NCBI GenBank assembly: GCA_964016985.1
Contig: OZ024825.1
Location: 27,705,893-27,769,892, forward strand
DNA length: 64,000 nt
Source: Anodontia alba
Taxonomy: Eukaryota; Mollusca; Bivalvia; Lucinida; Lucinidae
Direction of reading: 5' to 3'
Under the pieces are notes generated by a model, which saw only the letters and a list, made by a program, of their open reading frames with translations, was not told where the DNA came from and did no database searches. The translations under genes and the position numbers were made by a program. Numbering within the stretch: the stretch's first letter is position 1; each line of letters starts with the position of its first letter. Positions 1 through 64,000 of this stretch are shown here, piece after piece.

Positions 1-99
1 CTTCAACGTTAATGTAGGTATCTATGACAATGTAACGTCATGTTATCCATAACGTCACGTTATTCCGATTATTACTCCTAGTTTTTTTTTTTCATATAT

Positions 100-275
100 C
101 ATAAGTGGCGTCCGTAATTTAAATAACGTTGCGTGCTTTGTTAGGTCCGTGCATTGTAGGTCCGTGATTTGTCAAGAGATCCGTGAACATTTTGTTATGC
201 AGTCCGTGTGTTGTCAATAGGTCCGTAAGTCCACGAGTCTGTGTCCGTAAGTGGTCCGTGTTTTGTCAACCACCA
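100..275. repeat. degenerate GGTCCGTG short tandem repeat
   Basis: The motif GGTCCGTG followed by roughly TTTTGTCAA recurs about eight times at irregular 15-30 base spacing. No coding potential is visible. Flanking bases 1-99 and 276-714 are AT-rich and show no gene or recognised element. Confidence 0.5.
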
Positions 276-714
276 CACACGTTCGACATTTAACTTTGAG
301 AAAACCACAAAAAAGATTACTGTTCTCACTGACCCCGAAGTGTGGGACCAGGCTTATCAAAAATATTAAAAGAAGATGCAGATTTACATGGTACTCTTGA
401 GTTTTTATTTCAGAAATTAATACGACTGTTTTTGTGAAAATGTGGATCAGTTTAGGCCCGGACCTAGGCCCACCACATTTTTTTCTTGACCAGTTTAGGA
501 CCGGTGTTTTCCATAAGACTCATATGCAAACCCTTACGCAGACTTTTGAAATGGAGGGTGCAAATCTTTAGCTATGTTGTAAAGAGGGTGCAAATGCTAA
601 AATAATACGGATTTTGGGGCAAAAATTAGGGGTATAGTTTGGGGTCAAAATCTGCATGAATGTATATTGCAGAGTCATGTTTGAATTTAATTATAGCGCG
701 TTGGGGATATTAAA

Positions 715-855
715 ATTTCTGAATTAGGGGAGGGAATAATTTGCTTTGGGGAGGGAAGTGGGGGTAAGTGGGAAGGGAAGTGTGGGAAAGGGGGAGGGAA
801 GTGGGGGAAAAGGGGGAGGGAAGTGGGGGTAAGGGGGAGGGAAGTGGTGAATGCC
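715..855. repeat. G-rich minisatellite (GGGAGGGAAGTGGGG units)
   Basis: Units of about 17-20 bases, variants of GGGAGGGAAGTGGGGGTAAG, are repeated about six times on the + strand. Runs of three or more G recur at short spacing, so G-quadruplex formation on the + strand is possible (inference). Confidence 0.7.
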
Positions 856-869
856 TACCCCCTGTCCAC

Positions 870-1245
870 CCCCTCATTTATGGATATCCATAATTCGAAT
901 AGTGATATCCATAATTATTTATAGGTCTCCATAATAATATATTGATATCCATAATTCGATTTAGTGGTATACATAATTCGAACTATGGATATCATTAATT
1001 CGAATTATAGATATCCAATAATCTAAATGAGTTATGCATAGCACTAATTCGAATTATGGATATCACTAATTCGTTTAATTGATATCACTAATTTATTATC
1101 CATAATTCGAATTAGTGATATCTATAAATCGGGCTAAATTATTGATATCCATAATCGAATTAGTGATATCAATAAACGGGCTGAATATGTGACATCACTA
1201 GTTCGAATTATGGATATCCATAATTCGAATTATGGATATTTATAA
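870..1245. repeat. AT-rich satellite of nested palindromes
   Basis: About fifteen degenerate units of 20-25 bases alternate two palindromic cores, GATATC and TTCGAA, in contexts like ATGGATATCCATAATTCGAA. Almost every stretch is self-complementary. Related text (TTATGGATATC) recurs near 43685-43735 inside the insertion in the P450 pseudogene. No gene is present. Confidence 0.7.
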
Positions 1246-1309
1246 ATAGGGAATAAATAGTAAAAAGACACCTCATATTTTGCAAGCGATTTTTCTTTGT
1301 TTCTTCTCC

Positions 1310-1313
1310 CTTG

Positions 1314-1345
<32 letters not shown>

Positions 1346-1576
1346 TTCCCATGTGTTTTGTTGAACAATTGTTTAGACAAAGAACAATCAATCTTATTGG
1401 GAAAAATACAGAACATGTCCAGGAAGATCCACCCGTTTGCATGAGAAAATATGGATACACGTATTATATAGTATTCGTCTTGCTTATTCTGTGGTACCGC
1501 CAAGAGCACATTTTTGTAGGCTTTGGTATTTTATGCAGACTGGTACATTTTACAAATGATATTTAAGTGGAATTTA

Positions 1577-1637
<61 letters not shown>

Positions 1638-1682
1638 TTTGAAACAAGATAACAATAAAAAAACAAAAACACAATAATAACA

Positions 1683-1723
<41 letters not shown>

Positions 1724-1790
1724 GAAAACACATGGAGTAAATAAAAAAAAAAATAATAAAAAAAAAAAAAAAAAAATAAAAATAAAAGAT
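1310..1790. repeat. cluster of homopolymer and CT microsatellites
   Basis: A poly-T run lies at about 1312-1342, a (CT)n run of about 54 bases at 1581-1634, and two poly-A tracts at about 1685-1722 and 1741-1785. Small open frames here are only microsatellite translations such as poly-Lys or Arg-Glu and were not called. Confidence 0.9.
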
Positions 1791-1794
1791 GTGA

Positions 1795-1885
1795 TTAATA
1801 TGGGTATAAGAAGGTCGAACTCCTAACCTTGAAACTTAACAACTGCGTGTGTTTCCAACAAACTACATGTAACCAATTGAAATAT
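1795..1885 (-). mobile_element. possible tRNA-like SINE head
   Basis: On the minus strand a GGAGTTCGACC box-B-like sequence (near 1812-1835) lies about 45 bases downstream of a weak TAGTTTGTTGG box-A-like sequence, as in tRNA-derived SINE promoters. Box A is poor and no body or tail is delimited. Bases 1886-2097 hold nothing recognisable. Confidence 0.3.
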
Positions 1886-2097
1886 AACTCAGTACGCTTC
1901 GAAACGCATCCGAAAGAGTATACAATCTCAGTCAAACAGAGCAGATAAACCGGAAAATACCGAGTGTCGAAAGTTTTTCCGTAAATACCTGCTTTACCTT
2001 GATCTTGGATTAGTCCAGCTATGAAAGTAAATTGACACGACAGTAAACATTCACTGATCTAAAGCGCCGGCTTAAAAAAAAAATTCGTCCTTTTAAA

Positions 2098-2300
2098 ATC
2101 CTATAAGTTACCAGAACACGAATATTTATCCTATGACAAGTATGGCCCCTTTTACTACATGTTGATGTGTCTAAAACAATGCTGGAGGGAGTGGCAACAA
2201 TGTCGATCCTGATCGGACGCCACGTTCTGCGGCGTCCACTAGGTCTGCACTAAGTCTGCTCGGCTTGCTCAGGCCTATCTATCCCATCATACCCAGTTTT
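2098..2300 (+). mobile_element. diverged MITE, family A
   Basis: This is a decayed copy of a short element seen about a dozen times in the window (called family A here). The landmarks are 'TTTTACTACATGTTGATGTGTCTAAAA', then a GCGG-centred palindrome and 'GCTCAGGCCT'. Better copies have ends reading TACCGTATTTACCCTAA...TTAGGGTAAATACGGTA, that is, terminal inverted repeats. It is non-coding. Confidence 0.5.
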
Positions 2301-2406
2301 GTTACTGCACATCATTTTTGATACACTACATGTATTCATTTGTGGCATATTACACGGTTGGTAGCAGAAATGTTTGTTTTTTCGGATTCGATTTTCAACC
2401 GAATTC

Positions 2407-2530
2407 ACTTACCATATTTTTTTAAAATACTCGGGCATTTTAACTCCTTATATTCTTGATCTAAAATCTGAAATGAAGTCCGTTTGACTACCTTGTGATA
2501 TGTCTAAAGGGAGCAGTTTAATTGTCTGGG
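2407..2530 (+). mobile_element. partial MITE, family A
   Basis: The left half of a family A copy is present: TACCATATTT, 'CTCGGGCATTTTAACTCCTTAT', and 'TTTGACTACCTTGTGATATGTCTAAA'. The hairpin half is missing or unrecognisable. Bases 2531-2631 are unassigned. Confidence 0.4.
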
Positions 2531-2677
2531 TCTGCACATTACGCATGTTACTAGTGCAACATAAAGGGAGTGATTGTATGGCACATGGCATAACTTTTAG
2601 TTACTGAAGGTACTTAAAGTTTTTCATTTGTTACCGTATTTACCCTAAACATTTAGACACCCGGGCTCCTTACCATA

Positions 2678-2845
2678 AAAAAAAAAAAAAAAAAAAAAAA
2701 TGAAAATAGCTGAAGCGTCGAAGTTTTCTAATCTACTTTCTACCTACTTTCGGCCGATTAGGCCTCATCAGTGACCCGCAAATAAAATTTGTAAAAATCC
2801 CGGAGTGACACCACACTGTTTATTCTCATATTCGTACACACTAAT
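2678..2845 (-). mobile_element. insertion in a MITE, probable Penelope-like/retrozyme remnant
   Basis: This stretch is absent from the other family A copies. On the + strand it begins with about 25 A's. On the minus strand it contains a hammerhead-ribozyme-like core followed by sequence ending GCTTCAGCTATTTTCA just before the T-run. Hammerhead motifs are known from the terminal repeats of Penelope-like retroelements and from retrozymes of metazoans. No protein-coding part is present, so the parent element cannot be named with certainty. Confidence 0.45.
2748..2771 (-). ncRNA. hammerhead ribozyme-like core
   Basis: Read on the minus strand, the sequence is CTGATGA, then GGCC, a five-base loop TAATC, GGCC, then GAAA. 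This is the invariant hammerhead catalytic arrangement: core box, helix II, second core box. Helix II is a perfect four-pair stem. I could not find a convincing helix I. For helix III only a short AAGT/ACTT pairing downstream is visible, so this copy is probably degenerate or needs a partner copy. Activity is not claimed. Confidence 0.5.
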
Positions 2846-3035
2846 CCCTTCTCATCCTTACCATACTATTCTAGATATTTGAACAACTCCATTTTAACCT
2901 GTTAACGTGTCTAAAACTACTGGATGATTGGCAAACAGTGTAGACCCTGATCGGGCACCACATTCCGAGGCCTCCGATCTGGGCCTATACCGTTTGCTAT
3001 TGCATGTCTGTCCGAATTCATAGGGTAAAGACGGT

Positions 3036-3877
3036 ATCTGCGAATACATGTAGCTGAGATCCTACTCATCCTGAGCAACCACGCACGCTGATCAAGACTT
3101 TCGCTGTCCTTCGTGAGGAAGTATGGGCACTGTCGAATGACCTAGCGAGAAACGGAGACACTGATCAGACGATGGGAATGTAAAGCCTGATAAGAGCCTT
3201 TGTTGTTAGCTTTTCCTTTGATGATGATATGCGTTCATGCAGACATTATTCAGGAATTCAGACTCAGTGATTTTCATAGGGAGAGGGGCGGTGATAGTAG
3301 AATAATTCTAGCGCTGGCCTGTTGAACTAGCGGTCTTGGGTCTAATCCGCCTGGGTCAGAATTATTCTCATGACTGAGCGATGTTCATATAATATTATCA
3401 CATGGTTGAACTAATGTCGACAGGACATTTAAACACCAACATACCTAATATATGCACAGAGTTATTCATGTCCAACTGAGCTTTTTTTTTTTTTTTTTTT
3501 TTTTGTTAACATAGGCACGTTTCCTGAGGAGATAGCAATTATTGAGATGTTTTCTAAATTTAGAATATTTCCAGATTGCGCATGCTCACAAAGAGCAACT
3601 TTCCAAGGGACATAATATAATAACTTGGAATTCCCTTTAGTTGTCTATCCTGAAATTAAATTCGGGGATTTTCCCATCTAAATATAGAATCAATAGTCCG
3701 ACCATTTATATGATTGTTGTATACGTGCAATGTAAGGACGAGGGTGAGCAAAGACAGAAAACTACCCCACAAGTACCAGGAAAATATGCATCTAATGACC
3801 ACTGATTTCAACTTATTTTGTCTTTTATCTGTTATAATAAATGAGCCTCGCCACGAGAAAAGTTTTTTTCGGGGCAT
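3036..3877. other. intergenic, no gene seen
   Basis: Unique-looking sequence with a poly-T run at about 3482-3504. A short stretch at 3300-3365 vaguely resembles a tRNA-like fragment (GGTCTAATCC) but has no acceptable box A. Only short shadow frames are open. Confidence 0.6.
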
Positions 3878-4070
3878 ACCGTTTTTAGCATAAATATTCG
3901 GACATTTGATCTCCTTACTTATCTTAAATTTTGAGCAAGTCCATTTTACTACCTGTTGAAGTGTCTAAAATACGACTATATGAGTGGAAAACAGTGTAGA
4001 CCCCGATCAGATGCCGTGGTCTGGGTCTACACTATTTTCTCAGGTGTCTGTCCCAAAGCTTATGGTTATC
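3878..4070 (+). mobile_element. MITE, family A
   Basis: The landmarks are TACCGTTTTTAGCATAAATATTCGGACA at the left, TTTTACTACCTGTTGAAGTGTCTAAAA in the middle, AACAGTGTAGACCCCGATCAG near 3992, and CTCAGGTGTCTGTCCC at the right. The right terminal repeat has decayed. Confidence 0.65.
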
Positions 4071-4179
4071 ATAGAAAAAAAGTTCATGTTAGACGATTTG
4101 GTAATGACTCGGACATGATAGACACTAAGTAACATATAGCTTTCTATTTCGGATTCGGCTCATTTGCCCATTTCACCTA

Positions 4180-4376
4180 CCATATTTGCCCGTAATATTC
4201 AGACACTTCAACTCTCGTCCTGAAGTCCATTTGGCTATCTGATGATGTGTCTAAAAGGTGGAAGAGGAATGTCGAACAGTGTAGATCCTGATCAAACGCC
4301 GCGTTCTTTGACGTTTGATCTGGGCCTGCACAGTTGACTCACGCCTGTCTGTCCGAATAATTTGTGTAATTACGGA
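4180..4376 (+). mobile_element. MITE, family A
   Basis: It starts TACCATATTTGCCCGTAATATTC, has AACAGTGTAGATCCTGATCAAACGCCG internally, and ends CTGTCTGTCCGAATAATTTGTGTAATTACGG. The ends are inverted relative to each other. It is non-coding, in the same orientation as the copy 120 bases upstream. Confidence 0.65.
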
Positions 4377-4586
4377 ATGGAAACATGACACATGTTACCA
4401 GTGTAGCATGAAGGAAGTGCCTACTTTCCGCGGACACCTGGCGTTACCCATCTCTCCCTCTCTCTCTCTACGCGTTATCTTTCCATGAAAATATGCTTAG
4501 ATATTTGCTGGACACGCTTCGTGCGTGTGTGTGTAGGGGGTGGTGTGTGTGGGGGGGGGGGGGGGTGCGTGGGTGTGTGAAGCAGA
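4377..4586. repeat. CT, GT and poly-G simple sequence
   Basis: A short (CT)n lies near 4450-4470, an interrupted GT tract at about 4525-4550, and an uninterrupted run of about 15 G's at 4551-4565. Nothing coding. Confidence 0.7.
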
Positions 4587-4598
4587 CAAAAAATCAAC
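4587..4598. repeat. candidate target-site duplication, left copy
   Basis: The 12 bases CAAAAAATCAAC recur exactly at 9804-9815, immediately after the LINE 3' end. A-richness raises the chance of coincidence, but the position at the 3' boundary favours a true duplication. Confidence 0.5.
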
Positions 4599-5301
4599 TT
4601 TTTCATTGATAAATACAGGTACACATGCAGTTTTCATTGACAAATGCGGGTATCACGATATTGTTTGTCTAAGGATTTACGCATGGGCGTGGTTATAGCC
4701 TTCTGACGGAGGAGTCAATTATGTACATAGTAAAGCTCACAGTCAATAAACTTTGTGAATTCAGCTAATTATTCTTTGCAGAATCTGACCAGTGAACAGC
4801 AAATATCCAGGCGGATCAGGAGATCTAGCCTGGGCGCTTGCTGTTAAAATTGCTAAATACTAAATGTGATGGTTTTTTGTTCGGTATGTATATGTATGTA
4901 TGTGTATTATGTATATGTATGTGTATAAGTGTGTATATGTATATTTATGTATATGTGCATGCTCCTATATGTATATGAATGTATTTTAATGTACAGCAAT
5001 ACTCCTGGCGAGTCTGGTTATTGCTATTCATGTTTTTCAAAGGACTCTGATCTGCCAGGTCTCTCATTATTCTAATAAGTTGCTTATCCAAATTCATCAT
5101 GTATGAAGCATGCCCTATGAAGGTTGTTTGTACTTGACGATGTGGTGCTTTGTAGAGGTCCCAAAAAGCTCATTGCTTAAGCTTACTGGTCAAGGCTGGG
5201 TTTCACGGCGGTTATCTGGGTTTTGATATGGTTCTGTTGCATGGTTATTCATAGGAACACGTTTCCCATGAATCAATTCTTATCATATGTAGCAGATGTG
5301 C

Positions 5302-5304
<3 letters not shown>

Positions 5305-5349
<45 letters not shown>

Positions 5350-5362
5350 TTGTGTGTGTGTG
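5305..5362. repeat. (GT)n microsatellite
   Basis: About 42 bases of uninterrupted GT, then CTTT and more GT. It lies in what is inferred to be the LINE 5' region. Confidence 0.9.
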
Positions 5363-5760
5363 TTTTTCTCTCTTGAAGTATTTATTTGGTACTGAGCACA
5401 TACAACAGGTGATACTCCAAGACCTTACTTGCGAGTGACGGATGACCTGGTCTGTTCGCGCGAACTGATCTGAGCCCTCGTTCTTTCGCTGATTTTAACA
5501 AGAAAACAAAAAATGCCCAAAGGAACCATTTTCTTATATTTTCTTCTCTCTTGCTCTTTTGAAATGAGTTCTCATTTATATTTATTTATTGATTTTTTTC
5601 TTTTCTCTATGTCTTTTTCCGGAAATGGGATGGATGACGGTACGGGGATGTGTGGCATGGGATTTGACCAATTCATTAAGCTTGACTTGACCTACTATAT
5701 GATGCTCGTATGTAGACTAGTAATTGTTCTTTTCTTGTTCCTTGAGTAAACAGTATCATA

Positions 5761-8700
5761 ATGTATCGAGGTAAAAGTACGATTGCTGGCCTACGTGCGT
5801 GCTTTTATTTCAACACGTATTCAATTCCTATTACTTGCCAATTTCTATTGGTAATGTATATTTACTTCAGACCAGCTTTGACATTTGCATTCATATCCTC
5901 CATACAAGGTGATTCATGCTTGGCAGAAAACATTATATTCAGGCATCCTTGCAAACGCATGACAAAAGGACAGGTGTTTATTGCTAATCAGTTGTTTATG
6001 TGCAAAGTTACATTTTATATATTTACCGTGGTTCCCATAACTTGGCTTTCTATTCTGTTATTACAGGCAGGGGACATACATCCTAATCCAGGTCCTCTCT
6101 CGACCTCATCTGCTAGCAGTATCTCTGACAATTCCTCGACTAACATTTCAGTTCTCATTTTTTCAAATCTTTCGAATCATCTCTCTTTTGTTCATTATAA
6201 CGTGCAGAGTCTAGTACCGAAAATTGATATCTTAGGTACGGAGCTATTTGAGTTCGATATTCTAGCTTTCAGCGAAACTTGGCTAAATCCTTCTGTCCTG
6301 TCGCAAGATTTGCACATTCAGACATTTAGAGATCCCGAACGTAAGGACAGAGTCGGTGACAGCCATGGCGGAGTAGTAATATATGATAAGGAAAACGTTT
6401 GCTATCAGCGAAGACTGGACCTAGAGCCGAGAGGTGTAGAATGTATTTGGGTCGAGTTAACACTGAAACAGAAACATGTCTTATTCGGATTATTTTACAG
6501 ACCACCAAACTCAGATATGACTTACTATTCTTTGCTTGAAGATTCAATCCACCTTGCAGTCGATACAGGCATAGATGATATTATCATAACTGGTGACTTT
6601 AACTTCAATATGTTGAATTCGCAATATGCACGTAAAATTAATTCACTTTGTCAACAGTTTTCCTTATACCAGTCTATCAGTGAGCCTACCCACTTCACGG
6701 AAAATTCGTCCTCTCTCATTGACTTATTGCTAGTAAGCAACAAAGATCGAATAATCTTTAGTGGAGTCGGCGACCCCTTCTTACAACAAGATCTTCGCTA
6801 TCATTGTCCTGTATTTGGTGTCTTCAATTTCTCTAAACCTAAAATTAAATGTTTCAAGCGCCGTGTATGGCAATATGATCGGGGCGATTATGATCTTTTA
6901 AGGCAGAAAGCATCTTCCTCTGATTGGAATTCTCTTCAAAATCCTGATATAAATGTATATGCTAAGAACTTCTATGAGCATTTGATTGAAATCACTAATT
7001 CCTGTATTCCTAACAGGCAAGTCACAATACGACCGACTGAGCCACCGTGGATAACCACTTTAATTAAGAAACATATACGTATGCGTAAAAGAGCGTACAA
7101 AAAAGCAAAACGAACAAATACACAAGCTAATTGGGTAAAGTTTAGACGTCTTCGTAACGAAACTACTTCAATGATTCGTAACTCAAACACATCGTACATA
7201 GACTCCCTCTCTAATAAGCTTAAATCTGAGACTCTGTCATCTAAACAATGGTGGACAGTTTTAAAAACATTCATTTCTCCCAATTCTACTTCTACTATTC
7301 CACCACTGGAAAGAAATGGTCTGGTATATTCCGACGAAGTTGAAAAAGCAAATATTTTCAATGATTTTTTTAGAGACCAAACTTTATTAGATGAAGAAAA
7401 TGTCACACTTCCCGCTATTGACAATTTTATTGTAAATGAACCATTAAGCTCTCTTGTGTTCACCTCTGAAGAGGTCAAAGCAGTACTTAGAATCCTTCCG
7501 GTTGGTAAAGCCGTCGGTCCTGACGGAATTAGTAACCGCATTCTTCGTGAACTAGCTAATGAATTGTCTACACCACTTGCTTCCTTATTTAATCAGTCCA
7601 TACACCAAGGAAATGTTCCAGTGTGCTTTAAAATAGCTCATGTCTGTCCTGTACCTAAGGGCGGAGGTGATCCTTCTGACATTTGTAATTATCGACCTAT
7701 TTCTTTATTGAGTAATCTAGACAAAGTCTTCGAAAGACTTGTATTTAAACATCTGTTTAATCATCTCCGTGATAATAATATTCTTACATCTTTTCAATCT
7801 GGTTTCATACCTGGAGACTCCACTACTAACCAACTCACTTTCTTGTATAATACATTTTGCCAAGCATTAGATGCTGGCAAAGAAGTTAGGGCTGTTTTCT
7901 GTGACATAAGCAAAGCCTTCGACCGTGTCTGGCATGCCGGCCTTCTTCATAAACTTAGGTCCATTGGAATATCTGGTGAACTACTAAAATGGTTTTCTAA
8001 GTATCTCGTTGGTAGGAAACAACGTGTTGTCCTGCAGGGAGTAGAATCCCAATGGAATTATATCAATGCAGGCGTTCCTCAAGGATCAATCCTCGGACCA
8101 CTTCTTTTCTTAATTTTCATTAATGATATAGTAACTGAAATAGGATCTAGCATTCGTCTCTTTGCTGATGATACCAGTCTTTTCATAATTGTCGATAATC
8201 CAGACGTTGCTGCAGAAATTCTTAATGCAGATCTTGAAAAAATTGCTAAATGGGCTGAAGCTTGGTTGGTAAAATTCAATCCCTTAAAAACTGAATCACT
8301 TCTTATATCAAGGAAAACCAACAAACCTGTACATCCCTCCTTAATCATGTTAGGACAGCAAATCAATGAGGTAGAATTTCATAAGCATTTAGGAATATAT
8401 TTTTCAAATGATGGCTCTTGGCATAAACATATTGACTACATCAAAGAAAAAGCTTGGACAAGAATTAATATTATGCGTAGATTAAAATATGAAATAGACA
8501 GGAAATCTTTAGAAATAATTTATACAACATTTATTCGACCTATTTTAGAGTATGCGGACGTTATTTGGGATAACTGCAGCGGTTATGAAAAACAGGAGCT
8601 TGAAAAAATACAGATTGAAGCAGCCAAAATAGCCACTGGTGCTTCTAAACTTATATCAATTCGTAATCTTTACAATGAGATTGGTTGGGAAACGCTCGAA

Positions 8701-9318
8701 AAAAGAAGAATAAATCATAAACTGATACTATTTTACAAGATGTACAATAACTTAACTCCTGATTACCTTTCATCACTTGTTCCTTCTTCAGTCAATGAAG
8801 TATCACATTACAATCTGAGAAACGCAAACGATGTTCAAACTATTAACGCGAGAACTGCTTTGTACTTCAATTCATTCCTACCGTCTGTTATACGACAATG
8901 GAACAACATACCAGACAATGATAAGTATGTAGATTCAGTTGATTCTTTCAAACGGCAGATAAGCCGGAATAAAACTACAGTTCCAAAATATTTTTATACT
9001 GGAAGCAGAAAGTTACCAATTTTGCATACTAGGCTACGTACAGGATGCAGCTCTTTAAACTATGACCTGTTTGTAAAATCTATTTCAGACACCTCGCTGT
9101 GTTCTTGTAGAAGTGGTGATGTTGAAAACGCGGAACATTTTTTCTTATCTTGTAATTTTTATCGTGTTCATCGAATCGAACTTTTTCGGATAGTTACTCA
9201 ATATTGCATTGCGTCTCTGCATGTATTTCTACACGGTGATGAGTCACTTCCTTGTGAAACAAATCAAGTCATCTTTGAAGCTGTTTACAAGTACATACAG
9301 GATAGTAAAAGATTTTGA
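5761..9318 (+). CDS. LINE polyprotein: 2A-like leader, APE endonuclease, reverse transcriptase
   Basis: This is an intact 1185-residue ORF for target-primed reverse transcription. Residues 1-112 form a hydrophobic leader ending in a 2A-like motif, GDIHPNPGP (104-112). Residues about 140-355 are an apurinic-type endonuclease: HYNVQ (N147), SETW (E172), GDFN (278-281), a SLIDLLL-type strand (D321) and YHCPVF (H348). The reverse transcriptase spans about 590-870, with CDISKAFD (714-721), GVPQGSILGP (771-780) and FADD (801-804). All three catalytic aspartates are present. A C-terminal CxC-x9-H-x4-C cluster (C1114, C1116, H1126, C1131) resembles the zinc-binding tail of related LINEs. There are no stops or frameshifts, suggesting a young copy. 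The start is the first ATG; translation could begin later. Confidence 0.93.
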   Translation: MYRGKSTIAGLRACFYFNTYSIPITCQFLLVMYIYFRPALTFAFISSIQGDSCLAENIIFRHPCKRMTKGQVFIANQLFMCKVTFYIFTVVPITWLSILLLQAGDIHPNPGPLSTSSASSISDNSSTNISVLIFSNLSNHLSFVHYNVQSLVPKIDILGTELFEFDILAFSETWLNPSVLSQDLHIQTFRDPERKDRVGDSHGGVVIYDKENVCYQRRLDLEPRGVECIWVELTLKQKHVLFGLFYRPPNSDMTYYSLLEDSIHLAVDTGIDDIIITGDFNFNMLNSQYARKINSLCQQFSLYQSISEPTHFTENSSSLIDLLLVSNKDRIIFSGVGDPFLQQDLRYHCPVFGVFNFSKPKIKCFKRRVWQYDRGDYDLLRQKASSSDWNSLQNPDINVYAKNFYEHLIEITNSCIPNRQVTIRPTEPPWITTLIKKHIRMRKRAYKKAKRTNTQANWVKFRRLRNETTSMIRNSNTSYIDSLSNKLKSETLSSKQWWTVLKTFISPNSTSTIPPLERNGLVYSDEVEKANIFNDFFRDQTLLDEENVTLPAIDNFIVNEPLSSLVFTSEEVKAVLRILPVGKAVGPDGISNRILRELANELSTPLASLFNQSIHQGNVPVCFKIAHVCPVPKGGGDPSDICNYRPISLLSNLDKVFERLVFKHLFNHLRDNNILTSFQSGFIPGDSTTNQLTFLYNTFCQALDAGKEVRAVFCDISKAFDRVWHAGLLHKLRSIGISGELLKWFSKYLVGRKQRVVLQGVESQWNYINAGVPQGSILGPLLFLIFINDIVTEIGSSIRLFADDTSLFIIVDNPDVAAEILNADLEKIAKWAEAWLVKFNPLKTESLLISRKTNKPVHPSLIMLGQQINEVEFHKHLGIYFSNDGSWHKHIDYIKEKAWTRINIMRRLKYEIDRKSLEIIYTTFIRPILEYADVIWDNCSGYEKQELEKIQIEAAKIATGASKLISIRNLYNEIGWETLEKRRINHKLILFYKMYNNLTPDYLSSLVPSSVNEVSHYNLRNANDVQTINARTALYFNSFLPSVIRQWNNIPDNDKYVDSVDSFKRQISRNKTTVPKYFYTGSRKLPILHTRLRTGCSSLNYDLFVKSISDTSLCSCRSGDVENAEHFFLSCNFYRVHRIELFRIVTQYCIASLHVFLHGDESLPCETNQVIFEAVYKYIQDSKRF
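6010..6096 (+). other. 2A-like ribosome-skipping motif with hydrophobic lead-in
   Basis: Codons 84-112 encode a hydrophobic run (YIFTVVPITWLSILLL) followed by GDIHPNPGP. Canonical 2A is D(V/I)ExNPGP; here the Glu is His. 2A-like sequences at the N-terminus of APE-type non-LTR retrotransposons, some doubling as signal sequences, are established for sea urchin and mollusc elements. If active, the ribosome would release between G111 and P112, separating the leader from the endonuclease/reverse transcriptase. Confidence 0.65.
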
Positions 9319-9784
9319 GCATTTGCCCGGTAAGGCCACTAGTATCATCTAATAAAAATAAAACGGAGCTGGTGTTTCATGAGGTCAGTATATATCTACC
9401 TACGAAATGATTAAGAATTGCCATGTGACAGTTTTCCTTCCCTGCCGCTCCCTCTCACTCCGGATTTCTTTTACTATTGTATTTTTTTTTCTTGTCCTTG
9501 CTTCCTTTTTATCTTCGCTTAAACCATCATTGTGGTATAATGTTATCCTTCGTTACTGCGCTTTTGACTTATTTTCATTCTACTACAATGAATGGTTGTG
9601 TTTCTGATCATATGTTGTCATAGTCCTTAAACAATAAGTACCTTTGTAATAATGATAATCTGCCATGACGTAATACAAATTATGTATGTGTATTAGGAGA
9701 AGAACTAAATAAGCTTATGCTTCCGTTCTAATCCTATAGTTTGTGTATATGTCATTTATGTATGTATGATCATAGTATTTTGGA

Positions 9785-9790
9785 AATAAA
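9785..9790 (+). terminator. LINE polyadenylation signal
   Basis: AATAAA lies 13 bases upstream of the inferred 3' end of the LINE. Confidence 0.6.
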
Positions 9791-9803
9791 AATATGTTTA
9801 AAC

Positions 9804-9815
9804 CAAAAAATCAAC
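9804..9815. repeat. candidate target-site duplication, right copy
   Basis: Exact match to 4587-4598, directly after the LINE 3' UTR. Confidence 0.5.
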
Positions 9816-10378
9816 AGTGCTAGAAAACACCTGACTTAAAGTTATGCATACCGCATTTAACCCTAAGTATTGGGACAGACAGAGTGTATACTTGAACACA
9901 GATTTTAAACGGGTCAAATATTTGTTTTTTATTATTTTAGTATAATTATTATTATTTTGTTATTATTTTTTCGTTTGTTTTTGAGACTGAGGTAAATTTT
10001 TTTTCTTTAAGAGTTTAGAGAACAGGTATGATACTGTTAGTGAGTACCTGTTATCGTATTTACCACAAGTCTTCGGAATTCCTTACCATACTTATCTTAA
10101 AATTTGAACAAGCCCATTTACTATCTGTTCTTGTGTCTAGAACATTGCTGGACGAGTGGCAAATTGTTTAGAGACCGATCTGCGGCGTCTGATCTGGGTC
10201 TACACTGTTTGCTCAGGCCTCTCTGTCTGAATATTTAGGATAAATGCGGTGTCAACTGCAACTTCAGTTTTCAAGCTTGAAATACTAGTTCTGTTAGCAG
10301 CGGGAGCTGAATTACAGGTTTACATTTAACCCCTAGAGCGCCAGTCACAAACAGCAGCAGGCAAAACTCTAAAATATA
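9816..10378 (+). mobile_element. MITE family A copies and fragments
   Basis: A family A end (TACCGCATTTAACCCTAAGT) is at about 9849-9885. A nearly whole copy spans about 10052-10252, from 'ATCGTATTTACC' to 'TGAATATTTAGGATAAATGCGGT', with TGGGTCTACACTGTTTGCTC inside. Bases 10325-10375 (TTTAACCCCTAGAGCGCCAGTCACA) match the end of another dispersed family, seen also at 62655. No gene is present. Confidence 0.55.
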
Positions 10379-10646
10379 CTCGGTAAAAAACGTAATGGAC
10401 CAGAAACCGTGTTGGATCATAACTTTACCATTTCTCAGCCGATTTTCCTAAATCCTGTATCAAATGATACAGAAATTAAAACCTGAAATGAATTCAACCC
10501 AACCATTTCCCAATTACAGCTGAAACTAGATTCAGAGGCTGCAGATTCACATAGGAGTCACTAAACAAAACATGCAAAATCCGTTTTTTTTTTTGTTTTT
10601 TTTTTTTTTTTTTGTTTTTTTCTGACCTGGACATTAAAATTGTTTC

Positions 10647-12003
10647 TACGAGGGTCCTGCAAAAAGTTTTGTCACTGGATTCGGATTACTTCAGTGTTAC
10701 GTTTTATCAAACATATTTCTATAACAAACCTTCAAAGTAATTCCCCTTTACTGAAACACATTTTTGTAACCTTTCTACCCAGTCGCAAAAAAAAACAACA
10801 GATAAATAGTCTTCTTTTGGTATCTGTTTGAGACGCTGATAATTAGCGCTGCCAAGAGAACTTCTAGACGTATACTTATTTCCAGAAAGCATTTTCTTAA
10901 GCCTTGGAAATTTGGAAATAAAAAGAAATCACAGGGACTCAGGTCAGGTGAATAAGGTGGATGGTTTAAAACTTTCACCTGTTCAGAAGCCAAAAAAGAC
11001 TGAACAACCTCACACTTATGAGAGGAGGCATTGTCATATAAAAGGTGGACTCCTGACCATCCTTCGCTTGGTCGTTTCTTATTGTAAAACTCTTTCACTT
11101 TCTTCAGTACAGAATTCTTGTAGAATCGGCCAGTGACTGTATGACCAGATTGACAAGGCACTTGAACGACTGGCCCACTTGAATTAAAGAAAATTGCGCA
11201 CAACATCTTTTTCGAACTTATGGTTCTCTTGGCATATATGGGCGTTTATTTATCTTTTCGCTTCCATTGCTTATTATCAGCCCTTCTTTGTGGCTCAAAC
11301 ATGTGCACCCAGGTTTCATCACCTGTTAGCAAGTTAGAAATAACCCAACTATTACAGTCTTTGTATGTTTTCAAAAGTTCCCGGGCACATTTAAGGCGTT
11401 GTGGTTTTTGCTCCTCAGTGAGCAAATGAGGTACCAACCTAGCGCAAACCTTTCTCTGGTCCAAACGCTTTCTCAGAATTGTTTGCACACTGTCTTCTGA
11501 TATGCCAGTACAACTAGCTATATCTTTGACAGACAATCGCGCATCTTTTTCGACCACAATCTTTACAGCAGCGATATTAGCCTTGGTAACAGAGGTATTA
11601 GGCCTTCCAGGACGGGTATCATCTTCAACAGAAAATTTCCCAGCTTTAAAAGCTTTAACCCACCTAAAAACTGTGCGCATTGAAATGGTCTGAGGTCCAA
11701 ATATACCACACAATTCATTAAATATCTGCTTTGAATCTATATACCTAATGCGGCATTTAATATAGCTACGAATTTCAGTCTTCTGGTCCATGTTCCAATG
11801 TAACAAGTAAATTGGTCAGTGTATATGACTGCATCTATTTCAATTTAAAATAAATCGGTCAGTTGGAAAGCAATTTGCACGAAATAAACGGGTATTGTTA
11901 GCTATTCAACACGCCATTCAAGTGCAGTGAAGCATTTTAAAATATACCTGGGATAAAACAAAGGAAACCTATTAGTGACAGAACTTTTTACATGACCCTC
12001 GTA
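10647..12003 (-). mobile_element. mariner transposon (copy 1), TA-flanked
   Basis: Terminal inverted repeats of 27 bases lie at 10647-10673 and 11977-12003, including the TA target. They begin TACGAGGGTCCTGCAAAAAG and TACGAGGGTCATGTAAAAAG, matching at 24 of 27 positions. The length of 1357 bases is normal for mariner. The transposase lies inside on the minus strand and is broken. The insertion is at a TA inside a ~450-base MITE. Confidence 0.88.
10730..11806 (-). pseudogene. mariner transposase, inactivated (D34D type)
   Basis: The minus-strand reading starts at 11806 (or at the internal Met of MDQKTEIR, 11791). It contains the paired helix-turn-helix region, including the WVKAFKAG and DDTRPGRP linker, then catalytic GDETW, YDNASSH and PYSPDLSPCDFF. 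Exactly 34 residues separate the second and third aspartates, the mariner signature. An in-frame TAA at 11246-11248 splits the ORF after QWKRKDK; the frame continues unchanged with AKRTISSKK. After the third aspartate there are two frame changes, near 10855 and at the T/A-run near 10790. Beyond them a different frame restores CDWVERLQKCVSVKGNYF. No intact product is possible. Confidence 0.9.
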
Positions 12004-12160
12004 TGACTCAAAAACCTTTGCTCCATACTGATTCACTGCATCTGAGCAATCTCTGTCTCTCTGACTTTCTCCTACGCACATACGCATATAAACAAACGGA
12101 AACAAACACGCGCGTACGAAAACAGTAACGCATGGAAACACCTGGAGATGTTCATTTCAA

Positions 12161-12209
12161 CTGGTCCATTACTTTTTTGACCGAGCTCGGCAAAAAAGTA
12201 ATGGACCAG
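12161..12209. repeat. perfect 19-bp-arm palindrome at a MITE-MITE junction
   Basis: CTGGTCCATTACTTTTTTG, an 11-base centre containing CCGAGCTCGG, then the exact reverse complement of the first arm. It is formed by two terminal repeats meeting head to head at 12185/12186. Confidence 0.9.
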
Positions 12210-12663
12210 GTGATACAAAATGTGATAACTTCCCTATTCCTGAACCGAATTACACAAAACTTTCTATCAAATTAATCGGCTATAAATGCATCAAAACCAT
12301 TTGTTAAGATATTTATCAGGTTCTGATGAAATAAAAAAAAAAATAGATAAAAAAAATAAAATAAAATAAAATAAAAAACCAAAAAAACAGAGCCTGTTTT
12401 AGCGTAATGGGATCTCCGTCGAAAGCGTGCAAAATTAGAGTTTTTGACATGATACCCTTAATCCGTTGGTGTATCCTTCACCCATGCATTGTGGAAATCC
12501 AGACATGCAAGAAAGCAGAAATGGATTTGTATTCACTCATGCATGTGCGTGAGTGTATGCACATACATGTTTGTTCGCGTGCGTAACAGAAACAAATGAA
12601 CATCTACAGCTGGAGGTCTTCGGTGTCAAACAGTATTGCGTCCCTTCATTACTCGTTGACTAG
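12186..12663. mobile_element. second copy of the ~450-bp MITE
   Basis: The left end is CTCGGCAAAAAAGTAATGG. The following sequence (GTGATAACTT...CCGAATT...TCAAAT) aligns with the copy beginning at 10379. The right end is decayed, with TTCATTACTCGTTGACTAG at about 12645-12663 standing for the terminal repeat. An A-rich AAAATAAAATAAA tract lies at 12330-12380. Bases 12664-12898 are unassigned. Confidence 0.55.
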
Positions 12664-12898
12664 TGTATTATGAAATAGGTTTGTTAAGTCAAACTGGATG
12701 ACAAAATGGGAATAAGAATCAGATTATCGTTTCTTCCGTGGAGTTGTAACATACTAGACTTGAAGTCGGCTAGCTGCCAGAGAAACAGAATGGCAATCGA
12801 CATTGTACTGATTACTATTGAACCTGGTTGACATGGAAAACTGCTGCATTAGAAAGCACAGTTGAAATGAATTTCTCCAGGTGTGGCTAATAATACTT

Positions 12899-15331
12899 TG
12901 CGGAACGGAACAACTTCAGGGTCACACAATAGGGAATACATATAAAAGTAATAATAAAAGTATAATATTTGTTCTTGTTCACTGTTTCTGAGAACATTTA
13001 GGATAACTATCGGTTACAGGTTTATCCTCTTGAACATCTAACTGTGTCTTTTAGTTGTTTTTGAATAATAATAGTTTGTAATTTGCCATTTATGAATTAC
13101 GCTCCGTTCCCTTCCGCAATGTATAATTATCCACTCTGATAATTATATTTAACGGAACGGAACGGAACAAGAATGTCCAGAACTGCTTTCAGCTTCCAGC
13201 AAGTTACAAAATGAACCCAGGCAGTATGCAGATATACTGAAGACTCTATATGAAGATTGCTTTGCATTATAGTAATGAATGGTAAGGAACAAGAATGCAA
13301 AACTCCTTTCATTATTTGTTCTTGTCCATTGCTTTAATTGTCGTTTAAGGCTTATTATTGATAAAAAAAAATACCTTCTTGAACATTTACCTGTTTTTTT
13401 TTGTTTTTTTTTTCTGTTAAAAATTTTTTTGCTATGCCATTTCTAAATTTTGTTCCGTTCCGTAAAGTATAATTATCCACACCGATAATTATATTTAACG
13501 GAACGGAACAAGAATACCCAGTCCTGTCCAATGTTTTTAAGAATATGTAGTTGTTGATTAAAATGATGCTCTTGAACAGTTGTCTGTCCTTTGATTGTTT
13601 TTGAATAAAATGTATGTGTTTTGGCATTTATTAACCTTTCTCCGTTCCGTTCTGCAAAGTAATATTATCCACACCGATACTAATATTTAACGGAATGGAA
13701 CGACACAAGAATGTCCAGAGCTGCTTTCAGCTTCCAGCAAGTTAGAAAAAAGAACTCTTGCAGCATGCAGATATACTAAAGACTGTACACGAAATAGTAA
13801 GAAAGGGTTACTCAGAAAAAAAGCCAAAATCAAAGACCACAGCCATCCAAAGCTACCGAAAAAAAGTAAGATAAGGCGAGACGACGGTACACACACAATC
13901 AAAATTTGAGGATCGCTTTGCATGATAGGAATGAATGAAAGGGAACAAGAATATGCAGAACTCCCTGTTACAAAAATGTTTAACTGAATGTTATAGAATC
14001 GCGTTAAGACAGAAAGACAGAGGGACGGACGAAGAGACGGAGGTACGTATGTACGTACGTACGTATGACCCGAACACTATATGAAACAAGTATCATGCCA
14101 ACGGGGTGTGGAAGGGTGGATGGGGGACAGCGAAAAAGGTACCCATGTGTATTAATGTAGGTATGTATGCTCCATTCGTCTGTTTGTATGCCTGTACAGG
14201 GCCTGCCTGCTTTCATGTATGTATTATGTACGCATGTATGTATGCATTTAAAATTCAGTTTGCCACAATGAGGAATCTAAAATCTACCAGATACAAACAT
14301 TTTAACTGAGTGTAACATAATTACGTAAGAACAGACAGACGGACGGGCAGACGTAAGTACGCAGGTACGATCCGAACACTAAACGAAACAAGATGATGAT
14401 AATGATTGGGTGGGTGAGTGGGGGCGAAAAAAGTGACATGTGTATGTATGTAGACATGTATGGCTCTGTCTGTTTGTCTGTCTGTGTCTGCCTCCTGTAT
14501 GTATGTATGTACGTATGTATGGCTTGCTCATCCGCAGGTCCGTATTTGTGCTTATCTGTGTTTGTCTGTCTGTCTTCCTCACTGACAGCACATATGTATG
14601 TATGTATGTATGTATGTCCTCTTGAATATATACATGTCATTTAGTTGTTTTTGAATAAAAATGTTTGTATGTTTGGCATTTATTAACCTTGTTCCGTTCC
14701 GCAAAGTATAATTATCCACACCGAAAATTATATTTAACGGAACGGAACGGAACGGTACAAGAATATCCAGAACTGCTTTCAGCTTCTAGCTAGTGAGAAA
14801 AATTAACTCTGTAGCACTCAGATATACTTAAAAGTCTACATGAAATAGTAAGAAAGGGTTACCTAGGAAAAGTCAAATGAATACCACAGCCGTCCCAATC
14901 TACCATAGAAAGTAGGATAAGCGAGACGACAGTAACACACAATCAAAATTTGAAGATTGCTTTGGATTATAGGAATGAATTGAAGGGAACATGACTATGC
15001 AGCGCTCCTTACATTATATCTTCTTGTAAAATGTTTTAAAGAATATGTATTTGTCGAGTAAGGCTTATCATCGATCAAAAATTGATCCTTTTGAACATTT
15101 ACGTGTCCTTTGTTTGTTTGTTTATTTTTTTAATGAAAGAGTTTGTGTTTTGCTATTTCTAAACTTTCTTCCGTTCCGTTTCACACTAATAATTATATTT
15201 AACGGAACGGAACGAAACAAAAATATCTAGAACTGCTGTCAGCTTCCACAAGCCAGTTATAAAACAATGTGTTAGGGAGTCGTCAAACGTCTCCTGATAT
15301 ATGGATGTATGGCTACACTCGTCCGCAAGTT

Positions 15332-15368
<37 letters not shown>

Positions 15369-15885
15369 TCCCTGACTGTATGTATGTATGTATGTTGTTC
15401 CCTGTTTATCCTCTTAAACAGGTACATGTCATTTAGTTGTTTTTGAATAAAGATGGTTGTGTTTTGGCATTTATTAACCTTGTTCCGTTCCGTTCTGCAA
15501 TGTATAATTATCAACACCGATCGTTATATTTAACGGAACGGAAAGGAACAAGAATATCCAGAACTGCTTTCAGCTTCTAGCAAGTGAAAAAAGTGAACTC
15601 TTTTAGCATGCAGATATACTAAGGATTCAACACGTGAAATAGTAAGAAAGGGTTACTCAGGAAAAGCCAAAATCAAAGACAACCATCCCAATGACTTGGA
15701 GGGAACATGAATATGCAGAGCTCATTTCATTATTTCTTCTTGTAAAATGTTTTAAAGAATATGTAGTTGTCGAGTAAGGCTTAGGCTACTATTGATCCTT
15801 TTGAACATTTACATGGCCTTTGGTTGTTTTTGAATGAAAGATTTTCTGTTTTGCTATTTCTAAACTTTGTTCCGTTCCGCAAAGT
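12899..15885. repeat. tandem array of units joined by a cruciform-capable hairpin
   Basis: Seven unequal units (about 190 to 1050 bases) are separated by the same imperfect inverted repeat: GTTCCGTTCCGCAAAG, TATAATTATC, a short loop, GATAATTATATT, AACGGAACGGAAC. Full hairpins lie at about 13101-13169, 13452-13508, 13641-13703, 14691-14757, 15168-15214 and 15481-15543. The array starts with only the right arm (12899) and ends with only the left arm (about 15866-15880). Each unit opens with CAAGAATATCCAGAACTGCTTTCAGCTTCCAGC and closes with TAGTTGTTTTTGAATAAA...GGCATTTATTAACCTT. The long fourth unit carries internal GTAC, TATG and CTGT microsatellites (14040-14620), and (GT)n lies at 15337-15366. 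Not coding. Confidence 0.8.
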
Positions 15886-16080
15886 GAAAAACATTTAAGT
15901 TAAAAATCAGTTAAATTCCACTGAGGACCTAAGATGATAAAAAAAAAAAAAAAATAAAAAATAATAATAGAGGATTCCAGTTACAAGGACCTGGTTAGTA
16001 TTTGGTCTATCTTGCACTACCTGTCAAGGGAGATAATAGAGAAAAAAATTTTCTAATCTCTCATTAAGCATTATCTTACA

Positions 16081-16133
<53 letters not shown>

Positions 16134-16137
16134 GACT
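15886..16137. repeat. A-rich and (CT)n simple sequence
   Basis: A poly-A tract lies at about 15938-15962 and an uninterrupted (CT)n of about 46 bases at 16087-16132. No gene. Confidence 0.85.
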
Positions 16138-16295
16138 ACTGTATTTACCCTAAATAATCGAACACCTTCACTCCTTTATTCTTGTCCTGACGTTTTAACA
16201 AGTTCATTTGACTACCAATTGCAGTGTCTAAAACTGCTATATAAGGTGCAAACAGTGTAGACCCAGATCAGACATCTCGTTATGTGGCGTCTGAT
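16138..16295 (+). mobile_element. MITE family A, truncated by Penelope insertion
   Basis: It begins TACTGTATTTACCCTAAATAATCG, contains GCAAACAGTGTAGACCCAGA and GGCGTCTGATCTAGG, and then changes abruptly into Penelope coding sequence. The missing right end marks the junction. Confidence 0.7.
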
Positions 16296-17614
16296 CTAGG
16301 TCTGCGAGGAAGTTTGGGAGGAAAGAAAAGTCAAGGACCCATCTACACAGACTCTGGTCAAACTTCTGACCCTCATATTCAAATGCAATAACTTTGAGTT
16401 CAACGGGAAACATTATTTCCAAGTCCAAGCACTGCTATGGGGACCAAAATAAATGGCACCTGCATATGCCAACATTTTCATGGGTCGTCTCGAGGGACAG
16501 CTGTTGAAGTCAGTGGCCCTGAGACCATTATCATGGCTAAGGTTCATTGACTATATTGACATGGTCGCACGGCCGCGAGACTTTGACAGCTTTCCTCGAC
16601 GAGGCCAACAACTTCCACCCGAACATAAAGTTCAAGGCTGAAATTTCAACCGAGCAGCACGTGTTTCTGGACACCAAATCAAGTCTTGTGGGCGATACAA
16701 TATCTGTTGATCTGTATACAAAACCAACAGATACGCACCAATATCTCCTACCCACAAGTTGCCACCCGAAACACTGCTGTAAAAATGTTTCTTATAACCT
16801 TGCACTTCGCCTCAGACGTATCTGCTCCGATTCGGACACCTTTGAATCAAGAGCCAGAGAACTGACTGACCACCTCTGCAAATGGGGTTATCAGAAACAG
16901 GAAATTTCACTTGCCATTGAGAGAGCACGGCAACAAAAGAGAGTAGACCTTCTTTCTTATAGGCCTAAATCCGAGTCGAACGTTCTCCCCCTTCGTGTTG
17001 ACATATCACCCAGACTTGCCAAAAGTGAGGGATATAGTCAACAAACACTGGCCCATTATTGAGTCCTCTAGCACTTTGAGCGAGATCTTTACAGAAAGAC
17101 CGACCATGATCTACAGAAGACCCAAGAGTCTGCGGGATCTTCTTGTACGTGCCAAGCTCAAACCAGACATGCGTGATGATGAACCGCTTGGGGAGACACG
17201 ACCGTGCGGCAAAGCAAGATGCAAAACCTGTAAAATGATAACCCCCACGCAGATCGCGAAGTCAGCGTCTGGGGCAACAATCAAGCTTAGGTGCAACACC
17301 AGTTGTAAGACGACCAATGTTGTCTACCTTATAACATGCACCAAGTGTGGAAAAGAATATGTTGGTGAAACCGGTGATCATGTGAACCAACGGATGAACG
17401 GCCACCGAGATGATTGGAAACACAAGCGGTTGGAGAGGTCTCCTGTCGCAGAACACTTCTGTTCACCAGACATGATTTCCTCAACCACGCCACGCTTTGT
17501 TGCTTAGGCCATAACCCGGAGTGGACAGATCGAACCAGGAAAGCAAGAGAGAGCTATTGGATCCGACGTCTGAACACTCTGCGGCCATATGGGATCAACA
17601 AGGGCGACCAGTAG
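16296..17614 (+). pseudogene. Penelope-like RT + GIY-YIG endonuclease, multiply broken
   Basis: In order, across several frames: WEERKVKDPSTQTL and NNFEFNGKHYFQVQ; a damaged GTAMGTKMAP site (extra bases and a stop near 16450); [15 protein letters not shown]; then [10 protein letters not shown], where FIDD is expected, so the second catalytic Asp is Tyr. Next come [29 protein letters not shown] and CHPKHCCK (RT thumb, 16600-16800). Then YHPDLPKVRDIVNKHWPII, RRPKSLRDLLVRAKL, the CGKARCKTC zinc motif, and the GIY-YIG core VVYLITCTKCGKEYVGET followed by RMNGHR (about 17310-17400). The tail RKARESYWIRRLNTLRPYGI is in another frame, ending near 17612. Frame changes lie near 16425, 16560, 17000 and 17460. 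It cannot be functional. Confidence 0.92.
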
Positions 17615-18004
17615 AGGGAATCATCGTCCCTAAGTCAGGGCATGCGACAGCTCATGTGGAACGTTTTGTTCATGTGAATTTACGTAAGTTGGGCCTATTT
17701 GCCTTACGCACTGGTGAAAAACACTCAGTTTGGTGTATATCCTTTTCGATGTAAGGTTTATGTGCATTGTATACATTGCGTATATGGGCACAGTGGTGTT
17801 GATAGTAAAGATAAGCTTTATAAGTTTTGAAGATAAGCTTTATACTTTTTGCACGTTGTGTTCAGGCGTATTGTTTACATTTCACATATATCTAAAAACG
17901 ATCAGTTATCAAGTCGCAGCGGGTCAGATAACATGGGCCCAAAAAGGACATAATCTTTTATTCGTAAATTTTACATTTTTATGTCATTTTTTAAAATAGA
18001 AAAC

Positions 18005-18035
18005 CTCTGAAGAAGGCGAAAGCCAAAAGGCCTCA
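18005..18035 (+). ncRNA. degenerate hammerhead-like motif of the Penelope 3' region
   Basis: CTGAAGAAGGC, GAAA, GCCAAAAGG resembles a core box, a GGC/GCC helix and a second box, but both boxes deviate from the catalytic consensus. The position downstream of the GIY-YIG domain is as expected for Penelope terminal repeats. Confidence 0.35.
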
Positions 18036-18143
18036 GGTAAACAAATCATTTGCACTGTTAATGATTAACTCTCAACATATAGCTTAACGCCTATCATTTC
18101 AGCATCCTTTCTGGATCCAGTGCTACCAAAAATATTTTTTGTT

Positions 18144-18249
<106 letters not shown>

Positions 18250-18464
18250 TAGAAAAGGACCTGCGCTTGCGCGGGTATATTATATTTTGATTCATCGAAC
18301 AGATTAAAAAAAACTGAAAAAAAAAAAGTTCAAAGGTTATTTTTTATTATTATTATTTAATTCTATCTGTGTTCAACGTCATGACCTTTTAGTCATATCG
18401 CGACGATGTCTATATGACAGGGAGCTCAATATTCACCTTTACAGTGCTGCCTCACTAAAATATC

Positions 18465-18690
18465 CCGCGCCAGACACATGACGTAACATTCCACCCAGTC
18501 ACGTTATACCAGGCCGACCATTTCCGTTTGCTCAATGCTTATCGCCAAGCGAAAGAGTAGCTGCAGTAATATCATGTTTAAATTCTTTGGTATGACTTGG
18601 CAGCGGATCGAGCACACAACCTCCGGAACGCAAGGCGGACGTTCTAGAAACTTAGCCACTGCGCCGGTAAATTCGGTAATCGGCCTGCTG
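18465..18690 (-). mobile_element. tRNA-derived SINE, minus strand
   Basis: The minus strand has a box-A-like AGTGGCTAAGTTTC and a box-B-like TGCTCGATCC about 45 bases apart (18600-18672) in a tRNA-like head: 'GCGCAGTGGCTAAG' and 'CGCCTTGCGTTCCGGAGG'. The body towards lower coordinates (18530-18600) resembles the conserved section following the head in mollusc SINEs. The tail is not delimited. Confidence 0.55.
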
Positions 18691-18711
18691 ATTTCGGACG
18701 GTTTAACCATA

Positions 18712-18938
18712 TGAGCCAGCGCATAACAACCCCAACAAAATGACTTGGCTACCCAGGGGAGAGTCAGGTTAACATGGATATTCACCTGTCATCAGTCTGG
18801 CTGCGCACTCGATTGGTTGCTAAGGGTCCAAGGTTTCTACGTGCAGACAGTGAAGACGGATCAGACTGGGCAGATGCACAGGTCACTGCGCATGGTACAC
18901 AAGTCATTTTGTTGATTTTGTCATGCGACGGCTCATAA
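18712..18938. mobile_element. MITE, family B
   Basis: Inverted ends: GAGCCAGCGCATAACA...CAACAAAATGAC at the left and GTCATTTTGTTGATTTTGTCATGCGACGGCTC at the right. This family recurs at 31587, 35350 and 38708, where GTGCGCCCAGCGAAGACTC is better preserved. It is diverged here. Confidence 0.65.
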
Positions 18939-19178
18939 ATGCAGAGTTGCCGCTAGGTCCAATTACAGTCGCACCTCAATAGCTCAAACCCATTGATGAT
19001 CAATTTGGGTTCGGACTGACCCAGCGGTGTTTGAGATGGTTCGAAGAGTGAGTACGACGTAGCCTGCTTATACAACAATTCACCTTTATTGACCACAGAG
19101 GACAGTAATAACTGACCAAAATTAAAATATTTATTGGATAGATTTTTCTATGCAGTTTGAAATAAATTAATTTTCACG

Positions 19179-19211
<33 letters not shown>

Positions 19212-20621
19212 TTCTTAATTACGTATGCCATTACGTTCTCAAACTTTGTTCTTTCATTCGGTTCACACCTTTGTCGTTTACAGAAGCATCGCTGCAATGT
19301 ATAAATTGACTATTACGCCACACGGGGAATACCGAATGTTCAGTCATATAAATACGCACCTGTCTCTGCTTAGATGACGTCCAATTCTTCACAATGTGCA
19401 CGTAATCTATTTATAGGTGGTTAATTCAGTTTCCCCACAAAAAAACTGGAAAACTCATTAAAATTCCGGAAATTAAATATAAAATTTATCAATAAGAACA
19501 ATATCGTTATCAATTAAAACCAACCAACCCGCAGCAGGTTTTCTAGGTTTTTGTAGTTCTTTTAGTAGTAGTAGTAATATATATATATAAGGTAATTGTA
19601 TTAATATATTAATATGAAATATAAACTCTTCTAAAGTGAAAGTCCACAATAAAGGAAAATATATCCACAAATAATGAATGAAAGATTGCCTTGTGTTTTC
19701 TGCTAATTTTAATGACTTAACGCATTTCACTACTAACAATGCAGATCTTCAGAAGACATATTTGATAATGACGTGTCTATGGCAACAAGGTAATCATATA
19801 CAGGAAGTGACTTCATAAAAAGTATTGTCATGTAAAAAATGGGGTTATTCATCAAAAAAAACAAACAAAAAAAAAACAACTAAATATGTCTGTTTAATTT
19901 TGGCTTGAAAAGACCGGTGAAATGGTTTTATTTCAGTTTTCTTGCCGAAGCACTATCCTTATGTAAATAACGTATTTGGCGTCACATGACATAGACGTCT
20001 ATATCATGTGACGCCTTATTTACTTATTTCAATGCAGTGGCTGCACCCAGGGAAACCCGATATCGGGATACCGGAGGTTGCGAGATTTCGGAGGCTGCCA
20101 AAATTAATATTTTGATGAAACTCTCCTCCACTCACTTGTCAAAGACAACAAATAAGAGTCGGCAGATCCAGGATGCTTTATGTCTGTAGTCATATTGAAA
20201 ATTGCGCAAGAAATCAGCCAGTAAAATTTAAATTACTGCCATTTTATAAAATGAAAAACGATAGTGCCTTGATAGGACTGGTGGACTGCTTGGGGTGGAC
20301 ATTTGAATAGGACAATTCTTGGCCTTGCACGTGGAAGGGGGCATGTTTTTCCACTTGTTTTTCGCGTCGTGGAATCATAGGCATAGTGCCTTATGGTCCT
20401 TGTCGTGGGGCTTGTGATGTTCTTTCTTTTCATCTTGGTGGTGTCTTTCGGTTTGGTGCTAGGTTGTGCAAGCAGATGGTGGGGGCTTATGTCTCTGAAA
20501 CAGAGGATTTGTCGGTATCTAATGATATAATGTCTCTAATGATGATACAAAAACAACTGACAGTTATTGATGTGAAATACTTCCAAATACTTCCGTGTGA
20601 TGCTCAACGTGGGAAAAAGAC
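18939..20621. other. no gene seen
   Basis: Poly-A lies at about 19181-19209. A palindrome of about 17-bp arms lies at 19978-20015 (GGCGTCACATGACATAGACG and its complement). Sequence at 18970-19060 (AGTCGCACCTCAATAGCTCAAAC and GTTTGAGATGGTTCGA) looks like a short inverted-repeat remnant. Small open frames show no family features. Confidence 0.5.
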
Positions 20622-20819
20622 CCTTATGCCATATGCGAACAGCAAGTCCAAATGATCGTGCACATCCGTGCAGGCTGATCAGGACATTTTCTGTTCGTCG
20701 ACATATACTACAATAACAATTGCTTCTGTAAGGCGGCAACGAAGGCCCAGATCAGTCTGCGCGAATGTGCAGGCTGATCTGGGCCTGCGTTGTTCGCAAA
20801 TGCACTTCGTGTGTACAGT
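20622..20819. mobile_element. MITE, family C
   Basis: The landmarks are CCTTATGCCATATGCGAACAGCAA, hairpin GCACATCCGTGCAGGCTGATC, and a second hairpin AGGCCCAGATCAG...CTGATCTGGGCCT, ending GTTCGCAAATGCACTTCGTG. Related copies lie at 23104, 24035, 27790, 33100 and 35766. Confidence 0.6.
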
Positions 20820-21388
20820 ACTACTGTGCTTTCGACATCTTTCAGAAAGTCGTTTTTTGCTCGGCGCTTTAAACAAAAGAAGTAAATTTGCAAACTTTTG
20901 TCATGATTTAATGCAAAACCATTTGTCGTAACTACCTATGCGCAAAAAATTTTTATTCTAGTCAGTGGTTTTTAAAAAATCAAATATCTACACTTTTCCC
21001 CATAGTAAAAATTAATGAAAATTATGCAGAAATTTGTAGGGTAGGTAACTTGGAGGCAGATTTTCAACAAGTTCTGCTTGTTCAATTTTTCTGAAAGTTT
21101 CGCAATATTGTTGTGAAACATCAATAATTTAAATTCAGCAAAGAAAAGTAAAAAATATTTACTAAGACAAAAATTCCAAAAAATCACTGTACTATAGAAA
21201 TTGCATAGGTCAGACCAATTTTTGGTGATAAATTTAATTTTACGGTACATATTTGAGAACAAAACACAGTGACAGAAAAGACAAATGGTTTCTGATAAGT
21301 TATAGTCAATCAGAACAAAATATTTTCATTTAAGATAAAACGCCAAGCAAAAAACTTCTTTCCGAGAGATGTCGAAAGGACAGTAGTG
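20820..21388. mobile_element. ~570-bp MITE with long terminal inverted repeats
   Basis: The left terminus 20821-20872 (CTACTGTGCTTTCGACATCT then TTTTTTGCTCGGCGCTTTA) is inverted at about 21337-21387 (TAAAACGCCAAGCAAAAAAC to GTCGAAAGGACAGTAGTG) with about 80 percent identity. Inner inverted similarity (CCATTTGTC / GACAAATGG) extends further. AT-rich interior, no ORF of note. Confidence 0.7.
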
Positions 21389-21559
21389 AAAGTTAAGACG
21401 TTTTAGTATTAATTAAATATAATATAGTGTTGAATTTTCAAAATAAGGGATTTATTATGCCTAAACATAATGTTATATTTTTTTACCCCCACCCCCCGCC
21501 ACGCCCTCTGAAGTAAACAGTTGTATTGGAGAAGAATATAATTGTTCTTTATCTATAGC

Positions 21560-21889
21560 GTATATATGTTACAGCTGCCATGTAAAGAAATGAGACATAT
21601 CACAGCTCAGTTTTACACAGAAAAATATAAAAGGGAATGGATTTCAGGGGAGAAAACTTTGTCTTTGTTTTGTTTTCTTCTGAAAAGGGGTCTATACTTT
21701 AAAAGGAAAGGTAAAGAAGTTGCTCACCACGGGAGCAAATTCTTTCCTTTTTGTGTAAATCCCTTTTCAGAAAGAGCCTGGCATGCAGGAGAGCAAACAG
21801 AAAGTCACAAAAGTTGTCTCCTTTTCTTTAAGTATGGCAGAAAATTTACCACGTGTAAACGTCCAAATATTAAAGCACCATATTCCTAC
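21560..21889. repeat. dispersed repeat ('GGGAGACAACTT' family)
   Basis: Text such as AGAAAAC...CTTCTGAAAAGGGGTCTATACTTTAAAAGG, then CAGGAGAGCAAACAGAAAGTCACAAAAGTTGTCTCC, recurs in altered form at 28190-28500, 35545-35700 and 37180-37390. It is imperfectly self-complementary: AAGGAAAGGTAAAGAA is opposed by TTCTTTCCTTTTTG. No function is assigned. Confidence 0.5.
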
Positions 21890-22192
21890 AAAAAATAGAT
21901 ATTTCTTATTCAAGTAAGGTTAAATAAATTGATATATGATATCAATAAGCTCATAAAATGTGGCACCTGACTGCCTGTAAATTTTCACTTAGTCTCTCGT
22001 TTTTGAACTGGACCAAAAAGAAATGTTTTTGTTTTTTTTATCGAGATAAGATAAAAAATAATAATTTCATTTCAAGAACGAGTGATTGACTTAAATTTAC
22101 AGGTTGTCAGGTGCCACATTTTATGATTGAATTAATACCATATATCAATATATTAAACCTTTCTTGGATAAAAAAAAATGTCTATTTTTAAG
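21890..22192. mobile_element. ~300-bp MITE with two nested inverted repeats
   Basis: Outer arms: AAATAGATATTTCTTATTCAAG...GTAAGGTTAAATAAATTGATATATG versus CATATATCAATATATTAAACCTTTCTTGGAT...TGTCTATTT. Next inward come ATAAAATGTGGCACCTGAC and its complement GTCAGGTGCCACATTTTAT. The whole copy is intact end to end. Confidence 0.75.
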
Positions 22193-22299
22193 GAATATAG
22201 AGCCTTTAAATGCATATTCATGATGATGACTGAGTTGATGGAAGTCAAAATTCCCGAAGTTAGAGAGCCGGACCATCACCTTAGTGACTTTGATCTTTT

Positions 22300-22755
22300 C
22301 TTAATCTGTTTGCCCTCTGTCATACATGTCATTAAGTTTCAGTCCATTTACTACCTATTGCTGTGTCTATAAATAGCTGGACGAGTGACAAACAATGACT
22401 TTCTGTGGCTTCTGATCTGGGTCTACATTATTTACCCGGACTCACGAAAACACGCCTATATAGTTTTGACCCCTTAAACCCCCTTTTATGCAGTAAAACT
22501 GGGGTTTACAGGGGTATACATTAAAATTCTTATTTCTGCTAAAATAGATTGTGGGTACTCGTTAGAACCGCCTCGCCGAGGCGGTTCAAACACGTACCCA
22601 CAGTCTATGTTTTGAGCAGAAATATGAAAACTACTAGAATTTTTCATCTGATTTTTTTTTTTTTTTTTTTTTTTATTTTTTGGTGGTAAAACTCAATATA
22701 TTTGAATAGGCGTGTTTTCGTAATGTGTCTGTCTGAACATCAGGTTAAATATGGT
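22300..22755 (+). mobile_element. MITE family A containing a nested family E MITE
   Basis: The left part, GTCCATTTACTACCTATTGCTGTGTCTA to TGGGTCTACATTATTTACCCGGA, ends at 22440. The right part resumes at about 22722 with TGTCTGTCTGAACATCAGGTTAAATATGGTATA. The intervening 280 bases are a whole family E copy. Confidence 0.75.
22441..22721. mobile_element. MITE, family E (complete copy)
   Basis: The left end CACGAAAACACGCCTATATAG is inverted at the right as AATAGGCGTGTTTTCGTAATG. The centre is a near-perfect hairpin: GTGGGTACTCGTTAGAACCG, CCTCGCCGAGG, then the complementary arm, flanked by TTTCTGCTMAAA-type sequence. A poly-T lies at 22650-22672. Other copies lie at 23694, 29705, 41541, 43961, 47095 and 58086. 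Confidence 0.85.
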
Positions 22756-22802
22756 ATACCAAGATCACCGTTTTGGACAGGTGATAATAAGTAAATGTTA
22801 AT

Positions 22803-23006
22803 CCTTTCAACCCTGAGTTTCTGAAATAGACTCTTCCATCTCTTAATTTGGACACATTCATTGCTTCCAAAATGGTGAAAGTTGTAAATCAAGAACACAT
22901 TGGCAAATAGTGTAGATCCTGATGAGACGGCTCATCATGAGCCGTCTCATCTGAATCTACACTGTTTGCAAAAGTATCTGTCTTGGTCTACAAGGCTGAA
23001 AGGGTT
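22803..23006. mobile_element. MITE, family D
   Basis: Ends CCTTTCAACCCTGAG and GGCTGAAAGGG are roughly inverted. The centre is a near-perfect hairpin of about 35 bp per arm around GCAAATAGTGTAGATCCTGA...GACGGCTCATCATGAGCCGTC. Copies lie at 28700, 29035, 29555 and (a related one) 62735. Confidence 0.7.
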
Positions 23007-23103
23007 TAAATTGTTTGATTTGCTTGTTGTTTCTTTTTTGCCAAGAATATTTTTTTGTCAAGAATTATCTGCAGTAAAGATGTAACATTTCTGGAATATT
23101 GTC

Positions 23104-23365
23104 ACTAGTACGTAAAGAGATCTTCGCAAGCAGCACCGAAGACCCAGATCAACACGCGCATCCGCGCAGTCTGAACTCCACCTGGTGGAGTCTGCATTCT
23201 TTAGAATCTGCTCCACAAAACCGAGATCCAGGTCAGACTACGCATGCTCTTATTGGCATTTTCCGTTTTGTTATACTGGTCTAAAGATATGGCTCCGATC
23301 AGACCGCGCCGATGTGCAGGCTGTTATGGGTATTCGCTGTTCGTGTATAGGTTAGTGACCCTTTT
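23104..23365. mobile_element. MITE family C fragments
   Basis: AGACCCAGATCAACACGCGCATCCGCGCAGTCTG and GATCAGACCGCGCCGATGTGCAGGCTG are diverged family C hairpins. Confidence 0.45.
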
Positions 23366-23403
23366 TACATGCACGTAATCAATGTTTCGCCTAGAGAATA
23401 TGG

Positions 23404-23697
23404 GTGTTGCGGGGCTACCCCCAGGAATTAGACAATTTTGAAAATTTTATGTCTTATTCCTTAACCCTGAGTCCTTATTTTGTGTCAAAAAATCTTGTAA
23501 GAAGACCAGATTTTCCCTTATTTTCTGAAGAATTTCAAGCTCAGGTATCTAAACTCCCACCCAGGTTTTTAGTGGTCTGTCAAATTCCTCAGCGTAGGGA
23601 TGTTTTTGTTGTCTTATTCGAAGGTATCACCGACAAACAACCCCCCACCCCCTGGGGTAAATTATTGATAGATGCATTATCATGCATACAATCTTAA
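23404..23697 (+). other. 97-codon open frame of unknown status
   Basis: The frame starts MLRGYPQELDNFENF and runs to a stop just before a family E MITE. It contains no motif I recognise, has no clear upstream splice or promoter context, and the underlying DNA looks like low-copy repeat sequence. It is probably a chance frame and is listed only because it is a clean stretch between repeats. Confidence 0.15.
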
Positions 23698-23936
23698 ATT
23701 TCACCTCCAAAACTAAAATTTTTCAGATAAAAATTCTGATATTTTTCATATTTCTGCTCAAAACATAGATTGTGGGTAATCGTTAGAACCGCCTCGGTGA
23801 GGCGGTTCTAACGAGTACCCACAATCTATGTTTTTTGAGCAGAAATAAGAAAAATAATGTATATCCCTGTAAACCCCAGTTTTGCTATATAAAAGTGGGG
23901 TTTTAGAGAGTCAAAAGTATATAGGCATGTTGATGT
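23694..23936. mobile_element. MITE family E, end-truncated
   Basis: It has the central hairpin GTGGGTAATCGTTAGAACCG, CCTCGGTGAGG and the complementary arm, and the CCCTGTAAACCCCAGTTTTGCTATATAAAAGTGGGG block. Both outer terminal repeats are decayed or missing. Confidence 0.7.
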
Positions 23937-24034
23937 GACGACGTATGCAGTCAGTGAATATGCAATGAATGTCCTGAGACAAGCACACACAGAGGACATC
24001 GTTACCCGTTCATTGGTAATAACAGAACATATCG

Positions 24035-24370
24035 ACGAGCAGAGAAGACTTTGAGCAGGCGTGGAAGTACAGGCTGATCTTGGTCTTTGCTGTTCTCATA
24101 TGGCATAAGGCCCTTTTCATGTGTAACACTGTGTGGCATGGTACGTTCGGGGCATGAACCAGAAATTTTTAACCTTTAAAGTGTTAATCATAACTCCAGC
24201 CGACGACATTTTACTTTATTTTATTTTTTATTTTTTAGAGAATATAAAGCTTGACATTTCATGATTCACATGAAATACCAAGTCTTCTTCTCTCTGAAAA
24301 ATAATGATGAAAAAGATAGACTGTCGTCTGCTACAACTTTGTTGAGCGCGTTAATGGTTAATATTCAAAA
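24035..24370. mobile_element. family C fragment and 'CAGACGACA' family remnant
   Basis: 24035-24120 carries ACAGGCTGATCTTGGTCTTTGCTGTTC...CATATGGC (family C). 24165-24370 has AACCTTTAAAGTGTTAATC...CCGACGACATT and, inverted, TGTCGTCTGC...GCGCGTTAATGGTTAAT. This second pattern recurs at 25000, 36980, 46900 and 62650. Bases 24371-24999 are AT-rich with nothing recognisable. Confidence 0.5.
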
Positions 24371-24999
24371 GGAAACAGCTTTCATAAACAAGATTAGATA
24401 ACATGGGAGACGACAATTGATTATTAGAAACTTATCACTCTGTTATTCGGTAACAATTAAAGATTGAGGACTTCGGTCACTAGTTTATCATAAATAGACT
24501 ATAAAAAATTCCGAAAGTCCATGATATCATAGGAATACCCATCTGTACAGAATCATGTGGTCATTTCGTCACATAATCATATAAATTAAGACTAAAATCT
24601 ACCGCAACTTCATAATTTCTCTATTACAGTTAAGGTATTAACATTGAAGGTTTTAAAGATGTGGATGTTTGATATAAAGGTGTGTAACATTTTTTCACTT
24701 AATAATATAGTGATGTTTTGCTCTGTTTTACGTGCAAGAACATTTTTTATTACTAACAAGAGAAATGCACAAAACGTCGAGAAAAGAAACTTTAAAGTAC
24801 ACGAGATAGTTTTAGTCTAAAAGCGCTGGGAGACGGACAGAAACCCTAGATCTTTCGAATTTTGCAATTCTTCAGGGAAAATCAGAGGTCACATACCATT
24901 TTACTTTAAACTGATGCTGTATCACGTCAAACATTGAGGATGAAAACTTAGTAGAAAGCCTGTAAAAATGAAACAATTAAATAAGGCAGTTATATTTAA

Positions 25000-25059
25000 C
25001 CATTACCACTTTCTGGGCTAATTCAGCAGACGACAAATTGGTGATATTTTTCTGTTATT

Positions 25060-25091
<32 letters not shown>

Positions 25092-25205
25092 TTTTGTTTT
25101 GTTTTTATCCCAGAAAACAGGATTTGACATTTCATGCAGATTGTCTCCAATGGACACAATTTGCATGAAATGTCATCTCCTGTTTTGAGAGCTAAGCGTT
25201 AAAGC
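25000..25205. mobile_element. MITE of the 'CAGACGACA' family
   Basis: TTCAGCAGACGACAAATTG, a poly-T tract (25062-25091), then an inverted repeat AACAGGATTTGACATTTCATGC / GCATGAAATGTCATCTCCTGTT around a short loop, ending GAGCTAAGCGTTAAAGCG. Confidence 0.6.
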
Positions 25206-26066
25206 GGAGTTGACACACCAAGACTGCTATATAATATAATTTTATTCTGATATTGTCGACTTTGCATGCGTTGTGCGCAAATTTCTCTCTATGGGAAGAA
25301 GGTAAGTAAGAATGATACGGGATTGAAAGCCTGCTGTAAGATATGAATCTTCTCTGTAGTACGAACAGCAAAACAATCATTGGAGAAACACAATATCTAT
25401 AAGAAGAATTTATGATATAAAATATGAAAGTTTGGTAAAGGTTGAATTGTGGAAAATGTATTTTGAGGTCAGGAATATCGTTAAAGCAGAGGGTTATAGC
25501 ACTTTGTTCTATGAAAGTAACAGTACTAGACGAAAGCACGTAATAAAACTGGGAAAGTAATAAAAAGATTTTGATAAGAAATAGGATAATAAAAACATAA
25601 AGAACATTTTTTTTTTTTTTTTTTTTTTTTTTTTGCAAAGGCTATATTATACAATAATACATTATTTTGCGATCAGGAATGGAAACAAAAAACTTTTTGA
25701 AAATGCCCGTCATGTCATATGCGAACAGCAAAAGGTAAGATCAGTTTTATAGACAGCAATGGAATTTTTTTCTGACCTAAAATGGAATGACAAATTGAAT
25801 GTATATGATCATGCACAACCTTTCAATCTCATACAAGACCGTTTTTTTTTCAGTTTACAAATGAAGTGCATAGTATGATATGAAAATGTCCTTTATTACC
25901 CCAAACCCCAATGCGAAATGTACAGAGCCTCTACATCGTGAATACTTACGGGTCCCATAAAAAGTTACGGGTGACCAACAGTAAAGAGTGGAAATCGATA
26001 AACAAGTCACTTTTGTCCGTGTTTGTAATAATTTAATAACAGTAGTACCCGCGTACAAGATTTTAC
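25206..26066. other. no gene seen
   Basis: A poly-T tract lies at 25609-25634 and a short family C tag CATATGCGAACAGCAAAAGG at 25718-25737. Two minus-strand frames of 148 and 116 codons are AT-rich, lack recognisable domains and are not called. Confidence 0.5.
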
Positions 26067-26412
26067 AGTGAACCCTCGTTACAACGACAGCATTTGTTCC
26101 CAAAAACGTTGCCATTAAAATGAATTTGCTGATATAAAGTATCCTTAATGAGCAGACTGATATGTAAGAAAGACCTTGTATTGTTCTTATTTCCTCGTAG
26201 AACACATGTTTTGGATATTTGTTAGAATCGCCTCACTGAGGCGATTCTAACAAATATCCAAAACATATGTTTCTTTAAAGTATTCAATACAATATTCTTG
26301 CATAACCTATTACTAATTGTTACCTCTTAAGCGAAAGTTTCGTGACAATCAGATGGTCATTATAACGAATTGTTCGTTGTATCGAGTGTCGTTATAAAGA
26401 GGGTTGTCTGTA
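26067..26412. mobile_element. ~345-bp MITE, family F, copy 1
   Basis: Inverted ends GAACCCTCGTTACAACGACA and GTCGTTATAAAGAGGGTTGTC. The central near-perfect hairpin is TTTTGGATATTTGTTAGAATCG, CCTCACTGAGG and its complement. The second copy at 33386-33725 is in the opposite orientation. It ends about 65 bases upstream of the LRR gene's ATG, so it may sit in or near the promoter (inference). Confidence 0.8.
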
Positions 26413-26477
26413 TTGAGTCATTCTAAGCTAATACTATTATGATGTGACCTATTTTCAAGCTACATGTCAGTTTCTTC

Positions 26478-27727
26478 ATGGAGGGGCTCACTTTTTGTTA
26501 TATTTGCGTCTTTCAGATTGTTTATTTGGCTGCGATGTGCAGCACTTTTCAACCGTCTACAGGGCAGACGACAGAATGCATAGCACCTCCACCATGCACC
26601 TGTTTGAAATCCTCCGTGATCTGTTCTAATGAAGGTTTGACTGAAATTCCAGAGTTTGATGTTACGGACCAAACATTTGACGTGCTCTATATCAAACTTG
26701 ATGGTAATTCTATATCCTACGTTCCAGATAACGCATTCTATAATTTGACAAAGACAAATTGCTCGGATATACGAATTGATATGAGTGACAATGAAATCAC
26801 AAACTTAAGCGACAACTCCTTTGCTGATGTTGAAAATAACATAACTGAACTTCAGCTGCAGAGCAATAACCTGACAGCCTTACCTCGTGTTCTTGGTTCT
26901 CTGCGGAGTCTAAGTTCATTGAGCATATTTAAAAACACTATAAGATATTTTGATCCTGTTATATTGCAAAACCTAGGATTGAGTTTAACTAATTTCAGAG
27001 TAGGAATGGCAGAAGATGGAACATGGCCATCGGGGTTTCGGTACCTCTTTGAGCTAACTAAACTAACACTTCAAGATGTACATTCAACGTCACTTCCGTT
27101 CGACGCCTTTCTGGGATTCGAAGCGATGTTGACTTCACTGCAGATAGAGTTCACCAGTCTTTCGATGGTACCAACAGCTTTATGCAATCTCAAATATTTG
27201 CAGGCGTTTTCGTTCAGCTACAACGATAAACTTGTTGACAGGCTCAATATATTTCCGATGTGTCGTCCAGCAATATCCACTCTCCGCACCCTGGTCATCT
27301 CGTATAACCAGCTTATTGGTTTTCCCTCTGTATTCAACACATTCCCGAATGTAACCACTGTACGGTTAAAAAACAATCCGGATCTACAGTACATCCCGGA
27401 ATCTGCAGTTACCAGCGATTCTCAGTTGAGCAATCTGGATTTGTCTGGTAATGGATTCACCCAAATGCCAGAGGCACTCCAGCGCTTCGTGTTTTTGGAG
27501 CGGCTGGATCTTTCTAACAACAAAATTATCTCTCTGGAGGACCAAAGTGTAAGAAGCATGGACTCCCTGCTCTGGCTCAGCCTAAGCGGGAATCCCTTGT
27601 CATACATTGCTGACACGGCGTTTAGAAATATAAGCTCCCTACAGACTCTTATACTGGATAACGTGAATCTTACAGTGTTCCCACGAGCTGTACTGACACT
27701 GCCAAAGTTAGCTTTTATTTCTTTCAG
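26478..27727 (+). CDS. secreted leucine-rich-repeat protein, exon 1 (signal peptide, LRRNT, LRRs)
   Basis: With the second exon this gives a 465-residue protein. Residues 1-20 are hydrophobic and suit a signal peptide. An LRRNT cap follows (Cx5CxCx6C, C34/C40/C42/C49). Then come about a dozen LRRs of 22-26 residues, for example LTEIPEFDV, NITELQLQSNNLTALP, LSNLDLSGNGFTQMP and LERLDLSNNKIISLED. There is no transmembrane segment, so it is probably extracellular. Such LRR-only proteins serve recognition or adhesion; some bivalve relatives are annotated as Oplophorus luciferase non-catalytic-subunit-like (from memory). The exon ends ...TTTCAG before GTAAGC; reading through gives a stop at once, so splicing is needed. 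A good acceptor-like TTTGCGTCTTTCAG at 26503-26516 leaves open an upstream first exon, with this ATG not the true start. Confidence 0.85.
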
Positions 27728-27789
27728 GTAAGCAATACTACGTATACCAGAAATGTATAACTCCAGCAGAAAGCATCAAGCGAAAAGTG

Positions 27790-27970
27790 CATTCGAGCAA
27801 AATGCGCAGATTCAGATCATTATGCGCGTGCGCAAAGTATCATCTGTGCCTTTGCTCTCAATTCTTACATTCTGTAGTATCCAATGATTCTGTTATCGGA
27901 CATTGAAGGCCGATGCGCAGGCTGATCTGGGCCTTCGCTGCCCGCATATGCCCGAAGACACATTTACGTC
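27790..27970. mobile_element. MITE family C, intronic
   Basis: CAGATTCAGATCATTATGCGCGTGCGCAAAG and GCCGATGCGCAGGCTGATCTGGGCCTTCGCTGCCCGCATATG match the family C hairpin and end. Confidence 0.5.
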
Positions 27971-28189
27971 TTGCGCGGTCTAGACAAGAGGGTATCCGAA
28001 TACATATCTTTTTCTTATAACTCTTATATCCAAACATGTGTTATAGGTACTCGTTCAGTGAGGCGCTTCTAATGAGTAATATAGCATATTTTTTTCGTGG
28101 AGAAATAAGAAAAATATCAACATTTTTTTTAGCTGAAAAAAAGATGCTTTATCTAGATCTGTGATATGAACAATGGGACTGGGTACACT

Positions 28190-28500
28190 TGGTAGATTTT
28201 CCGCCATTTTTGTACAAGGGAGACAACTTTTATGACTTCCTGTTTCTTTTCCTGCACATGAAATCTAAAAGAAAAAATATCTGCTCTAAAAGTAACGATT
28301 GTATTCCCCTTGAGAACAAATCCTTTCTTTTTAGAAGATATATCATTTTGTTGCTGCTCATCTGTTTAAAAGAAAATGTTCACAAACTGAACCACAGTTT
28401 AACCAATTTATGCTGTAGGGCTCAAGCGCATTTAATAAACACTTTAGATAAAGAATATACTCACAAAGGAGCATATTCTTTCCTTTTAGAGTAGACTTCT
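28190..28500. repeat. 'GGGAGACAACTT' dispersed repeat, intronic
   Basis: ACAAGGGAGACAACTTTTATGACTTCCTGTTTC at the left is followed by self-complementary text (AAAGGAGCATATTCTTTCC near 28465-28485). Same family as 21560 and 37180. Confidence 0.5.
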
Positions 28501-28699
28501 CTTTGGGTCGATTGTTTACAATCGAGCCATCGTATACACTTTAGGTAGATGTCCACGTGATTATCATTGTCCAATATAATCAAACCGCGCGTTAGATGAA
28601 ATCCAGGTAACGGTTATTTATAGCCGCGCTATTCTTGTCGCTGTGACGTCAGAGCGCTATCGATAGAGGGTTATCTGTAAAACCTGGACTGGGACATTT

Positions 28700-29150
28700 G
28701 TGACATTAGCAAACTGCAGACCCAGATCAGACACCGCATAACGCGGTCTGCACTGTTTGCTTACATTGCAGGAAGTTAAGGGTTGAATGGAAGTCTTAAA
28801 TCCCCGTTCAGGACCATTTTCTCAGCGAACATTCAGAGACAATCGACCCACCAGTATTATCAGTGCTTTGATTCAAAATGGAGGCAAAATCAATTTCGAC
28901 AGTTGTCTGCCCTGAAAGTGTATCCACTCGCCTTAACCCTTGTCATGCTGAATAAATTAAATTACCACGCCCACTTTTAATTTTCAGCCAGTCAGATTAC
29001 TCGATCCGGATTGTTACTTTAAATTCATACACTGAATGAAAAAACAGTGCAGATTCAGATGAGTTGGCTTGAAGAAGCCAACTGATCTGAATCTACACTG
29101 TTTATAAAAGCAGGACATATCCGGGTTCAGCAGGACAAGGGTTAATTTAG
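28700..29150. mobile_element. two family D MITE copies
   Basis: 28700-28775 holds CAGACCCAGATCAGACACCGCATAACGCGGTCTGCACTGTTTGC. 29035-29150 holds a near-perfect hairpin CAGTGCAGATTCAGATGAGTTGGCTTGAAG and its complement, followed by CAGGACAAGGGTTAA. The two flank 28776-29034, which contains a matching ...CCTTAACCCTTGTCATGCTG end. Confidence 0.55.
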
Positions 29151-29289
29151 ACAGCTGTCTGTCGTATATATGGTGACATTGTTTTATCTTGATAAAATCT
29201 GATACGAAATAATACAGTATTAATCTAAATTTGAGCTTTCAGAAAATGAAAGATTATCGTACTTGGACTTTTACAAAAGTGTCCGACGG

Positions 29290-29535
29290 AGGTCAGTCTA
29301 GATTAGACGATAACAAAAAGTTCATAAACTGAAAAAACAGTCAACTTTTTTTTAACTCAAACAGTGATAACTCAAACTACTGCTTAAGTCAAACTTAATA
29401 AAGGGCCATATTTGTTTTGTTTGCTATATGTTCCTTACATTTCAACTCCTGTTGTCTAAAACTGCTGTTATCTCAAACCAAACATTCTGGTTCCTTGGAA
29501 GTTGAGATAATGGTAGTCGACTGTACATGCATTAC
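29290..29535. mobile_element. 'TATCTCAAA' inverted-repeat element, intronic
   Basis: Recurrent AACTCAAACAGTGATAACTCAAACT text ends in GAAGTTGAGATAATGGTAGTCGACTGTAC. This matches the right end of the element at 32723-33045. Confidence 0.5.
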
Positions 29536-29554
29536 AAACACTATATGTTGATTT

Positions 29555-29665
29555 TAACTCTTTCAGCTCGGTAGACCAAAACGGATGCCTATGCAAACAG
29601 TGTAGCTCCAGATGAGATGGCTCGTAACGAGCCATCTCATCAGGATCTACACTGTTTGCCATTCC
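29555..29665. mobile_element. MITE family D, intronic
   Basis: CTCTTTCAGCTCGGTAGACCAAAACGG, then a near-perfect hairpin with arms GCAAACAGTGTAG and GATGAGATGGCTCG around TAA. A poly-T follows at 29668-29685. Confidence 0.7.
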
Positions 29666-29704
29666 GTTTTTTTTTTTTTTTTTTTTGACTGACATCCCTG
29701 TTTG

Positions 29705-29964
29705 CAATATATTCAAATATACTGAAAATTTTACTACCAAAAAATGAAAATTTTCAGACAAAAAAAAATTCTGATATTTTTCATGTTTCTGCTCAAAACA
29801 CAGACTGTGGGTACTCGTTTAGAACCGCGGTTCTAACGAGCGCCCACAATCTATGTTTTGAGCAGAAATATGAAAATAATGTATACCCTTGTAAAATCCA
29901 GTTTTATTATATAAAAGTGGGGTTTAAGGGGGTCAAAATTATATAGGCATGTTTTCGTGATGAT
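29705..29964. mobile_element. MITE family E abutting the LRR splice acceptor
   Basis: The family E central hairpin is partly deleted (TCGTTTAGAACCGCGGTTCTAACGAG). The right terminus ATAGGCATGTTTTCGTGATGAT ends at 29964, only seven bases before exon 2. The left terminus is missing. Confidence 0.8.
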
Positions 29965-29971
29965 TTTTCAG

Positions 29972-30119
29972 AGATACACAGATCCTTTGCAGCTGTGGCA
30001 TGAAATGGATTTTAACAGACTGGAAGAGATGGAATACAGTTACCATAGACGGCAAGTGTGGCGCACCAGAACTGGATATTAAGACTTACATTTCGAAATA
30101 TCTGCCAGCCTGTCCGTAA
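29972..30119 (+). CDS. LRR protein, exon 2 (LRRCT cap and stop)
   Basis: Translated in the phase set by exon 1: DTQILCSCGMKW, ILTDWKRWNTVTIDG, KCGAPELDIKTYI, SKYLPACP, stop (TAA 30117-30119). The CxC...C...C pattern with the LxCxCxMKWILTDWK signature is a classic LRR C-terminal cap, so exons 1 and 2 together make a complete capped solenoid. The protein ends two residues after the last cysteine with no membrane anchor or GPI-like tail, supporting secretion. The exon is 148 bases. Confidence 0.88.
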
Positions 30120-30420
30120 CCAACAAAAGAAGGCTCATTAACTCTGAGATCATTCACTTACGCTGAACTGACAATGTGGCATGTCCCAGATCCCACACAG
30201 CCAGATCATTCTTCACAATTTGCTCACTGAGTTTCTCTGAGTGTGTGGATCATTTATGCGAACAATGAAGACTGCGAAGCTGTTTCTCAGAGCTTGCAAA
30301 AGCCACTTCGTTTGTGTTATACTGTTAACCGGTTAATATATAATTGTCATAAAAGTCCGTGCACAATTATTGTATTTTACCTAAGGTATAATAAAAATAT
30401 ATGTGTTAAGGGTAACATGT
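30120..30420 (+). terminator. LRR gene 3' UTR with polyadenylation signal
   Basis: Non-repetitive sequence follows the stop. AATAAA at 30390-30395 is the best polyadenylation signal, about 275 bases after the stop. The transcript end is inferred to lie shortly after, before the MITE cluster starting near 30480. Confidence 0.6.
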
Positions 30421-30479
30421 AAAAAAAAATAGGTAGGGTAGGTAGGGATTTTTTTTTTTTTTTTTTTTTTACATTTTTG

Positions 30480-31575
30480 TATATAATTTTACCATAATTA
30501 CCAAATATATTTGGACGCGGCACCATAATTCACATAAAATTTTACAAGTCAGTTTGAATATCCTTTGATGTGTCTAAAAAGTATTGATAAAATGGCATAC
30601 AGGGTAGACCCTGATCAAACTGCTCCTATAACAACAGTTTGATTTTGGTCTACGCTGTTCGCACAAAACAATTTGTCCAAACATTGTTTAGAAAACATAA
30701 AAAAAAAACTAGGTTTCACCAGCAGAGTTACCGATTTTACCGTATATATTCGAACAGCCAGGCCTGAGCAAACAGTGTAGACCCAGATGAGACGCCGCAG
30801 AACGCGGCGTCTCATCAGGGTCTACACTGTTTGCCACTCATCCAGCAATTTTTGGACACAATATCGGGTATTGATCTCACTTGTTCAAATTTTAGAACAC
30901 GTATGGTAAGGAGTTGAGATGTCCGAATGCTAAGGGTTAATACGGTAGGAAGGGATTATTTTTTTTGTTTGGCCTTAGTTTCCGGACGTCTTACCACCTT
31001 ATCATACTTGTCCTAACAATTTAACACTTCCATTTTACTACCTGTTTTTACAGGGGCGAATCCAGGATTTCTGAGGGGTTTCGATTTAATCATATTACGT
31101 GTATTCGGACAGACAGGCCTAAGCAAACAGTGTAGACCCAGGACAGACGCCACAGAACGCGGTGTCTGATCAGGGTCTACACTGTTTGCCACTTGACCAG
31201 CAATTTTACGAACATTCGCTGGTGGTAAAATGGACTTGTTAAAATAGAAGTATTTGATAAAGTCTGTCAAATTTATCAAATTTACCCAAAATTTCCCATG
31301 AAAATGAAAATTTGCGTCAAAGACCGTTCCACTGAACCTCTCCCCTTCCCCCGCAACCCCCCCCCCCCCTCTGAATCTCCCCCTATTGTTGCGTCTGAAA
31401 AACTGCTGGATGAGTGGCAAACAGTGTAGACCCTGATCAGTAGCCGCGTTCTACGGCGTCTGATCTGAGTATACACTGTTTGCATAGGCCTCTCTGTCCG
31501 AGTATTTAGGTTAAATACGTTAATCCATTTGATATTATATTATATTTAACTTAAGTATTCGGACAGACAGGACAT
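30480..31575. mobile_element. cluster of four family A MITEs
   Basis: Copies lie at about 30486-30690, 30737-30952 (reverse orientation, with a near-perfect hairpin GCAAACAGTGTAGACCCAGA, GACGCCGCAGAACGCGGCGTC and complement), 30980-31230 and 31384-31575. The third is interrupted at about 31050-31085 by unrelated text. A C-run lies at 31358-31368. Ends such as CCGTATATATTCGAACAG and GGGTTAATACGGTA are recognisable. Confidence 0.7.
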
Positions 31576-31586
31576 AGAAAATGAGC

Positions 31587-31820
31587 CAGCGCACGACAAA
31601 ACCAACAAAATGACATGTGCGCCCAGCGAAGACTCAGATCAGCCTGGGCATCCGCCCAGTCTGATCAGAGTCTTCGTTGTGCGCTCAATGGGTAGCTAAG
31701 GACCCAAGCTTTCTTCATGCGGACAGCGAAGAATTTGATCAGACTGAGTGGATGCCCAGGCTGAGCTGAGTCTTCGCTGGGCGCACATTCCATTTTTTGT
31801 TTTGTCTTGCGTTGGCTCAA
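31587..31820. mobile_element. MITE, family B (good copy)
   Basis: Terminal repeats TGAGCCAGCGCACGACAAAAC and GTTTTGTCTTGCGTTGGCTCA. Subterminal ATGTGCGCCCAGCGAAGACTC is inverted as GAGTCTTCGCTGGGCGCACAT. Two hairpins lie inside. Confidence 0.8.
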
Positions 31821-31874
31821 AAAGTGTAGACACTACATGGAACTATGTAAGGGAAATGGATACAACTGGTCCCA

Positions 31875-32117
31875 TGCCCCGAGGTTATAAACCTTATTCA
31901 TGTTCAACTCAGCTGAGCATGAAATTTGAACTGCTTATAAACCTCAAATTACTAACAATTGCAAATTCTTTCTTGCTAAACATAGCTAATCATGAAAATT
32001 TCTCTGCGAATAAATATGAAAATGCCAATTTTTGTTGGCATTATCATATTTATTAGCAGAGGATATTTCATGCTCAGCTGAGTTGAGCATGAAAAAAAGT
32101 ATTATTACCTCGGGGCC
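31875..32117. mobile_element. MITE, family G, copy 1
   Basis: Ends GCCCCGAGGTTATAA and TATTACCTCGGGGCC, with subterminal CATGCTCAACTCAGCTGAGC inverted. The centre is AAATATGAAAATGCCAA / TTGGCATTATCATATTT. Length 243 bases. Other copies lie at 35838 and 37505. Confidence 0.85.
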
Positions 32118-32722
32118 TGGTTTACAATCATTCCTTAACTGGCCCATTTTAGACAGAATAAACTCCCCCACGCTATATATTGAAAGAGACGAATTTCAGT
32201 TTTAGGTATGTCAGGCAATGTGATTTAGATATTTCTAGTGTAAAATGGCTAAACTTTTTGTAAGCAGGCCGCATTCTGCGGCATCTGATATGGATCCTCA
32301 CTGTTTGTCAATTATCCATTTGGCGGTTTCCAGATAAAAATTGGTTAAATATGCTTATAAGTTGAAAATGGCTTATGGGAGATTAAATTTACTTCGTCAT
32401 CGTGCAATTTCATTTATATTTTCCTTGGGATCATCGAATCCATCCCGTACCTAAACCGATGCTTTGTGGGGGTGGTGGCGGCGGTGGGGAGTAGGGGGAG
32501 GAGGGGGCTAGAGGGCGGGGCAGGGACAGGGAAGCGTATACAGCCCTGCAAGCCACATTGTTTTCATATGAAGAGTCTCAATAAAACCGAGACTCCGGTT
32601 TTTGTTCTTTATGTGCTCTTTTTGTCCAAGGCAACCTTTATAGATTGTATTAAACTAAAGTCAAATGACCTGTTTTAGTGAAAATGGGAAGATTTACTCA
32701 AAGTTAGGATCAGTTTACTGTG
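32118..32722. other. no gene; contains a family J repeat
   Basis: A G-rich tract (GGTGGTGGCGGCGG...) lies at 32468-32530. Text at about 32540-32645 (CATATGAAGAGTCTCAATAAAACCGAGACTCCGG) matches, inverted, the repeat at 60150-60620. Confidence 0.5.
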
Positions 32723-33045
32723 TACAGTTGAATCTTGTTATCTCGACCTCGCTTATCTCGAATAACCGCTTATCTCGAAGTAAAAATCTGGTCCCTGCCT
32801 AAACATGAAAATCTAACAACAGATAAATATATTGTGGAAAAGAGAAGAAATTGCTCCTGTTTTTCCACAATATTTTCAATATATCTCTAAATTCAAGAGT
32901 CCAATTACATATATATTTGTTAAATGTGGTTGTGCGAATTATGTTTTCGTCAATTCTGCAAATCTGATATGTCGGGGTACGGATATATCGAAGTATTTCA
33001 GAGAGTCCCTTGGAATTCGAGATTACGAGAGTCGACTGTATTTGG
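32723..33045. mobile_element. ~320-bp MITE with TACAGT ends
   Basis: The left end TACAGTTGAATCTTGTTATCTCGA is inverted at the right as GAGATTACGAGAGTCGACTGTA. The interior has repeated CTTATCTCGAA and an inner pair TGGAAAAGAG...CTGTTTTTCCA. Same class as 29290-29535. Confidence 0.75.
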
Positions 33046-33099
33046 GGAAACAATAAGAATAATAGTAATGGGTTCTTAGAAGCCAAGCGCAAAAAAACA

Positions 33100-33275
33100 G
33101 GTCATCTTATAATTTACATAAGTACAAGCTGATCAGGGCCTTCGATCGTTGTCTGCATACAGAATCCATGGATACTGCAGTATATGTCGACAAGCAGAGA
33201 ATGCTTAAAGCAGACTGCACGGATGCACATGCTGATCTGCACCTATGCCGTCCGCAAATTGTATAAGGGCGTTTT
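33100..33275. mobile_element. MITE family C
   Basis: ACATAAGTACAAGCTGATCAGGGCCTTCGATCGTTGTCTGCAT at the left and GACTGCACGGATGCACATGCTGATCTGCACC at the right. Diverged. Confidence 0.5.
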
Positions 33276-33385
33276 TCGTGCGTTGTGCATGAAATATGTG
33301 TTCGGTCCAAGTACGGTCCTCTGTCTTATCAATGAAACATCAAAGTAAAACACAAATAATGAGAAAACAGCATTGAAACAAAGTA

Positions 33386-33725
33386 CAGACTAAACCCACA
33401 CTCGATACAACAACAATATTCTTTATAATGACTATTTGACTGTCACGAAACCTTCGCTTAAGAGGTAATAATTGATCAAAATTATGCAAGAATATAATTG
33501 TATTTAAATATTTTAAAGAAACATATGTTTTGGATATTTGTTAGAATCGCCTCAGTGAGGCGATTCTGACAAATATTCAAAACATATGTTCTATCAGGAA
33601 ATATGAATAACACAAGGTCTTTCTTACATATCATTGTGTCCATTAAGGATTCTTTACAACAGCAAATTCATTTTAATAGCAACATCTTTGGGAACAAATG
33701 CTGTCGTTGTAACGAGGGTTCACTG
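33386..33725. mobile_element. MITE family F, copy 2 (inverted relative to copy 1)
   Basis: It starts CCCACACTCGATACAACAAC and ends GTCGTTGTAACGAGGGTTCACT. The central hairpin TTTTGGATATTTGTTAGAATCG, CCTCAGTGAGG and complement is nearly identical to that at 26218-26270. Confidence 0.8.
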
Positions 33726-34885
33726 ATTTTGACATTGATAGTTTTCCTGTTTTAAATTATCATATTGCTCTAGCATCAGTCTGACATTGTCCCTTCTGGA
33801 GTGGTAGGGTGAGGCAAAGGTGTCGTGTATCTTGCGTCCAACTGATATGGGCTTACAGTTGGGCAAGATCTGCTATCATTACAGCAGGTAAGGGTAGAGG
33901 TTGGGGGTGTTTTTATTTCTTCTGTTTCATTTTGATCCATCTGTATATGCTCCTATGTGAGCCGAAAATTCGTAATAAATATCTTGTATATCTTGTATCT
34001 TGTTTCCTCACTTTAATTCATTTTCCTCTTTCTTCCCTGTCCCTCTCTTTCATCTCCTCTACTATCTCTTCTATCTCTTTTCTCTGGAGAGACAACAAAA
34101 AATGACCCACAAGAGTTGATGTGTCGTTAAACCCCAACACAATCAATGACACTGACTTCAACTTTGTTTTTCACTGATGTTTTCTGATTATTTGTGTTTA
34201 TCTGATATGTTCGACATTCAGTAAAACTCCGACAGAGCTTGGTTTCGGGATATCACGGCGATGCTCAGCTAAGCTGGAAACCAATGCACTTGGTCTATTT
34301 ATAGGTGGGAATTTGGTGATAGAATTTGTAGAATTTGTTTAAAAGAAAGCTCGATCGTTTTTGAATTGAGCATATCGTTTTCAAAATCGAGCGGGGTAAA
34401 TGATTTGCCTGATTGTCTCGAACTGGAAAGCCTATCACCGTTCAAACAAGGCGATGGTCAAATTGGATCATATTTTATCTTGACAAAGTTGTTTATGTTG
34501 TGGGTATTAAGACTTTTCCAGCAAATATCAGTTGTTTTTTCTTTCAAAAAACGCGTTTTTAAACGGAGAAAAAAACAACAACAACATATTTTGACTTTGT
34601 TTGTTGTTCAGAAATATAAAAATGCAAAACTTGGAGGATACAAAAATGCAAGCAATCAAATTCGGACAATATGCGGTCTACTGACTCTAAATGACTGTGA
34701 ATTAGCCCAGAGTGGTAACATGAGCTCTTACAATACGATCAGTTACGGTGCAGTATGGAAGCCCTGGAGGGCTTCCATAGTGCTGACAGTACAGAAGAAT
34801 TTGAAGCTCAACGTTCGAAAATATACCTTATATCATGTACATCCAACGAAGACACGGATGCACTTGGGCATCAGCGCAGTCTATT
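33726..34885. other. no gene called
   Basis: Contains CT-rich text (34020-34085), and a GTGTCGTTAAACCCCAACAC segment at 34121-34140 that resembles the 3' part of mollusc SINEs. A 26-base perfect palindrome lies at 34754-34779 (TATGGAAGCCCTG and its complement). A 180-codon + frame (34366-34908) is open but has no recognisable domain. Confidence 0.45.
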
Positions 34886-34887
34886 TA

Positions 34888-35205
34888 GAGTTTGTTTGTT
34901 TGTGTTGAGGTTTTACGGCCCAGTCAACCCAATGGGGTCATGTCGAGCGCGGTCAGTTTACCTAACCACACGTTTACTGGGCAGGCTTAGTCCTCTAAGC
35001 GGTTAACCAGTATTGTGCACATTCTTTCGCCAAAAACTGACAACTGCCCTTCTTGAATCAGCGGAAGGGAGAGAATGACCGTAGAAAATATTTCATGATC
35101 AATCTCCACGAAAGAATGTTGCCGACCTCGGCGGGGGTTGAACCCGCGACCTCCTGGTCTTCAGTCGGACGGTGCATCCAACTGAGCCACCGAGTCTTTG
35201 GACAG
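34888..35205 (-). mobile_element. tRNA-derived SINE, apparently full length
   Basis: The minus strand starts with a tRNA-like head: box A TGGCTCAGTTGG (35179-35190) and box B GGGTTCAACCCC (about 35128-35139), both close to RNA polymerase III consensus, with a near-complete acceptor stem (GACTCGG / CCGAGGTC). The ~200-base body includes GACATGACCCCATTGGGTTGACTGGGCCG. It ends in a short AAACAAACAAAC tail at 34890. The length of about 315 bases is normal. Confidence 0.8.
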
Positions 35206-35349
35206 CCAAGGTAATAAGGATGTTTATGCGAACAAAGAAGACTATAAAGAAATTGCATGACCTGATCTGAGTCTTCTCGGGTCGAACATATTTATCGTTG
35301 TGTCACATTTCTCATTTACCATTGCAAATATAAGCCGGGGCAGAGCGTT

Positions 35350-35532
35350 TGCTGCAAGGTTACATGTGCGCCCAGCGAAGTCTCAGATCAGCCTGCGCAT
35401 CTGCGAGCATGATAATCAATGTTCAGTTCAAGATGCTTTGGACCCTTGGCCACCCACAGAGTGTACTGCGAAGACTCTGATCAGACTGCGCAGATGCGCA
35501 GGCTGATCTGAGTTTTCGCTGAGCATAGATGG
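35350..35532. mobile_element. MITE, family B, partial
   Basis: TACATGTGCGCCCAGCGAAGTCTCAGATCAGCCTGCGCATCTGCG, and inverted TGCGCAGATGCGCAGGCTGATCTGAGTTTTCGCTG. The outermost terminal repeats are lost. Confidence 0.65.
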
Positions 35533-35765
35533 AATCTTGTACTCTTTCAGGGGAGACAACTCTATCATAATGGTCTTATATTGCCTACCACAGAAGAAAA
35601 GAATCTCTTTCCTCTTGCCTTTTAGCATGTTTAGAGATAACGCATTTCCATATAAGTGGGTGGTGTGCATGAAAGCTAACATGAAGTCAAAAAAGTAATC
35701 TCCACTGCAAAAACTGCAGAAAATCTACAAGGCTTTTTAAGTCCCTCTAAAGCTAAAGTCAGTTT

Positions 35766-36130
35766 TATTTGGGTCATGCCATGCGAAAACTTGTCTTCGG
35801 GCATATGCGGACAACGAATGCCCAGACCGCGCAGTCTGGTCCCGAGGTTATAAAACTTTTTTCGTGCTCAACTCAGCTGAGTATGAAGTTTTTCGTGGTA
35901 AGAAATTTCAAATTACTAACAATGCTAAATTATTTCTTGCTAAACATAGCTGAGCGTGAAATTGTCTCTGCTAATAAATATGAAAATGCCAACTACTGGC
36001 ATTTTCATATTTATTAGCAGAGAAAATTTCATGCTCAGCTGAGTTGAGCATGAAATAAATTTTATAACCTCGGGGCCTGATCAGTGCCTTCATTGTCCGC
36101 TAATAGAATCATTCGATATTACAGAATGTA
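35766..36130. mobile_element. MITE family C split by a nested family G copy
   Basis: Family C sequence (GGGCATATGCGGACAACGAATGCCCAGACCGCGCAGTCT) stops at 35837 and resumes at 36078 with TGATCAGTGCCTTCATTGTCCGC. The intervening 240 bases are a complete family G element. Confidence 0.75.
35838..36077. mobile_element. MITE, family G, copy 2
   Basis: Ends GGTCCCGAGGTTATAAAACT and TTTTATAACCTCGGGGCC. The central hairpin is AAATATGAAAATGCCA / TGGCATTTTCATATTT. Length 240 bases. Confidence 0.85.
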
Positions 36131-36253
36131 TAAATGGAGAGCAAAGAGCCAGACGATATTTTGCGCAGACGCAGGTTGGTCTGAATCTATGAATTTTGCG
36201 CATAATCTAAGGCACTTTTTCATTTGATGCGGCTCATTTCATTGCAAATCCCT

Positions 36254-36497
36254 GGGCCCAGTTGTTCCAAGCATCGTTAGCTGAACGAGCTCGTTAGTAG
36301 TCAAAATCTTAACTGTTCTAGTAAGTACAATATCAAATTCACGGGTATTTTTGCTGAAAAAATGTGAGTAGCTTTTGCAAATGCAAAAGCTACTCACATT
36401 TTTTTCAGCAAAAATATATGTGTATAAGCCATATTTAATGATAAAAAAATAACGATACGCTAACTAACAACATCGTTAGTTTTGAACAAATGGGCCC
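36254..36497. mobile_element. MITE, family H, copy 1 (244 bp)
   Basis: Ends GGGCCCAGTTGTTCCAAGC and GTTTTGAACAAATGGGCCC. The central hairpin TTTTTGCTGAAAAAATGTGAG, TAGCTTTTGCA and its complement is nearly perfect. The second copy at 59807-60050 has the same length and orientation. Confidence 0.85.
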
Positions 36498-36608
36498 TGG
36501 TTGTGTTTGGAAGTCTTTTATTGTTAGAAAGAACAGTTCATTTTGTAAAATAGGGGAAAGCACTGTCAAACCATAATAAGAAATTCAATACGAGTTGTCT
36601 TTTATAAG

Positions 36609-36829
36609 GTTACCGTATACACTTTAAGTATTTGGACACATAACGCCTTGGCATACTTAATCTAAAATAAAACAGCTCCATTTTACCACCTTTTGAGGTG
36701 TCTAAATAGCTGGATAAGTTGCAAAAGGTGAAGTGGCCTCATCAGATGCCTCGTTCTGTGGCATCTAATCTGAGTTTTCAATATTTGGTCAGACCTGTCT
36801 GATCGAATATTTTGCGTATATACGGTAAC
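36609..36829 (+). mobile_element. MITE, family A (both ends present)
   Basis: Left GTTACCGTATACACTTTAAG, right CGTATATACGGTAAC. The internal hairpin around CATCAGATGCCTCGTTCTGTGGCATCTAATC is diverged. Confidence 0.75.
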
Positions 36830-36959
36830 AAAAATCTACCGTTCAAACTAACTATCGCGTCTTCTATCTGTCCTGTTCTTAACAGTTCGCTGAACTTGTA
36901 CAATAGAAAATGACTGGCATTCAGTATTACATGTTTTTACGACTCTCTTGTGCTATTTT

Positions 36960-37073
36960 TCTTATCTATTTATTTATTTATTTTTTTTTTTCTCGAGAAA
37001 ACATGATTTGACATTTAATGCAAATTGTCTGCATGAAATGTCAAAACCTGTTTCCTGGAAAAAAAAAAAAAAG

Positions 37074-37104
<31 letters not shown>

Positions 37105-37400
37105 TGAATTTATCGTCCGCTAAAAAAACTACTCGGAGTTCTAAGCGTTAACACTCCCGCAAAAACAGGTTTTAAGAGTAATTCGCAGACATTCAGGAGA
37201 GGCAAATCTGTCAAAATTGTTTTGTCCCCTCCTGAAAAGGGCTTTGCTCTAAAAGGTGAGCATTTGTTCCCATTTTATTTGCAGCAGACCCCTTTTTAGA
37301 AGCGGGTTGGTGTACAGGAAACAAACAGGAAGTCGCAGAAGTTCTCTCCCTTGACAGAAAAATCTACCTATTGTATCCAATCCCCTTAAACAGTTTATCA
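36960..37400. repeat. 'CAGACGACA' MITE remnant plus 'GGGAGACAACTT' repeat
   Basis: 36990-37055 has ACATGATTTGACATTTAATGC / GCATGAAATGTCAAAACCTGTTT, inverted, followed by a poly-A tract (37060-37101). 37180-37390 matches the repeats at 21560 and 28190. Confidence 0.55.
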
Positions 37401-37504
37401 ACTAGGATTCTAATTAGTATTCCCTGCAGATGAATAACATACGAGTAGGTGTATGGAAATTGTATAAAGTATTTGAAGTAGCTCGAAATTGGAAAAACAG
37501 ACCT

Positions 37505-37746
37505 GGTCCCGAGGTTATAAAACTTTTTTCATGCTCCTCAACTGAGCAGGACATTTTCTCCGCTAATCAACATGAAAATGCGAATAATAGCTGGCATTTT
37601 CATATTTATTAGCAGAGAAATTTTCATGCTCAGCTGTATTTAGCAAGAAAGAATTTGCGCTTGTCTGTAATTTGAAATGTATTAGCAGGACAAATTTCGT
37701 ACTCAGCTGAGATGAGCATGAAAAAAGCTTTATAAACTCGGGGCCA
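37505..37746. mobile_element. MITE, family G, copy 3
   Basis: Ends GGTCCCGAGGTTATAAAACT and CTTTATAAACTCGGGGCC. The interior is partly rearranged relative to copies 1 and 2, with AAATATGAAAATGCCAGC near the centre. Bases 37747-38104 are unassigned and include short TTTAACAGTGCAGCGATAAA-like repeats at 37860-37985. Confidence 0.8.
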
Positions 37747-38104
37747 AGTTATGCAAGTTCTACGGCTGCAACGAGTATGCGGATACTGGGGTCCGGATTG
37801 AATCGGTCTGTCACTAGTCAATATGGTGTACGAAAGGGGTCAAAAGCAACGGTATCGTTGCACTGATAAATTAACGGTGCACTAATAGTTTTTTAGAGTG
37901 CAGCGCTAAATTTTATCAGTGCAGCGGGGTTTAACAATTCACTAGTAAAATTTAACAGTGCAGCGATAAATATAGCGATGAACTGTTAAATTTTTAAAAC
38001 ATGTTACTCCGTTCAATTTATCAACAGCAAGATTTCTATTGAGATCTGTAAATGGTTCTGAATAAAACCCCGAGAAACCGTAATTTTTCACATAAACCCT
38101 CACC

Positions 38105-38430
38105 CACTAGCCGGAATACGACGTTTATACAACGTTGTATCAACATCGATGTGACGTCATGATGCTTTATTGTCGTTGATACGACGTTGTCTCACGTTGC
38201 GTGCCCACCAGCCCAGTCAGCATTCTACGTAAATCTATATCGGGCCGTCATCGGCCCGTCAGGGTAGCTGACGGGCCGATGACGGACCGATATAGATTTA
38301 CGTAGAATGCTAGCTGGGTGGGCCTTAACATTCCCAGTAGGCACACAACGTTGAAGACGTTGAATCAGTGTTGAATCGACGTTGTTTCAACGTTGTGTGC
38401 CCCCCAACACCCCCCCCCCCCCACTGGGAT
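38105..38430. mobile_element. ACGTTG-rich MITE with a nested ~100-bp palindrome
   Basis: The outer halves are rich in AACGTTG and end near CCCACTAGCC and CCCACTGGGA. A long palindrome at about 38213-38322 has arms of about 50 bases, including GCATTCTACGTAAATCTATA / TATAGATTTACGTAGAATGC, around GTCAGGGTAGCTGAC. It appears inserted between CACCAGCC and TGGGTGGGCC. A C-run lies at 38409-38422. Confidence 0.65.
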
Positions 38431-38707
38431 TCGGACACTGAAGTCCTTACCATATGCATAAAATCTGAATAAAAAAGTAAACGTGTAGATACCCAGGAAC
38501 CCAGGAAAGTCCACAATACAAATTGGTACAGATATCGGTATTTATATGGCGGATTAGGAAACGATGTACACACTGTTTTGGCGAGTATTCTGACCTGGGA
38601 CTTAACTATTTGATTCGGCAATTCAGACCCAATATAGTACAAGCCTATGTACGTAATTGCACTTGTTTAATCGAATAATATTTCACACGATGATATAAGA
38701 AAGTATT

Positions 38708-38934
38708 TGAGCCACCTCATGACAAAACCAACAGAATAGGATGTGCGCCCAGCGAAGACTCAGATCAGCCTGGGCTTCCACCCAGTCTGACTAGAGTCTT
38801 TGCTCACCGCATGATAAAAGCTACCCATTAAGCGCACAGCAAATACTATGAACAAACTGGACGGATATCCAGGCTGATCAGAGTTTCGCTGGGCGCACAT
38901 CCGTTTTGTTGGTTTTGTCATGAGGTTGTTTATT
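38708..38934. mobile_element. MITE, family B
   Basis: Ends TTGAGCCACCTCATGACAAAACC and GGTTTTGTCATGAGGTTGTT. GATGTGCGCCCAGCGAAGACTC is inverted as GAGTTTCGCTGGGCGCACATC. Confidence 0.8.
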
Positions 38935-38936
38935 TT

Positions 38937-40291
38937 TGTCGCACCTGCTTTTGGCGAATTAGGCGTGCAAGTTTCCGTCCGTCCGTACGTCCGTTCGGGC
39001 ACATGGATGAGCATATATTGGGTAGGCATTTAGTGGGTACTTTACATAGAGTTTACTTTTTTCCGTCAATGATACCTAATAAAATTGAGGGTCTTGTTGG
39101 GTATTGTTAAATACTGTTGGGCACTTTTACATATTTTGTTTATGGAAATTTTACATTCAGTACCCAATAAGTAGGAACATCCGCCCGTCCGTCCATTTCG
39201 TCCGTTCGCCATCCGTCAACATTTACCCCGGGTGTCTTGTGAGCGCAACTCCTCTTACAGTTTTGTACCGGTTGTCTTGACGCTTTGTATGTGTTTATTT
39301 TTTCAAGTTCGAGGATGTGCATGTGGTTTGGGTATAATTGTTAGAACATTTTTTGGTACGTTTTCCACATTGTGAAGGGTAGTCATTTTTCACCCTCAAA
39401 ATATAGAGAGTGGGCACCTCTTGTGAACTCTTACAGTTTTATACTGATCGTTTTGAAACTTTGCATATTTTTTTTCAAGGTATAAGGATGTGCATGTGCA
39501 TGTGGTTTGGATATAATTTTTAGATCATTTTTGTCACTATTTCTACATTGTAAACTTAGTCATTTTTCACCCTTTATATATAAACAAATGGTACCGCTTG
39601 TGAGCGCAACTCCTCTTACAGTTTTGTACCGATTATTATGAAACTTTGAATGCGTTTTTTTTTTGTCATGATATGAGATGGTGCATGTAGTTTGGATATA
39701 ATTGTTAGATCATTCTTTTTTTTAATCTTTTTCCACATTGTGAACTTCATTTTCACTCTCAATATATAGACAGTGGGTACCTCGTGAGCACAACTCCTCA
39801 TACAATTTTATACCAATCTTTTTTGAAACTTTGCACATGTTTTTTCCATAGTCTAAAAATGTGTATGTGCTTTCCATGTAATCTTGCCTCATTTTTTGTC
39901 ACTTTTTTTTTATACTTTTTGAACTTTTTCATTTACTGACCTCAGATGTATAGACAGTGGGTACATTGTGATTGCAACTTCTCATACAATTTTAAACCGG
40001 TCTTTTTGAAACTTTGCACATGTCTTCTCCCGGGTCTGCAGCAGTGCACGTTGTGTGGATATGATTTTTAATTTTTTTTGTCATTTTCTCATCTCAGATT
40101 TTATGAAAGTGTACAGACTGTGGGTACTTTTCGAGCCCACTTCTCATGTATCATGATAATGCATATGCTTTCGATGGAATTCCTATATTAACCTACCTGA
40201 AATAAACATTACTTTTTTAGAGGAAGGGGGTTGGGGTGGGGAAGCAGGGAGCGGGGTGGGGTGGGGATGGGAGGTAGGCGCAGGTGCGACA
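38937..40291. mobile_element. ~1.35-kb element with 12-bp inverted ends enclosing ~182-bp tandem repeats
   Basis: A perfect 12-base inverted pair, TGTCGCACCTGC (38937-38948) and GCAGGTGCGACA (40280-40291), brackets the region. Inside, the phrase GAGCGCAACTCCTCTTACAG then TTTTGTACCG recurs in increasingly altered form near 39239, 39421, 39599, 39783, 39967 and 40135, a period of about 182 bases. Each unit also has GTTTTGAAACTTTGCATATG, GTGCATGTGGTTTGGATATA and AGACAGTGGGTACCT. No ORF. Divergence increases from left to right. Confidence 0.6.
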
Positions 40292-41540
40292 TGAACTTCA
40301 TCAAAGTTTGATCTATTTTTCTTAAGAAATAATATCGTTCTAGATAAGGTGCATTTCTTTCAACAAAGATTACTGGTATTTTATTTCTGAAAACATATTT
40401 TGTGGGCACTCATTAGAAGCACCTTGCCGAGCGCTTCTTATGATTACCCACAATATATGTTGTCATAGAAAAATGTTTACCCGATACTCCTTTTATCTGG
40501 AGATGTGACTAAGCAAAGTAGGACATAAAATGTATTATTGATATAGCTTTTGACTGGATGTTTTTAGTGATGTTGTTAAACGAAGAATTTTGAGCACTGA
40601 TATTTGAAACTAATGATATAAAATGGACCTTTATATATTTAAAGCCAGAAGTAACTTTACAGCTAATATTTATATGCTTTACTGAATTTTGCTGAGTGAA
40701 ATTTAAAAATTGTTTTAACGATGTTAAAGAACTATCATTTGTGCATATGATACACATTTGTTGAGCCCTTTCTGTCAAACAGATTATCAAAACGGTCTCT
40801 CATAAAATAGAAGGGGTCAAAATAAAAAAAAAAAAAGTTACGATTTATCAATTTACTTTTAGAAAGTCACTGTACCTTAAACACGGGTTTATATCAGGCC
40901 AAAACGCTTTATTCGCTTAGACATGTATTGAAAACTGTTCTTAAATTAATAAAAGAAGAAAAGAAAAAATAATCTGCATCATCTGTTGCGCAACTTCAGA
41001 ACGCGTCGACTTTAATCGAGAAGGACGTTTGATCAGACTTAAAAATGTTTGTAATGGAAATCCTGCAGGAAATTATCATTCAGTTTTCTTTTGACATGAT
41101 AAGAACTTTAGCTTCTTTGTCTACTCATACACTCTCTGTAGAGGTCAAAACAAATCGCCGTTTAAAAACTTCCAAAACATATCGGAGATACGGCTTTTAT
41201 GACCGATTAAAAGTTCACTTGTGTCTTTATTGCAAGATAGATAGTTTCAGTTCAACGTGAAGCAACTTTGAGCAAATACCATGAATTAGCCAGTGGAATA
41301 GAAAAAGAAATATGTTTTGCAAGGAATTTTATCGACAAGTATGGTCTTTCAGATTCTGTGTTGAAATTGTAAAAAATGTACTGTTTATGATGAAAGTGCA
41401 GGTAATTCTAGACTGGAATCATTTACATGAATGATCTGTCTTACATTCTGTTGAGACTAACCGTACAAAACAAATGAACTAATTTAATACAACCAAATCG
41501 ATAAACTTTAATAAAAAGTTACTTTTGATTTTGAGTATCA
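40292..41540. other. no gene seen
   Basis: Contains a decayed hairpin (TTTTGTGGGCACTCATTAGAAGC...GCTTCTTATGATTACCCACAATATATG, about 40398-40462) similar to the centre of family E. The rest is AT-rich with only short frames. Confidence 0.5.
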
Positions 41541-41806
41541 TTACGAAAACACGCCTATTCAAATATATAGAAGATTTCACCTCCAAAAATTGAAAAATAT
41601 TCAGATAAAAAACCCGATCTGCTCAAAACACAGATTGTGGGTACTCGTTAGAACCGCCTCGGCGAGGCGGTTCTAACGAGTCCCCACAATCTATGTTTTT
41701 GAGCAAAACTAAGAAAAATAATGTATACCCCTGTAAACCCCAGTTTTACTATATAAAAGTGGGGTTTAAGAGGGTCTAAATTATATAGGCGTGTTTTCGT
41801 GATGAT
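41541..41806. mobile_element. MITE family E directly upstream of the P450 pseudogene
   Basis: The left end ATCATTACGAAAACACGCCT and the right end AGGCGTGTTTTCGTGATGAT are inverted with one mismatch. The central near-perfect hairpin has arms GTACTCGTTAGAACCG and GGTTCTAACGAG around CCTCGGCGAGG. The last six bases (GATGAT, 41801-41806) contain the ATG from which the P450 reading frame begins. Confidence 0.85.
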
Positions 41807-43122
41807 CATTCTTGTCTTCATACTTGTTTTCTTGGTATCATACGTATTTTACTCAAAACCAAGAGGGATTCCACACGGCCTAGCCTCCATTCCACTAATA
41901 GGCAGCTATTCATTCGTAAAGCATCTACGAAAATGAAAGGGATATGTTGTGTTCATGCATGCAGCTAAGAAAAAAAAGGAAAGGCATTTAGCTTCGAATT
42001 TGCGAATCAGCTGGTTGTTGTATTGAATGGTTAGAATATGATTCATCAAGCTTTGGTGAAGCAAGCCGAATCGTTCAGCGATAGACCTACTTATATACGA
42101 ATTCTCAAAGACATGCTTAAAGATGGCAAAGGTATATTACTTCAGAATTGTACTCACCAATGGAAGATAATGTGTAGAGTTACCTTGCTGGCACTGCGTT
42201 ACTTTGGAGTTGGAGGAGATTATTGCGGAAGTAAAAGCTACTTCTAAAGTTTTGCGAGCAACAAAAGGTAAAGCTATTGAAATGGCACCGCTCCAAAATA
42301 TTATTGGAAATGTTATATTCTGAACCATCTTTGAAAAACGGTATAATTACGAAGATCCAGAATTTCACAAAATTCGTAAAATCTTGAATATTATTGTTTG
42401 CGAACAGGGACTGTGGTATAGCCAATTTCTTTCCTCTATGGATCTTAAAAAAAATATTTTTCTATAAAGTTCCCGATGCAATCACAAACGCGAATGGAAA
42501 ATGATGCAAAGATCAACGAATATATATGTGGACATGTACAAGAACACAGAGAAACATTTAATGAAAACCATATTCGAGACTTTGTTGACTTGTATATACA
42601 GGTATCATGTGACAGTAAAGATGGTGAGCTGGAGACATTCACGAAAGGTAATATGCTTCGTGTCATTTTAGATTTGTTTCAAGCCGGTTAAGAAACTATG
42701 TCAAACAGCCTAGAATGGGCCTTCCCACGTATGTCTGAACATCCAGAAATAGAGAGGAAGTGTCAAGAGGAAATAGATTACATCTTAGGGGACAAAAAAA
42801 GTAAATAGAATATGCAGACAGAGGAAAGCTGAAATACGTTGATGCAACACTGATGGAAATTCAAAGATTGGCCAAAACAATACCTTCCACAGTAGCACAG
42901 AGCACGTGAAGACACGAAGTTAATATGCTACAACATTTCTAAGCATACCATTGTTATTGCAAATGTCTGTTCCGCAATGCTAGACCAGTACATTGGGAAG
43001 AACCGAACAAGTTTGAACCAGAATGGTTCTTTGATGAAACTGGAAATCTTACCAAACGGGAAGCTTTAATTTCTTTCTCAGTTGGCCAAAGAGCATGTCT
43101 GGGACATCCGTTAGCTAGAATG

Positions 43123-43128
43123 GAGCTA
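43123..43128. repeat. target-site duplication GAGCTA, left copy
   Basis: The six bases GAGCTA immediately precede the left terminal repeat and recur at 46705-46710. Deleting the insertion and one copy restores ATGGAGCTATTCCTC (Met-Glu-Leu-Phe-Leu) of the P450. Confidence 0.92.
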
Positions 43129-43960
43129 TGTTGAACCGTATTTCTCACGGAACGGATTCTTCACACGTGTGAAAAATTCGGTCGGATTTGTCACGCGGCG
43201 TGAAGAATTCGACCGAATTTTTCACAGCTGCCGAACGTATTCCTCACCTATCTGTGACAAACTCGTTCGGTATCAGTTTTATATATAGCACGCAAACGAA
43301 TTTGTCACCTTTCAAAAGAAACCCTAAAAAAAGTTCCTTATTTTCATGCACGGATTTCTCACAAACGTATTTGTCACAGCTTATGATATAAAACATACGA
43401 TTAACCATTTAATACAATTTCGAGGTAATATATTTTTATCATGCATATCTTTTAATCGAGTGAGAGATTTATTATTTATTGTATTATTATTTTTAACTTC
43501 GAATATTATTGGATATCATAAAATGAAATAAATGAAATGTCATATCTGTTTCTTGATACCTATGGATTTGTTCAATAATATCAATCATCCCTTATTCTAT
43601 ACAGATTTCGACAAATCTTATTATAAATATAAGATTGTTGGTACTGATATCAAATATTCTAATTGTAAAGATATCTATAAATTATGGATATCTGTAAAGA
43701 GTTTTATTGATATCTATAACTAATTATGGATATTAATAATTATATATAATTATACCCAATTTGTGAATATTTTATTTCGAAATATCGATATCGAAAAAAT
43801 CAGTCTTTATATTGTTATCTTAAACTTGAAATGTAAATTATTGATATAAATCAGCCCGACTTTAATACTTTAAGATATCAATGCGAATTGTTTGTAACAA
43901 TGGATAAATATTGGTAATTGATAATCGTGATTGTGAAAAGCCACAAATGATCTGAATTAT

Positions 43961-44310
43961 ACATTAAGAAAACAAGCCTATGTAATGAATACCCCGGCAA
44001 ACCCCACTTTATATAGGAAAAAGTGAGGGTTGCAGGGCTATTCATTATTCCTTATTTCTGCTATAAAAATTGTGGGTACTCGTTCAAACCGCCTCAGCGA
44101 GGCGGTTACTGAGGCGTTTCGAACGTGTACCCACAATTAATGATTTGAGGAGAAATAAGAAAGGTATCAAAATTTTTCCTCTGAAAATCCTCTTCGGCAA
44201 AATGCAATGTATTTGAATAGATATGTTTTCCTTATGAGGAAAAAGTGGGGTTTGTTGGGGTGTTCATTATTTCCTTATTTCTGCTCTAAAACATAGATTA
44301 TGGGTACTCA
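43961..44310. mobile_element. nested MITE family E copy plus fragment
   Basis: 43961-44240 has degraded family E ends (TTAAGAAAACAAGCCTATG / AATAGATATGTTTTCCTTA) and the hairpin GTGGGTACTCGTTCAAACCGCCTCAGCGAGGCGG. 44240-44310 repeats only the left internal block (GGGGTTTGTTGGGGTG...TTTCTGCTCTAAAACATAGATT). Confidence 0.75.
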
Positions 44311-46520
44311 AATGTAAAATATCCGACTTAATAGGTCAAACATGAAGAATTCGATCGAATACTTTACAGATGTGAACAGTTTCACCTAATTCGACAAATT
44401 TATCTCATATTCAGCAGAATACATCACATGTGAAAAATCCGACCGAATTTCTCACACCTATATTCGCCGATAATGTCTCGTGTAAAATATTCGACCGATT
44501 ATGTCAAACGTGAGAAATTCAATGATATACTACACGGCTGTGGAAAAATCGACCTAATTCGTACAAGTTATGACTTATTGGACAGAAAACGTTACATGTG
44601 AAAAATGCGACCGAATTTCTCACACCTTTATTCACCGAAAGTGTGTCGCCTGTTTGACATCTGACCAAATATAGCACACGTGAGTAATTCCATCGAATTT
44701 TTCACAGCTGTGAAAAATGTCCACCGAATTCGTCACAGTCATGATATATTCGACAGAATACATCACATGTGAAAAATCCGACCGAATTTCTCACACCTAT
44801 ATTCGCCGAAAATATCACATGTAAAATATCCCACTGAATATATCAAACGTGAGGAATTCGATTGAATACGTCACGGATGTGAACAATTAGACCTAATTCG
44901 TCACAGTTATGACATATTCGACAGAATTCATCACATGTGAAAAAATCCGACCGAATTTCTCACACCTATATTCGCCGATAATGCCACGTGTAATCTACTC
45001 GACCGATTATACCAAACGTGAGAAATTCAATGATATACTGCACATATGTGGCAAAAAGCGATCGAAGTCATACAAGGTGTGACATATTGGACAGAATACA
45101 TCACATGTGAAAAATCCAACCGAATTTCTCGCACCTATATTCGCCGAAAATATCACATGTAAAATATCCCACTGAATATATCAAACATGAGGAATTCGAT
45201 TGAATACGTCACGGATGTGAACAATTAGACCTAATTCGTCACAGTTATGACATATTCGACAGAATTCATCACATGTGAAAAAATCCGACCGAATTTCTCA
45301 CACCTATATTCGCCGATAATGCCACGTGTAATCTACTCGACCGATTATACCAAACGTGAGAAATTCAATGATATACTGCACATATGTGGCAAAAAGCGAT
45401 CGAAGTCATACAAGATGTGACATATTGGACAGAATACATCACATGTGAAAAATCCAACCGAATTTCTCACACCTATATTTGCCAAAATTATCAAATGTAA
45501 AATATCCGACTTAATAGGTCAAACATGAAGAATTCGATCGAATACTTCACAGATGTGAACAGTTTGACCAAATTCGACAAAGTTATCTCTTATTCGGCAG
45601 AATACATCACATGTGAAAAATCCGACCGAATTTCTCACACCTATATTCGAAGATAATCTCGTGTAAAATATTCGACCGATTATGTCAAATGTGAGAAGTT
45701 CAATGATATACTACACGGCTGAGGAAAAATCGACCTAATTTGTACAAGTTGTGACTTATTGGACAGAAAACGTCACATGTGAAAAATGCGACCGAATTTC
45801 TCGCACCTTTATTCACCGAAAGTGTGTCGCCTGTTTGACATCTGATCAAATATAGCACACGTGAGTAATTCCTTCGAATTTTTCATAGCTGTGAAAAAAT
45901 TCCACCGAATTCGTCACAGTCATGATATATTCGACAGAATACATCACATGTGAAAAATCCGACCGAATTTCTCACACCTACATTTGCCGAAAATATCAAA
46001 TGTAAAGTTCCGACTGAATATGTCAAACATGAGGAATATGATCGAATACTTCACAGATGTGAACAATTTGACCAAATTCGTCAAAGTCATCACATATTCA
46101 GCAGAATACATCACATGTGAAAAATTCGACCGAATTTCTCTCACCTATATTTTACCAAAATGTGTCACATGTAAGAAATTCGACCATATATGTCACTTGT
46201 GAGGAATTCGATCCAATACTTTACAGCTGTGAAACTATGGGAAAATAGACTTAACTCGCCATACAGTTGTGACACATTTGACCGAAAACATCACATATGA
46301 AAAATATGTTCCAGTTTCTCACACCTATAATTCACCAAAGTTGTCACATGTAACACATCCGACCAAATATATCTGGCACGTGATAAATTCGATCGAAAAC
46401 TTCCCTGCTGTACAAATAATTCGACCGAATTATTCATAGTTGTGACATATTTGACCAAATACATGACATGTGAAAAATCCGACCGAATTTCTCATACCTA
46501 TATTTCACCGAAAATGTTTC
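44300..46520. repeat. ~169-bp satellite with a ~338-bp dimeric order
   Basis: The phrase CCGAATTTCTCACACCTATA recurs near 44448, 44612, 44781, 44951, 45120, 45289, 45459, 45627, 45797, 45966, 46130, 46307 and 46480, a period of about 165-175 bases. Two unit types alternate in the middle: 44794 matches 45134 and 44964 matches 45303 almost base for base, so a dimer of about 338 bases has been duplicated. Most of each unit is made of short GTGAAAAATCCGACCGAATT-like inverted motifs, also found at the ends of the host element. Confidence 0.85.
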
Positions 46521-46704
46521 CATTCATTAAAAATTTGTTTACTGGTGTGCAAGCAATAGAAATTCTAATGTGTGACAAAATCGTTTGGGTTAAAAACTCT
46601 AAATCCGCAAAACGTATTCTTCACCTTTGTCCGAATGTGAAAAATTCGGTCGAATTTATCACACCAGCGTGAGGAATCCGTTCCGTGAGAAATACGGTTC
46701 AACA

Positions 46705-46710
46705 GAGCTA
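46705..46710. repeat. target-site duplication GAGCTA, right copy
   Basis: Matches 43123-43128, with the P450 reading ELFLVFSHM resuming here. Confidence 0.92.
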
Positions 46711-46899
46711 TTCCTCGTCTTTTCTCATATGCAAACATTCAGTTTTGTAAGGAGCGCGACGACTTCAAGCATTCAATGGAACCAAAACCCAATCAAGCGG
46801 CATTGGCCCCACTACCGTATAGGCTAAGACCGAGCAAGCATTAACTAGCATATATATAATCATTGAACGCTTAGCACTCTGAGTAAAAGTTTCAGCAGA

Positions 46900-47205
46900 C
46901 AGCATACTGAAATGTTTTCTTATTTTCCCTAGAAAACAAGATGTGACATTTCATGCAAATAAGCTGTAATGGAGACATTTTGCATGAAATGTCAAATCCT
47001 GTTTCTGATAAAAAAAAAAAAAAAAAAAAAGAAAAGAAAAATGTCATTGTCGTCTGCTGAATTAGCGCAGAGAGTGGTAAATGTTAAAGTAGTCATCACA
47101 AAAACATACCTAAATAATTTTGACCCCCATTAAACCCCATTATTATTTTTCTTATTTCTGCTCAAAAACATAGATTATGGGCAATCGTTAGATTACAGGT
47201 TACAG
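46900..47205. mobile_element. 'CAGACGACA' MITE and partial family E
   Basis: 46900-47094: TTCAGCAGACAGC, AAGATGTGACATTTCATGC / GCATGAAATGTCAAATCCTG inverted, a poly-A tract (47010-47030), and TTGTCGTCTGCTGAATTAGCGC. 47095-47205: family E left half beginning CATCACAAAAACATACCTAA. Bases 47206-47740 are unassigned. Confidence 0.6.
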
Positions 47206-47740
47206 TTCACGAAATATCACCAGAGCTATGCCTAAATGAATTTTTTTTTCAATCTTTTTAGTTATCCACTTACACTTTATATCCAGAGCAATGAATTATA
47301 CAGAGCCGGTTTGTGTGCTACATCTTATAACTTGCCACGGGCGTATAATGCCCCGCTTGGCGGAGCTCTTGTTATGATTGTGTGTTATAAATACCCAATC
47401 AATATTTAATGAATTAGACAAGTTGCGCAACCAAACTGACATATTTATTGATACTTGACGTAAAAAGACGAATCAAAAACTGAATCCTATTAACTTTTTG
47501 TTTTTATAATATTTTTCAACAGAAAATATTTCTTGGGTGCGAAAAAGGGCAAAAAGTGCATTCTTTTTTTTTTAATTAATCCCACTTGTATGCGCACATA
47601 TGATTCATATTTCTCGCTAGGCCATTGCTTTCGTAAAACATGACCATTTTCACAGTGGGAGATAGGTCGGGTATGAATTTTATTGCACGCCACCGTGCCT
47701 AAGCAAGTGGGGTCGGTCGGGTATAAAACACTAAGAGATT

Positions 47741-50700
47741 GTGTTCAGGATGTGAACCGTTCGTAGACTGAACCGTGGACTGAAAAGTTGAATAGTGAAC
47801 CGCGACCTCAATCGTGGTCTGGCCAATTTTGAATCGTATCCTGAATCGTGAACCGTAACCTGAATGGTGTTCTGGCCAGTTTTGAATCTTACACCGTTGC
47901 CTGAATCGTGTCTTGGCCAATTTTGAATCGTGTTCTGAATCGTGAATTGTGACCTGAATCGTGGTCTGACCAATTTTGAATCCTATCCGAAATCGTGAAC
48001 CTTGACCTGAAACGTCTTCTTGCCAATTTGGAATCGTACACTGGATCGTGAACAGAGAGATCTGAATCTTGAACTGTGAATCTTGAGACGTGAGCATGAA
48101 TCTGAACCAGATGCTGAATTTTATGCCGGTCTTTTTTAATCTTACGCTGAATCGTAAGCTGGTCAATTTTGAAACTTATGCTAAATTCTAAAACAGACGC
48201 AGACTCGTACGCTGGTCGTTTTTTAATCGTACGCTGTATCCTGGACAAAACGCTGAATAATACGCTGGTCAATTTTGAATCATGCACTAAATGCTGAACC
48301 AGATCCTGAATCGAACGCTGGTTATTTTCGAATCGTATTCTGAATCTTGAACCAGACGCTAAATAATAGTCTGGTCATTTTGGAATAGTACGCTGAATCT
48401 TGAACTAGATGCTAAATAATATGCTAGTCATTTTGAAATCGTACGCTGAATCAGACGCTGAAAAATACGCTATACATTTTTTAATCGTACACTGAATGCT
48501 GAATCAGACGCTGGATAATACGATTGTCATTTTTGAATTGTACACTGTATCCTGAACCAGACGCTGAATAATACGCTTGCCATTTTTTGAATCGTACTCA
48601 GAATCCTGAACCAGACGCTGAATAATATACTGGACATTTCCTACCAAAATAGTTCCAGTCATTCCAGACATTCTGGACAGTGACATTTTTAATCGTACAC
48701 TAAATATAGAACCAGACGCTGAATAATACCCTGAATATTTTTAAATAATATACACTGAATACTGAACAAGACGCTGAATAATACGCTGGACATTTTTTAA
48801 TCCTATGCTGAATCCTAAACCAGACGCTGAATAATACCCTGGATATGTTTAAATAATACGCTGAATACTGATCCAGACACCGAATAATACGCTGGACATT
48901 TTCAATCGTACACTGAATGCTGAACCAGACGTTAAAATATACCCTAGAATTTTTTTAATCATACGCTGAATCCTGAACAAGACGCTGAATAATACCCCGG
49001 ACATTTTTAAAAATACACTGAATCCTAAACCAGACGCTGAACAATATCCGAGAAATATTTGAATCATACGCTGAATGCTGAACCAGACGCTGAATAATAC
49101 CCTGGACATTTTTTAATAATACGCTAAATTCTGAACCAGATGCTGAATAATACGCTGGACATTTTTTAATCGTACGCTGAATTCTGAACTAGACGCTGAA
49201 TAATACCCTGAACATTTTTGAATACGCTGACTCCTGAACCAGACGTTGAAAAAAACCCGGACATATTTGAATACTACGTTGAATCCTGTACTACATGCTG
49301 ACCAATACCTTGGACATACGAGCGTATTTAATCGTACGCTGAATCCGAACCAGACCTTGAATAATACCCTGGAAATATTTGAATAGTACAGTGAATCCTG
49401 TACTAGACGCAAAATAATACCCCGGACTTTTTCAATCGAATGCTGAATCCTGAACAAGACGATGAATAATATTCTATACATATTTTAATCATTCGCTGAA
49501 TGCTGAACCAGACACTGAAAAATACGCTGGAATTTTTTTGATAATACGCTGAATCCTGAATCAGACGCTGAATACCACGCAGGACATTTTTGGATCGTAC
49601 GCTGAATCCGGAACAGACGCTGAATAATACCCTGAACAATTTTTAATAATACGCTGAACCCTGAACCAGACGCTGAATAATAGGCTGGTATTTTCTTTTA
49701 ATAATACGCTAAATCCTGAAACAGACGCGAAATAATAATCTCTAAATTTTTAAATTATATTCTGAATACTGAACCTGACGCTGAATAATACGCTGGACAT
49801 TTTTAATCGTTCGCTGAATCTTGAACCAGACACTGAATAATACCCTGGACATTTTGTAATCTTTCGCTGAATACCGAACCAGACGCTGAATAATACCCTG
49901 GACATTTTTTAATCTTACGCTGAATACTGAATCAAACGCTGAATAATACCCTGGACATTTTTAATCGAACGCTGAATGCTGAACCAGACGGTGAACAATA
50001 CCCTGGAAATTTTTTAATCGTACACTGAATACTGAACCAGACGTTGATTAATACGCTGGACATTTTTAACCGTACGCTGAATACTGAACTAGACGCTGAA
50101 TAATACCCTGGACTTTTAAAAAAAAAAATATGCTGAATCCTGAACCAGACATTGAACAAAACCCTACAGATATTTGAATCATACGCTGAATGCTGAATCA
50201 GACGATGAAAAATACCATGGACATTTTTTAAAAATACGCTGAATACTGAACCAGACTATGAATAATACGCTGGACATTTTTAATCGTACGCTGAATCCTG
50301 GAACAGACGCTGAATAATACCTTGGATAATTTTTAATCGTTTGCTGAATACTGAACCAGAATAATACCCTGGACATTTTTTAACAATACACTGAATACTG
50401 AACCAGACACTGAATAATACCCTGGACATTTTTTAATAATATGCTGAATCCTGAACCAGATAATACGCTTGTAATATTTTGAATAATACCCTGAATAATA
50501 CAATGATTACTAAACCGGACGCTGAATAATAACCAGGATATATTTTAAAAGCTACAATGAATCCTGAAACAGACACTGAATAATACGCTGGTCATATTTT
50601 GAATAACACCCTGAATAATACTCCGAATACTGAACCAGAGGCTGAAAAATATCCTGGACATATTTTAATTAATACCCTGAATCCTGAACCGTCGCTAAAT

Positions 50701-53700
50701 AATACGGTGTTCATACTTTTAATAATACCCTAAATAATACGTAGAATACTGAACGGGACGCTGAATAATACCCTGGACATATTTTGAATAATACTCTGAG
50801 TCCTGAACCAGATGCTGAATAATACGCTGGTCGTATTTTGAGTAATATCCTGAATACTGAACCAGACGCTGAATAATAAGCTGGTCATATTTTGAATAAT
50901 ACCCTGAATAATACACTGAATACGGAAGCGGACATTTAATAATATACTGAATATTACTGAACAATACGCTGAATCCTGAACAAGACGCTGAATAATACCA
51001 TGGACATTTTACGCTGAATTCTGAAACAGACGCTTGTCTTATATTGAATAATACCCTGAATCCTGAACCAAACGCTGAATAATACGCTGGTCATATTTTG
51101 AATAATACCCTGAATAATACGCTGAATCCTGAACCAGACGCTGTTTAATACCCTGGACATTAATGAATAATACGCTGAATCCTGAACCAGACGCTGAATA
51201 ATACGCTTTTCGTATTTTGAATAATACCCTGAATCCTGAACCACACGCTGAATAATATGTTGGTCTTACTTTGAATAATACCTTGAATAAAACGCTGAAT
51301 ACTGAAGGGGACGCTGAATAATACTCTGGACATATTTTAATAATACTCTGAATCCTGAACCAGACGCTGAATAATATGCTGGTCGTATTTTGAATAATAT
51401 CCTGAATACTGAACCTGACGCTGAATAATACCGTGGACTTTTTAATATTACTCTGAATTCTGAACCAGACGTTCAATAATACGCTTGTCTTATATTGAAT
51501 AATACCCTGAATCCTGAACCAAACGGTGAATAATACGCTGGTCATATTTTGAATAATACCCTGAATAATACGCTGAATCCTGAATCAGACGCTGAATAAT
51601 ACCCTGGACATTAATAAATAATACGCTGAATCCTGAACCAGACGCTGAATAATACGCTTCTCGTATTTTAAATAATACCCTGAATCCTGAACCACACGCT
51701 GAATAATATGTTGGTCTTATTTTGAATAATACCCTGAATAATACGCTGAATACTGAAGGGGACACTGAATAATACTCTGGTATTATTTTGAATAATACTC
51801 TGAATCCTGAACCAGACGCTGAATAATATGCTGGTCATATTTTGAATAATACTATGAATTCTGAATCAGACGCTAAATAATATGCTGGTCGTATTTTGAA
51901 TAATTTCCTGAATACTCAACCAGACGCTGAATAATAAGCTGGTCATAGTTTGACTAAAACACTGAACAATACGCTGAAAACTGAACCGGATGCTGAATAA
52001 TACCCTGGATATTTTCAATAACACGCTGAATTCTGAACCAGACGCTGAATATTTCCCTTGACGTTTTCAATAATACGCTGAATCCTGAATCAGATGCTGA
52101 ATAATTTGCTGGTCATATTTTAAATAATACCCCGAATAATACGCTGAATGCTAACGTGGATGCTGAATTATACCCTGGACATATTTTTGAAAAATACGTT
52201 GAATACTGAACGAGACGCTGAAAACTGCCCTGGACATAAGAATAATACGCTGAATACTGAACCAGACGCTGAATAATACGCTGGTCGCATTTAGAATAAT
52301 ACCCTGAAGCCTAAACCAGACGCCAAATTATACGCTTGTCATATTTTGAGTAATACCCTGAATAATACACTGAATACTAAAGCGGACGCTGAATGATACA
52401 CTGGATATTTTTGAATAATACGCTGAATTCTAAAGTAGACGCTGAATCATACCCTGGACAGTTTTTAATAATACGCTGAATCCTGAACCAGACCTGAATA
52501 ATACGCTTGTCGTATTTTGAATAATACACTGAATCCTGAACCAGACGCTGATTAATATGCTGGTCATATTTTGAATAATATTCTGAATAATACACCGAAT
52601 CCAGAACTAGACGCTTAATAATACCCTGGGGATTTTCTAATAATACGCTGAATCGTGAACCAGACGCTGAATAATACGCTGGTCGTATTTTGAATAATAC
52701 ACTGAGGCCTGCACCGGACGCTGAATAATACGCTGGTCATATTTTGAATAATAGCCTGAATAATGCGCTGAATCCTGAACCAGACGCTGAATAGTACTCT
52801 TCTTTTTATAATACGCTGAATCCTAAACCAGACGCTGAATAATATACTGGTCGTATTTTGAATACTACACTGAATCCTGAACCAGACGTTAAATAACAAG
52901 CTGGTCGTATTGTGAATAATACCCTGGAGCCTGAACCAGACGCTAAATACTGCGCTGGTCATATTTTGGATATTACCCTGAATGATACCTGTATCCTGAA
53001 CTGGACGCTGAATAATACCCTGGCAATTTTTTTTATAATAAGTTGAATCCTGAACCAGACGCTGAATTATACCCTGGACATTTTTTTAATAATACGCTAA
53101 ATCCTGAACTAGACGCTGAATACGCTGGTCATATTTTGAATAATATCCCGAATAAAGTCCTGAACCAGACGCTGAATAATATGCTGGTCGAATTTTGAGT
53201 AATACCCTGAATCCTGAACGAGACGCTGAAAAATACGCTTGTCATATTTTGAATCCTGAACCTAACGCAGAATCATACCCTGGACATTTTTTTAATAATA
53301 CGCCGAATCCTGAACCTGACGCTGAATAATACGCTCCTCGTATTTGGAATAATACACTGAATCCTGAACCAGACGCTGAATAATACGCTGGTCATATTTG
53401 AATAATACGCTGAATTCTAAACTAGACGCTGAATAATACCCTGGACATTTTTAATAATATGCTGAATCCTGAAACAGACGCTGAATAATACGCTCATCGT
53501 ATTTGGAATAATACACTGAATCGTGAACCAGACGCTGAATAATACACTGGACATTTTTAATATTACGCTGAATTTTGAACCAGACGTTGAATAATACGCT
53601 TATCGTATATTGAATAATACCCTGAATCCTGAACCTATCGCTGAATAATACGCTGGTCATATTTTGAATAATACCCTGAATAATACGCTGAATCCTGAAC

Positions 53701-56700
53701 CAGACGCTGAATTATACCCTGGACATTAATGAATAATGCGCTGAATCCTGAACCAGACGCTGAATAATACGCTTTTCGTATTTTGAATAATACCCTGAAT
53801 CCTGAACCACTCACTGAATAATACGTTGGTCTTATTTTGAATAATACCATGAATAATACGCTAAATACAGAACGGGATACTGAATAATACTCTGGATATA
53901 TTTTGAATAATACTATGAATCCTGAAACAGACGCTGAATAATATGCTATTCGTATTTTGAATAATATCCTGAATACTGAACCAGCAGGTGATATTTTGAC
54001 TAATACCCTGAACAATACGCTGAATACTGAACCGGACGCTGAAAAATACCCTGGACATTTTTAATAATACGCTGAATTCTGGACCAGACACTGAATATTT
54101 CCCTTGACATTTTTCAATAATACGCAGAATCCTTAACCAGCCGCTGAATAATTTCTGGTCATATTTTGAATAATACCCTGAATAATTCGCTGAATGCTAA
54201 CGCGGAAGCTGAATAATACCCTGGACATATTTTGAAAAATTCATTGAATTCTGAACGAGACGCTGAATAATGCCCTGGACATTACTTAATATTATAACAC
54301 GCTGAATACTGAATCAGGCGCTGAATAATACGCTGGCCGTATTTTGAATAATATCCTGAAGCCTGAACCAAACGCTAAATAATACGCTGATAATATTTTG
54401 AATAATACCCTGAATAAATCGCTGAATACTGAAGCGGACGCTGAATAATATACTGGACATTTTTTTTAATAGTATGCTGAATATTAAACTAGACGCTGAA
54501 TAATACTCTGGACATTTTTTAATAATACACTGAATCCTGAACCAGACGCTGAATAATACGCCGGTCATATTTTGAATAATACACCGAATCCTGAACTAGA
54601 CGCTGATTAATACGCTGGTCGTATTTTGAATAATATTCTGAATAATACGCTGAATCCTGAACCAGACGCTGAATTATACCTTGGACGTTTTTTAAAAATA
54701 CGCTGAATCCTGAACCAGACGCTGAATAATACGCTAGTCGTATTTTGAAAAATACACTGAGGCCTGAACCAGAACCTGAACCTAAATAATACGCTGGTCA
54801 TTTTTTGAATAATAGCCTGAATAATACGCTGAATTCTGAACCAGACGCTGAATAATACTCTGGACATTATTTCCTATAATACGCTGAATCCTGAACCAGA
54901 CGCTGAATTACATGTTGGTTTTATTTTGAATAATACCCTGAAGTCTGAACCAGACGCTAAATACTGCACTGATCATATTTTGAATAATACCCTGAATGAT
55001 ATCTGAATTCTGAACTGGACACTGAATAATACCCTGAACACTTTTTAAGAATACGTTGATTCCTGAACCAGACGCTGAATAATACCCTGGACATTTTTTA
55101 ATGATACGCTGAATCCAGAACCAGACGTTGAATAATACACTGGTCATATTACCTGGACTTTTTTAATTATACGCCGAATCCTGAACCACACCCTGAATAA
55201 TAAGCTCTTCGTATTTGGAATAATACACTGAATCCTGAACCAGACTCTGAATAATACCCTGGTCATATTTTGAATAAGATCCTGAATAATACGGTGAATC
55301 CTGAAAGAGACGCTGAATAATATGCAGGTCGTATTTTGAGTAATACCCTGAATCCTGAAGCGGACGTGTAACAATACACTGAATATATTTAATAATAAGA
55401 TATATCGTGAACCAGACGCTGAATAATACCCTGGACATTTTAATATTACGCTGAATTTTTAACCATACGCTGAATAATACGCTGGTCATATTTTGAATAA
55501 TACCCTGAATAATACGCTGAATCCTGAACAAGACGCTGAATAATACCCTTGGCATTAATGAATAATACCCTGAAGCCTGAAACAGACGCAGAATAATACG
55601 CTTGTCATATTTTGAATGATACCCTGAATCCCGAACCTCACGCTGAATAATACGTTGGTCTTTTTTTAATAATACCCTGAATAATACGCTGAATACTGAA
55701 CGGGACACGGAATAATACTCTGGACATATTTTGAATAATACTCTGAATCCTGACCCAGACGCTGAATAATATGCTGGTCGTATTTTGAATAATATCCTGA
55801 ATACTGAACCAGACGCTGAATAATATGCTGGTCATATTCTGAATAATACTATGAATCCTGAACCAGACGCTAAATAATATGCTGGTCGTATTTTGTATAA
55901 TTTCCTGAATAGTGAACCAGACGCTGAATAATAAGCTGGTCATATTTTGACTAATACCCTGAACAATACGCTGAATACTGAACCGGACGCTGTATAATAC
56001 CCTGGACATTTTTAATAATACGATGAATTCTGAACCAGATGCTGAATATTTCCCTTGACATTTTTCAATAGTACGCTGAATTCTGAACCAGACACTGAAT
56101 AATTTGCTGGTCATATTTTGAATAATACCCTGAATAATATGCTGAATGCTAACGCGGAAACTGAATAATACCCTGATCATAATTTGAAAAATACGTTGAA
56201 TTCTGAACGAGACGCTGAATAATGCCCTGGACATTACCGAATAATATGCCAAATACTGAATAATACGCTGGTCGTATTGAATAATACCTTGAAGCCTGAA
56301 GCAGACGCTAAATAATACGTTTGTCATATTTTGAATGATACCCTGAATAATACGCTGAATACTGAAGTGGACGCTGAATAATACACTGGACATTTTTTAA
56401 TAATACGCTTAATCCTAAATTAGAGGCTGGATAATATCCTGGACATTTCTGAATATTACGCTGAATCCTGAGCCAGACACTGAATAAAACGCTGGTCGCA
56501 TTTTGAATAATAAACTGAATCCTGAACCAGACGCTGATAATTACGCTGGTCATATTTTGAATAATATTCTGAATAATAAGTTGAATCCTGAACCAGACGC
56601 TGAATATACCTTGGACATTTTTTAATAATAAGCTGAATCCTGAACCAGACGCTGAATAATACGCTGGTCGTATTTTGAATAATACCCTGAATCCTTACCC

Positions 56701-57890
56701 TGAATCCTGAACCAGACGCTGAATAACAAGCTGGTCGTATTTTGAATAGTACCCTGAAGCCTAAACCAGACGCTAAATACTGCGCTGGTCACATTTTGAA
56801 TAATACCCTGAATGATACCTAAATCATGAACTGAATGCTGGATAATACGCTGGACATTTTTTAATAATACGTTGAATCCTGAACAAGACGAGGAATAATA
56901 CACTGCACATTTTTTAACTAATACGCCGAATCCTTACCAGACGCTAAATAATAATCTGGACATATTTTGAATATCCTGAATAATACAGTGAGTCCTGAAC
57001 CAGACGCTAAATAATATGCCGGTCGTATTTTGAGTAATATCCTGAATCCTGAACATGACGCTGAAAAATACACTGGTCATATTTTGAATTATATCCTGAA
57101 TAATACGGTGAATCCTGAGCCTGACGCTGAATAATACCTTGGACATTTTTAATAATATGCCGAATCCTGATCCAGACGCTGAATAATACGCTCGTCGTAT
57201 TTGGAGCCAGACGATGAATAATATGCTGGTCAAATTTGAATAATACCCTGAATAATACGCTGAATCCTGAACCAGACGCTAAATAATATCATGGACATTT
57301 TTTAATAATACGCTGAATACTGAACTAGACGCTAAATAATATGCTAGTCGTATTTTGAATACTACACTGAATCCTGAACCAGACGCTAAATAATATCATG
57401 GACATTTTTTAATAATACGCTGAATCCTGAATCTGACGCTGAATAATACGCTGGTCAAATTTTGAATAATACCCTGAATAGTTCACTGAATACTGAATAC
57501 TGAAGCGGACGTTTGATAATAACCTGAATATTTTTATCAGTACACTGAATCCTGAACCAGACGCTGAATAATACCCTGGACATTTTTGATATTACGCTGA
57601 ATTCTGAAGCAGACGTCGAATAATACGCATATCGTATATTGAATAATACCCTGAATCCTGAACCAGACGCTGAATAATACCCCGGTCATATTTTGAATAA
57701 TACCCTGAATAATACGCTGAATAATCCTGAACCAGACGCTGAATAATCCTCTGGACATTTTTGTTAATATTACGCGGAATCCTGAACCGGACGCTGAATA
57801 AGACGCTGGTCGTATTTGAATAATATCCTGAATACTGAACCACACGCTGAATCCTGAACCGTGAATAATGAACCGTGCACCAGACGCTAA
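47741..57890. repeat. 10-kb satellite array, ~54-bp units with ~2-kb higher-order repeats
   Basis: Roughly 180 degenerate units lie in one direction. A typical unit is CTGAATCCTGAACCAGACG, CTGAATAATACGCTGGTCG, TATTTTGAATAATACC: 54 bases, with 53-base and ~67-base variants. Unit type changes along the array. At 47.74-48.3 kb GAATCGTGAACCGTGACC units dominate. At 48.3-50.5 kb units have GGACATTTTTAATCGTACG. At 50.5-57.9 kb they have GGTCATATTTTGAATAATAC. In the last block a rare variant ATTTCCCTTGAC recurs at 52051, 54097 and 56048, showing higher-order repeats of about 1.95-2.05 kb. The minus strand of the consensus has few stop codons in any frame, which explains long spurious frames. No gene is called. 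Confidence 0.95.
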
Positions 57891-58085
57891 CTTTTCGCTC
57901 GGCTGGTTGCTTTGCTTTTTTTTTTTTTTTTTTTTGAGTCTGAGCTGTGCTTCTTGATTGTGGCCTGGGTATATCCACTTATATTTCTTTACACTGTCAT
58001 GGATTGTTTACACTTCCTCTTGGTGTCATTATTGGATTATGATCCGTGACCGTGTCTATTCCTGGACATCTTCTGTACTATTTTC
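57891..58085. other. array edge, poly-T and unique sequence
   Basis: A 23-base poly-T lies at 57918-57938. No coding signal. Confidence 0.6.
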
Positions 58086-58356
58086 ATGACGAAAACATAC
58101 CTATATAATGTTGACCCCCTTAAACCCCACTTTTATATAGTAAAACTGGGGTTTAGAGGGGTATACATTATTTTTCTTATTTCTGCTCAAAATCATAGAT
58201 TGTGGGTATTCGTTAGAGAGGCGATTCTAACGAGTACCCACAATCTATGTTTTGAGCAGTAATATACGTAACAAGTATCAGATGTTTTTGTATGAAAATT
58301 TTCATTTTCTGGTGGTAAAATTTTCAGTGTAGTTGAATAGGCGTGTTTTCGTGATG
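58086..58356. mobile_element. MITE, family E
   Basis: Left CATGACGAAAACATACCTATA, right ATAGGCGTGTTTTCGTGATGCAT. The central hairpin has lost part of its left arm (GTGGGTATTCGTTAGAGAGGCGATTCTAACGAGTACCC). Confidence 0.8.
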
Positions 58357-58638
58357 CATGTCCTCTATGTTTATTAAGTCAATCAGGGATGCTCTAAACA
58401 TAGTATATTGCTCAAACCGGTGCAAGGAGATGTGAGCTGTGCTGCATAATATATTACTGACCAGACTTACATGAACAGACTTATAGTGCAGATTACTTTT
58501 GTTTTCTTTGAGAGCATTTAGATCCTGGCTAATTTGAAAATCGAATACCGCTTAAGCCGGCGCTAGGGACTTATATACCTCGAAAATTATTCTGTATATG
58601 AAGAGACTTAATAAAACCGAGTTTCCGACTTTCGTATT

Positions 58639-58682
<44 letters not shown>

Positions 58683-59185
58683 TTCCAAACACAACCTTTT
58701 AGACTTTCAATAAAAATTCGTTCTTTGCTCTCAGTTAACACTTTTTTTTCTCGGAATTTAAAGCTGTCGCAATTCCAGTCGGTTGTTAGATTTTTTCGTC
58801 TTTTGTTTGTGTTACGTAGACCTAATACATATGTAATGAGCTGCATCAGAGTTAAGGGCAAGAATTCGATCGAGTAAAAATAGTTAAATTCCCCCGCAGT
58901 TCCAGTAGTATTTTACGCTGACTGTTCCAAAGTGTTTTACCTATGGAAAATAATCTTTGTATGTTGGTTATTGCAACGCTGCCATTGTGCATTGTCATTG
59001 TTTATTCTTAATATCGTCTTTTGCTACTTAGGGAAGGCTGTGCTTCCTGACTGTAACTTTTCAAAAAGACACATAAAAGAACGAAAACCGGAATGTGGGT
59101 TTATTAGAGTATAGTAGTTGGTATGACTGCATACCCCCCCCCCCCACCCCCCTCCGCCCCCCTTTGCACCGGCTTAAGTGGAACT
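58357..59185. repeat. family J repeat copies, (GT)n and C-run
   Basis: 58530-58700 is an inverted family J copy (AATCGAATACCGCTTAAGCCGG ... GAAGAGACTTAATAAAACCGAG) with (GT)n at 58641-58681 inside. 59125-59185 has a C-run and TTTGCACCGGCTTAAGTGG, another family J edge. No gene. Confidence 0.55.
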
Positions 59186-59806
59186 CGATGTTCAAGACAC
59201 CAGGAAGGGATCTATAAATCCAAGGTAAAGAAGAATTCCGATACGGAACTGTAGCTCGGCTGATCATCTTACGGCTAGGGGAGAGTGTATGTGACTCCCA
59301 TTAAAGGAGTGTGTTGACAAGATTTTGGATTTGACTATGTTTGGAGATAGATCCTTAATGATATCTTCTAGTGGTGGGGTCATAGCATAGCTATGACATA
59401 CATAGTCAAATGTTAATATTTTCATCAATGAATTATAATTATTAATATACTTAATAAATTAAAAATCATCTACTCCCTACTGCACGCCTTCGCCTCTTTG
59501 ATAACAGCAATTTCCATTATGTTGCAGGTATCCTTGTCAGAGACAAATTCAAAGACTGACTACAAGATACCATCTTTGAATTTGAATAAGCTTATGTTAA
59601 GGAATTATAAAACAAGACATCAAGTAAAAGGCGCTAATCCTAGTAGGATCAGGGCTTGGCGTTGGGAAGCCCGTTTTTTCAAACCATTTTGATAAAAAAA
59701 AAAAAAAAAAACAAAAAAAAAAAAACATGGAGATTGATCTCTAATAATCCTTTTTGTAGATGAGGTTGGGTCTTCTATATGTGGATGGGACCCATTTAAG
59801 ACATCT
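59186..59806. other. no gene seen
   Basis: AT-rich. A short inverted pair TTTGACTATGT / ACATAGTCAAA lies at 59330-59410, and interrupted poly-A at 59693-59726. Confidence 0.5.
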
Positions 59807-60050
59807 GGGCCCAGTTGTTCAAAGCGTCGTTAGCTTAACGAGCTCGTTAAGGGTCATTTCGTTAACTGTTCTAAGGGATTCAATACACAATATTCTGATA
59901 TTTTTTGCTGAAAAAATGTGAGTAGCTTTTGCACTGCAAAAGCTACTCACATTTTTTCAGCAAAAAATTTCAGCATATTTGCGTATCACTTGATTAAAAT
60001 TTTAACGAATCGTTAACTAACGACATCGTTAGCTTTGAACAACTGGGCCC
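59807..60050. mobile_element. MITE, family H, copy 2 (244 bp)
   Basis: Ends GGGCCCAGTTGTTCAAAGC and GCTTTGAACAACTGGGCCC are perfectly inverted. The central hairpin is TTTTTTGCTGAAAAAATGTG, AGTAGCTTTTGCA and its complement. It is better preserved than copy 1. Confidence 0.9.
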
Positions 60051-60129
60051 TGTTATTTAAGTTCTCACCAACCGTGACTCTTAAGCGAGAGAGCAGGATC
60101 AGTGTAGATAAGATTTAAGTCAAGTAAAC

Positions 60130-60640
60130 AGTCAAAACTATCTTAAAGTAAAAATCTAAAGGATTGCCTTTGGAAACAAAGAACACACAAAGTAACGAAA
60201 ATCGGAGACCTGTTTTTTATTAAGTCTCTTCATATGCAACACTGTAATATGCGAGGCTGCATACGCCCCACCCCCACCCCCCTAGCACGGGCTTAAGCGG
60301 TATTCAAAGCTTTATTCGATTTTCAAAATAACCAAATGGGCTCAATGATCCCAAAGGAAATAAAATATTATCTGCACTATGATGATGTACGGGGAGACTT
60401 TTTACGGCCGCAACACGGCACAACACCAGTACAGTGAATACAGTGAAGTAAAATAAAAATCTAAAAGATTGCCTTTGGAAACAAAGAACACACAAAGTAA
60501 CGAAAATCGGAGACTTGCTTTTATTAAGTCTCTTCATATGCAACACTGTAATATGCGAGGCTGCATACGCCCCACCCCACCCCACTAGCACTGGCAAGCG
60601 CTATTCGAAGCGGTATTCGATTTTCAAAATAACCAGAATG
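60130..60640. repeat. family J repeat, local direct duplication
   Basis: The sequence TAAAAATCTAAAGGATTGCCTTTGGAAACAAAGAACACACAAAG, then TATTAAGTCTCTTCATATGC, ACACTGTAATATGCGAGGCTGCATACGCCCCAC and a family J end, occurs at about 60148-60370 and again at 60445-60675, about 300 bases apart. A further copy lies at 63060-63270. The consistent AAGTCTCTTCATATG text suggests an old transcribed element; no ORF is visible. Confidence 0.65.
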
Positions 60641-60920
60641 GGCTCAATGATTCCAAAGGAAATAAAATATTAACTGCACGATGATGACTTTTTACGGCCG
60701 CCACACGGCACAACACCAGCTACAGTGCAGTGCCACAGGTATATTAAGCACTTAACCTCTATTAAGAGGCTGCATTTGCGATTGCCTTAAAAAACAAATA
60801 AATGTAAATGTATCTGTATTAAGCAAGCATCTGTCTTAAGAAGTCACTTTGTGGCTTTCCCCTAGGTGCATGCTTAACACAGGTTTGACTGTATTCATGG
60901 AAACTTTCGGTTTGATACCA

Positions 60921-62263
60921 TACGAGGGCCATTTGAAAAGTCCTGAAACTCGAACGATATTTCCGAGCTCCGTGCACGGATTTACATAAACAGCACATGC
61001 ACGGAAAGCTACATCTCCCCTCTTGAACATGGTATATAAAATTTACGTGCAGATGCAAACTCGCATGTATAAATTCAAGGCGTCTCATGCAAGGGTTTCG
61101 CTATTAACCAAATTTTCGATGAATTCAGCAGTTATGGCTCTCGAGGAGCAAAGGGCTTACATCGAAATTCATACATTATTAGGGGCTACGCCAACGGATA
61201 TTAAAGCCGATCTAGACTCTGTTTATGGAAGTCAAGCTGCGTCATATATCACAATTAGAAGATGGTTCTTGCGATTTGAGCAGGGTAGAGAGTCCCTTGA
61301 AGATGACCCACGTTCAGGACGTCCCTTGTCAGCGTTCAGTGAAGATGACGTCACTGCCGTCAAACGTCTGCAAGATGAGGACGCTCGTTATACAGTGGAT
61401 GAGATTTCTAAGTCATTGAGCATTAATTCGTCGGCGGTGTTTATGATTTTGAAGCAAAGATTAGGACTACGCAAGATATGTGCGCGTTGGGTACCCCACC
61501 TTTTAAGCCAAGCTGAAAAGGACAGGTCAGTGAAAATCGCCTCGGAATTATTACAAATATATGAAGGATGTGATGATAAACGTTTGTGTGAAATCGTAAT
61601 AGGTGATGAAACATGGATATCATTCTTTGAACCTGAAGGGAAGGAGAATAACAAAGTTTGGATTGGAGAAAACGGGGCTAGGCCCCAGATTGCCCGTAGA
61701 TCCAGGTCTGTTAAACGTGTTTTATACGCATTGTTCTTTGACGCTAGAGGAATTGTGGCCAGAATTCCAGTTCCTGAACACAAGACTGTCACTGGTATCT
61801 ACTACGCTGAACAAGTTCTACCTGTTGTTGTTAACCATTATATGGCGACGCGTCCACGAACCGGGGTGCGGGGCCTGAAGCTTCTCCACGACAACGCCCA
61901 AGCCCACTGCTCAGCCGTGGTGCAGGACTATTTGAAAACACAAGGATTTAAAACTTTACCACATCCCGCGTAGAGTCCAGATCTGGTACCATGTGACTTC
62001 TGGTTGAAACTTGTTATCAAAAAGTGCCTTAGTGGACGCAAATTCGAAGCCCGCACAGCTGTCGGAAGAGCGTTATTTCAATGCACAGACAGTATACCTA
62101 AATGTGACTATAAAAAACGCTCAAAAAGTGGATTAAACGCTTGAAAAAATGTGTAGAGGTCAAAGGTGAATACTTTGAGGGGCTGGACTAGTCGAATTTG
62201 GAATGGTGAGTGTAGCGGCCATAACACGCCACAAGTTTCAGGACTTTCCAAACGTCCCTCGTA
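60921..62263 (+). mobile_element. mariner transposon (copy 2), TA-flanked
   Basis: Terminal repeats TACGAGGGCCATTTGAAAAG (60921) and, inverted, TACGAGGGACGTTTGGAAAG (ending at 62263) continue for about 30 bases with few mismatches, and TA is at both ends. Length 1343 bases. The transposase is inside on the + strand. It differs clearly from copy 1 in both protein and ends, so it is a separate lineage. Confidence 0.88.
61119..62191 (+). pseudogene. mariner transposase, inactivated (D34D type)
   Basis: The frame is open from 61023; the likely start is MNSAVMALEEQ (61119 or 61134). It contains the helix-turn-helix region ending LEDDPRSGRPLS, WVPHLLS, and catalytic GDETWIS, HDNAQAH and PCDFW with 34 positions between the last two aspartates. 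A TAG at 61971-61973 replaces the conserved Tyr of the YSPDL box (HPA-stop-SPDLVPCDFW). Farther on, a frameshift near 62112 moves the end KKWIKRLKKCVEVKGEYFEGLD into another frame (stop 62189-62191). Otherwise it is well preserved: one nonsense change and one frameshift separate it from an intact ORF of about 355 residues. Confidence 0.9.
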
Positions 62264-62640
62264 TATGGCTTTATTTGAGGTTGGTCCCTGATGAACCTTT
62301 AGTGTGCATAGTCACGGCTAAGTGTTGTTGAGACTATATATGTCCACTGTTGTAAAAGTCTTCATCAACAGCTTCCCCTTATGGAACCATTTGATGATGG
62401 AGCTGGGACTGAGGGGATTTAGGCTTGATGTTGGGACTGGACTGGGTGAGGGCGAGGCCCATTCACAAATATGTGAAAATACCCAGGAAATGCCACAATC
62501 ATGAAGCATAACCTTCCGAGGCAACAAAAGAATGAGAGATGAGGAACAAGCAATGACGATGAAACTGCGGACGCACAAATAAAGAAGAACTACAACAGAG
62601 GAACTGCCTAGAACGGTTAATAGAAAAAAAACTGCTGATA
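62264..62640. other. no gene seen
   Basis: Mixed-composition sequence without recognisable motifs; short frames on both strands are unconvincing. Confidence 0.5.
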
Positions 62641-62649
62641 GGGCTTAAA

Positions 62650-62910
62650 CCAGTTTAACCCTTAAATCGCCAGTCACAACTATTGTCGTCTGCTTTGTCA
62701 TCTGCTTGTGATTTTAAAAGTCATTTTTGCTAACAGTGTGGAGCCAGATCAGACTGCTCCTGCTCCTTTAGGAGCAGTCTGATCAGGGTCCACACTGTTT
62801 GCCTGTATGCAAAAATAGGTTTGAAAAGTCTGCAAGAATATTCAGCAGACGACATAAACAGACGACATTTTCAGATGCAGTTTTTTCTTGGCGCTTTAAG
62901 GGTTAAGAAA
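62650..62910. mobile_element. MITE with TTAACCCTTAAA ends
   Basis: The left end TTAACCCTTAAATCGCCAGTC and the right end TTGGCGCTTTAAGGGTTAA are inverted. Inside are TTGTCGTCTGC / GCAGACGACATTT and a near-perfect central hairpin: AACAGTGTGGAGCCAGATCAGACTG, CTCCTGCTCCTTTAGGAG and complement. It is the most complete copy of the 'CAGACGACA' family in the window. Confidence 0.75.
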
Positions 62911-63049
62911 CACTAAATATCGACCTTAATTCTGATACAGCTCCAAATTTCATTCACATGTACGGTACGCATAGGGGCCCTCTACCTTATCCGTGACTCA
63001 TCACAGTGAAACACATTATACTCTCAAACTTTGTGATGAAAAGAGGCGT

Positions 63050-63270
63050 TATAATACCAGCTGCAGTGAAGTACGTAAAATAAATATCTGCCTTTAGAAA
63101 CAAAAACACACAATCGAACGAAAATCGGAGACTGTTTTTATTATGCCTCTCCATATGCAGCATTATAGTTAGCGAGGCTGCATACGCCCCGCCCCTACAC
63201 CGCCTCCAACCACCACGCCGATTGCACCGGCTTGTATTCGATTTTCAAAGTAATCATAATGAGCTCAGTG
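63050..63270. repeat. family J repeat
   Basis: CACACAATCGAACGAAAATCGGAGACTG, CTCTCCATATGCAGCATTATAG and GCGAGGCTGCATACGCCCC match 60148-60370. Bases 63271-63514 are unassigned. Confidence 0.6.
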
Positions 63271-63514
63271 ATACCAAATGAAATAACAGTAAATAAATGA
63301 ACTCAGGAACTGTTACAATCAGATCCACATCAAGTTCTCAACATCAAAAGGAAAGACAGACAAGAAAGACAGACAAATACAATTAAATCGCCACAAAAAG
63401 AACAGATTGCAAGCAGGGTTGACAAACTTTTGCAAAAAGGTGGTAACTCTGTTACACTAAAGTAACTAAATATATATTAAACTTACATAATTGTTAAAAG
63501 AAAAACATTTTTAA

Positions 63515-64000
63515 GTCAACACACAGAACATTGAACAAAAAGTCCTACAATGAAAGTACCGTCTTGGAGAGGTCAGTAATATATTACCGGGGGCTAAAGC
63601 TAGCTTATAATCTGCACTATGGCGAAGTGCAGAACATTGAACAAAAGGTGCTACAATGGAAGTAACGCCTTGGAGAGGTCAGTAATATATTACCGGGGGC
63701 TTAAGCTAGCTTATAATCTGCACTATGGCGAAGTGCAGAACATTGAACAAAAAGTGCTACAATGGAAGTACCGCCTTGGAGAGGTCAGTAATATATTACC
63801 GGGGGCTTAAGCTAGCTTATAATCTGCACTATGGTGAAGTGCAGAACATTGAACAAAAAGTGCTACTATGGAAGTACCGCCTTGGAGAGGTCAGTAATAT
63901 ATTACCGGGGGCTTAAGATAGCTTATAATCTGCACTATGGCAAAGTACAGAACACTGAACAAAAATGCTACAATGAAAGTACCGCCTTGGAGAGGTCAGT
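63515..64000. repeat. 106-bp tandem repeat running off the window
   Basis: Each unit contains CAGAACATTGAACAAAAAGTGC, TACAATGGAAGTACCGCCTTGG, AGAGGTCAGTAATATATTACC and GGGGGCTTAAGCTAGCTTAT. Successive ATGGCGAAGTGC points are 106 bases apart (63619, 63725, 63831). About 4.5 copies are visible and nearly identical, implying recent amplification. The short open frames are translations of the repeat and are not called. Confidence 0.92.

What the first reader, a model, noticed from the sequence alone, without database searches (positions are those of the whole stretch)
43129..46704. A 3.6-kb satellite-bearing terminal-inverted-repeat element inserted in a P450 with a 6-bp duplication
The sequence shows perfect 31-base terminal inverted repeats, an exact GAGCTA duplication, and restoration of the P450 reading (MEL|FLVFSHM) when it is removed. 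Its interior is mostly a ~169-base tandem satellite whose motifs resemble the element's own subterminal sequence, with no transposase. Bivalves are known to have non-autonomous elements holding tandem repeats. I do not recognise this one, and it suggests a route by which satellites are seeded and moved.
Basis: partly seen in the sequence, partly recalled or inferred. Interest (0 to 1): 0.88.

Follow-up and report, generated by a model that had tools for sequence, protein, structure and literature searches.

The report
Jumping gene family carrying satellite arrays
A mobile DNA element in a probably bivalve genome carries a satellite-DNA array built from the same short motif as the element's own ends; near-identical copies at unrelated sites indicate that whole arrays are moved, and a longer relative holds a likely gene for the enzyme that moves them.

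Summary
The 3,576-bp element (43129-46704) has 31/31-bp terminal inverted repeats (TIRs), an exact GAGCTA duplication, and interrupts a P450 coding stretch. The assembly (1.86 Gb) holds 439 such ends (up to 3 mismatches; control 0). Of 36 fetched pairs, 28 have exact 6-bp duplications, consensus nAGCTn; lengths 91-6,111 bp. The ~169-bp satellite is about six ~28-bp palindromic modules; its 13-bp half-site (YCGAATTTNTCAC) also stands at +9 and +25 of both ends. Array length varies. Two copies 99.7% identical over 3.24 kb, array included, have unrelated flanks and different duplications, so arrays move as cargo. A genome-wide satellite count roughly equals what the elements alone predict (1,440 against ~1,465; 116, 120); one array without TIRs was seen. 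A 10.85-kb relative matches 3,566 of the 3,576 bp and contains an integrase-like gene with an OTU domain, but lacks its right tip. Best reading: a non-autonomous deletion derivative of an integrase-type transposon near IS3EU/GingerRoot or Ginger. That the half-site binds the transposase is inferred.

The parts
43123..43128 (.). left target site duplication GAGCTA
   Evidence: sequence
43129..43159 (+). left terminal inverted repeat, 31 bp, TGTTG... (one half-site from +9; a second from +25 runs to +37, past the perfect repeat)
   Evidence: 439 ends in the assembly
43160..43380 (+). left subterminal region; 43129-43380 holds 8-11 half-sites depending on the matrix, including two full palindromes at 43169-43194 and 43200-43225
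43381..43961 (+). AT-rich core (22% GC), no half-sites; aligned over its whole length in 32 of the 36 fetched copies, partly in 3, absent from the 91-bp copy
43962..44236 (+). hairpin-forming repeat of another family, carried in the element; whole in 25 of 36 fetched copies
44308..46517 (+). satellite array, period about 169 bp, 13 copies; each unit about six 28-bp palindromic modules (11 half-sites in the unit consensus)
46518..46673 (+). right subterminal region with a palindrome at 46637-46662
46674..46704 (-). right terminal inverted repeat, 31 bp (half-sites from +9 and +25 counted from the right end)
46705..46710 (.). right target site duplication GAGCTA
   Evidence: sequence
42958..43128 (+). 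P450 coding stretch (haem-binding region) left of the insertion
46705..46746 (+). continuation of the P450 reading right of the insertion

Best explanation
The element is a non-autonomous internal-deletion derivative of a cut-and-paste DNA transposon whose long form carries an integrase-type (rve) transposase gene with an OTU domain. The transposase cuts at the TG...CA ends and inserts at nAGCTn sites, duplicating 6 bp (duplications and site preference shown; enzyme action inferred). Its recognition half-site, YCGAATTTNTCAC, is inferred (odds of that step alone about 0.55): it stands twice at each end, forms palindromes just inside, and has been amplified as ~28-bp palindromes in units of six into a ~169-bp satellite. 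Once formed, the array is carried whole by transposition (shown by the L034/L047 pair) and grows or shrinks locally by duplication or deletion of units or unit pairs (copy-number variation and 98-99% identical neighbouring pairs seen; the process inferred).
For: Family: 223 + 216 TIR matches with up to 3 mismatches, 0 and 0 for the reversed-pattern control. All 36 pairs that I could form from the 100 listed ends were fetched: 28 exact 6-bp duplications, 5 at 5 of 6, 3 at 2-4 of 6. With the window's own, central GC in 24 of 29 exact duplications against 3.6% GC dinucleotides in the window. Half-site: a matrix trained on the satellite alone finds 8 sites in the left 252 bp and 4 in the right 187 bp, 0 in the 927-bp middle, and 12 in the remaining 60.4 kb; six retrainings (two other seed words, whole array and each half) gave 10-11 and 5-6, with 6-9 outside. 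Cargo: L034 and L047, 3,238 and 3,237 bp, 99.7% identical end to end, with different exact duplications and 194-bp flanks no more alike than shuffled sequence. 178 of 190 satellite units have their nearest relative in another element. Box count 4-19 per copy, the 91-bp copy aside. Long relative on C7: exact left TIR, 10.85 kb, matches 3,566 of 3,576 bp of the window element (satellite units counted as matched by its own satellite); a 776-codon open frame with rve (59.9 bits) and OTU (42 bits) lies between segments shared with other members; no inverted repeats flank the gene inside the element. Remnants made of the two ends (22, 27, 91, 118 bp), three of four with exact 6-bp duplications, fit breaks joined after excision or abortive transposition.
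Against: No binding experiment. The satellite's commonest 13-mer is the palindrome centre, and matrices built on it do not find the TIR (best score -0.1; 3,421 of 20,000 shuffles as good; 2,389 and 4,187 for the half-arrays). Only matrices in the half-site register do (11-58 of 20,000 shuffles as good; 8 of 20,000 random 36-mers reach the first site's score and 0 both). The long relative lacks the last ~10 bp of its right TIR and its right flank shows no matching duplication, so no complete autonomous copy was seen. The gene itself lies in 5.2 kb not found in the 36 fetched copies, so that it belongs to another element nested in this member is not excluded; a second gene copy could not be fetched. 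Which came first, one unit or a long array, is not resolved: 21 of 30 inner branches of the core tree are open.
Confidence: 0.75

Rival explanations
1. The satellite amplified because its palindromes form hairpins that provoke replication slippage and unequal exchange; the likeness to the ends is only because it started as subterminal sequence. It has nothing to do with transposase binding.
For: As single-stranded DNA the left end region folds strongly (z -6.3) and so does one of two tested satellite stretches (z -4.1). Neighbouring units occur as 98-99% identical pairs, as unequal exchange or slippage would give.
Against: The right end region (z -1.9) and the other satellite stretch (z -2.0) fold only moderately. 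It does not explain why the half-site stands at mirrored positions +9 and +25 in both TIRs. The two ideas can both be true.
Confidence: 0.35
2. The integrase-OTU gene belongs to another transposon nested in one family member, and the family's true transposase is unknown.
For: The stretch 3328-8529 of the fetched C7 sequence was not seen in the copies compared, and this C7 copy is the only one read with the gene.
Against: The gene lies between segments shared with other members (up to about 3328 with several long copies, from 8529 with L060); no inverted repeats between its two sides; TG...CA ends and a 6-bp duplication suit an integrase-type enzyme (PMC10045372, PMC2836005, passages).
Confidence: 0.15
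3. A pre-existing genomic satellite was captured by the transposon by chance.
For: One 2.5-kb array without TIRs or core is known (L079).
Against: The half-site is shared with TIRs and subterminal palindromes. Genome-wide box count 1,440 against about 1,465 predicted from elements alone. Of 100 listed box sites, 93 lie within 4 kb of a listed exact TIR, 3 more in two loci with one-mismatch TIRs, 4 in L079.
Confidence: 0.07
4. A solo LTR of a retrotransposon: TGTTG...CAACA ends with a short duplication.
For: TG...CA ends and integrase-type chemistry are shared with LTR elements (PMC2836005, passages).
Against: 31-bp perfect inverted ends, shortened forms down to 22-118 bp, and a long relative with the same left end whose frame has rve plus OTU and no reverse transcriptase match in the 587 residues scanned.
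Confidence: 0.02
5. A non-autonomous Helentron/HINE (Pearl-like) element, a known satellite carrier of bivalves.
For: Central tandem repeats of about 166 bp in oysters sit in such elements (PMC7492417, passages).
Against: True TIRs and 6-bp target duplications, which that paper says Helitrons do not make.
Confidence: 0.01

Closest known systems
IS3EU / GingerRoot DNA transposons (PMC10045372: outline and passages seen)
   Same: Integrase-like DDD/E transposase without a detected zinc-binding HHCC/H2C2 domain; 6-bp target duplications; GingerRoot ends occasionally TG...CA.
   Different: Complete IS3EU families are said to be always TA...TA; the term OTU does not occur in that paper's main text, and no held paper has IS3EU, OTU and transposase together. 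Position in a tree not tested.
Ginger1 DNA transposons (PMC2836005: passages seen)
   Same: TGTNR ends, rve transposase with a C-terminal OTU domain, animals including a gastropod.
   Different: Ginger1 makes 4-bp CCGG/CCGT duplications and has an H2C2 zinc finger; here 6-bp nAGCTn and no such Pfam hit.
Tetris, foldback element of Drosophila virilis, with TIR-220 satellite (PMC4079207: passages seen)
   Same: Non-autonomous element whose internal tandem repeats share sequence with its ends and also form longer satellite arrays; the authors propose transposase-binding repeats.
   Different: 8-10-bp duplications, repeats inside long TIRs, transposase not found; here a single central array, 6-bp duplications, a long relative with an integrase-type gene, free arrays rare.
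Galileo (P superfamily) with transposase-binding sites in TIR tandem repeats (PMC3688188: passages seen)
   Same: Extra transposase-binding sites inside tandem repeats, shown there by gel shift.
   Different: Different transposase family (THAP) and three sites; here about 11 candidate sites per unit, unproven.
Xenopus Xmix/Xstir and miDNA4 MITEs (only as described in PMC9659126 and PMC6947457, passages)
   Same: Satellite-like tandem repeats riding on a DNA transposon.
   Different: miDNA4 is listed as Tc1-mariner, no superfamily is given for Xmix; original papers not seen.
Cg_HINE / Pearl elements of bivalves (PMC7492417: passages seen)
   Same: Bivalve elements carrying about 166-bp satellite monomers between end modules.
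   Different: Helentrons: no duplications, subterminal repeats and a 3' palindrome.

Membership tests
IS3EU / GingerRoot | 6-bp target site duplication | tested here: met
   28 of 36 exact, 5 of 36 at 5/6, 3 of 36 at 2-4/6
IS3EU / GingerRoot | TA...TA ends (IS3EU always; GingerRoot mostly, occasionally TG...CA) | tested here: not met
   Ends are TG...CA (the fetched pairs were chosen by this end); allowed for GingerRoot only (PMC10045372)
IS3EU / GingerRoot | integrase-like transposase core without HHCC domain | tested here: met
   rve found, no H2C2/HHCC Pfam match in the 587-aa piece or in P0121; a weak unseen domain is possible
IS3EU / GingerRoot | transposase falls in that clade | not tested
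   no reference sequences at hand
Ginger1 | TGTNR ends | tested here: met
   TGTTG
Ginger1 | 4-bp CCGG/CCGT duplications | tested here: not met
   6-bp nAGCTn
Ginger1 | C-terminal OTU or Ulp1 domain | tested here: met
   OTU, 42 bits
Ginger1 | H2C2 zinc finger | tested here: not met
   no Pfam match; a weak unseen domain is possible
Foldback / Tetris-like | long TIRs containing the tandem repeats | tested here: not met
   TIR 31 bp (68 bp imperfect); array central, one orientation
Helentron / HINE (Pearl) | no target duplication | tested here: not met
   TIRs and 6-bp duplications
Non-autonomous DNA transposon (functional class) | shares ends and interior with a coding relative | tested here: met
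   3,566 of 3,576 bp matched by the 10.85-kb C7 copy; that copy lacks ~10 bp of its right end

The most novel reading that the evidence does not exclude
The satellite is an amplified array of transposase-binding sites: an integrase-type transposon with an OTU domain, 6-bp nAGCTn duplications and TG...CA ends (a lineage not matching IS3EU, GingerRoot or Ginger1 in full) has non-autonomous copies that compete for transposase by multiplying its recognition half-site (11 per 169-bp unit, up to 116 per fetched element), so that a satellite evolves and spreads as a mobility trait instead of as heterochromatin.
Probability: 0.35. Interest if true: 0.8.

Novelty: new variant of a known kind. Interest (0 to 1): 0.62.

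Why it matters
How satellites arise and scatter is a long-standing question. Here one family offers, in one genome, a long form with an integrase-type gene, a ladder of deletion derivatives with about one to sixteen satellite units, a pair that shows a complete array moving, and a candidate 13-bp site shared by the ends and the array. That makes the 'binding-site satellite' idea, proposed for Tetris and Galileo, directly testable outside flies and in another transposase class.

Tried and rejected
Exact-pattern scans of viral contigs (TIR core; satellite box) and of bacterial/archaeal genome contigs found nothing. Rfam at gathering thresholds found nothing in the window. A protein search with the window's LRR frame did not name the species. 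Two loci first suspected of being other families with the same tip (L071, L076) are 27-bp and 22-bp remnants. The strongest rve matches (contig C240, 330-aa frames) were set aside as probably bacterial (inference; not checked). Only the best 150 of 3,169 rve candidates were scored, and these were not compared with all TIR places: the C7 relative was noticed by eye because one rve match lies about 6 kb inside a TIR. I put the chance of such a coincidence at about 0.1 by hand; the shared interior then confirmed that this locus is a family member. Dada was rejected: no TIRs, sits in small RNA genes (PMC3706591, passages). The direction of array change was tried with a core tree and left open. Rows dropped: L053, L057, L060 (incomplete core) and the 91-bp copy from the tree; the 91-bp copy, units outside 155-180 bp and units close to the ends from the unit comparison. 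The 36 copies were not scanned with Pfam; their longest stop-to-stop frames are 30-199 aa. Of 14 stretches at unpaired ends, 13 show the family's sequence; the stretch L070 was fetched on the wrong side of its end.
Full report
WHAT IS THERE. Window 43129-46704 is a 3,576-bp insertion. Its ends are identical 31-bp inverted repeats, continued imperfectly to about 68 bp. GAGCTA stands on both sides. With the insertion and one duplication removed, a P450 haem-binding reading continues. The gene seems broken in other places as well (my reading of the three frames), so the insertion may be in a relic; no second P450 copy was found in the window. Along the element: left end region 252 bp; AT-rich core 581 bp; a 275-bp hairpin repeat of a family with relatives elsewhere in the window; a 71-bp junction; satellite 2,210 bp, 62% of the element; right end region 187 bp.

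ANATOMY OF THE SATELLITE. Tandem Repeats Finder gives period 169, 13 copies. The ten regular units compared are 70-99% alike, with a higher order: neighbouring pairs repeat with 98-99% identity (lag 338), and another pair recurs with 94-96% identity (lag 1,181-1,183). Each unit consists of about six ~28-bp palindromes; the unit consensus holds 11 copies of a 13-bp half-site, YCGAATTTNTCAC, often back to back. A matrix made from the satellite alone finds 80 sites in it, 8 in the left 252 bp, 4 in the right 187 bp, none in the 927-bp middle, 10 in the 43 kb before and 2 in the 17 kb after the element. That first matrix was seeded with a word I had chosen after seeing both ends and satellite; matrices started from the satellite's second most frequent word and another frequent word, on the whole array and on each half, give 10-11 sites on the left, 5-6 on the right and 6-9 outside. 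On both ends the outermost sites stand at +9 and +25. Against this: the satellite's most frequent word is the palindrome centre, and matrices built on that do not match the TIR.

THE FAMILY. The assembly searched (G000, 1.86 Gb, 317 contigs; window at C5:27705893) has 223 forward and 216 reverse TIR matches with up to 3 mismatches, and none for the reversed pattern. The first 100 places, all exact, were listed. I fetched the 36 pairs that they form. Exact 6-bp duplications: 28 of 36; 5 of 36 match at 5 of 6 bases; the other three at 4, 3 and 2. Together with the window's, 24 of 29 exact duplications have GC in the centre; the two-strand consensus is nAGCTn. 140 ends are preceded by AGCTN exactly. 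Lengths: 91, then 1,543 to 6,111 bp. The core is aligned completely in 32 of 36, partly in L053 (81%), L060 (13%) and L057 (10%), and is absent from the 91-bp copy L036. Three other 1.55-kb copies are 96.6-96.7% identical to the reference copy L066 over their length; these short forms carry about one satellite unit (my reading). The number of satellite-type boxes runs from 4 to 19 and TRF gives up to 16.4 units (L052).

ARRAYS MOVE. L034 (3,238 bp, duplication CAGCTG) and L047 (3,237 bp, AAGCAC) are 99.7% identical from end to end, arrays included, while their 194-bp flanks are no more alike than shuffled sequence (scores 20.0 and 19.4). L045 and L054 are 97.3% identical over their length, but L054 has no matching duplication. 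Of 190 units taken from the fetched copies and the window, 178 have their closest relative in another element and 12 in the same one; near-identical units within L051, L056, L040 and the window show recent local duplication. So arrays are mostly inherited by transposition and edited locally.

FREE ARRAYS. A 36-bp box of the satellite has 1,440 matches with up to 3 mismatches (control 0). The 37 elements studied hold 6.68 each, which predicts about 1,465 for 439/2 elements; this is rough because my sample consists of exact-TIR pairs, and the tool warns that its counts of repeats can be lower bounds. Of the 100 listed box sites, 93 lie within 4 kb of a listed exact TIR; 3 are in L077 and L078, which have one-mismatch TIRs (L077 at one end only); 4 are in one locus, L079, a 2.5-kb array without any TIR (up to 9 mismatches) or AT-rich core within the 6.5 kb fetched. 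L079 may be a freed array or an element that lost both ends.

THE LONG RELATIVE. Ends with another base than A after the first 22 bp of the TIR were not found; after 21 bp six differ from G: three are family members (L073, L074, L075) and three are remnants (L071, L072, L076). One of the 150 scored integrase-core (PF00665) matches lies about 6 kb inside a TIR on C7. That locus (L080 and L081) has an exact left TIR, the left region, a 1.5-kb segment also found in L074 (90-97% identical), the core, 6.6 kb of further sequence with a 776-codon open frame, a short satellite (five boxes) and the right region, 10.85 kb in all. The first 587 residues of the frame have rve (59.9 bits) and OTU (42 bits) domains and no zinc-finger match. 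A database protein identical over the aligned 94% (P0121, 741 aa, 4 members) and relatives at 51-53% (P0122 and P0123 with OTU; P0126 from Dreissena polymorpha, without OTU, 83 members) exist. The window element is matched by this copy over 3,566 of 3,576 bp, its satellite by the copy's own satellite; L060 is a different deletion derivative (its 349-2605 match 8529-10850 of the fetched stretch at 88%). The copy's right TIR lacks about the last 10 bp and its right flank does not match the left, so it is not a complete mobile unit. The gene lies between segments shared with other members, without inverted repeats on its two sides, but no second copy of the gene could be read, so nesting is not excluded.

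REMNANTS. Pieces made of the two ends, 22 bp (L076, TAGCTA on both sides), 27 bp (L071, no exact 6-bp duplication), 91 bp (L036, CTGCTA) and 118 bp (L072, TAGCTC), show breaks inside or removal of the element at duplicated sites, as expected of cut-and-paste movement; they do not distinguish excision from internal deletion. L071, L072 and L076 were found by a pattern that demands 21 bp of the end, so their common breakpoint means nothing.

MECHANISM. Shown: insertion with 6-bp duplication, preference for nAGCTn, relation by deletion to a long form, carriage of arrays, local duplication of units. Inferred: that the C7-type protein moves the family, that YCGAATTTNTCAC is its binding site, and that multiplication of the site was favoured. 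A hairpin-driven slippage origin is the main rival and may act together with it.

COMPARISON. 6-bp duplications, TG...CA ends and an rve core without detected zinc finger point to GingerRoot/IS3EU (PMC10045372); TGTNR ends and OTU point to Ginger1 (PMC2836005); it meets neither definition in full. Functionally it resembles Tetris (PMC4079207) and Galileo (PMC3688188). The bivalve satellite carriers in the papers seen are Helentrons (PMC7492417). Papers were seen as passages found by terms; PMC10045372 also as outline. No paper on this element turned up in the searches, none of which could search by sequence.

Noticed in passing
22446-22651, 23720-23903, 29750-29972, 41618-41811, 58085-58356, fragment near 47101-47195: Relatives of the hairpin repeat nested in the element (ends like CATCACGAAAACACGCCTAT...ATAGGCGTGTTTTCGTGATG): five and a fragment in one 64-kb window.
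   Followed up: partly
48144-57479: A 9.3-kb array of a 53-bp repeat starts about 1.4 kb after the element; no inverted repeats found around it apart from A-runs and the hairpin-repeat family.
   Followed up: partly
63524-64000: A 106-bp tandem array with 95% matches runs off the window's end.
   Followed up: no
10775-11815 (-) and 60990-61973 (+): Mariner-like transposase frames; the second has a Mos1-type HTH match at the cut-off and Transposase_1 just below it; the first is my reading of the translation only.
   Followed up: no
5746-9318 (+): A 1,190-aa open frame with endonuclease and reverse transcriptase domains, a LINE-type frame.
   Followed up: no
G000:C6:13738820-13742832: Ends of two family members appear back to back, separated by only 6 bp (places listed).
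   Followed up: no
G000:C240: Four integrase-core matches of equal score in 330-aa frames within 83 kb on a small contig: possibly bacterial contamination.
   Followed up: no
L043, L059, L062 (interiors): Longer members hold extra interior sequence with a CA/GT microsatellite; about a quarter to a third of these elements is not matched by the C7 relative.
   Followed up: partly
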